Positions 1-35,632 of a DNA stretch of 35,632 nt are shown here, one piece after another. Both the position numbers and the translations under genes were made by a program. Origin of the DNA: an uncultured Aureispira sp. (GTDB lineage: Bacteria; Bacteroidota; Bacteroidia; Chitinophagales; Saprospiraceae); contig CALDEP010000038.1 in the NCBI GenBank assembly GCA_937942475.1, positions 1 to 35,632 of the forward strand, written 5' to 3'. The notes beneath the pieces are model-generated. The model was not told where the DNA came from, made no database searches, and was given only the letters and a program-made list of their open reading frames with translations. Numbering within the stretch: position 1 is the first letter of the stretch; every line of letters begins with the position of its first letter.

Positions 1-1289
1 GCTTGTGTTTGAACATCTCTAGCCTTTGTAATAGACCCACTCGCAGAATCTCCCTCTGTGATAAACAACATCGTTTCATTGGCTCCTTCTTTGTTTGTAT
101 TATAATGAAGGCGACAATCTCTCAACTTTTTATTGTGTAAATTTGCTTTTTTAGCTCTAGTATTCGCCAGTTTTTTAATCCCCGCAATTTCTTTTCGTTC
201 TCGTTCCGACTGTACAATTCGTTTCTGTAAAGCCGTTGCTATTTCTGGGTTTTTATGTAAATAATTATCTAGTTTTTCTTTGATAAAATCTGCCACAAAA
301 ACATTGATACTTGGTCCCTCTGGTCCAATATTAATCGACCCTAATTTGGTTTTGGTTTGCGACTCAAAAATAGGCTCTTGCACCCGCACACTAATCGCTG
401 CAACTACAGCGCTACGAATGTCCGAAGCATCGTAATTCTTACCATAAAAATCACGAATCGTTTTGACCAAAGCAGCACGAAAAGCATTCAAATGCGTTCC
501 TCCTTGTGTGGTATTCTGACCATTTACAAAAGAGCTGTATTGCTCCCCATAATGATTTCCATGCGTCATTGCCAACTCGATATCATCTCCTTTTAGATGG
601 ATAATTGGATAGCGAATTTTCTCAAGATCAACTCTCTTCGTCAATAAATCTAATAAACCATTTTTGGAAACAAAAGATTTACTGTTAAACGTCAACCTCA
701 AGCCTGCGTTTAGGTAAGCATAATCCCAAATACGATCTTCTATATACTGACGATTGTATTTATAATTTTTAAAAATGGTATTGTCTGGGCGAAATTCGAT
801 GTACGTTCCATTGTTTTCCTCTGTCTTGACCAATTTATTATCTTCTTGCAAAATTCCTTGCCCAAAAATAGCCGTCTTCATCTTACCTTCCCGATAAGAA
901 CAAACCTTAAAGTAATTCGACAAAGCATTCACTGCCTTCGTACCGACTCCATTTAATCCTACAGCTTTTTGAAAGGCATTCGAATCATACTTTCCTCCTG
1001 TATTAATCTTAGAAACACAATCCACCACTTTTCCCAATGGAATACCACGACCATAATCTCTTAAAGTCATCATCCCATCTTCGGTCAACTTAATTTCAAT
1101 CTTCTTACCAGCACCCATCATATACTCGTCAATAGAGTTGTCAATCACCTCCTTGAACAAGATATAGATGCCATCGTCTGGAGCAGTACCATTGCCCAGT
1201 TTACCAATGTACATCCCAGGACGTAAACGAATATGCTCTTTCCAATCTAAGGAACGAATATTATCTTCGGTATAGGTTACTTTCGCCAT
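1..1289 (-). CDS. parE: DNA topoisomerase IV subunit B (ParE), 5' part, truncated by window edge
   Basis: ATPase subunit of topoisomerase IV, which with ParC decatenates daughter chromosomes. The start is the ATG at 1289-1287 and the frame stays open to base 1, giving 429 residues; the rest lies outside the window. Visible landmarks are the GHKL ATPase E47/N51 pair (EVIDNSIDE), DYGRGIPLG at about 78-86, [14 protein letters not shown] at about 111-124, and the start of the TOPRIM domain with TEGDSASGS at about 410-418. The opening residues ([20 protein letters not shown]) are typical of Bacteroidota ParE rather than GyrB. It lies directly downstream of the Fic/HTH module on the same strand, separated by a hairpin at 1340-1368 that should isolate its transcription. 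GyrB is the only real alternative and less likely. Confidence 0.92.
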
Positions 1290-1339
1290 TTGTGTCGTTT
1301 AATACTATTAACAAAGGTTTTTTGTTTTGGTCAAGACAA

Positions 1340-1368
1340 AAGCTCGAAATTCAAAAAATTTCGAGCTT
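1340..1368 (-). terminator. Hairpin between the Fic gene and parE
   Basis: Perfect 12-bp inverted repeat (AAGCTCGAAATT / AATTTCGAGCTT) with a 5-base loop. On the minus strand it is followed by a short T-rich run. It lies 110 bases after the end of the Fic gene and 50 bases before the parE start, so it probably ends the Fic transcript. Confidence 0.6.
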
Positions 1369-1479
1369 CCTTACAAATATAGTAATTCTGACAATAAAAA
1401 ACAAATTGTTTCAAAAATAAATTATAAACAAGATGTTGAAAGTGAATATTTCTAGTATAAAAATTTTAGCTAAAAATCA

Positions 1480-2076
1480 CTACCCTCTAGCAAAATCTAT
1501 CAAAGGTTGAATACTCCCCTTATCTCCTTGGCGTATTGCTGTAATATAATTACTCCTTATTTTTCCTGCTTTAACCATGTTAGAATAATTCCATGTAAAA
1601 ACATCTTTATTAAAAATATTCTCAACTATTATATCAGCCATTAACCTAGAATGTCTACCATTCCCATTTGGAAAACAATGAATATTAACTAACCTATGTT
1701 TAAACCTAATTGCTAATTCATCAGGGGCATAAATATCATTTTTTATCCAATACTTAGTGTCATCTAACAATTGTCTAAGCTCCAACCCAATCCGAACCCA
1801 TGTCACACCAATATTTTTTTCTGACCTTCGAAACTCGCCAGCCCAAGACCATACATTTTTAAACATTTTCTTATGAAGCTTCCTTATGAATTTCTCTATT
1901 AGAATTTCATTGGTGCTAAAACTATTTTGAATAGTCCATTTAATAGCTTCCTCTATATTTAACTGCTCATGCTCATCTAACTCACTGTGAGTAGTAATAG
2001 ATTTTATCAGAAGCCCCTCTTTTTCTTCTTCAGATAATGGTGTTTGCCCATCTTCATATTCTAATTCTAGTCCCAT
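1480..2076 (-). CDS. Fic family protein, mobile mystery protein B type
   Basis: 198-residue Fic-fold protein. The Fic active-site motif is intact at residues 133-144 (HCFPNGNGRHSR, matching HxFx(D/N)GNGRxxR), with catalytic His133. Fic enzymes usually transfer AMP, or another phosphate-containing group, to a hydroxyl side chain of a target protein. The length, the N-terminal segment (ITTHSELDEHEQLN) and the partner gene match the family called mobile mystery protein B, which occurs with protein A on plasmids and other mobile DNA. Its start overlaps the end of the protein A gene by 10 bases (2067-2076), so the two are translationally coupled. I see no clear (S/T)xxxE(G/N) inhibitory motif; control may come from the partner. 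The target is unknown. Codon use looks richer in ATA and A/T-ending codons than the neighbours, in keeping with transfer (by eye, not counted). Confidence 0.88.
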   Translation of the reverse strand: MGLELEYEDGQTPLSEEEKEGLLIKSITTHSELDEHEQLNIEEAIKWTIQNSFSTNEILIEKFIRKLHKKMFKNVWSWAGEFRRSEKNIGVTWVRIGLELRQLLDDTKYWIKNDIYAPDELAIRFKHRLVNIHCFPNGNGRHSRLMADIIVENIFNKDVFTWNYSNMVKAGKIRSNYITAIRQGDKGSIQPLIDFARG

Positions 2077-2528
2077 AATGATTTCTGTAGCTCATTTTTT
2101 AAATCCTCAGTCAATTCTTCTATTGCTTGTTTTATTCGTTCGTCGCTATTCCCTTGATTTTCTAACTTCATACTTTGACTGGTTCTAAGTACAATTTTAG
2201 TAGCCATTTTTTTTGCTTTTTTTTCAACTAATTGATCTACAGAACCATCTATAGGAACAAATCCATAGACAAAGTCCATCTCTAACACCCTTCCAACCTC
2301 TCTGAGCAATTGTATAGAGATCACACCTGATTCCTCTCTTTTTTCAAGATCTCTAGCTCCCTGTTTTGTTATATTTAGCTTTTTCCCTAATTGGCTTAAT
2401 GTCATATTAAGAGCAGTCCTAATATTTTTCACCCACCCTATAGATGGAACTACCACTTTTTCTGTTCCTTTAAATGGTTTTAACCGTTTATCTAACTGTT
2501 CTAATAAAAGTTTTTTTTGATTCCTCAT
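2067..2528 (-). CDS. HTH regulator, mobile mystery protein A type
   Basis: 153-residue protein with an XRE/Cro-type helix-turn-helix at about 35-85. The core reads RTALNMTLSQLGKKLNITKQ, followed by GARDLEKREESGVISIQLLREVG. The opening (MRNQKKLLLEQLDKRL) and the position just upstream of a Fic gene fit mobile mystery protein A, a family defined by its pairing with protein B. It probably binds DNA and represses the two-gene operon, and may also bind or restrain the Fic protein as antitoxins do (inference). A 32-bp-period array of palindromic sites lies immediately upstream (2556-2671) and is the natural candidate for its operator. The ATG at 2528 is the only sensible start. Confidence 0.87.
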   Translation of the reverse strand: MRNQKKLLLEQLDKRLKPFKGTEKVVVPSIGWVKNIRTALNMTLSQLGKKLNITKQGARDLEKREESGVISIQLLREVGRVLEMDFVYGFVPIDGSVDQLVEKKAKKMATKIVLRTSQSMKLENQGNSDERIKQAIEELTEDLKNELQKSLWD

Positions 2529-2555
2529 AATTTAAGTATAGGTATAAATTATTAT

Positions 2556-2671
2556 AAGTAAAGCTATAGCCTTATATAATAATTCAAAAGTAAAGCTATA
2601 GCTTCACATATCAACAAAAAAGTAAAGTTATAGCTTTATATAATAATATAAAAGTAAGCCTAAAAGTTTAC
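2556..2671 (-). promoter_or_regulatory. Array of four 32-bp-period sites before the mobile mystery A/B operon
   Basis: Four units begin at 2556, 2588, 2620 and 2652, exactly 32 bases apart. Three carry the word AAGTAAAGYTATAGC, whose core approaches the perfect palindrome AAGCTATAGCTT; the fourth keeps only AAGTAA. The rest of each unit is AT-rich and less conserved (for example TTATATAATAAT in units 1 and 3). A 32-base period is close to three helix turns, so all sites face the same side of the DNA. The array sits 28 bases before the protein A start, where the operon promoter must be, and so looks like an autoregulatory operator. There are no unique spacers, so it is not a CRISPR array. Confidence 0.75.
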
Positions 2672-2690
2672 TTTTGCCAATTTTTCAATA

Positions 2691-2727
2691 AAAAAAGAAG
2701 CAACATAAAATATGTTGCTTCTTTTTT
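2691..2727 (-). terminator. Strong hairpin after the alpha-2-macroglobulin gene
   Basis: Perfect 17-bp stem including A/T tails (core GAAGCAACATA / TATGTTGCTTC) with a 3-base loop AAA. It is flanked by A-runs on the left and T-runs on the right, so it can terminate on either strand. It lies about 80 bases past the macroglobulin stop and separates that gene from the Fic operon. Confidence 0.85.
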
Positions 2728-2805
2728 TTCCCTAAGCTATTTTTAAAAATAGTTCTATTAAAAACTAATTTAATAGCTTATATATTCGCAAGTAAGTAGG
2801 TAGGA

Positions 2806-5800
2806 TTAATTAATCACCATACGCTCAGGCATTGTCCAAACTTTATGTTCATTCGTATAGTACAAGAACGCCGAAGAAGCAGGTGCTTCATAAGTTCCAG
2901 GAACATCTGCTTTTAGATCCAAGTGTACGGTTTTCGTTTGATTTGGCTCCAACTGCTCGTAATGAAAGACCACATAACCATCAAACAATTCGTAATAATC
3001 CACGATCTTTTTCTCTTGCAACTCTTTTAATTGCCAAGGCTGCAAACTCAATCCCGCTGGAATTCCAACCATAGCCATCGTCATAGGCTGTCCCTTAGCA
3101 CTAGTATTGGTCAAAGTAGTGGTTAAGCGAATGGTCGCTCCCATTTTTACTTTATTTTGTGCTAATGTAGTAGTCAAAGCCAATAGACATTCAGGAGAAT
3201 TTTGTGGTACACGAGTCGTATACGTCACTTCTAAATCCCAAGGCATTGGCGTTTTGGTGTCTTTGTATTCTACCTTAATGACTTGTTTTCCATTCTTTAA
3301 GAATTGTCCCATATTAGGAATCAAAATTTCCGTTTGCTCAGCGGTATAAGCGATAGAAGTCACTTGTTTTCCATCAACCGAAACCAACAACTCACCTGCT
3401 TCGCTCGCTCTTTTATTATTTTTAGCATATTGCAACATCGCTTTCAAAGCCAAGACCGTTCCTTGCGTAGAGCCATATCCAGAATAACTTTTTCCTTTTT
3501 GAATGGCATCCAAAGCCGTTTGTACTTCCTTATTATATGTTTTAGTTTGTAACATCGCCAACACTGCTAAACTAGACGTTTCTACCATCAAAGATTGTCC
3601 CGTAGAATTGGTAACCGAACTTGTTAAGCCAACAAAACTGCCATCTTTTTTCTGTAATTTCACCAACTCCTTGATCAAAACAGTAGCCCGTTGATCCTTT
3701 GCATTAAACAAAGCATTCGCCATTAAAGCCATCATATATGGGTCTTCACTTTTGACCGCATCTTGGTACGATTTATCTAGTTCTTTGGTAATATCTTTGG
3801 TGTATCCCGCTTCTGTCATTGCCCAAACAATATAAGCATCCGTTACTTCTGCGACCGCCCAACTATGCAAAGCATGTTGATTTTTGGTCCAACTTCCTTT
3901 TCCATCTTTTCTGCTCAACAACCATTTTGCCGTTCGGTCAATCAAAGCTTGATCGACATCATACACCCGTTTCATATCCACAAATTCCATCAAGCCATAA
4001 GCCGACAAGGCCTCATGTCCAGGATCTCTTCCCCACCAATCAAAACCTCCAGAAGGAGATTCGTAACCGACCAAACGCTGGTATCCAACCTTCAGGTATT
4101 CTCTAACCTGTGCTTCTACTGCTGGCATAGAAGTTCCTGTTTCACGCAAATAATCCAAGACCAATAAATTTGGATAGTTAGAACTTGATGTTTGCTCAAA
4201 ACAACCACCTGGCATTCTCAACATACTCTCCATTCCCTTCATTACTTCGTCCAAGGTGTTTGGATAAACTTGTAATTTAGCCACCAAAGAACCTTCTAAA
4301 ACTTCTTGAATCGTTAATGAAAATTCTTCTTTCATCGCATCTCCTGTAAAGACTTCGTTGACAGGAAAGCCTCTAGGTCTAGCATTGATGCTTGTCGCCA
4401 ATTGATCGCTCAAACCTTCTGCTTCAAAGCTTATAATCAAATCCCCTGTTGCAATTTGATTCAATACCTCACATTTTAAGGTAATCGTCTTGCTTGCTCC
4501 AGCAGCCAATTCAATCGTTTTGGGAGCTGTTTCTAAGAGTTTGAGGTGGGCAGGAATTTGGAGCTTCAAATTTCCTTTTAATAATTCAGTTGTATTGTTC
4601 GTCAAAGCCAAAGGAATCGTAATTTGATCGCCTGTTAAAACTTCTTTAGGTACTTTTGTAATCATTTCAAAAGGCAATTGTGTAAAGTATTTATAAGCTA
4701 CACGACCAATTCCTCCATCGGCTCCAAAACCTTCTACCGTTACTCTAAATTGCGTAATCGCATCATTATTATAAAACTCCAAATTCGCTTGACCATCTTG
4801 TCCAATACGAACCCTTGGATTCCAATATACCGTTGATCTAAAATCGGTACGAATACTTGCCGCTGGTGTATTTTCATATTTCACTTCTGGGAACGCTCGA
4901 ACACGTTGATAACGAGTTGTTGTAATTTGTGGTTTAATGCGCTCCTTCTCTATATCTTTTTTCATTTTTCGATCCTCAGAAGCCAATTTCCTTAAGGCTT
5001 TATTCTGCTCTGCCTCTTTGATATCTGCTACGATGACTTCTTCTGCCACCTTTTCATCATTTTCCATAATTAAAACAGCTTCTTCGACAGCAGGCGGTGG
5101 TGCTGGTAAAGGTAAAGGTTCTTCAAATCCACCTGCAAAATCGTCTACTTCTTCAAGAGCCTCATCCTCTACTACAGGAGCGTTAAGCGCTCTCGCATTT
5201 CCCTTTGCGCCAAAAAGAGTTCTAGTTGGATAAATTCTTTGTATATCTAAGACAACATCAATCGCATCCTTATTCTCTTTCAGTGCAACATTGATCGTCG
5301 CATAGCCACTACTGTATACTTGTAAGCTTTGGATGTTATCAGGAATTGTCAAAGAAAATTCGCCCTTCTCATTCGTGCTAGTAGCCGTCAAACCTTGCGC
5401 TCGAACTTGAGCGTTTGCAACTACTTTCTTTTCTTTGTTTTTAACAACACCTGTAATAATTCTTTTTTTGAAAACCCTTAGACTTAGCTTATTATTATAA
5501 TCGCTTACATTTGTTAGAACAGGGTAATATTTTCCAGATTCAGCTTGAAGATTAACAGACTCATATAATTTATAATCGTCAATCGTAAAGAGGCCATTTT
5601 TATCGGTAACCACCTTTTTATCCTTTCCCATCAACTCAATTGCCACGCCAGAAACAGGCTGTCCATCTGCATCCAATACCGTTCCCGCTATTTTTGCCAA
5701 TTCTCCTGCTTCACTTGGTTTTTGGTAAGTTTCAGCTGTGATTTCTTCCCAAGTAAATTTTCGCCAACCTTGTGTCAACATCAAATGATCCAATGCTTTT

Positions 5801-7401
5801 TTGCGGCTAATGCTTGGTTTCAAACGTGTTGCATCCTGCTCATTATCAAAATAGAAATTAGGCTCTACCAATTCTCCTTTCAAATCTGATTCCAACAACA
5901 TATAAGACAATAAATGCCCCTGTTTGTCATCTGCAAAGGTCAATAGTTTATCATCTACAACAGCCAAAGAGAAGTTTCCAGCAACAGGTTGTCCCAATTC
6001 ATTGCTTACTTTTACCGTCATGTTGACTTTTTCTCTAGGAAGGTATTTTTCTTTATCTGTAATCACCTCAACGTTCAATTGTTTGTTCGGATTCACAAAA
6101 ACCAAGCGTTCTGCTCTAGCAATTTTATCACTATCAAATAAGGTTATTTGTGTAATTCCTACTGGAAAATCCTTGGTTGGAATAGACAAGGAATTCAATC
6201 CAACTTGTGCCTCCATAGCCTTAGAATACTGCACTTCTTGGCGGCTTTGTACCACAACATAAAGGGCTTCTTCTTTAGAACTAACCACCTCTAGATGGAT
6301 CGTTTTCAAAGGTTCTCCGTTTATTTTCAAGGCATAACCTTCTTTAAGTGCTACTGGTAAGGGGTATTTCTTAGCAATATTTGCAGGGCTCGTAATTTGG
6401 GCAAAATACGCTTGTCCTTCTTGTGGGGCAACTTCAAATTTCCCCATTCCTTGATGATAACTGTCAAAGGTAGCTACAATTTTTCCACTGTTATCTACCA
6501 CATTTCCACGCACATCTGCTGGTTTTCCAAATTCGTTGAGTGCTTTGAAACCAACGCCACAAATCATTCCTTCAATCAAGTCCCCACCTTCTGGGTAAAA
6601 AGCTAAATCAATATTGCCAAGTACAATAGGAATACTGCGTGAGATAGATTCCGTTTGTCCTTTGTATTGAATCATAACATTTAACAAACCATCGTTTGTT
6701 ATTAATTTTTGCGGCAAATTAAATTGAAGATAAGCGGTTCCCAAATCGTTGGTTTTTCCATTTCCTGCTCTAATTTGCTTGCCATCCAAATTCACCACAT
6801 AATTAAAGGCATGTCCTGCTAAAGCTTCTTTTGTCAAGGTATTCAAATTTAAAGTAGCATCTACGACAGCACCAGCACCATAAGCTTTTCTATCAAAATT
6901 AAGCTTCATATTAAGGTTCGGTAAGACTGCTTTTTGGATGGTAATTTCACGCTCAAAAAATGTTGCTGTATTTTTTTGCCACTTTGTATAGGCTTTAACG
7001 GTATACAATCCACCTTTCAAGTTTGCTGGTAAACTAAAGGTTCCTGCGGCATGTCCCTCTTGAGCAATCAGCGTTAGTTCTTGTTCAACACTTCCTTTGG
7101 GATTCAAAAACTCTACATAAACAACGCCACTCTTCTTACTGGCTTCAAACGTTTGAGCATCTCGAACATAAGCAGCAAACCACATGGATTCGCCTGGCTC
7201 GTAAAAAGTTTTATCAAACTGCAAATAAACTTTGTCTTCTGCTGTTTCTTCTTGATACAAGGCTAGTTTTTGTGCCAACTCTTTTAAAAAGGGATGATTA
7301 GATAATAAATTAGGTTGGTAATAAACAGCACTAGCTAAGCCAATACCTAAAACCATAAAAACTAAAAGAGATGCTATTAACTTTTGTTGGATCGATTTCA
7401 T
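2806..7401 (-). CDS. Bacterial alpha-2-macroglobulin family protein with thioester motif
   Basis: 1531-residue envelope protein of the bacterial alpha-2-macroglobulin (YfaS-like) family. These act as protease traps: cleavage of a bait region exposes a Cys-Gln thioester that links covalently to the attacking protease. The thioester motif is present as GGCFEQT, with Cys1067, Glu1069 and Gln1070. A hydrophobic segment at about 9-27 with no lipobox cysteine suggests a signal anchor or cleaved signal peptide. Macroglobulin (MG) beta-sandwich domains fill the N-terminal part, carboxypeptidase-regulatory-like Ig repeats lie at about 570-720, a Pro/Glu-rich stretch (PLPLPAPPPA) lies near 760-770, and the A2M core domain (TVYWNPRVRIGQDG onward) precedes the thioester helical domain. 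The usual genomic partner, penicillin-binding protein 1C, is not adjacent. A strong hairpin follows the gene. The family call is firm; inhibitor function is by homology. Confidence 0.92.
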   Translation of the reverse strand: MKSIQQKLIASLLVFMVLGIGLASAVYYQPNLLSNHPFLKELAQKLALYQEETAEDKVYLQFDKTFYEPGESMWFAAYVRDAQTFEASKKSGVVYVEFLNPKGSVEQELTLIAQEGHAAGTFSLPANLKGGLYTVKAYTKWQKNTATFFEREITIQKAVLPNLNMKLNFDRKAYGAGAVVDATLNLNTLTKEALAGHAFNYVVNLDGKQIRAGNGKTNDLGTAYLQFNLPQKLITNDGLLNVMIQYKGQTESISRSIPIVLGNIDLAFYPEGGDLIEGMICGVGFKALNEFGKPADVRGNVVDNSGKIVATFDSYHQGMGKFEVAPQEGQAYFAQITSPANIAKKYPLPVALKEGYALKINGEPLKTIHLEVVSSKEEALYVVVQSRQEVQYSKAMEAQVGLNSLSIPTKDFPVGITQITLFDSDKIARAERLVFVNPNKQLNVEVITDKEKYLPREKVNMTVKVSNELGQPVAGNFSLAVVDDKLLTFADDKQGHLLSYMLLESDLKGELVEPNFYFDNEQDATRLKPSISRKKALDHLMLTQGWRKFTWEEITAETYQKPSEAGELAKIAGTVLDADGQPVSGVAIELMGKDKKVVTDKNGLFTIDDYKLYESVNLQAESGKYYPVLTNVSDYNNKLSLRVFKKRIITGVVKNKEKKVVANAQVRAQGLTATSTNEKGEFSLTIPDNIQSLQVYSSGYATINVALKENKDAIDVVLDIQRIYPTRTLFGAKGNARALNAPVVEDEALEEVDDFAGGFEEPLPLPAPPPAVEEAVLIMENDEKVAEEVIVADIKEAEQNKALRKLASEDRKMKKDIEKERIKPQITTTRYQRVRAFPEVKYENTPAASIRTDFRSTVYWNPRVRIGQDGQANLEFYNNDAITQFRVTVEGFGADGGIGRVAYKYFTQLPFEMITKVPKEVLTGDQITIPLALTNNTTELLKGNLKLQIPAHLKLLETAPKTIELAAGASKTITLKCEVLNQIATGDLIISFEAEGLSDQLATSINARPRGFPVNEVFTGDAMKEEFSLTIQEVLEGSLVAKLQVYPNTLDEVMKGMESMLRMPGGCFEQTSSSNYPNLLVLDYLRETGTSMPAVEAQVREYLKVGYQRLVGYESPSGGFDWWGRDPGHEALSAYGLMEFVDMKRVYDVDQALIDRTAKWLLSRKDGKGSWTKNQHALHSWAVAEVTDAYIVWAMTEAGYTKDITKELDKSYQDAVKSEDPYMMALMANALFNAKDQRATVLIKELVKLQKKDGSFVGLTSSVTNSTGQSLMVETSSLAVLAMLQTKTYNKEVQTALDAIQKGKSYSGYGSTQGTVLALKAMLQYAKNNKRASEAGELLVSVDGKQVTSIAYTAEQTEILIPNMGQFLKNGKQVIKVEYKDTKTPMPWDLEVTYTTRVPQNSPECLLALTTTLAQNKVKMGATIRLTTTLTNTSAKGQPMTMAMVGIPAGLSLQPWQLKELQEKKIVDYYELFDGYVVFHYEQLEPNQTKTVHLDLKADVPGTYEAPASSAFLYYTNEHKVWTMPERMVIN

Positions 7402-7621
7402 AATGATAAGACTAAAAAAGAAGACTATGTGACCATAAACAAGCCGTCACGCTTCGGGGTTTTCTAATAAAAATCCACCTTTTATCCAATCTAAACGGGG
7501 AACGATTCATCTAAAAAAATAAACGACTTGATTGGAGTGGTTTCAATTTAAGAGATGCAGCCTTACTTTATTTTGGTGCTTATCCTTTTATTTTTTTTAT
7601 AAGTTGGTTCCTTTATAAACA
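7402..7621. other. Spacer between the macroglobulin gene and the gldJ terminator
   Basis: No gene seen. It must hold the promoter of the macroglobulin gene, but I find no clear TAnnTTTG box. At 7449-7466 there is a CTTCGGGGTTTTC-like word that also occurs, inverted, inside the repeat element at 22774-22935; the match is short and may be chance. Confidence 0.3.
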
Positions 7622-7657
7622 CAAAAAAGCCGTTCCAATATGAATTGGAACGGCTTC
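7622..7657 (-). terminator. Rho-independent terminator of the porP/sprF-gldJ operon
   Basis: Perfect 13-bp stem (AAGCCGTTCCAAT / ATTGGAACGGCTT) with loop ATGA. On the minus strand it is followed by a T-run. It lies 30 bases past the gldJ stop. Confidence 0.9.
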
Positions 7658-7686
7658 TTTCACTAAAAAATTTAGCTTATATTATT

Positions 7687-9195
7687 CTAGTATCTTCTCT
7701 TAGTTTGACGCTTAGTAGTTTTAAATTGATTTCCACCTGGTGCACCATTTCCTTTTGGAGAACCTGTACGAGTCATCGCACAACGGAACCCTAAATAAGC
7801 AGAAGATTTATCTTCTTCTAAGAAACGTCTAGTACCTGGAGACATCCAGTAAGCTCTATCATTCCAAGCTCCACCTTTGTAAACACGTGTTTTGTCAGAA
7901 ACTAAACTGTGTTTTCCATATTCGTAAGTAGCTTCAGATTGAGCATCACCATCTAAGTGATTGATTACATTAGAGAATTGGAAATTTCTTCTGTTAGCAA
8001 TCTCATCTGCATCTAGTTCTTTGTATTTCAAACGACCAGGAGCACTACTATCACTATCTAATTGTGGCTTACCATCTGCATCTAGCTCTATTTCCATAAA
8101 GACATTACCACGATAAGGATTCAAATCTTGCGTTTCAACATCTCTTAAAGTAGTACTCGTCATTGGACGATAAACATCTTGTACCCACTCATTTACGTTT
8201 CCACCCATATTGTATAGACCGTAATCATTTGGTACATAAGATAGTACAGGCGCTGTAATTGAAGCATTATCATTCAAGGCTCCAGCCATACCCATATAAT
8301 CACCACGTCCACGCTTAAAGTTCGCAACAATCATACCTTGGTATCTACCATGTTGAGGATAACGAACAGTTGTTCCATCCCAAGGGTAAATTCTACGATC
8401 AGAAATACGCTCATCTCTAGCATAAGCTTGGTTACCAATCAAAGCCAAAGCTGCATATTCCCACTCTGCTTCCGAAGGCAAACGGTAATCAGGTAGAATA
8501 ATACCATCTTCAAACTTCACGGGTCTTTCTTCACCTGTAGAAGGACTTACCATTGGCTTGTCTCCTGGATCAGCCTCATAAAGACCTGCTAAATAAGATT
8601 CTGTTACAAAATTGTTAGCTCCTTGTTGACCTTCCATGTCACGAGCGATTTTACCACTTTCGATCAAAATCATTTCGTTTACACGGTCTGTTCTCCACTT
8701 ACAATATTCTTGCGCTTGCAACCAAGTAACTCCTACTAGAGGATATTCCATGTAGGCTGGGTGACGCAAATAAGTTTCTACATAAGGCTCGTTGTACGAC
8801 AGCTCTTCTAACCAAACTAATGTATCTGGTAATGCTTTTCTATACAATTGAGGCATGGAAGAATGCACACGTTGCAACCAAAATAAGTATTCTAAATAGG
8901 CAATATTAGAAACTTCGGTTTCATCCATGTAAAAAGAAGAAACAGTTACACGACGAGGAATACCACGGTAATCCTTCATTACGTCTTCTTCTGTTTGTCC
9001 CATATTAAAGGTACCACCTTCAATAAAAACGAGGTTTGGACCTGTCTCTTGACCTTGGTAGTCCATCGGCTTCTCAAAGCCACCCCAATCAGGGGAGTTA
9101 TATACCCACCCTGTAGTACTCGAACGTTCTTCCTTTTTACAAGAAGACATTCCGATTAACATACCAAGCAGTCCAAATAAAAATATTTTCTTCAT
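7687..9195 (-). CDS. gldJ: Gliding motility lipoprotein GldJ
   Basis: 502-residue outer-membrane-associated lipoprotein needed for gliding and, in Flavobacterium johnsoniae, for type IX secretion through stabilising GldK. The signal peptide ends in GMSSC, giving a lipidated Cys19. The rest is one long formylglycine-generating-enzyme/SUMF1-like fold (about 50-485), with hallmark strings such as FIEGGTFNMG, FYMDETEVSN, LPDTLVW, GGNVNEW and YKGGAWNDRAYW. The segment SSTTGWVYNSPDWGGFEKP after the lipobox and the TYLRHPAYMEYPLVGVTW block resemble GldJ rather than its paralogue GldK. In flavobacteria gldJ neighbours porU and porV, as here. It lies 61 bases downstream of the porP/sprF gene on the same strand, ending at a strong terminator, so the two probably form an operon. 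These SUMF1-like proteins are regarded as structural, not enzymes. Confidence 0.9.
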   Translation of the reverse strand: MKKIFLFGLLGMLIGMSSCKKEERSSTTGWVYNSPDWGGFEKPMDYQGQETGPNLVFIEGGTFNMGQTEEDVMKDYRGIPRRVTVSSFYMDETEVSNIAYLEYLFWLQRVHSSMPQLYRKALPDTLVWLEELSYNEPYVETYLRHPAYMEYPLVGVTWLQAQEYCKWRTDRVNEMILIESGKIARDMEGQQGANNFVTESYLAGLYEADPGDKPMVSPSTGEERPVKFEDGIILPDYRLPSEAEWEYAALALIGNQAYARDERISDRRIYPWDGTTVRYPQHGRYQGMIVANFKRGRGDYMGMAGALNDNASITAPVLSYVPNDYGLYNMGGNVNEWVQDVYRPMTSTTLRDVETQDLNPYRGNVFMEIELDADGKPQLDSDSSAPGRLKYKELDADEIANRRNFQFSNVINHLDGDAQSEATYEYGKHSLVSDKTRVYKGGAWNDRAYWMSPGTRRFLEEDKSSAYLGFRCAMTRTGSPKGNGAPGGNQFKTTKRQTKRRY

Positions 9196-9256
9196 TACGA
9201 GCTAAGATTTTTTATGATCTAAATAAAAGGCTAACAAATTTAGTAAATTTTTTAGA

Positions 9257-10264
9257 TTACCTAAATATTTCTAGGCAATCATTGTATCTATTTTGATGTT
9301 TTCGTTTTTTATTTTCAAAGTTAAGCGTCAAAGAGATTTCATGTGCGCCTCCTGACTCTGCTCCTAACTTAGATACGGTTAAATCATAACTGTATCCCAA
9401 TTTAAAAACACCTTTCTGAATACCGACCATAAATATAACGGCATCAGCATTGGTAAAAGTATGTCGAAACCAAATTCCTCCCAAAAATATTCCGTATCGA
9501 GCGTAAGTACCGACATTTAGTTGGTGAAAATCTCTTTGTTTTACAAATAAGACATTTGGTGATAGAAACGCTTGTTTTCCTATTTTATTGTTCTTCGTCA
9601 AACGAATTTCACTTCCTGCATGTATAGCATAACGTATTGGCAATTCATCAGAGCCATTTTGATACGTGCTTAGAAAACTTTCTCTAGGAGTGGTTAAATG
9701 TTTTACAGAAACACCTGCATAAAAATAAGGGGTGTTCACCAATATACCGGTTCCTAAATCAAAGTAATTAATACTAGAACTACCTTGCGCTTCATTGGTG
9801 GGGTTCGTGTTTCCATTCACATCCACCGATCCTGTTGCTAAATTTAACTGATCTAAAAAGACCAATTTGTTCCAAGCTAGTCTAGAATTTACAAAACTTC
9901 CTTCTAAGCCAGCACGAATATAGAATTTTTTTGAAAATCGAATGTCATAAGCGTAAAATAACCCGACTCGATAGGTCGCATAAATTCCGCCACCCGCTAT
10001 ATCTGCTTCCACCAAAGCTCCAAAACCACTATTTAGTTTAGAAGCATAATGACTCACCGAAACGGCATAAGTAGCATAAGCATCGGGTATATTCGGCCAT
10101 TGATTTCTATAATTCAACGTAACTACGGGTGCTTCTACCAAGCCTGTTAAAGCTGGATTGAGTTGCATTGGCGCAGCAAAAAACTGACTATAAACAGGAT
10201 CCTGTGCTTTAATTTCGGCACAAAACAACAATAATCCTAAGAGTATAAGAAGTCTATATTTCAT
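9257..10264 (-). CDS. PorP/SprF family type IX secretion outer-membrane protein
   Basis: 335-residue predicted outer-membrane beta-barrel of the PorP/SprF family. A signal peptide of about 20 residues is followed by the family's standard opening QDPVYSQFFAAPMQLNPALTG, then alternating amphipathic strands to the C-terminus. PorP is a core T9SS component; SprF-type paralogues are needed for export of particular large adhesins such as SprB and usually sit beside the adhesin gene. Here the neighbour is gldJ, downstream with a 61-base gap, so I cannot tell whether this is the core PorP or a specialised SprF. It diverges from porU across an 839-base spacer. Confidence 0.88.
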   Translation of the reverse strand: MKYRLLILLGLLLFCAEIKAQDPVYSQFFAAPMQLNPALTGLVEAPVVTLNYRNQWPNIPDAYATYAVSVSHYASKLNSGFGALVEADIAGGGIYATYRVGLFYAYDIRFSKKFYIRAGLEGSFVNSRLAWNKLVFLDQLNLATGSVDVNGNTNPTNEAQGSSSINYFDLGTGILVNTPYFYAGVSVKHLTTPRESFLSTYQNGSDELPIRYAIHAGSEIRLTKNNKIGKQAFLSPNVLFVKQRDFHQLNVGTYARYGIFLGGIWFRHTFTNADAVIFMVGIQKGVFKLGYSYDLTVSKLGAESGGAHEISLTLNFENKKRKHQNRYNDCLEIFR

Positions 10265-11103
10265 AACATTCTATTTGGAGGGTGGGCAATTGATAACCAT
10301 GTTGCAGTAGTATCAGACAAAACTTAAATGTCTTTTATTTTGCATCCATGGAATAAATAAATTCTTTCAAACACAAGAATTTATCCTTGACCATCCTTTA
10401 ACGACGATAAAAGTACACTTATTTTCAAGTTTATCCTAAATTACTTTTTATTACAGTAGTTATTTTCTGCATGATTTATCTTTTTCCTATTACAATTGTA
10501 AAAAAATGGATGTACAAAATCCATACAGAGAAGAAAACTAGCGCATTCTTTTGGTGTGAATTGTTGAGAAGGTAGACTATAACATAACGACTAAATTTAT
10601 AAATTGTTAGGTCAAAAGTTGGGAACTTTACCATAAAGATAGACCATCTAAGGCATAATGTCAATTTAAGAACGTGCAGCGTATTTTTTTGAATAAAGAT
10701 GGTAGGTTTTTTAACAATTCGTTCACATTTCTCTTTTTTCTACGTTTTAATAATGTTTAATAGACTCATTCTATGTTTTTTTTTAATTCAAATTCATCTA
10801 TGATATAATTTTTACCCTAATCTAATAGTTCGACAAAATCCTTCCTTGCTTTTATCAGCAATTGCAATTTTGCAACAACATTTTCTAAAACAAATAGACC
10901 AACCGTCTAACTATTATTTTTACCAAAGTTGCTTTTGTCCCTGCTTGAGTTTCCTAAGCTTGAGTACTTGTTCTCTCCTAAAATAGCCTCTCCTACACTA
11001 TTAACAGAACAATTGGGTATCAATAAATGCTTTTTATAAAACAATTATATTTTTGATAGCACTCCCTATCTCTGCTAGATTATTATTCTAAAAAAAGAAC
11101 TTA
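10265..11103. promoter_or_regulatory. Divergent intergenic region between porP/sprF and the first porU
   Basis: 839 bases with no convincing gene. A 62-codon reading frame on the minus strand (10476-10664) has no recognisable features and I reject it. The right half contains a block (TCTATGATATAATTTTTACC at 10797-10816) that recurs before the second porU, and the last 20 bases before the porU start (TTCTAAAAAAAGAA) are also shared with the second copy. The left half must carry the porP/sprF promoter, which I could not place. Confidence 0.5.
10797..10816 (+). promoter_or_regulatory. Conserved upstream block of the first porU, probable promoter or leader signal
   Basis: The block matches 15196-15213 upstream of the second porU almost base for base (TCTATGRTATAATTTT) and lies at a similar distance from its gene (307 versus 278 bases). 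Surrounding sequence is much less alike. Its TATAAT core could be a -10-like element. The function is inferred from conservation only. Confidence 0.45.
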
Positions 11104-14100
11104 ATGCTTAAATCTATTTTTAAAGCAGGTCTACTAACCTTTATGTTTAGTACAAGCTCCTATGCGCAAACCACCACAGAAAGTATTGTCATTAATTGGG
11201 AAGAACAGCCACGCCAATATCAACTTTCTGAAGAACATACCTTACATTATTTATATTTTGAAGAGGCTAATTACAATGAATCCAAGCCTCAAATTCCAAT
11301 TTTTTCTAAACAAATTCCATTAACACAATATGGCGATTTAACCGCACGATTAATCAATGAACAATATGCGCCTCTAAATAACACAGAGCTTATTGATTTA
11401 TCTGCCATTGACGATATTGAAATTGAAACAGCAAGTAGTTTTGCTCGTAGGCAAGCTGTTGGGGTGGTTTCTTTTGTCCCCATACGCAAAAATCCAAACT
11501 CTGGTGAATATGAAAAACTAATTCAGGCGGATGTACAAATTAACATTACACCCAAGCCTTCTCCTTATGGTAATGGTTCTACGAGTCGCAATTTCACGAC
11601 TGTTTCTAAACTATCTAATGGGACAATTTACAAAATTGCCGTCACCAGTACCGGTGTACAAAAGTTAGATTATGACTTTTTGAAGGATCTTGGAGTTGAT
11701 CTTGATAACCTAGACCCTCGTAACATTCAGCTATTAGGAAATGGCGGCAAACAACTCATCGAACGAATGGATGTCCCTATTGATGACGACCTTCTTGAGA
11801 ATAGAATCTTTGTCTCAGGAGAAGCGGATGGCAGTTTTGATCAAAATGATTATATTTTGTTTTATGGTGTTGGCACTAGAAACTGGACTTATAATCCAAA
11901 TATAGCCTGTGGTAAATATCAACACAGCATCAATCCTTATACCGATGAGAGTTATTATTTTATAAAAATTGGCGCTACCAATGGCTTGCGTATTCAGAAT
12001 CGAGCTTCTATTGGAATAGGCAACTATACGACGACTAGTTATGATGCTTTGGCACATCACGAAGTGGATGAAACAAATTTGATGGAAGAAGAATTTTCTA
12101 TTCCTCCTTCTGGAAGAACTTGGTATGGGGAGTCTTTTAGAACAACAAGAACCAGAAATTTTAATTTTACGTTTTCTAATAGAATAGAAAGCGAGCCTGT
12201 TTTCATTCAATCTGATTTAGCCGCACGTGTTTTTAGTGCAGGTTCTGCAACGCTAAGAGCGAATGGTAATTTGATTGGGAATCCAGTTAATGCATCTGTT
12301 ACAACCGTTTATATCTATTCTAACTATGCCACTCGATTACAATTCCCTTGTACCCCAAGCCTACTTTCTGGTCAAAACATTGACCTCCAAATTAATTTGA
12401 ATCATTCTAGTACAGCAGCAGAAATGTGGCTCAACTACTTGTCCTTGCAAGCACGTTGTCAGTTGACTTTTGATAATGGGCAATTCTCTTTTAGAGACAG
12501 TCGATCTTTGGGGCAAGGAAGTGCTAGTTATCAACTCAATAATGCCAACAATCTAATGCTTTGGGACGTGACAGATCCTAGTAATGTGTTCAATCAAGAG
12601 TATACAGGTTCTGGAACGATTTCTTTTGGAGCAGATGCTAGTATTATTCGTGAGTTTGTGGCTTTTGATAACAATCAATTTTACGTTCCATTGAATAGAG
12701 GAAGCGTTAACAATCAAAATTTACACGCGATTACCACGCCGCCTGATGCTATTTTTGTCGTCCATGCTTCTCTAAGAGCAGAAGCAGAGCGTTTGGCAGC
12801 ACATCGCAGAAGTCATGATAACATGACGATTGATGTGATTGATGTTGCAGACATTTACAATGAATTTGCTTCTGGCAGCCCTGATATTACGGCTATTCGA
12901 AATTTCTGTAAGATGCTCTATGAAAGAGAAACGGCTACAGATCAATTCACCCATTTATTATTATTTGGAATCGGTTCTTTTGATTATAAATCTCTTGGAG
13001 CAAACCGCACAGAAGCCAATAATCCAAACTTGATTCCACTTTATGAGACCTTGGAATCAATGAATCCTATTGATACCTATACTTCTGATGATTATTTTGC
13101 TTTGTTAGATGATCACGAAAGAATGGAATTCTTTAGTTTATTAGATATTGCTGTTGGGCGACTTCCTGCGGCTACCCTTAGCGAAGCCAAAACTCTGGTG
13201 GATAAAATTGTCTATTATGAAACATCAAACAACATTCTAAGAGATTGGAAAAACAGGATTTGTTTTGTAGCAGACGATGAAGATGAGAACCTACATTTTG
13301 ACGATGCAGAACATGTGGTTCAGGTGATGGAGCAACAGAGTAATAATTATAACAGTGACAAAATATACATAGATGCTTTTCAACAAGTTAGTACGTCTGG
13401 TGGCGAGCGTTATCCTGACGCTAAAAATGCCTTTTTAGACGTCTTATTCAAAGGTTCCTTTATTGTGAATTATCTAGGACATGGCGGAAGTGATGGCTGG
13501 ACACAAGAACGTATTTTTACAAGTAATGATATTACTAAGTTATCGAACAAAGATAAACTACCTTTTTTCATTACTGCTACCTGCTCTTTTGGACCTCATG
13601 ACGACCCTACAGAGGTTTCTGCGGGTGAGTTGTTATTACTAAACCCTAATGGTGGTGCTATTTCTTTGTTTACAACCGTTCGTGTTGTTCTAGCAAACGA
13701 CAATGCAACATTAGTTCGTCATACCTTTGATGTTCTATTTGACAAAAACTCAAATGGAAAAATGCATACAACAGGGGAAATCCTAAGGCTTGCTAAAAAT
13801 AATGCTGCCATTCCATCCCCTATAAATTCTAGAAAGTATGCCTTATTAGGCGATCCAACCATGACTTTAGCTTACCCTAAACATCAGGTTAAAACAACTC
13901 GAATTAACAATCGCCCCGTCTCCAATCAGGATACTATTCGTGCTTTAGATTTTGTTACTATTTCTGGTGAAATCACAGATGATAATGGCAATAAAATATC
14001 CAATTTTAATGGCACGATTTATCCTACTGTCTTTGATAAAGAAGATCGTTTGTCTACGCTTGGACATGACATCAAAAGTCATCCTTCAACTTTCTTTTTG

Positions 14101-14991
14101 CGTAAAAAAATAATTTTCAAAGGGCAAGCTAGTGTCATCAATGGCGAATTCACCTACTCCTTTGTCGTGCCCAAAGATATTAATTACACGATGGGCTATG
14201 GCAAAATATCTTATTACGCTGAAAACAACAACCACCTAGATGCACATGGTTATTATAATGGTCTTGTTATTGGTGGATCAAATCCCAATGCGCCTATTGA
14301 TAATGAAGGTCCAGAAGTGCTGGTTTATATGAATACGGAAAGCTTTGCTAGGGGTGGAATGACAGATCCAAATCCCATCTTATTAGTAAAATTATATGAC
14401 GAACATGGCGTAAACACCGTTGGCAATAGCATTGGACATGATTTAACAGCCGTGCTTCGCCCCTTAGATGCGACCAAAGAGTCGACCATTGTTCTGAATG
14501 ATTTTTACGAATCGACAAAGGATGATTATACGAGAGGAACCGTTAGTTATCCGCTCAAAGATCTAGAGCCTGGTTTGCATCATGTTAGGGTCAAAGCTTG
14601 GGATGTGTTTAATAATCCAGGAGAAGGTTCTACAGAATTTGTTGTCGCAGAATCTGCAGATATGGCATTGGCGCATGTCTTAAATTATCCAAATCCATTT
14701 ACAACAAGTACCAACTTTCAATTTGAACACAATTTACCTTATCAATCCTTAGACGTGCAGGTTCAAATTTATACGGTTTCAGGCAAATTAGTCAAAACCA
14801 TTGCTCACGACATCAGTGCTGAAGAGAATGAAGGGTATCGGGTGGATAATATTCATTGGGATGGACTGGACGATTATGGCGATCGAATTGGTAAAGGCGT
14901 TTATATTTACAAAATATTGGTTCAAGCAGAAGGAGCTACTGATCAGGCAAAACAGAACAGCGAGTTTCAAAAATTAGTTATTCTAAAATAA
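11104..14991 (+). CDS. porU: Type IX secretion sortase PorU, first tandem copy
   Basis: 1295-residue cell-surface cysteine protease of family C25 (gingipain-like). PorU removes the C-terminal signal from T9SS cargo and attaches the cargo to an anionic glycolipid, working with PorV in the attachment complex. A signal peptide (about 1-21, ending SSYAQ) is followed by an N-terminal beta-rich region. The C25 catalytic domain at about 540-900 has His793 in NYLGHGGSDGW and Cys827 in ITATCSFGPHDDP. The C-terminal region ends in a FlgD-like/T9SS-type domain (LNYPNPFTTSTNFQFEH, YTVSGKLVKTI, GDRIGKGVYIYKI). PorU itself keeps such a domain uncleaved in Porphyromonas. The second copy follows 482 bases downstream with identical length and the same catalytic residue numbers. 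In the stretches compared, this copy uses more CGA/CGC and GGG codons than the second. Both copies look intact. Confidence 0.93.
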   Translation: MLKSIFKAGLLTFMFSTSSYAQTTTESIVINWEEQPRQYQLSEEHTLHYLYFEEANYNESKPQIPIFSKQIPLTQYGDLTARLINEQYAPLNNTELIDLSAIDDIEIETASSFARRQAVGVVSFVPIRKNPNSGEYEKLIQADVQINITPKPSPYGNGSTSRNFTTVSKLSNGTIYKIAVTSTGVQKLDYDFLKDLGVDLDNLDPRNIQLLGNGGKQLIERMDVPIDDDLLENRIFVSGEADGSFDQNDYILFYGVGTRNWTYNPNIACGKYQHSINPYTDESYYFIKIGATNGLRIQNRASIGIGNYTTTSYDALAHHEVDETNLMEEEFSIPPSGRTWYGESFRTTRTRNFNFTFSNRIESEPVFIQSDLAARVFSAGSATLRANGNLIGNPVNASVTTVYIYSNYATRLQFPCTPSLLSGQNIDLQINLNHSSTAAEMWLNYLSLQARCQLTFDNGQFSFRDSRSLGQGSASYQLNNANNLMLWDVTDPSNVFNQEYTGSGTISFGADASIIREFVAFDNNQFYVPLNRGSVNNQNLHAITTPPDAIFVVHASLRAEAERLAAHRRSHDNMTIDVIDVADIYNEFASGSPDITAIRNFCKMLYERETATDQFTHLLLFGIGSFDYKSLGANRTEANNPNLIPLYETLESMNPIDTYTSDDYFALLDDHERMEFFSLLDIAVGRLPAATLSEAKTLVDKIVYYETSNNILRDWKNRICFVADDEDENLHFDDAEHVVQVMEQQSNNYNSDKIYIDAFQQVSTSGGERYPDAKNAFLDVLFKGSFIVNYLGHGGSDGWTQERIFTSNDITKLSNKDKLPFFITATCSFGPHDDPTEVSAGELLLLNPNGGAISLFTTVRVVLANDNATLVRHTFDVLFDKNSNGKMHTTGEILRLAKNNAAIPSPINSRKYALLGDPTMTLAYPKHQVKTTRINNRPVSNQDTIRALDFVTISGEITDDNGNKISNFNGTIYPTVFDKEDRLSTLGHDIKSHPSTFFLRKKIIFKGQASVINGEFTYSFVVPKDINYTMGYGKISYYAENNNHLDAHGYYNGLVIGGSNPNAPIDNEGPEVLVYMNTESFARGGMTDPNPILLVKLYDEHGVNTVGNSIGHDLTAVLRPLDATKESTIVLNDFYESTKDDYTRGTVSYPLKDLEPGLHHVRVKAWDVFNNPGEGSTEFVVAESADMALAHVLNYPNPFTTSTNFQFEHNLPYQSLDVQVQIYTVSGKLVKTIAHDISAEENEGYRVDNIHWDGLDDYGDRIGKGVYIYKILVQAEGATDQAKQNSEFQKLVILK

Positions 14992-15006
14992 GTAGCTTTA
15001 CTACAG

Positions 15007-15044
15007 GGCAAAAGAGATCGTCTTGATTAACGATCCCTTTTGTC
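15007..15044 (+). terminator. Likely terminator of the first porU
   Basis: Imperfect 15-bp inverted repeat (GGCAAAAGAGATCGT / ACGATCCCTTTTGTC) with an 8-base loop, starting 16 bases past the stop. The following T-run is weak and interrupted. Confidence 0.6.
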
Positions 15045-15195
15045 TTGTATCCTTATTTTGCAGTTTGTCATTTTTTTTATCAAAAAACGTATTTATTTTT
15101 ATTTATACATCAACACTTTTAACTTTGTGCACGTTCTATCAATACAAGCACTCAAAATACTTTTTTTAGAATTTTAAATGATACGCTCAATAATA

Positions 15196-15213
15196 TCTAT
15201 GGTATAATTTTAC
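15196..15213 (+). promoter_or_regulatory. Conserved upstream block of the second porU
   Basis: TCTATGGTATAATTTTAC matches the block at 10797-10816 upstream of the first porU, 278 bases before the start codon. It may be promoter or leader sequence retained since the duplication. Confidence 0.45.
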
Positions 15214-15473
15214 ATTAAAAAACCTTTACTTTACTATTTTTTTACTTGGTTTCTTAATTAAGAAAAGAATCAGGAATTTGTAATTTTTTCAAGCATCCCA
15301 ACTTTTTGGCTATTTTGTTTGTCCTAGTTATAGTTCCTCTTACGTAATTCTAAATAGAGTTTGATATATTACATCATCAGCTTTGTATAGAAAGATTCTG
15401 TACCCTTGCTCATTATATCTTATATAGTAGTATCCTATAACTACTATATTATCATTCTAAAAAACAGAAAACA

Positions 15474-18400
15474 ATGCTTCAGTCAATTTTTAAGGCATTA
15501 TTATTAACACTTATTGTTAGTAGCAGTTTATATGCTCAAACCATTACCGAGTCGATCGACTTAAAATGGGAGGAACAACCTCGTCAATACAAGCTTTCCG
15601 AAGATCATACACTTCATTATATGCATTTTGAAGATGCTAGTTATGATGAGTCCAAACCTCAATTTCCAATTTTCTCTAAACAAATTCGCCTAAATACTTA
15701 TGGTGACTTAAATGTTAGATTAGTCAATGAGCAATATACGCCCTTGGCAAATACTAGTGAGTTGGATTTGTCTGAAATTGGAGCGCTTAATATTGAGACA
15801 GCGGTAAGTTTTGTTCGTAGACAACCTGTAGGAGTTGTTTATTTTATGCCAATTCGCAAAAATCCAACAACAGGGCAATATGAAAAATTAGTTCGTGCAG
15901 ATTTGCAAATTAATGTCAGCCCAAAAGTTTCCCCTTACAGCAGTGTTTCTAATAGTCGTAACTTTACAAATACCTCTAAATTATCGGACGGACTTATTTA
16001 TAAGATTGCTGTTACAAGCACTGGAGTCCAAAAACTAGATTATGACTTTCTAAAAAGTCTTGGTATAGATGTGGATAATATTGATCCTAGAAAAATTCAA
16101 CTGTTAGGAAATGGAGGAAATAAATTAATCGAACGCATGGATGTTGCCATTACAGATGACCTCCTTGAAAATAGAATCTTTGTATCTGGAGAATCAGATG
16201 GTAGTTTTGATCAAAGTGACTATCTCCTATTTTATGGTGTTGGGACTAAAAACTGGTCGTATAATAGTAGTGCTACTTGTAATAATTTCAGCCACAGCAC
16301 GAATCCATATACAGATGAAAGTTACTACTTCATAAAAATTAGTGGTACCAATGGTTTGCGTATGACAAACAGAACTTCTGTAGCAGGTACAAGTTATACA
16401 ACGAATAGTTACGATGCCTTGGCACACCATGAAGTAGATGAAACCAACTTAATGGAACAAGAATTTGCCTTGCCTCCTTCTGGAAGAGAGTGGTATGGGG
16501 AGTCTTTTAGAACAACAAGAACTAGAAATTTTAACTTCGATTTCCAAAACAGAATAGAAACGGAACCTGTTATCATTAAATCAGATTTAGCAGTTCGTGT
16601 ATTCAGTCCAGGTACAGCAACACTTAGAGCGAATGGCAATTTGATTGGTAATCCAGTAAATACAGCATCCACTACTGTTTATGTTTATTCTGACTATGCA
16701 AAACGATTGACCTTCCCTTGTAGTTCTAATCTATTATCAGGACAAAGTATTGATCTAGAAATTAACTTAAACCATACTAGTACAGCAGCAGAAATGTGGC
16801 TTAACTATTTGTCTTTACAAGCACGTTGTCAATTAAGTTTTTCTAATGGTCAATTGACTTTTAGAGACACTCGTTCTTTAGGACAGGGAAATGCCACTTA
16901 TCAACTTAGCAATGCTAATAATTTAACGGTTTGGGATGTAACAGATCCTAACAATATTTTCATTCAAGATTATACGGGTTCTGGAAATATTTCTTTTGGA
17001 GCAGATGCAAGCGTACTTCGTGAGTTTGTTGCTTTTGATAACAATCAATTTTATGTTCCATTAGATAAAGGAACCGTTGCTAATCAAAATTTACACGGAA
17101 TTACAACGCCACCAGATGCTGTATTTGTTGTCCACTCTTCTTTAAGAGCAGAGGCAGATCGTTTGGCGGCACATCGTAGAAGCCATGATAACATCACGGT
17201 AGATGTGGTGAATGTAGAAGACATCTACAACGAATTTTCTTCTGGTAACCCAGATGTAACGGCTATTCGTGATTTTTGTAGAATGTTATATCAAAGAGGA
17301 ACGGCGACAGATGAATTTACGCATTTATTGTTGTTTGGAATTGGTTCTTTTGATTACAAATCTCTTGGAGATAGTCGGACACCAGCAAACAATCCCAACT
17401 TAGTTCCAGTCTATGAGACGCAAGAATCCATGCATCCAATTAACACCTATACTTCAGATGATTATTTTGCCTTATTGGATGATAATGAAAGTATGCCTGT
17501 TTTTGGTTTGTTAGATATTGCTGTTGGACGTCTTCCTGCTGCTAATATTGCAGAAGCAAGAACCTTTGTTAATAAAATTGTTCATTATGAAACCAATCCT
17601 GTTGTTCTAAATGACTGGAAAAATAGATTGTGTTTTGTAGGTGATGATGGAGATAATAATTTGCACTTTTATGATGCAGAAGGTGTTGCCATCACGGCAG
17701 GACAGCAAGACAGTACCTATAATATCGAAAAGGTTTATTTAGATGCCTTTCAGCAAGTAAGTACCTCTGGTGGAGAACGTTATCCTGATGCAAGAAATGC
17801 TTTATTAGATATTTTGTTCAAAGGTACCTTTATCGTGAATTATCTAGGACATGGAGGAGATGATGGTTGGACACAAGAGCGTGTATTTACAAGTAGTGAT
17901 ATCAATGCTTTAACGAATATTGATAAATTGCCGCTCTTTATTACAGCAACCTGTTCTTTTGGACCACACGATGATCCATCAACTGTTTCTGCTGGAGAGT
18001 TATTATTATTAAATCCAAATGGAGGTGCTATTTCTGTTCTGACAACGGTACGAGTAGTAATTGCTTCGCACAATGAGCGTTTGGTACGAAATACCTTTAA
18101 TGTTATTTTTGACAGACAGGCAAATGGGCAGATGTTAACAACTGGAGAAGTTTTACAGTTTTCTAAAAACAATGCTGCCATTTCACCACCTGTCAACTCT
18201 AGAAAATATGCCTTGTTAGGAGATCCAACGATGAAGTTGGCTTACCCTAGACATAATATTCAAACGACTCAAATCAATAATCAAGCGGTTACGAATCTAG
18301 ATACCATTCGTGCCTTGGAATTGGTCACTATTTCTGGTGATGTTGTCGATAATAGTGGCGTAAAGGTTTCTAATTTTAATGGAACTATTTACCCAACTGT

Positions 18401-19361
18401 ATTTGATAAACAAGATCGTTTGTATACTTTAGGAAATGATGCTGGAAGTTTTGCAGATGATTTCTTTTTGCGTAAAAAAATCATCTTCAAAGGGCAAGCT
18501 AGTGTTGTTAACGGAAGCTTTACCTTCTCTTTTGTGGTTCCCAAAGACATTAATTACTCGCTAGGCTACGGGAAAATATCTTACTATGCCGAAGATCAAT
18601 CTGTATTTGATGCCCATGGTAATTATGATGGGCTTATTGTTGGAGGTTCTAACCCGAATCCACCAATTGATAATGAAGGACCAGAAGTTTTGGTTTATAT
18701 GAATACGGAACAGTTTGCAAGAGGAGGAATTACAGACAACAATCCTAAATTGTTGGTTAAATTGTACGATGAGAATGGTATTAATACCGTAGGAAATAGT
18801 ATTGGGCATGATTTGACGGCAAAACTAACGACTCCAAAGCAAGAGGAAGAATTGGAATATATCTTGAATGATTTTTATGAATCAACAAAAGATGACTACA
18901 CCAGAGGAACGGTTGTTTATCCTTTAAAAGATTTAGAGCCTGGTTTACATACCGTGAAGGTTAAAGCTTGGGATGTTTTTAATAATCCAGGAGAAGGTTC
19001 TACAGAATTTATTGTAGCCGAATCCGCAGATATGGCTTTAGCACACGTTCTAAATTATCCAAATCCATTTACAACAAGTACTAATTTCCAGTTTGAGCAT
19101 AATTTACCTTATCAGTCTCTTGAAATTCAGGTTCAAATTTATACGGTTTCAGGTAAGCTGGTAAAGACCATTGGTCACGACATTAGTGCTGAAGGAAATA
19201 ATGGTTATCGTGTAGATGACATTCACTGGGATGGATTGGATGATTATGGCGACCGAATTGGTAAAGGCGTTTATATCTATAAAATACAAGTTCAAGCAGA
19301 AGGAGCAAGCGATAATGCCAAGCAAAGTAGTGCGTTCCAAAAATTAGTTATTCTAAAATAA
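15474..19361 (+). CDS. porU: Type IX secretion sortase PorU, second tandem copy
   Basis: 1295 residues, the same length as the upstream copy and co-linear with it, including catalytic His793 (NYLGHGGDDGW) and Cys827 (ITATCSFGPHDDP). By hand, 42 of the first 60 residues are identical; the catalytic and C-terminal regions are closer still. It has a signal peptide ending SLYAQ, the C25 peptidase domain, and the C-terminal region with LNYPNPFTTSTNFQFEH and GKGVYIYKI. In sampled stretches this copy prefers CGT and GGA where copy one has CGA/CGC and GGG, suggesting higher expression (inference). It is the copy next to porV, the normal partner, so it may be the housekeeping sortase and copy one a variant for other cargo. 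No broken residue separates the two. Most T9SS bacteria are described with a single porU. Confidence 0.93.
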   Translation: MLQSIFKALLLTLIVSSSLYAQTITESIDLKWEEQPRQYKLSEDHTLHYMHFEDASYDESKPQFPIFSKQIRLNTYGDLNVRLVNEQYTPLANTSELDLSEIGALNIETAVSFVRRQPVGVVYFMPIRKNPTTGQYEKLVRADLQINVSPKVSPYSSVSNSRNFTNTSKLSDGLIYKIAVTSTGVQKLDYDFLKSLGIDVDNIDPRKIQLLGNGGNKLIERMDVAITDDLLENRIFVSGESDGSFDQSDYLLFYGVGTKNWSYNSSATCNNFSHSTNPYTDESYYFIKISGTNGLRMTNRTSVAGTSYTTNSYDALAHHEVDETNLMEQEFALPPSGREWYGESFRTTRTRNFNFDFQNRIETEPVIIKSDLAVRVFSPGTATLRANGNLIGNPVNTASTTVYVYSDYAKRLTFPCSSNLLSGQSIDLEINLNHTSTAAEMWLNYLSLQARCQLSFSNGQLTFRDTRSLGQGNATYQLSNANNLTVWDVTDPNNIFIQDYTGSGNISFGADASVLREFVAFDNNQFYVPLDKGTVANQNLHGITTPPDAVFVVHSSLRAEADRLAAHRRSHDNITVDVVNVEDIYNEFSSGNPDVTAIRDFCRMLYQRGTATDEFTHLLLFGIGSFDYKSLGDSRTPANNPNLVPVYETQESMHPINTYTSDDYFALLDDNESMPVFGLLDIAVGRLPAANIAEARTFVNKIVHYETNPVVLNDWKNRLCFVGDDGDNNLHFYDAEGVAITAGQQDSTYNIEKVYLDAFQQVSTSGGERYPDARNALLDILFKGTFIVNYLGHGGDDGWTQERVFTSSDINALTNIDKLPLFITATCSFGPHDDPSTVSAGELLLLNPNGGAISVLTTVRVVIASHNERLVRNTFNVIFDRQANGQMLTTGEVLQFSKNNAAISPPVNSRKYALLGDPTMKLAYPRHNIQTTQINNQAVTNLDTIRALELVTISGDVVDNSGVKVSNFNGTIYPTVFDKQDRLYTLGNDAGSFADDFFLRKKIIFKGQASVVNGSFTFSFVVPKDINYSLGYGKISYYAEDQSVFDAHGNYDGLIVGGSNPNPPIDNEGPEVLVYMNTEQFARGGITDNNPKLLVKLYDENGINTVGNSIGHDLTAKLTTPKQEEELEYILNDFYESTKDDYTRGTVVYPLKDLEPGLHTVKVKAWDVFNNPGEGSTEFIVAESADMALAHVLNYPNPFTTSTNFQFEHNLPYQSLEIQVQIYTVSGKLVKTIGHDISAEGNNGYRVDDIHWDGLDDYGDRIGKGVYIYKIQVQAEGASDNAKQSSAFQKLVILK

Positions 19362-19438
19362 TTATAAAAATGGTTCTTTTGCAAATCGTGTGGAGTTTAA
19401 AACATAGGCTCTTTTTTTAACAGCTATGAATTGGGATA

Positions 19439-19509
19439 TAAGTTTTAAGTAGAAAGTCGTAAGTTGGTTATTATCAAAAGAAAACTTACGACTTTCTACT
19501 TAAAACTTA
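19439..19509 (+). repeat. Perfect 27-bp inverted repeat after the second porU
   Basis: Arms 19439-19465 and 19483-19509 are perfect reverse complements around a 17-base loop. Within the arms the word AAAACTTACGACT recurs directly at 19482 and 19502. It may work as a terminator or protect an RNA end, but the stem is far longer than a standard terminator and has no clean T-run. It resembles the other long AT-rich hairpins at 21310-21361 and 32128-32201 in design. Confidence 0.8.
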
Positions 19510-19755
19510 CGACTCATACTGTCTAATAGAAAAGTGGTTTAACTTATTACCACACGATTTGTCAAAGAACGATAAAAATAAAGAACCTATAGAAGAACAA
19601 GAAGTAGCCTCATGAGAACTTAATTGACTTTAAGTGTACAAATAAGTTCTCATGCTGCTGCTGTTCTTAAATAATTGTATGATTTTTGCTACAACAAGCT
19701 CGTGTTTGTTTTTCAACCATCTACAGTTCTAAAAAATATATAGAATCAAAGCAAT

Positions 19756-19780
19756 AAGTACAGTTTTATTTGTACTTTTG
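19756..19780 (+). promoter_or_regulatory. Putative porV promoter -7 box overlapped by a dyad
   Basis: TACTTTTG at 19773-19780 fits the Bacteroidota -7 consensus TAnnTTTG. It is overlapped by an inverted repeat AAGTACA (19756-19762) / TGTACTT (19771-19777) with an 8-base spacer, an arrangement a repressor could use. I see no good -33 TTTG at the right distance. The leader to the start codon would be about 175 bases. Confidence 0.4.
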
Positions 19781-19960
19781 AGCATAAAACCAAAAAATTA
19801 GCATACATGTAAAGAACTTTACTTCAAGGAATCATTTTTAAAGTAAAACGTCTAAAAGACACATTTTTTTCTTGTTTACTATTGTCATCAATAGTAGGTA
19901 GATCGCACAAATCAACAAGCATTAAATGATCTGAAAGAACGATTACAAACCAAAACAGTA

Positions 19961-21292
19961 ATGACAAATAATAATTCTTATATGAAGATGACGATTCTAA
20001 GAAGTTGCCTTATTATTATAGCAACGCTTATTTTTATCCAGACTAAAACAACGGCACAAGGTTCTATTGATTGTCCATTTAATGGTGCATCTGCAGATGG
20101 TTCAGATTGCAACAATACCATTATCACAGCAGTTCCCTTTTTAAGAATAGTACCAGATGCTCGCTTTGGAGGTATGGGAGATGTTGGTATTGCAATGCCA
20201 GCGGATGCCAACTCGATGCATTTTAATGCTTCTGCTTTGACTTTTGCTCAAAAAGATTTTAGTATCTCAGCTACGTTTACCCCTTGGTTGCGTGCCTTGG
20301 GTCTTAACGATGTATTTTTGGCTTACCTATCTGCTTACAAGCACATTGATTATTTCCAAACCATTGGAGTTAGTCTTCGTTTCTTTTCTTTGGGTCAAAT
20401 CCAATACACAGACGATCAAGGAAATCCATTACAGACGGTACGTCCAAATGAATTTGAACTAGCGGTCGCCTATTCTCGTAAATTAGGAAAAGAGTTTTCT
20501 GTTGGGTTTACCCCTAAATATATTTTCTCTAATTTGGGTACAGGTGCTGTATCGGGAGGACAAAGCATGATGCCTGCACACGGTTTTGCAGCAGATTTGT
20601 CGTTCTCTTTCCGCAAAGAACTACAAGTTGGTAAAGAAAGAGAAGATTTAGAAGGTAAAAAGAATGCTATATTTACAGCAGGATTAGCTTTCTCTAATAT
20701 TGGTACAAAAGTATCTTATACACAATCTGCTAATCGTGATTACATACCTGCCAACTTAGGTTTAGGGTTTTCATTTGAATATCAGTTTGACAAGCACAAC
20801 TCTATTACTTTAGGTTTAGATGTCAATAAATTATTGGTTCCTACGCCTGTTCGTCAATTACAATACGATGACGATGGTGACATTATTGTTGATTCTAATA
20901 ACGACCCTATTATCAATCCAGATTATGATGCTAATGGAGATGGTGTCCCAGATTATAAGGATCAGGGTGTTCCTGCTTCTATTTTCTCTTCTTTTGGAGA
21001 TGCTCCAGGTGGTGCAGCAGAAGAGTTGTCTGAGTTAATGTGGTCTGTTGGTATCGAGTACTGGTACAACAAACAATTTGCCGTTCGTTTTGGACATTAC
21101 AACGAACACAAATTTAAAGGTAATCGTAAATTCTTTACCGTTGGTTTAGGAATTCGTTACAAGATCTTCAACATCAACTTTTCTTACTTAATTCCTTCTC
21201 AAGCAGGACAACGTAATCCTTTGGATAATACCTTACGTTTCTCTATTATGTTTGATTTTGGAAAAGCTCCAGATAAGAAAAAAGGAAAATAA
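19961..21292 (+). CDS. porV: Type IX secretion outer-membrane protein PorV (LptO)
   Basis: 443-residue outer-membrane beta-barrel of the FadL-like PorV family. PorV collects cargo carrying a T9SS C-terminal signal from the SprA/Sov translocon and brings it to PorU for cleavage and attachment. After a signal peptide (about 1-32, ending TTAQ) comes the family opening, with FLRIVPDARFGGMGDVGIAMP and SMHFNASAL. The C-terminal part has MWSVGIEYWYNKQFAVRFGHYNEHKFKGNRKFFTVGLG, also typical. An external-loop insertion at about 302-336 has two Asp-rich stretches; the second (DYDANGDGVPDYKD, 321-334) has the spacing of an EF-hand/TSP3-like calcium loop. Two starts are possible, 19961 and the inner ATG at 19982 (residue 8); the inner one gives a more usual signal peptide, but I keep the longer. 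It follows porU, its functional partner. Confidence 0.93.
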   Translation: MTNNNSYMKMTILRSCLIIIATLIFIQTKTTAQGSIDCPFNGASADGSDCNNTIITAVPFLRIVPDARFGGMGDVGIAMPADANSMHFNASALTFAQKDFSISATFTPWLRALGLNDVFLAYLSAYKHIDYFQTIGVSLRFFSLGQIQYTDDQGNPLQTVRPNEFELAVAYSRKLGKEFSVGFTPKYIFSNLGTGAVSGGQSMMPAHGFAADLSFSFRKELQVGKEREDLEGKKNAIFTAGLAFSNIGTKVSYTQSANRDYIPANLGLGFSFEYQFDKHNSITLGLDVNKLLVPTPVRQLQYDDDGDIIVDSNNDPIINPDYDANGDGVPDYKDQGVPASIFSSFGDAPGGAAEELSELMWSVGIEYWYNKQFAVRFGHYNEHKFKGNRKFFTVGLGIRYKIFNINFSYLIPSQAGQRNPLDNTLRFSIMFDFGKAPDKKKGK

Positions 21293-21309
21293 TTAAGGTG
21301 TTCATTAGA

Positions 21310-21361
21310 CAATTTGAAAATTTGAAAATAGTTTATCTACTATTTTCAAATTTTCAAATTG
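21310..21361. terminator. Perfect 23-bp inverted repeat, probable bidirectional terminator
   Basis: Arms CAATTTGAAAATTTGAAAAT(AGT) and its exact complement flank a 6-base loop. It begins 18 bases past the porV stop. It is AT-rich, with internal near-repeats of TTTGAAAA. Confidence 0.65.
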
Positions 21362-21442
21362 CTTAATATTTAATTAATAATCCGAATCAAGAGCTAAAAT
21401 GGGGGTCTCTGATAAATCAAAAAAACGAATAAAGGCTTCACA

Positions 21443-21531
21443 AAAATGTTTAATGTTGAATTTTTAATGCTGAATGCTCTACAGCATAAGAAACATTAAA
21501 AATTCAGCATTTAGCATTAAACATTAAAAAA
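21443..21531. repeat. Imperfect long hairpin related to the one at 32128-32201
   Basis: Built from repeated words (TTTAATG, GAATTTTTAATG, CATTAAAAATTCAGCAT, CATTAAACATTAAAAA) that pair across an interrupted stem. The word ACATTAAAAATTYAGCATT is shared with the hairpin at 32128-32201, so the two are copies of one dispersed palindromic element family. Confidence 0.55.
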
Positions 21532-21611
21532 TGTAGGCTTGTAAAATGCAATCGCTCTGTTCTAAATGTACCATTTATTGATGTTTTATCCCTTGATTCA
21601 AATTAAGAACA

Positions 21612-22502
21612 TTAATACGACCAAAGGTCATGTTCAAAGTTAAAGACCTCTGATTGAATTCGCTCGGATTCCAACAAGGCATTAACACCATTGTTCGTAT
21701 AATCTTTGATTCTTCTATCGTGTATGTTACTTTCTTTGACAACATAGGAAGAAAATAGTCGAGCTTCAAAGATATCATCCCAACTCAAACGAGCGCCATC
21801 ATTCATTGGATTAAAGGTCTCTGTTTTGGCAAAAGTTTTTCGCAATTCTGGGTAATAAGCCCAAAACATCGCCCCTGAATTCAATACTTCTCCTTGATCG
21901 TCATAACGATTTACAATAGGTGCAATGCCCAAAATACGTACCCCAAGACTAGATGTTTCTTCATCAAAATACCAAACCTCCTTGATGCGATACTTTTGAA
22001 TATCTTCCCAATTCATTTCATTCTGAACAACAATAATAGTATCCTTAAATGTGATGGGATCATAAATGCGAATGGTATCACTAGAAGACAACATGTCTCG
22101 AATTTCGTTTTGTGTCAATGCCTGTGTAAATTGATCGTCCCAAGTGCTGTAAAGCGTAATATCGCCTTCTTGAGCTGCATTTAAAATCGTTGTAATTAAT
22201 GGTCCATGAGGGCTTATGAATGTATGATTCATTTTTTCACGCGTATCTATTTCTCTCCAAATACGTTTTTCCCAAAACACATCTTTCTCGTGAACATAAT
22301 CGTAAGGTAAAGGCATTTTTTCTGTGTGCAAATAACGATCATAAAACCCATCTCTAGGCTTTTTACAAGGTTTGGCATCCTTCGAGTCGGATGCGATGCT
22401 AGTCCCTGATTCCGTCATATAGGTGTTTTGAGCACTTAGGCTACTAGCCAACACCACCAAACTAGTGATTATAATCCCTGTGACTTTTGTGATTGCGTTC
22501 AT
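21612..22502 (-). CDS. gldN: Type IX secretion ring protein GldN (PorN)
   Basis: 296-residue periplasmic protein that, with the lipoprotein GldK/PorK, forms the large ring of the T9SS and contacts the GldM/PorM motor stalk. A signal peptide (about 1-25, ending SLSAQ) is followed by the conserved family body: REIDTREKMNHTFISP, LINAAQEGDITLYS-like text at about 105-120, WYFDEETSSLGVRILGIAP, and FWAYYPELRKTFAKTETFNPMNDGARLSWDDIFEARLFSSYVVKESN. Length and end match the family. In most Bacteroidota gldN closes the gldKLMN operon; here the neighbours are porV (convergent) and a penicillin-binding protein, and no gldK, gldL or gldM is visible. It could be the only gldN, relocated, or a second copy like GldO of Flavobacterium johnsoniae. 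Confidence 0.93.
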   Translation of the reverse strand: MNAITKVTGIIITSLVVLASSLSAQNTYMTESGTSIASDSKDAKPCKKPRDGFYDRYLHTEKMPLPYDYVHEKDVFWEKRIWREIDTREKMNHTFISPHGPLITTILNAAQEGDITLYSTWDDQFTQALTQNEIRDMLSSSDTIRIYDPITFKDTIIVVQNEMNWEDIQKYRIKEVWYFDEETSSLGVRILGIAPIVNRYDDQGEVLNSGAMFWAYYPELRKTFAKTETFNPMNDGARLSWDDIFEARLFSSYVVKESNIHDRRIKDYTNNGVNALLESERIQSEVFNFEHDLWSY

Positions 22503-22773
22503 TTATTTATGATTTTTTAGAAAGTTTTTATTAGTTCTATTACAATTCGAAGGTCTCTAACTTAAATACTGCGCTAGATGTAGAGCGACACGCTCTATTC
22601 TTTTGATGGAAACATTCGTATTTTCTAGTGTAAAATTTTACTAATAAGCATCTTTTTAAAAATCAAAAGCAATCGAACAAAACAAACTATTTGTGTCCTA
22701 CCTATCCTTCAAACGTCTCTATTTTTTAGTTTAGTATGTTTTGTTTGTAATAATAACAATTCATTAAGACCAT

Positions 22774-22935
22774 TACTCCGTTGAAAACCCGAAGGCTCAG
22801 CGTAGCTAAATCGTATTAGTTTGATTATCAGCAGGATATACTTTTGCTAATTAAAACACTAAAAAGCTGATAATCAAACTAATGCAAGATGCTTTTTTAT
22901 GTTTTTCATAGAAAAACTAAAAAATCAACGGAGTA
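22774..22935. repeat. MITE-like palindromic element, about 162 bp
   Basis: Bounded by perfect 11-bp terminal inverted repeats TACTCCGTTGA (22774-22784) and TCAACGGAGTA (22925-22935). An internal perfect 18-bp inverted repeat lies at 22815-22832 and 22866-22883 (ATTAGTTTGATTATCAGC and its complement). Flanking DNA reads TTAAGACC on the left and TTAAAGACC on the right, a possible imperfect target duplication. A diverged relative lies at 25771-25870. No protein is encoded. It could be a non-autonomous mobile element or a chromosomal palindromic repeat. Confidence 0.55.
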
Positions 22936-22988
22936 TTAAAGACCTGAAGTAATTCTGATCTTATAATACAAGGTGAGCCAATAGTTAC

Positions 22989-23031
22989 AAAAAAAAAGTC
23001 GATTGCAAACCTAAGTTCACAATCGACTTTC
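22989..23031 (-). terminator. Rho-independent terminator of the PBP1A gene
   Basis: Stem AAAGTCGATTG / CAATCGACTTT (arms 22995-23005 and 23020-23030). On the minus strand it is followed by at least nine T. It lies 24 bases past the stop codon. Confidence 0.92.
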
Positions 23032-23054
23032 TAATAAATTGAATTAGAAACGTA

Positions 23055-25736
23055 TTAATAATCTTCGTCTATGCCATAAATATCGGTATTGGTAGCATCG
23101 CTTGCCTTGCCATTACTCCCCCCTCCATCTGCAAATTGATTATATTTTAGGCAATCCATTTCTCGCTCAATAATTTCGGGCACGGGAAAACGAGATTTAG
23201 AACTATATACTTTATCTGCCCTTAGGCTAGAATCTGCTTCCATATTCAACAAAATATTCTGGAAGATAGGTCGAGCCATTTTTGCACCCTGCCCATACTG
23301 TAAGCTTCTAAATCGAATAAATCGATCATCACAACCGACCCAAGTTCCAACTACCAAATCAGGTGTAATTCCCATGAACCAACCATCTGCTTGAAAGTTT
23401 GTGGTTCCTGTTTTTCCTCCATAAGAAGACTTTACCCCTCTCAAACGCCCTCTTTGGATTTTTTGTAACATTTCATTCATTACATAAGCTCCCTGCTCCG
23501 ACAAAATTGCTTCTGAGCGCTGATCTTGCCCTGCCGAATAAATCAAGTTACCATTTTTATCTTCAATTCGATCAATAAAAACAGGCTCTGTATAAGTTCC
23601 TTTATTAGCAAAAATAGTATAGCCACCCGCCATCTCAAACGGAGATAAATTAGGCGTTCCCAAACAAATCGCTGCCGAAGCAGTAACCCGTTGATTAGAG
23701 GTATCAATTCCCACATCTGCTAAGAAATTCCTAAAAGGCTCTGGACCTTTCAACTCTTTCATCAAATAAGCAGAAACAGAGTTCAAAGAACGATTCAAGG
23801 CTTCTGTCAACGTTATTTCATCACCACTATATCCACCAGCATTCTTAGGCGTCCAATCTGACAACAAGCCAAACTGTCCTTCTCCCTTCGAAATTGTTGT
23901 TGGCTGATCCCAAACTTTGAAACAAGGGGAATAACCTTTTAAGTCTACCGTCAAGGCATACAAGAAGGGTTTGATGGTAGATCCAACTTGACGTGCAGCC
24001 TGTTCTTTATTAACATGGTCAAATTGAAAATATTTGTGGTTAATTCCTCCAACCCAAGCTCGAACAGCTCCAGAAACTGGTTCTACAGCAATCATTCCTG
24101 TTTGTAGGTGCATTCTGTGATAACGAATAGAATCAAATGGACTAATCAAGGTATCTATTTCACCTTTTTTATTATAGGCAAAAATCGTTGTTTGCACTGG
24201 CTTTTTCATGTAATCCATGATTGCCTTGTGCTGTTTTTGCAAAGAGTCTATAGCTTTCGTAGAAAGTACATCTCTATAAACTTGTGCTTGTTTACTGGTA
24301 ATAAAGCCTGTTTCTTCCCATTTTTTCAGCAATGCTTTTCCATCTACTTTAGGAGAATAACGATTTTTTTGCTTTGGATTTTTTTCATATTCTACGATCT
24401 GAAACAATCGATCTACATCTATGTCTCTTAATTTTCGCTGATGAGCCGTTGGCATCAATTTAGAGCGCACCGCTTGATAACGATCTGTTCTCCAAACTTG
24501 TTTCGCCAAACTCAATCGACGAATTTCCATTTCACCATCTGTTGTTTTATAGCCCTTACGAGTCCAAGGATTTTTAATTTTCGAACTAATTTCAGGATTA
24601 GGATGATTCCAATCCGACCAAGCTTCAAACAAACGTTTTTGATGTTCTTTTAAGTGATCTCTAGCCGCTTTTTCTGCATGCATTTGTACTCTAGAATCTA
24701 TCGTGGTATAGATTTTAAGCCCATCTCTGTAAATATCATAAGGCGTTCCATCTGGTTTTTGGAACTGTGGATTGTCCTTTGCTAATTGAACCAATAGTTT
24801 TTTCAAATGATCCCTTAGGTACATTCTAAAATAGGTTGCAATTCCATCATTGTGATCTTTGATTCGGAATTTAGACATATCAATAGGCGTTTTACGCAAT
24901 TCGTGGTAACGTGCCTCTGTGATATGCCCCTTCATTTCCATATTCTTTAATACCTGTTCCCGTCCTTTTTTAGCCCGTTCTGGATGTTTTCTAGGATTGT
25001 ATAAAGAAGGGTTTTTGAGCATTCTCACCAACATAGCCGCTTGAGTAATGCTTAAATCTCGTGGATGCTTATCGTAATAAATTTCCGAAGCAGATTTAAT
25101 CCCATTTGCTCCATATAAGAAATCAAATTCATTAAAATAAAGCGCTATAATCTCCTCCTTCGTATAAGAACGCTCCAAACGAACGGCTGTTAACCACTCC
25201 TTCAATTTGGTGGACAACAACAACCAAGAACGTTCAGCCATTCCCTTATCTCTAGTGTTTGGACGTCCAACTAATAACTTAGCTAACTGTTGAGAAATCG
25301 TACTTCCTCCCCCTGCATTTCGCTGTTGAAGAATTAAAGTCTTAACAAGAACACGTGCTAGTGCTTCTGCATCAATACCCGAATGCTCCAAATAACGAGC
25401 ATCTTCTGTCGCAATTAAAGCATTTATCAAATGAGGGGACAAACTATCGTACTCTACGGGCGTTCGATTTTCGATGTAATACTTTCCTAAAACCACATCG
25501 TCAGAAGAATAGATATTGGATGCGATTCTACTTCTTGGATTTTCCAACTCTTCAAAAGAGGGCAAATCAAAAGAAAGCATTACAAAAACTCCAATAACAA
25601 TTAGAATTCCTAGCGCATACAAGCGCCACATCCACTTGATAAAGTTGTGATATTTAGCGACTCTCTCTTCTCTACCATCCAAATTAGCTCCATTAGAACT
25701 GGATGACTCTTGTGAATCCTCTATATATTTAGGCAT
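23055..25736 (-). CDS. Class A penicillin-binding protein (PBP1A-like transglycosylase/transpeptidase)
   Basis: 893-residue bifunctional peptidoglycan synthase in the inner membrane. Domains in order: cytoplasmic N-terminus, membrane segment at about 35-56, glycosyltransferase family 51 domain with Glu111 in TEDARYLEHSG and GGGSTISQQLAK at about 142-153, a long linker (about 350-520), then the transpeptidase domain. The penicillin-binding motifs are all present: S586TIK589 (nucleophile Ser586), S650LN652 and K775TG777. Length is usual for Bacteroidota PBP1A. The gene stands alone between terminators, flanked by gldN and porW. A putative -7 box lies about 220 bases upstream at the end of the porW terminator, so the leader would contain the repeat relative at 25771-25870. 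A near-PBP1C identity is unlikely because the macroglobulin gene is far away. Confidence 0.93.
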   Translation of the reverse strand: MPKYIEDSQESSSSNGANLDGREERVAKYHNFIKWMWRLYALGILIVIGVFVMLSFDLPSFEELENPRSRIASNIYSSDDVVLGKYYIENRTPVEYDSLSPHLINALIATEDARYLEHSGIDAEALARVLVKTLILQQRNAGGGSTISQQLAKLLVGRPNTRDKGMAERSWLLLSTKLKEWLTAVRLERSYTKEEIIALYFNEFDFLYGANGIKSASEIYYDKHPRDLSITQAAMLVRMLKNPSLYNPRKHPERAKKGREQVLKNMEMKGHITEARYHELRKTPIDMSKFRIKDHNDGIATYFRMYLRDHLKKLLVQLAKDNPQFQKPDGTPYDIYRDGLKIYTTIDSRVQMHAEKAARDHLKEHQKRLFEAWSDWNHPNPEISSKIKNPWTRKGYKTTDGEMEIRRLSLAKQVWRTDRYQAVRSKLMPTAHQRKLRDIDVDRLFQIVEYEKNPKQKNRYSPKVDGKALLKKWEETGFITSKQAQVYRDVLSTKAIDSLQKQHKAIMDYMKKPVQTTIFAYNKKGEIDTLISPFDSIRYHRMHLQTGMIAVEPVSGAVRAWVGGINHKYFQFDHVNKEQAARQVGSTIKPFLYALTVDLKGYSPCFKVWDQPTTISKGEGQFGLLSDWTPKNAGGYSGDEITLTEALNRSLNSVSAYLMKELKGPEPFRNFLADVGIDTSNQRVTASAAICLGTPNLSPFEMAGGYTIFANKGTYTEPVFIDRIEDKNGNLIYSAGQDQRSEAILSEQGAYVMNEMLQKIQRGRLRGVKSSYGGKTGTTNFQADGWFMGITPDLVVGTWVGCDDRFIRFRSLQYGQGAKMARPIFQNILLNMEADSSLRADKVYSSKSRFPVPEIIEREMDCLKYNQFADGGGSNGKASDATNTDIYGIDEDY

Positions 25737-25770
25737 AACAGGTTATTTTTTGATTGCTTCAGCAACAGGC

Positions 25771-25870
25771 TGCTAAAATCGTATTAATTTAATTATCAAA
25801 TTAATACAAATCCCAAAGCTTCTTTCACAAGAGCTTTGATTTTTATGTTTTTTAATAAAAAAAACATCCA
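25771..25870. repeat. Diverged relative of the MITE-like element, in the PBP leader
   Basis: GCTAAAATCGTATTAATTTA onward matches the left part of the element at 22774-22935 with about three differences over 26 bases, and the ending GCTTTGATTTTTATGTTTTTTA also matches its right part. It forms two hairpins: GTATTAATTT/AAATTAATAC (25781-25807) and CAAAGCT/AGCTTTG (25814-25838). It starts 35 bases before the PBP start codon, in the leader of the transcript, so it may influence expression. Confidence 0.5.
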
Positions 25871-25957
25871 CAGACCATCACTTCAAATTAGCGACATTTT
25901 AATTGAATTTCAGATTCAAAACTTGATCTATAAATCTGTCTTCCAATATTTACTCTA

Positions 25958-25965
25958 CAAAGATA
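25958..25965 (-). promoter_or_regulatory. Putative -7 box of the PBP gene
   Basis: TATCTTTG on the minus strand matches TAnnTTTG exactly. It adjoins the T-run of the porW terminator, so one gene's end and the next gene's promoter are packed together. The -33 element is not clear. Confidence 0.4.
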
Positions 25966-26005
25966 AAAAAAGAATTGGCATCTCTTTCTAGAAGAAATGC
26001 CAATT
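25966..26005 (-). terminator. Rho-independent terminator of porW
   Basis: Stem AATTGGCATCTC / GAAATGCCAATT (arms 25973-25984 and 25994-26005). The single mismatch becomes a G-U pair only in the minus-strand RNA, and a T-run follows on that strand. It lies 25 bases past the porW stop. Confidence 0.85.
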
Positions 26006-26029
26006 TTATCAATAGGTTGATTCTATTAT

Positions 26030-28873
26030 TTATCGGTAGTGTGTTTCAAAAAATGTACTGTACAATCGGAATTTTTGAGTAGTCATTGCTATCCCGTAAT
26101 TTTCGCTTGAAATAGCATAAATCGTATAGCCTGTCGCTCCTGGCAAAAACTCTTTATTTGAACGTGCATCAACCACATATTTCATCGCCTCATCAGCATT
26201 TGGATACGCCCCACGCACAATCAAAGTAGGAATGGTACGATCTACTAAAATAGTAGAGACACTTAACTTTTTATTTAAGTGAAACTTGTTGTTGTATTGT
26301 GTTAAAGGTGCTCGGTATTGGTTCACCCTTGTTTTTGCATTATCAAAAACAATCAAAATGAAGTGCTTCATTTTTTTGTTAACCTTATAAATATCTTTTT
26401 CTTCATCTGAACTACCATTTTTAGCATTGCTTCCTCCACCTCTGTTTCCTTTCTTACCACTCAGAATAGCAATCATTTTTTTGGCTTGCGTTTCTTCTTT
26501 GGTATCTGGAAAACTCGTCACAATAATTCGAAGCGCCTTAATATAATCTTGCTCGCCTTTCATTCCGCCCACACACATGGCTTCAAGAATTGCAAATCGA
26601 GCTTTCATCTCATAATTATTTCCAAATTCTGTTGGAATTGCTCGGACACGCCCCAAAGCCTTTTCCGCTTCTCCCCCTTGAATCATAGCATAAGTATCAT
26701 CATAATACTTATTGATTTTCTCATATTTTAGCTTTTCAGAATTTGCAAATTCTGGATCACTCAAGACCTTAGCAATATTAGATTCAGGGTATTTCTTCAA
26801 GATTTCATTCTTATAATAAGTAGCCTTGCTGATGTTATTTTTTTCAGAATAAATATTGTACGCCAAGAACATCCCTTCTACAGCATAAGTATTTTCAGGG
26901 TATTTTCGAACCAACTCTTCCACCAATTTCAATGCCTTGTCTGTACGTCCCAAATCCTCTCTATAATGCTCGGCTGCTTTGTACATGGCTTCTCCAACCT
27001 TAGCTTTGGTAGAAGCTATTTCTTGATCACTTCTTGGTACGCCTCTCTTTTTCAAATAAGCATCAATTTCTGCTTGTGTTTTAGGCTCTACAACTACAAT
27101 ATCAGCCTCAACGGTATTGACATCTTCTTCTCTATCCGAACGTCTCCAATCATCCACCCAAGCACGATTGTTCCAACGTTTTTCAAATTCACGTTCTCCT
27201 TTTTTCTTCAGAGAAGCATTGTATAAAGGAAATTTTGATTTTTGAATTTCTGCATCTGAGATGGTTATTTTTCCATTCGCAGTAGTCGTTCTTTTATTTG
27301 ATCGACTTGGCAAAGCAGCTTCATCTACAGATTTCATTCCTTGACGTTCTCTATCAATCACTCCTCTACCTGATCTTCCTGCTTTCACTGTGGAAACGGC
27401 TGCTGTTGCGCCATCATTTTGACCATTTAATTCATCCATTTCCATTCCTCTAATCGCCCAAGCCTCTTGTTTTTTTCGATCAAAAGCGCCTACTATCAAC
27501 ATACTATCTTTATCCACCTTAATAGCAACATGAGTAGCAACGCCTTCCAATCTTCGTTTATACATTTCAGTAGTTGTATAACGCTCATCTTCCTTGTCCA
27601 TTACTTGAACCGTGCTATCATAATAGGCGTAAGATCTAACAAAATCATCCTTTTCATAAAACAACTCTGCCAATAACAAAGCACCTTCTGCACGTTGTGC
27701 ATTACTAGCACTATAATTCAAGGATTGTTGCAACGCAAGAATACCTTCGTCCGTTTTACCCGACTTTAATTTAATTTTAGCCAAAGCAAAGTAAATTTGA
27801 TCTTTATATTCGTCATTCTTAGAATCACGCAACATACGTTTCAAAGCTATTTCTGGGTCGACGGCCTTTTTTCCTGATGCAGAGGCAGCATTAGTTGCCA
27901 TATTTAAACGGGCGTTAAATTCCATCGCATAACTAGGGCGCAAACGCAAGACATCATGGAAGTTTTCCATCGCCATTTGATTGTTGCTTTGCATCTGATA
28001 AATTTGCCCCAATACATAAACATAACGATTCTTAACCGTCTTCTTTTTGGTTCCTTTGATGGCAGCTTCCAAAGGCTCTACTGCTTTTGCATATTCTTTT
28101 TGAGTAATCCAATTATAAGCAATGACAGCTTGTACTTCAGAACGTAATTTTTTAGGTACCTTCATATCATTCTCCAACTGACGCAAATAATAACCAGCAT
28201 CGTCGTATTGACCTAACTCGATATACGTCTTTGCCAACCACAACATAGATTTGTAGCGTACAGGACGATGTTTCAAACCATATTTAATTGGTTTTTCCTC
28301 TTCTTCCTCTTCAGGGTCGCCATTAGGCTTTTTCTTTCCTTTCTTTTTTGTACTTTTCTTCTTACGCTTCTTCTTTTTGCGTTTTTTACGTTTTTTTCCT
28401 TTACGTTTTTTCTTCTTTTTTTTCTTTTTAAGTTTTTCTAACTCTTTGGCAACGTTCTCAGGATGGTATTTATCCACAATAAATTTGAAGGTATTTGCAG
28501 CACGCTCATATTCTTGTTGTAAAAACTCTGCTTTCCCCATTAGATGATAACTATCATCCGTCCAATTACCAATTTCATGCAATTTAATATTTCGAGCAGA
28601 TTTAGTAATCGCCTCATCTAGTGGTTGCTTGACAGAGTTTACATCAGCAGCGGCAGCATAAGGATACATGTGCAACAATTTATTGTAATTATCCTGATGT
28701 TGCTTATTTAAGGTACTAAAGCTCTCTTCAACGCGTAAGTTTGCATTGTAATAAGCATTGTATCGACCTGTTAAATTGTGGTAAGGTTTGGTTGCTAAGG
28801 TTTGTTTGCCACATCCTGCTAATAGGAGGATGGTGACACTTATGCTTCCAAAAAATATAAATAGACTTTTCAT
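26030..28873 (-). CDS. porW: Type IX secretion lipoprotein PorW/SprE (TPR protein)
   Basis: 947 residues from the ATG at 28873; an ATG 12 codons upstream (28909) is also possible, but the inner start gives a standard lipoprotein signal MKSLFIFFGSISVTILLLAGC with lipidated Cys21. PorW/SprE is a T9SS lipoprotein with tetratricopeptide-like repeats, thought to link the PorK/N ring and motor to the outer-membrane translocon. The family opening is clear (YHNLTGRYNAYYNANLRVEESFSTLN, then HEIGNWTDDSYHLMGKAEF), and helical repeats continue to about 700. A C-terminal domain (about 830-947) contains MKHFILIVFDNAKTRVNQ. The oddity is residues 149-182 (28328-28429), 34 residues almost all Lys or Arg, followed by an acidic run at about 187-194, inserted between two repeats. 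The gene diverges from the M23 peptidase gene. Confidence 0.87.
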   Translation of the reverse strand: MKSLFIFFGSISVTILLLAGCGKQTLATKPYHNLTGRYNAYYNANLRVEESFSTLNKQHQDNYNKLLHMYPYAAAADVNSVKQPLDEAITKSARNIKLHEIGNWTDDSYHLMGKAEFLQQEYERAANTFKFIVDKYHPENVAKELEKLKKKKKKKKRKGKKRKKRKKKKRKKKSTKKKGKKKPNGDPEEEEEEKPIKYGLKHRPVRYKSMLWLAKTYIELGQYDDAGYYLRQLENDMKVPKKLRSEVQAVIAYNWITQKEYAKAVEPLEAAIKGTKKKTVKNRYVYVLGQIYQMQSNNQMAMENFHDVLRLRPSYAMEFNARLNMATNAASASGKKAVDPEIALKRMLRDSKNDEYKDQIYFALAKIKLKSGKTDEGILALQQSLNYSASNAQRAEGALLLAELFYEKDDFVRSYAYYDSTVQVMDKEDERYTTTEMYKRRLEGVATHVAIKVDKDSMLIVGAFDRKKQEAWAIRGMEMDELNGQNDGATAAVSTVKAGRSGRGVIDRERQGMKSVDEAALPSRSNKRTTTANGKITISDAEIQKSKFPLYNASLKKKGEREFEKRWNNRAWVDDWRRSDREEDVNTVEADIVVVEPKTQAEIDAYLKKRGVPRSDQEIASTKAKVGEAMYKAAEHYREDLGRTDKALKLVEELVRKYPENTYAVEGMFLAYNIYSEKNNISKATYYKNEILKKYPESNIAKVLSDPEFANSEKLKYEKINKYYDDTYAMIQGGEAEKALGRVRAIPTEFGNNYEMKARFAILEAMCVGGMKGEQDYIKALRIIVTSFPDTKEETQAKKMIAILSGKKGNRGGGSNAKNGSSDEEKDIYKVNKKMKHFILIVFDNAKTRVNQYRAPLTQYNNKFHLNKKLSVSTILVDRTIPTLIVRGAYPNADEAMKYVVDARSNKEFLPGATGYTIYAISSENYGIAMTTQKFRLYSTFFETHYR
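28328..28429 (-). repeat. Lys/Arg-coding homopurine tract within porW
   Basis: About 100 bases, nearly all purine on the coding strand (AAA, AAG, CGT and GGA codons), encoding an almost unbroken basic run with one Ser-Thr and a few Gly. The reading frame continues unchanged on both sides, so it is a real insertion rather than a frameshift. Such tracts are prone to slippage. Confidence 0.85.
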
Positions 28874-29243
28874 GCAATCAATCGTTTTGCTTTTGTAATG
28901 ATGGGTCAACGTATTTTGCGTTTGTTCTAATTTTGAGTCTAAATAAAATTTTACAAATTATCGAATCCTCAAATTAGGCTGTTACAAACATAAAAATAAG
29001 CGCACTCTATACGAAAATACGCTCTTTATTTAACTTTTGCTGCTTTGTTCTTATTTTTTAACGAAAGTGTAAGAGTTTATGTGACAATTACGACCATTCT
29101 TTTTGTACTTTTGCCCTTTATATTTATAATTTGAAAAGCTTTTGGGAATTTCAAAAAAAACAAAAGCCGCAAACTATATATTTGTAATAACGTAAAACAA
29201 CTGTCTTTTAGGTAGAAGACACTGTTAAAATAAAAAAAATCTC
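28874..29243. promoter_or_regulatory. Divergent spacer between porW and the M23 peptidase gene
   Basis: 370 bases with no gene. It carries a good -7 box for the peptidase gene at 29106-29113 and, on the minus strand, a weaker TAATTTG box for porW near 28960. Nothing else is recognisable. Confidence 0.45.
29106..29113 (+). promoter_or_regulatory. Putative -7 box of the M23 peptidase gene
   Basis: TACTTTTG matches the Bacteroidota TAnnTTTG consensus and is identical to the box proposed for porV (19773-19780). The leader would be about 125 bases. No clear -33 element. Confidence 0.45.
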
Positions 29244-30095
29244 ATGTTCAAGTGGATAGATGGTAAATATCGTTTGGTATTAATGAACGATGAAACGTTT
29301 CAAGAAGAGCGTTCTTTTCGCTTGCTTCCATTTAATGTTACAGCAATTATTGGAGCAATTATTATGACGGTTAGCTTAATTACGATTCTGCTCTTGGTTT
29401 TGACGCCATTGGGTAAAATTGTTCCTGAACGCAGTAACCTAAACATTCGCTCTCAAATTAGTGAAATTTATGTACACATTGATTCCTTGGAACAAGCTGT
29501 TGACGATCGAGATGCTTTTATCTTAAAAGTAAAAGATTTGGTCTACGAAAAATTTGAATACGAAAAAAGTGTGGAAGATCCTGCCAATCAAAAAGCAGGG
29601 AAAGATGTTCAGGTTCCAGAAAAATCAGATGAGTTAAGACTCTTGATGGAAAGTGTTGACAATGAAGCCGAATTAGGAAATCTAATTGAAAACACCTTGG
29701 AAGAGAATACCGATATTAGCAATATGATTTTTATGGCTCCCATCAAAGGAATGGTTTCAGATACCTTTGCGCCTAGTCGTGGACATTATGGAACGGACAT
29801 TATCGCTCCTAAAGGAGCTGTGATCAAAGCAACTCAAAAGGGAACTGTAATTGTCGCTACTTGGTCGGTAGAAACAGGGCACATGCTCGCTATTCAGCAT
29901 GAGAACAATGTCATTTCTTTCTACAAACACAATTCTTCTCTCCTAAAAAAAGCAGGGGATATTATTGATGTAGGAGAAGGCGTTGCCATCATTGGAAACA
30001 CAGGCGAAATGACAGAAGGTCCACATCTACACTTTGAAATGTGGTTCAATGGGCAACCCATCAATGCAGAGCGTTATATTGATTTTAAGAATTAA
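29244..30095 (+). CDS. Membrane-anchored M23 family metallopeptidase
   Basis: 283-residue LytM/M23 zinc peptidase, expected to cut peptide cross-links in peptidoglycan. Order: a short cytoplasmic start, one membrane helix at about 32-55, a coiled-coil-like stretch at about 65-105, a linker, and the catalytic domain at about 165-283. The metal and catalytic residues are present: H181/D185 in GHYGTDI, H229 in FYKHN, and H261/H263 in GPHLHFEMW. It is therefore likely an active hydrolase, not a degenerate activator. It diverges from porW and ends 3 bases from the convergent permease gene. Opening the wall for the T9SS or for growth, alongside the nearby PBP, is a reasonable inference. Confidence 0.9.
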   Translation: MFKWIDGKYRLVLMNDETFQEERSFRLLPFNVTAIIGAIIMTVSLITILLLVLTPLGKIVPERSNLNIRSQISEIYVHIDSLEQAVDDRDAFILKVKDLVYEKFEYEKSVEDPANQKAGKDVQVPEKSDELRLLMESVDNEAELGNLIENTLEENTDISNMIFMAPIKGMVSDTFAPSRGHYGTDIIAPKGAVIKATQKGTVIVATWSVETGHMLAIQHENNVISFYKHNSSLLKKAGDIIDVGEGVAIIGNTGEMTEGPHLHFEMWFNGQPINAERYIDFKN

Positions 30096-30098
30096 AAC

Positions 30099-30905
30099 CT
30101 ACAAATCTCTAGACATAAATACTTTATATGCTATAAACAAGAACAGGATAGTATATGCAATGGTAACTCCAGTTGCTGTATTGTAAGACAATATTATATT
30201 GGCGGTCTCACTGTCCCCCGAAAGCATACTGTCTCCCATATAAATAGGAACAACATCCCATGCAGCACTTCCTGGTAAAAAACTTCCCCAATAGAGTTTT
30301 TTTAGAAGGCTTAGAAAAACCAAATAGCGGATAATACGCTCTATTATTAATAAATAAGCAAAAAAGATAATTAAGGCTAAACCGCTTCGTTTGAACAAAA
30401 TAGCTAACATCAAGGAAAAACTCATGTAAAACATATTCTGAACGAAAAACCGCCAGATGGCACTAATTTCATGTCCAAAAGGATTTCCATAACCGCCAGC
30501 AAACCAACCAAAAGCAAGGGTAACAATTACCATATAAATAGTTGCCGCTCCAGCTAATACAGTCATCATTCCGATCTTTCCCAACAAGAAAGAGCGACGC
30601 TCCATTCCTGTAATTAAATTTTGACGCATCGTCTTGAACGTATGTTCAGATGTTATCATCCAAATAGATAGATACGTTAACAGAAAAAAGGTCAGCCAAC
30701 TAGCCCAATATGATACGGTATTCCAAATGTTAGGAAACACATAATAAGCTTCTATCATATCCACACCACTAGCCCCTGATTGATTAATCATGGACTTAAT
30801 CGTCAAATACAACAAAGGCAGCAAAATGATATACATTCCTACTGCAATTTTGAAGGCACGATTAGGCGCTAATTTTTTCCATTCTAACTGTAATAAATGT
30901 ATCAT
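30099..30905 (-). CDS. ABC-2 type transporter permease
   Basis: 268-residue integral membrane protein with about six hydrophobic helices. A first helix near 20-38 follows a basic amphipathic start (HLLQLEWKKLAPNRAFK), and the loop SEHTFKTMRQNLITGMERRSFLLGK after helix 2 is typical of ABC-2 permeases. The substrate is unknown; related proteins export drugs, lipids or act in gliding (GldF-like). No ATPase gene is next to it, so it must use one encoded elsewhere. It starts 7 bases after the rlmN stop and is probably co-transcribed with it. Its 3' end is only 3 bases from that of the opposing M23 gene, with no terminator between. Confidence 0.75.
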   Translation of the reverse strand: MIHLLQLEWKKLAPNRAFKIAVGMYIILLPLLYLTIKSMINQSGASGVDMIEAYYVFPNIWNTVSYWASWLTFFLLTYLSIWMITSEHTFKTMRQNLITGMERRSFLLGKIGMMTVLAGAATIYMVIVTLAFGWFAGGYGNPFGHEISAIWRFFVQNMFYMSFSLMLAILFKRSGLALIIFFAYLLIIERIIRYLVFLSLLKKLYWGSFLPGSAAWDVVPIYMGDSMLSGDSETANIILSYNTATGVTIAYTILFLFIAYKVFMSRDL

Positions 30906-30912
30906 TTGCTTC

Positions 30913-31959
30913 TTATTCTTTGTTTGCTAATTGACCACAAGCTGCATCTATGTCTTTGCCACGAGAGCGACGTAAGGTAATTGCAACACCATTTTTTCTT
31001 AAAAACTGAGCAAATCGTTCCATTTTGTCTTCTCCCGACTTCACAAAATCAACCCCACTCACAGGATTATATTCGATGACATTAACTTTTGCGGTTGGCA
31101 CTTGACGGCACAGTTTCAATAAATTTTTAGCGTCTTCAATACTGTCATTAAAGCCATCAAAAGCAATGTACTCAAAGGTTATTTTGTTGTCTTTTGTATT
31201 ATCATAAAAATAACGCAAGGCTTCTGTCAAGGTCTTCAAATCATTGCTTTCATTGATTGCCATAATTGAATTCCGCTTCTCGTCATCAGCAGCATGTAAA
31301 GACAAGGCTAAATTAATTCTTGTGCCATCGTCCGCTAATTTTTTTATCATCTTGGCAATCCCAGCCGTGCTTACCGTAATCCTTCTAGGCGCCATATTCA
31401 AGCCCGCCTCCGAGGTCAACATTTCAACACTACGCATGACTGGTTTGTAAGCCAACAAAGGCTCACCCATTCCCATATAGACTATATTGGTAATCGGATG
31501 GTTATAATGTGCTTGACACTGCACATCAACTTTGACCACTTGATCGTAAATCTCCGCTGCTGTCAAATTTCGCAGACGATCCATTTGCCCTGTAGCACAA
31601 AACTTACAAGCCAAACTACAGCCCACTTGTGAAGAAATACAAACGGTATATCTATTTTGATTAGAAACAGGAATTAAGACCGACTCCACTAGGTGCCCAT
31701 CATGTAACTTGAATCGAAACTTAATCGTTCCATCTCCACTTACTTGAGACATATCTTCTATGATTGGTAAAATCACAAAAGCCTCTTTTAAGTTTTCTCG
31801 CAACTTTTTAGACAAATTACTCATGTCGTCAAAAGAATAAGCACTCTTTTTCCACAACCATTCGTACACTTGTTTGGCTCTAAATTTCGACTCCCCTATG
31901 TTAACAAAAAAACGAACTAAGTCTTCCAAACTTAATTCTCTTATATCTTTCTTTTCCAT
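30913..31959 (-). CDS. rlmN: 23S rRNA (adenine2503-C2)-methyltransferase RlmN
   Basis: 348-residue radical SAM enzyme that methylates C2 of A2503 in 23S rRNA and, in well-studied bacteria, A37 of some tRNAs, using a methyl-cysteine intermediate. The iron-sulfur cluster motif is C114SLAC118KFC121, and the acceptor cysteine is Cys341 in DAACGQLA at the C-terminus. MGMGEPLLA at about 162-170 is the SAM-binding GEP motif. Cys118 is both a cluster ligand and the position matching the second catalytic cysteine region in the family. Full length. A -7 box TATCTTTG lies just upstream (31990-31997), giving a short leader. Followed at 7 bases by the ABC permease. Confidence 0.95.
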   Translation of the reverse strand: MEKKDIRELSLEDLVRFFVNIGESKFRAKQVYEWLWKKSAYSFDDMSNLSKKLRENLKEAFVILPIIEDMSQVSGDGTIKFRFKLHDGHLVESVLIPVSNQNRYTVCISSQVGCSLACKFCATGQMDRLRNLTAAEIYDQVVKVDVQCQAHYNHPITNIVYMGMGEPLLAYKPVMRSVEMLTSEAGLNMAPRRITVSTAGIAKMIKKLADDGTRINLALSLHAADDEKRNSIMAINESNDLKTLTEALRYFYDNTKDNKITFEYIAFDGFNDSIEDAKNLLKLCRQVPTAKVNVIEYNPVSGVDFVKSGEDKMERFAQFLRKNGVAITLRRSRGKDIDAACGQLANKE

Positions 31960-31989
31960 TTTATTGTATTAATTCTGATGCTATTCGTA

Positions 31990-31997
31990 CAAAGATA
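31990..31997 (-). promoter_or_regulatory. Putative -7 box of rlmN
   Basis: TATCTTTG on the minus strand fits TAnnTTTG and lies 31 bases before the rlmN start, giving a leader of roughly 25 bases. It is the same octamer as the box proposed for the PBP gene. Confidence 0.5.
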
Positions 31998-32127
31998 CAA
32001 CATTATCATCTTAGTTTTAGAATTAAGTAACTGATTTACTCAAGAACTCTCTCATGAGCCTGCGAATAACCTTTTTTCGTTCAGTATTAAATTCATTGTT
32101 GCTTATTTAAGGACTGTTTTAAGGTTG

Positions 32128-32201
32128 AATTCTTAATGCTAAATTTTTAATGATTGTTGTGCTATAAAGCATTCAACATTAAAAATTTAGCATTAAGAAT
32201 T
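32128..32201 (-). repeat. Long hairpin with perfect 25-bp arms, after radC
   Basis: Arms 32128-32152 and 32177-32201 are exact reverse complements (AATTCTTAATGCTAAATTTT plus TAATG), and weaker pairing continues inward. It probably ends radC transcription. It shares the word ACATTAAAAATTYAGCATT with the hairpin at 21443-21531, making both members of a dispersed family. Confidence 0.75.
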
Positions 32202-32347
32202 AAGAAAATTTGATACGAGAACATAGATTTTTTGCCAGCCTAATCAATTGTTCGCGTAAATGAGTTAAGTAAGCATTACAACTAATTTATCGTCACGTTG
32301 AACGTCTCTAGCACCATGCTTTTCTCCCGAAAAAACTCCAAGTCCAC

Positions 32348-33055
32348 CTACATCAAACCTTCATCTGCCAAACTAGTATAGGTATTCCCAGCAATAATCA
32401 GGTGATCTAAAACCGAGATGTCCAAATACTGCCCTGCTTCTTTTATCTTTTTGGTAATCGCAATGTCCGATTTACTAGGGTTCAAATTATCAGAAGGGTG
32501 ATTGTGTCCTAATATAATACTGGCAACCAAAGGATTCCCCAACACCGCACGAAATATCTTTTTAACGTCTACCACCGTTCCTGCCACTCCACCCACACTA
32601 ATGTAAATGCGATCAATCACACGATTGGCTTGGTTGAGTAATAAGACAACAAATTCTTCGTGGGGCAAATCCATCAAATCAGCAATCAAGACATCATAAG
32701 CATCTGAACTTTGTGTAATTTGAGGTTTTTGAGTGAGCGGAGTTGCCTGACGACGAATGCCCAATTCTAAAGCGGCAGAAATAGCAATGGCTTTGGCAGG
32801 ACCAATTCCCTTAAACTTTTGCAACTCCTTGATACTTCGTTTACCCAGTTCATTCAAATTATTATTCGTAGAACTTAACACCCGTTGCGCTAAACTGACT
32901 GCTGATTCGGTCATAGAACCAGAACCCAACAAAATGGCAACCAGTTCGGCATTGGACAAATGTTTTCGACCTCTTTGTAACATTTTTTCTCTTGGTCGGT
33001 CTTCTACTGCCCAAGATTTGATAGAGGATAGTTTGGTAGTATCGGGGTATTGCAT
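32348..33055 (-). CDS. radC: RadC family JAB/MPN-domain protein
   Basis: 235-residue RadC (UPF0758) protein. The N-terminal half has a helix-hairpin-helix-like segment (FKGIGPAKAIAISAALELG, about 81-99), and the C-terminal half is a JAB/MPN metalloprotease-like domain with H184NH186PSDNLNPSKSD197, the zinc-binding JAMM residues. The family name comes from a repair mutation later assigned to recG, so a repair role is unproven; some relatives act in phage defence or natural competence. Length is normal. It diverges from the CotH-like gene across a 250-base spacer. Confidence 0.92.
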   Translation of the reverse strand: MQYPDTTKLSSIKSWAVEDRPREKMLQRGRKHLSNAELVAILLGSGSMTESAVSLAQRVLSSTNNNLNELGKRSIKELQKFKGIGPAKAIAISAALELGIRRQATPLTQKPQITQSSDAYDVLIADLMDLPHEEFVVLLLNQANRVIDRIYISVGGVAGTVVDVKKIFRAVLGNPLVASIILGHNHPSDNLNPSKSDIAITKKIKEAGQYLDISVLDHLIIAGNTYTSLADEGLM

Positions 33056-33261
33056 CTATTTTTGTTTTTTATTAACAAGCAAGCAAGGTCGATTAATCAA
33101 GAAAAGAGCCTAATACTCAATTTAATGTTGATAATAGATTAGAACCTGTCATTAGTTTTAATAAATCTTAGTATTTTTATGCCATTCTAGAAAACTCCTT
33201 CTACGGGACTTGTCTTCAAAATGTTTGGACAAGCATCCTATATTTTACCCCAAAAAGATGA

Positions 33262-33279
33262 TAGAGTCTAAAGACTCTA
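33262..33279 (+). promoter_or_regulatory. Palindrome in the leader of the CotH-like gene
   Basis: TAGAGTCTAAAGACTCTA has 8-bp arms around a 2-base centre, ending 26 bases before the chosen start codon. It could be a small hairpin or an operator. If translation began at the upstream in-frame ATG at 33258 it would lie in coding sequence. Confidence 0.35.
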
Positions 33280-33305
33280 AAAAAAATAAACTTTTGAATA
33301 GAAAA

Positions 33306-35632
33306 ATGAAAGCAATCTACTTATTGTTATTTAGCTTACTCAGCAACTCCATTCTTTGGGGGCAAGATACCTTATTATTAAAAGCAACACCAGAAGCTGG
33401 TTTCTACCAAACGGGCATACCTGTGGAATTGAAAGCAAGTACCGCTTCTGCAACGATTTATTACACCACTAATGGCAATCGCCCAAGCCTACAATCCAAA
33501 CGTTATCAAGGAGCTATCTTGGTGGACTCAAATGTTGTGATCAAAGCCTTAGCTTTTGCCAATGGCAAGAGTAGTGCTGTGTTGACCAATAGTTATTTTA
33601 TTGGAGAAGACTCTATTACCTTACCTGTTTTATCGGTTTCGATTCCTCCATACATCTTGTTTGATCCTGTCAAAGGCATTTTTAAACGAGGCCCTAGAGC
33701 AGGGGCAAGATTTCCACACAAGGGAGCCAATTTCTACTCTAGAAAAGAATATCCTTGCTATATAGAAATCTTTGAAACAGACAAAGAACGGGTCTTTGAT
33801 GGTGCCGTTGGTTTTAAAATATTTGGTGGGATGAGTCGTATTTTTCCTCAAAAATCTTTCTCCCTTTATGCTAGTAAATCTAGACATGGCAATAAATATG
33901 TTCGCCATCGTATTTTCCCTGAGAAAAAGCAAAAGAAATACAAACGCTTGGTGCTTAGAAATTCTGGTAGTGATTTTGGAGAAACCCACTTTAGAGATGC
34001 CTTGATTACTAGTTTTGGCAAAGATATAGGCATGGAGGTGCAAGCCTACCGACCTGCACTTGTGTTTATTAATGGCGAATATTGGGGAATTTATAACTTT
34101 AGAGAAAAATTAACCCGTCATTATCTAGTTGAGAATTTTGGTTATCACAAAGATAGCGTCAACTTAGTAGAACACCGCAAAAGCGTGCAAGCCGGTAGCC
34201 GAAAGACCTATGATGCTATGCGAACATTTATGCGTAGTAATAGCCTAGCCAGTCAAGAAAATTTTGATTATATTAATACTCAAATGGATGTTAATAATTT
34301 CATGGAATATGAAATTCTCCAAATCTATATTGACAACCAAGATGCGGGTGGTAATATTAAATTTTGGCGTCCAATGGAAGAAGGTGGTCGCTGGCGTTGG
34401 ATTTTGTTTGACACCGACTTTGGTTTAGGACATTATGGACGTTTTGGCTTTCGCAACAATAGTCTGGCATTTCACACCCGCCCAAATGGTCCAGGATGGC
34501 CAAATCCACCTTGGAGTACTTTGAATTTGCGTTCTCTGTTGCAAAACAAGAACTTTGAAGTAGCATTTGTTTCTAGGTTTTTAGATCGTTTAAATACAAG
34601 CTTTGATTCTACTAGTATTATTCCTAGAATTGACGAGATGGCGGCGGTTATTCTTCCCGAATTGCCAAGACATTGGGAGCGTTGGAACTTAACAGAAAAA
34701 CGTTGGCAAAAAGAAGTAGATCGCATGAAGGATTTTGTCAAAAAACGCCCTGAGTATATGAGGTCTTTTTTACGAGAGCGTTTTCCTGAATATGGTAAGG
34801 ATGTCCTTCTTAATATTCAAGTAGATAGTGGTGGTGTTGTGGAGTTAAATGAGGTGATTGATGTTCATAACAAATTCAAAGGTGTCTATTTCCAGAAACT
34901 CCCTGTTCGAGTAAAAGCAAAACCTTATTTTGGTTCTCAATTTTCGCATTGGGAAATGGACGATGAACGAATGGATGGTAAGGAGTTAAGCATTCGTTTT
35001 TCGGATACTTTGCATACCTTAAAAGCTATTTTTGTTACTGGTGAACACCCTGCCGTTCGACAAATGATTATCAATGAAATCAGCTGTGCAGATAGTGCTT
35101 CAGGCGATTGGATTGAGTTTTATAACGATTCTGACAAAGACTTAGACATTAGTAATTGGGTGATTGCTAGTACCAATAAAAAAACCTTTGTTTTTCCATC
35201 TGCAACCATTAAAGCGAAAGATTATATCGTTGTTTGCAAAAACGAGGAACGCTTTGCAAAAGCCTTTCCTTCTTGCAAAAACTTTATTGGTGGCTTGCCT
35301 TTTGGCTTGAGTTCTCAAAAAGAAATTATCCTGATTTATGATGATAATGACAATCCTGTAGACAGTATTGGCTATCATTTTTCCAAAGACTCTGCTGACT
35401 TGATTCAAACGATTGTATTGAGGGATTTTAATTTGGATAATAATACCATCCAAAGTTGGGAAAAATTACAAAGAAGTGGTAGTCCTGCTTCTGTTAATCC
35501 TGATTACATCAAGGTGAAGGAACAAAAAGACTGGAATCGCTTTTTAGGCTATGTAAAAAATGGAGGCATAACCGCTGGCATTTTTCTTTTAATTGTAGCC
35601 GCATATATTATGGTTCGAAAACAATTAAAACG
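33306..35632 (+). CDS. CotH kinase family protein with lamin-tail domain, truncated by window edge
   Basis: 775 residues visible with no stop before the edge; the C-terminus is probably only a few residues away. Order: signal peptide about 1-20 (MKAIYLLLFSLLSNSILWGQ), a chitobiase-C-terminal-like beta domain at about 25-100 (IYYTTNGNRPS), and a CotH kinase domain at about 105-480. The latter has YWGIYNFREKL, D343NQDAGGN350 and the metal-binding D369TDFG. A lamin-tail domain follows at about 587-715 (IINEISCADSASGDWIEFYN), then a hydrophobic helix at about 753-770 and a basic tail. CotH proteins are atypical kinases of spore coats and cellulosomes; the substrate here is unknown. The signal peptide and C-terminal anchor predict an envelope protein. 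An in-frame ATG at 33258 would add 16 residues but spoils the signal peptide. Confidence 0.88.
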   Translation, partial: MKAIYLLLFSLLSNSILWGQDTLLLKATPEAGFYQTGIPVELKASTASATIYYTTNGNRPSLQSKRYQGAILVDSNVVIKALAFANGKSSAVLTNSYFIGEDSITLPVLSVSIPPYILFDPVKGIFKRGPRAGARFPHKGANFYSRKEYPCYIEIFETDKERVFDGAVGFKIFGGMSRIFPQKSFSLYASKSRHGNKYVRHRIFPEKKQKKYKRLVLRNSGSDFGETHFRDALITSFGKDIGMEVQAYRPALVFINGEYWGIYNFREKLTRHYLVENFGYHKDSVNLVEHRKSVQAGSRKTYDAMRTFMRSNSLASQENFDYINTQMDVNNFMEYEILQIYIDNQDAGGNIKFWRPMEEGGRWRWILFDTDFGLGHYGRFGFRNNSLAFHTRPNGPGWPNPPWSTLNLRSLLQNKNFEVAFVSRFLDRLNTSFDSTSIIPRIDEMAAVILPELPRHWERWNLTEKRWQKEVDRMKDFVKKRPEYMRSFLRERFPEYGKDVLLNIQVDSGGVVELNEVIDVHNKFKGVYFQKLPVRVKAKPYFGSQFSHWEMDDERMDGKELSIRFSDTLHTLKAIFVTGEHPAVRQMIINEISCADSASGDWIEFYNDSDKDLDISNWVIASTNKKTFVFPSATIKAKDYIVVCKNEERFAKAFPSCKNFIGGLPFGLSSQKEIILIYDDNDNPVDSIGYHFSKDSADLIQTIVLRDFNLDNNTIQSWEKLQRSGSPASVNPDYIKVKEQKDWNRFLGYVKNGGITAGIFLLIVAAYIMVRKQLK

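Follow-up and report, generated by a model that had tools for sequence, protein, structure and literature searches.

The T9SS locus and its porW gene

We analysed a stretch of 35,632 nucleotides from an uncultured Aureispira sp. (hereafter the window), which carries a T9SS locus. From lower coordinates, the order is an FGE-fold protein, a PorP/SprF protein, two C25 peptidases, PorV, GldN, a PBP1A-like protein, porW and an M23 peptidase. The FGE-sulfatase-fold protein (7687..9195, minus strand; PF03781) is perhaps GldK/PorK-like, and the other components are the PorP/SprF-family protein (9257..10264, minus strand; PF11751), the PorV-family protein (19961..21292, plus strand; PF19572) and the T9SS/gliding component gldN (21612..22502, minus strand; TIGR03523 and PF19841). 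The two C25 peptidases stand in tandem within this T9SS island (7687-22502), are of equal length (1295 aa) and may be PorU-like. GldN is found above the cut-off in two to four copies per genome in members of the window's genus (G000, G002-G004, G006 and G008), and in one or two copies in the other genomes searched. Ahead of the island lie a Fic-domain protein (1480-2076), a tandem array between two ORFs (2556-2657; 32-bp unit, 3.2 copies, 78% matches) and a large alpha-2-macroglobulin-like protein (2806-7401). The window's own genome carries a T9SS, with matches above cut-off for SprA, GldN and DUF4835 (PF16119), which we take to be PorD, together with cargo tails.

The porW/sprE gene occupies 26030..28873 of the minus strand, with the ATG at 28873 and the stop codon included, and encodes 947 amino acids. 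The protein matches the T9SS_PorW_SprE family (NF052312) with 434.7 bits against a curated cut-off of 250, is matched by TPR Pfam models in the profile search, and matches F. johnsoniae SprE (8GL8 chain I) with an E-value of 2.3e-26. The AlphaFold2 model, built from 49 sequences with a mean pLDDT of 82.1 and a pTM of 0.59, was compared with the SprE chain 8gl8_I and gave a Z of 28.9 and an rmsd of 7.8 over 613 aligned residues, indicating a SprE-fold TPR scaffold; the following rows of the structure search are general TPR proteins with Z near 20. A signal peptide (28811..28873, minus strand) was read directly from the sequence. Its LLAGC at residues 17-21, located by eye and by regular expression, is presumably a lipobox, judging from the general pattern of such motifs, and Cys21 is the presumed lipidated residue. 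In another family of the same order (f20; L060-L063), PorW starts with a signal peptide but shows no obvious lipobox, in contrast to the window's genus. In excerpts of PMC8754138, P. gingivalis PorW is described as the equivalent of SprE and as an outer-membrane-anchored periplasmic lipoprotein that links the PorK/N ring with Sov. PorW/SprE is a known family, and the basic arm described below is a lineage-specific variant of it.

The polybasic tract and the insertion that carries it

Residues 149-182 of PorW (28328..28429, minus strand) form a polybasic tract in which 30 of 34 residues are Lys or Arg (26 Lys and 4 Arg), and after the tract and PNGDP comes an acidic run of six Glu, E188-E193 (28295..28312, minus strand), as the first-pass annotation had described. 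The K+R fraction of PorW outside residues 149-193 is 0.161, which gives a binomial P (at least 30/34) of 3.6e-20. Fifteen of the 20 listed window ORFs of at least 110 aa were tested for K/R density, and the 14 others among them peak at 6-12 per 34 residues, bearing out the earlier view that the charge density is extreme.

The tract lies in a lineage-specific segment of 73 residues between Tyr136 and Met210 (28247..28465, minus strand), which was delimited by aligning 94 loci to an HMM profile built without the insertion. The segment occupies a fixed turn between TPR helix pairs, in agreement with the first reading, which placed the tract between helical repeats of this lipoprotein. In the AlphaFold2 model, a continuous helix predicted for residues 138-171 (28361..28462, minus strand) exits the helix pair 105-118/122-135, departs from the TPR scaffold and covers residues 149-171 of the tract. 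The helix has block pLDDT values of 85, 83 and 73 over residues 141-170, and it is followed by a stretch with pLDDT below 50 (174-200), which contains the acidic run and precedes the next TPR. Lys-rich helices are easily over-predicted, and a Lys helix would be unstable without a polyanion. The model of the relative L043 has two helices in its insertion of 300 residues, 186-296 and 310-404 (111 and 95 residues), with block pLDDT of 39-84. These two models make the role of an arm, or of the spacer proposed in the first reading, structurally plausible.

At the DNA level, the tract is not homopurine as had been claimed, since its four Arg codons are CGT (three) and CGC (one), and the longest purine run within the insertion is 24 bases. 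Elsewhere in the genus, the Arg codons of the insertion are partly CGN and partly AGA/AGG. A search of the window's own genome (contigs, 88.5% complete) for exact matches to (AAR)x8 gives a single site, the tract itself. Among four genus members, the string occurs in PorW only in G002, in PorW and one further site in G004, in PorW and two further sites in G003, and at no site in G006, in which the PorW tract is interrupted by Arg. L312 (G004) and L314 (G003) are proteins of ~350 aa with runs of 8-9 Lys, similar N-termini and signal-peptide-like starts. The string A AAA AAG stands in slippery phase at porW codons 152 and 176 (about 28418 and 28346, inside the tract) and at codon 335; the -1 frame from codon 152 meets a stop four codons on.

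PorW was matched in all 60 genomes of the first search, the window's own genome included, and four of the 60 (G012, G016, G042 and G057) are absent from the alignment. The genome count leaves out L020 (G034) and L037 (G019), whose genes are contig-cut, as well as L031-L033, which are named copies of counted genomes (Aureispira for L031 and L032, a Saprospiraceae MAG for L033; NCBI puts Aureispira in Saprospirales). Between the Tyr136 and Met210 anchors, all 63 readable genomes of the same order have 24-303 residues. Outside the order, the same interval is 6-14 residues in all 25 chosen genomes, which were hand-picked, spread over families, from 185 genomes that include some without PorW above the cut-off; it is 9 residues in one additional outside record, L034 (Crocinitomicaceae). 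The net charge of the insertion across the order ranges from -1 to +47. In the window's genus, represented by nine genomes with eight distinct sequences, the segment has 64-73 residues, a net charge of +20 to +28 and 26-28 K/R per 30 residues; L003 and L004, two of the nine, have PorW segments that are alike, and the protein identity of the window organism to the same-genus G001 and G008 is 84% and 82%, respectively. The insertion is conserved in position and charge within the genus and fixed in place throughout the order. The first-pass annotation had regarded absence from close relatives, with no change of length, as a sign of neutral slippage, and what we found is a segment of varying length in all nine.

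Other families of the order show other states of the insertion. In f20 (seven genomes), it has 42-48 residues and a net charge of -1 to +7, while L023 and L043 carry long mixed-charge insertions of ~300 residues with net charges of +13 and +9. When the insertion was divided into halves, with its last 8 residues omitted, the first half was more positive than the second in 52 of 63 genomes (43/54 without the genus), and the second half was net negative in 13 of 63 genomes only. A FastTree gene tree with moderate support does not place the insertion-bearing genomes in one clade: eight outside genomes branch within the group that descends from their last shared ancestor, and the closest grouping of f20 is with G039 and G059. 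The insertion may have arisen by one gain with losses or by two gains.

At four-fold sites, the window gene differs from seven relatives at 86/193 to 102/141 positions (45-72%; d4 from 0.70 to saturated). We ran a neutral simulation from the window insertion with substitutions only and no slippage term, for genus comparisons only and with saturated distances set to 3. The observed 26-28 K/R per 30 residues was reached in 0 of 2000 runs in each comparison, and the simulated maxima had means of 5-9 and 99.9th percentiles of 10-17. An AT-driven origin of the lysines was also considered and rejected, since, over a GC range of 31-60%, GC shows no significant tie to the Lys share of the insertion, K/(K+R) (rho -0.11, p 0.39, n=63), or to its local charge (rho -0.22, p 0.09); the total K+R fraction shows a weak dependence (rho -0.29, p 0.02). 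The insertion of L007 holds four copies of a 15-bp unit coding KKKKR, all with the same codons, which points to short duplication in a conserved tract. The earlier suggestion that homopurine DNA varies in length between cells and so tunes the protein is not supported. The codons are mixed, Arg is encoded by CGN, and the near-identical genomes G008 and G004, which form one pair only, differ at 2 of 5829 bases and at none in porW; on the other hand, the length does differ between species (64-73 residues), and L007 has its duplication, with the charge preserved throughout. Slippage could regenerate Lys codons, on which selection would then act. The mixed codons, the fixed place and the order-wide presence lead us to propose selection on charge. 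We suggest that the PorW arm has probably been kept by selection, since members of the genus retain its charge although their silent sites have diverged strongly, and the tract looks like a working part gained in one lineage rather than a copying accident.

Arm charge, cargo and the proposed function

Local arm charge was compared with the net charge of T9SS cargo, sampled as the 1-3 top-scoring proteins per genome. The tail profile was confirmed in 101/101 cargo loci with the figures unchanged, and the longest frame was taken at 11 loci. Within the order, a more basic arm goes with more acidic cargo (rho -0.52, n=39). This tie holds with GC partialled out, and independent contrasts give r -0.41 with p 0.022, a value that is uncorrected although several correlations were tried. 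Over all genomes, rho is -0.41 (n=51) and the contrasts give r -0.32 with p 0.093. Acidic cargo does not need the arm, because 4 of the 12 genomes sampled outside the order (G080, G095, G102 and G134) have no arm and have cargo of -8 to -11 net charge per 100 aa. Cargo-tail candidates, which are first-look matches of which the best 150 and the best 64 per genome were scored, have a median of 46.5 per Mb in the order (63 genomes) and 18.3 outside (25 genomes); their first-look numbers are 344 in G000, 452 in G004 and 544 in G013. The number of these first-look candidates per Mb also rises with local arm charge (rho 0.35, n=63), but contrasts do not uphold this tie (p 0.13 within the order and 0.07 over all), and cargo number was rejected as the explanation.

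We then considered the charge of components of the machine. Arm charge correlates with that of PorD (rho -0.64, n=21), GldN (rho -0.42) and SprA (rho -0.28), but contrasts give r -0.02 and p 0.96 for PorD, p 0.23 for GldN and p 0.97 for SprA. ORFs flanking PorD, with frames chosen by position alone, served as a control and showed no tie (rho 0.09, n=21). Arm-bearing groups have more acidic medians for PorD, GldN and SprA than f20 and the genomes outside the order (for GldN, -4.7 and -6.6 per 100 aa versus 0.5 and 0.0), and a general shift in the charge of envelope proteins is possible. No acidic tract fitting the arm was found in the 28 PorD, 27 GldN, 26 SprA and 29 Skp proteins read, and their most acidic 30-residue windows range from -3 to -12 with no clear split between groups, the -12 belonging to SprA of G037. 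These sets hold one GldN per genome, the second GldN of G046 (L153) being left out, and L138 (GldN) and L217 (Skp) gave no ORF; the PorD, GldN and SprA sets exclude G008, and the SprA set excludes G018 and G046, in which SprA is cut or split.

In excerpts of PMC10994853, SprE and a SkpA trimer form a dish next to the SprA cavity, with its concave side to the pore axis; two N-terminal regions of SprE contact the rim of SprA, where density from disordered cargo is also seen. Because SprE is a periplasmic scaffold beside the SprA pore whose N-terminal regions touch the rim, we suggest that the arm acts electrostatically near the pore mouth. The tract would form the core of an arm that this order has inserted among the N-terminal TPRs of PorW/SprE. 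In the genus, the arm would be nearly pure Lys/Arg, with the predicted helix 138-171 and an acidic stretch on the return, and in other families it would be longer and of mixed charge, with two long helices predicted in one modelled relative. Starting from the N-terminal TPRs, such an arm could reach cargo, the membrane or neighbouring proteins. It would provide electrostatic attraction near the pore mouth and may keep flexible, acidic passenger parts of T9SS cargo at the translocon or raise their concentration there. We consider an electrostatic arm likely; acidic cargo is the leading candidate for its ligand, closely followed by an anionic envelope surface. DNA, also named in the first reading, is an unlikely ligand of periplasmic PorW. 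For the reading as a whole, that is, a lineage-specific basic arm that acts electrostatically near the translocon mouth and has acidic cargo passenger parts as its likeliest ligand, we estimate a probability of about 0.35. It is quite unlikely that the arm amounts to a second cargo-facing device in one Bacteroidota order, with a charge at the pore mouth that matches how acidic a very large secretome is and that is most extreme in the Aureispira-like genus.

Instead of cargo, the arm may grip an anionic envelope surface, namely outer-membrane phospholipid or LPS phosphates or peptidoglycan carboxylates, and so anchor or orient the PorW scaffold. A diffuse polyanion would suit the near-pure Lys/Arg composition, a lipobox is present in PorW and outer-membrane anchoring is described for its relatives, a PBP1A-like protein (below its family cut-off) and an M23 peptidase flank porW, and the PorD, GldN, SprA and Skp proteins read have no acidic tract to match the arm. 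However, PorW outside the order does without an arm, and L023 and L043, with insertions of about 300 residues, reach no more than +13 and +9; we consider this putative anchoring somewhat unlikely. It is rather doubtful that the insertion serves as a spacer or stalk that is charged and soluble, in which length and rigidity would matter and exact charge would not, the pure-basic form of the genus being one drifted state. The variation of composition by family (basic, mixed, near-neutral in f20) and of length (24-303 residues) is consistent with it, as are the helices of 111 and 95 residues modelled in L043 with modest confidence, but the genus keeps 64-73 residues and a net charge of +20 to +28 despite strong divergence. 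Binding to one specific acidic protein of the T9SS/gliding machine is improbable. Such a putative partner would agree with the charge segregation along the insertion (52/63) and its conservation, with the net acidic GldN of arm-bearing groups, and with the tie to PorD before contrasts, PorD being a known binder of SprE at its Finger Region (excerpts of PMC10994853); against it, the PorD and GldN ties vanish with contrasts, and the acidic windows of PorD, GldN, SprA and Skp do not clearly separate the groups. Finally, a functionless low-complexity expansion by neutral slippage, which the 15-bp repeat of L007 with its identical codons and the window's weak tandem arrays, with 63-76% matches, might suggest, is most improbable and was rejected as sole cause in view of the fixed place in 63 genomes, the codon mixture, the CGN Arg codons, the conservation and the substitution-only simulation.

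If the arm acts near the pore, as the electrostatic reading proposes, the hand-over of cargo to SprA would differ between lineages, and the one SprE structure solved so far is that of an organism that lacks the arm. The order offers a natural series, from 24 to 303 residues and from -1 to +47 net charge, as a ready experiment on charge and length. The case also cautions against discarding low-complexity Lys tracts as noise, since the place and charge of this one outlast strong-to-saturated silent divergence.

Comparison with known systems

ER/K single alpha helices consist of alternating acidic and basic blocks. The long charged helices of L023 and L043 look like helices of this type, but the window tract differs from them: it has no Asp or Glu in residues 149-182 and is without the salt-bridge pattern. 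No paper on the basic arm of PorW stood among the matches listed in searches of an open-access library, subscription papers and preprints lying outside that search. The add-on described for P. gingivalis PorW in excerpts of PMC8754138 is the C-terminal D6 domain, which binds PorN, and the word "lysine" is absent from the main text of that paper. The T9SS of the Aureispira-like genus is said to serve predation in excerpts of PMC12421860.

The closest comparison is with F. johnsoniae SprE (8GL8 chain I), which has a short loop at about residues 150-156 at the site of the 73-residue segment of the window protein. According to excerpts of PMC10994853 (Lauber et al. 2024), SprE has a Finger Region, a partly helical and partly disordered insertion in the ninth TPR (E445-T550); it binds PorD and is directed toward cargo density. 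In the same excerpts, SprE parts not resolved in the structure, at other sites than the arm, were replaced or removed in F. johnsoniae with no detectable T9SS effect. By pairwise alignment to 8gl8_I, the approximate counterpart of the Finger Region in the window protein is at about residues 499-592 (27098..27379, minus strand), with low pLDDT at 492-546 and 578-594. The basic arm is not the Finger Region, as it follows the helix pair 105-118/122-135, at about 150-156 of SprE. Both elements interrupt the TPR array, at different sites, and the PorW of the window has both.
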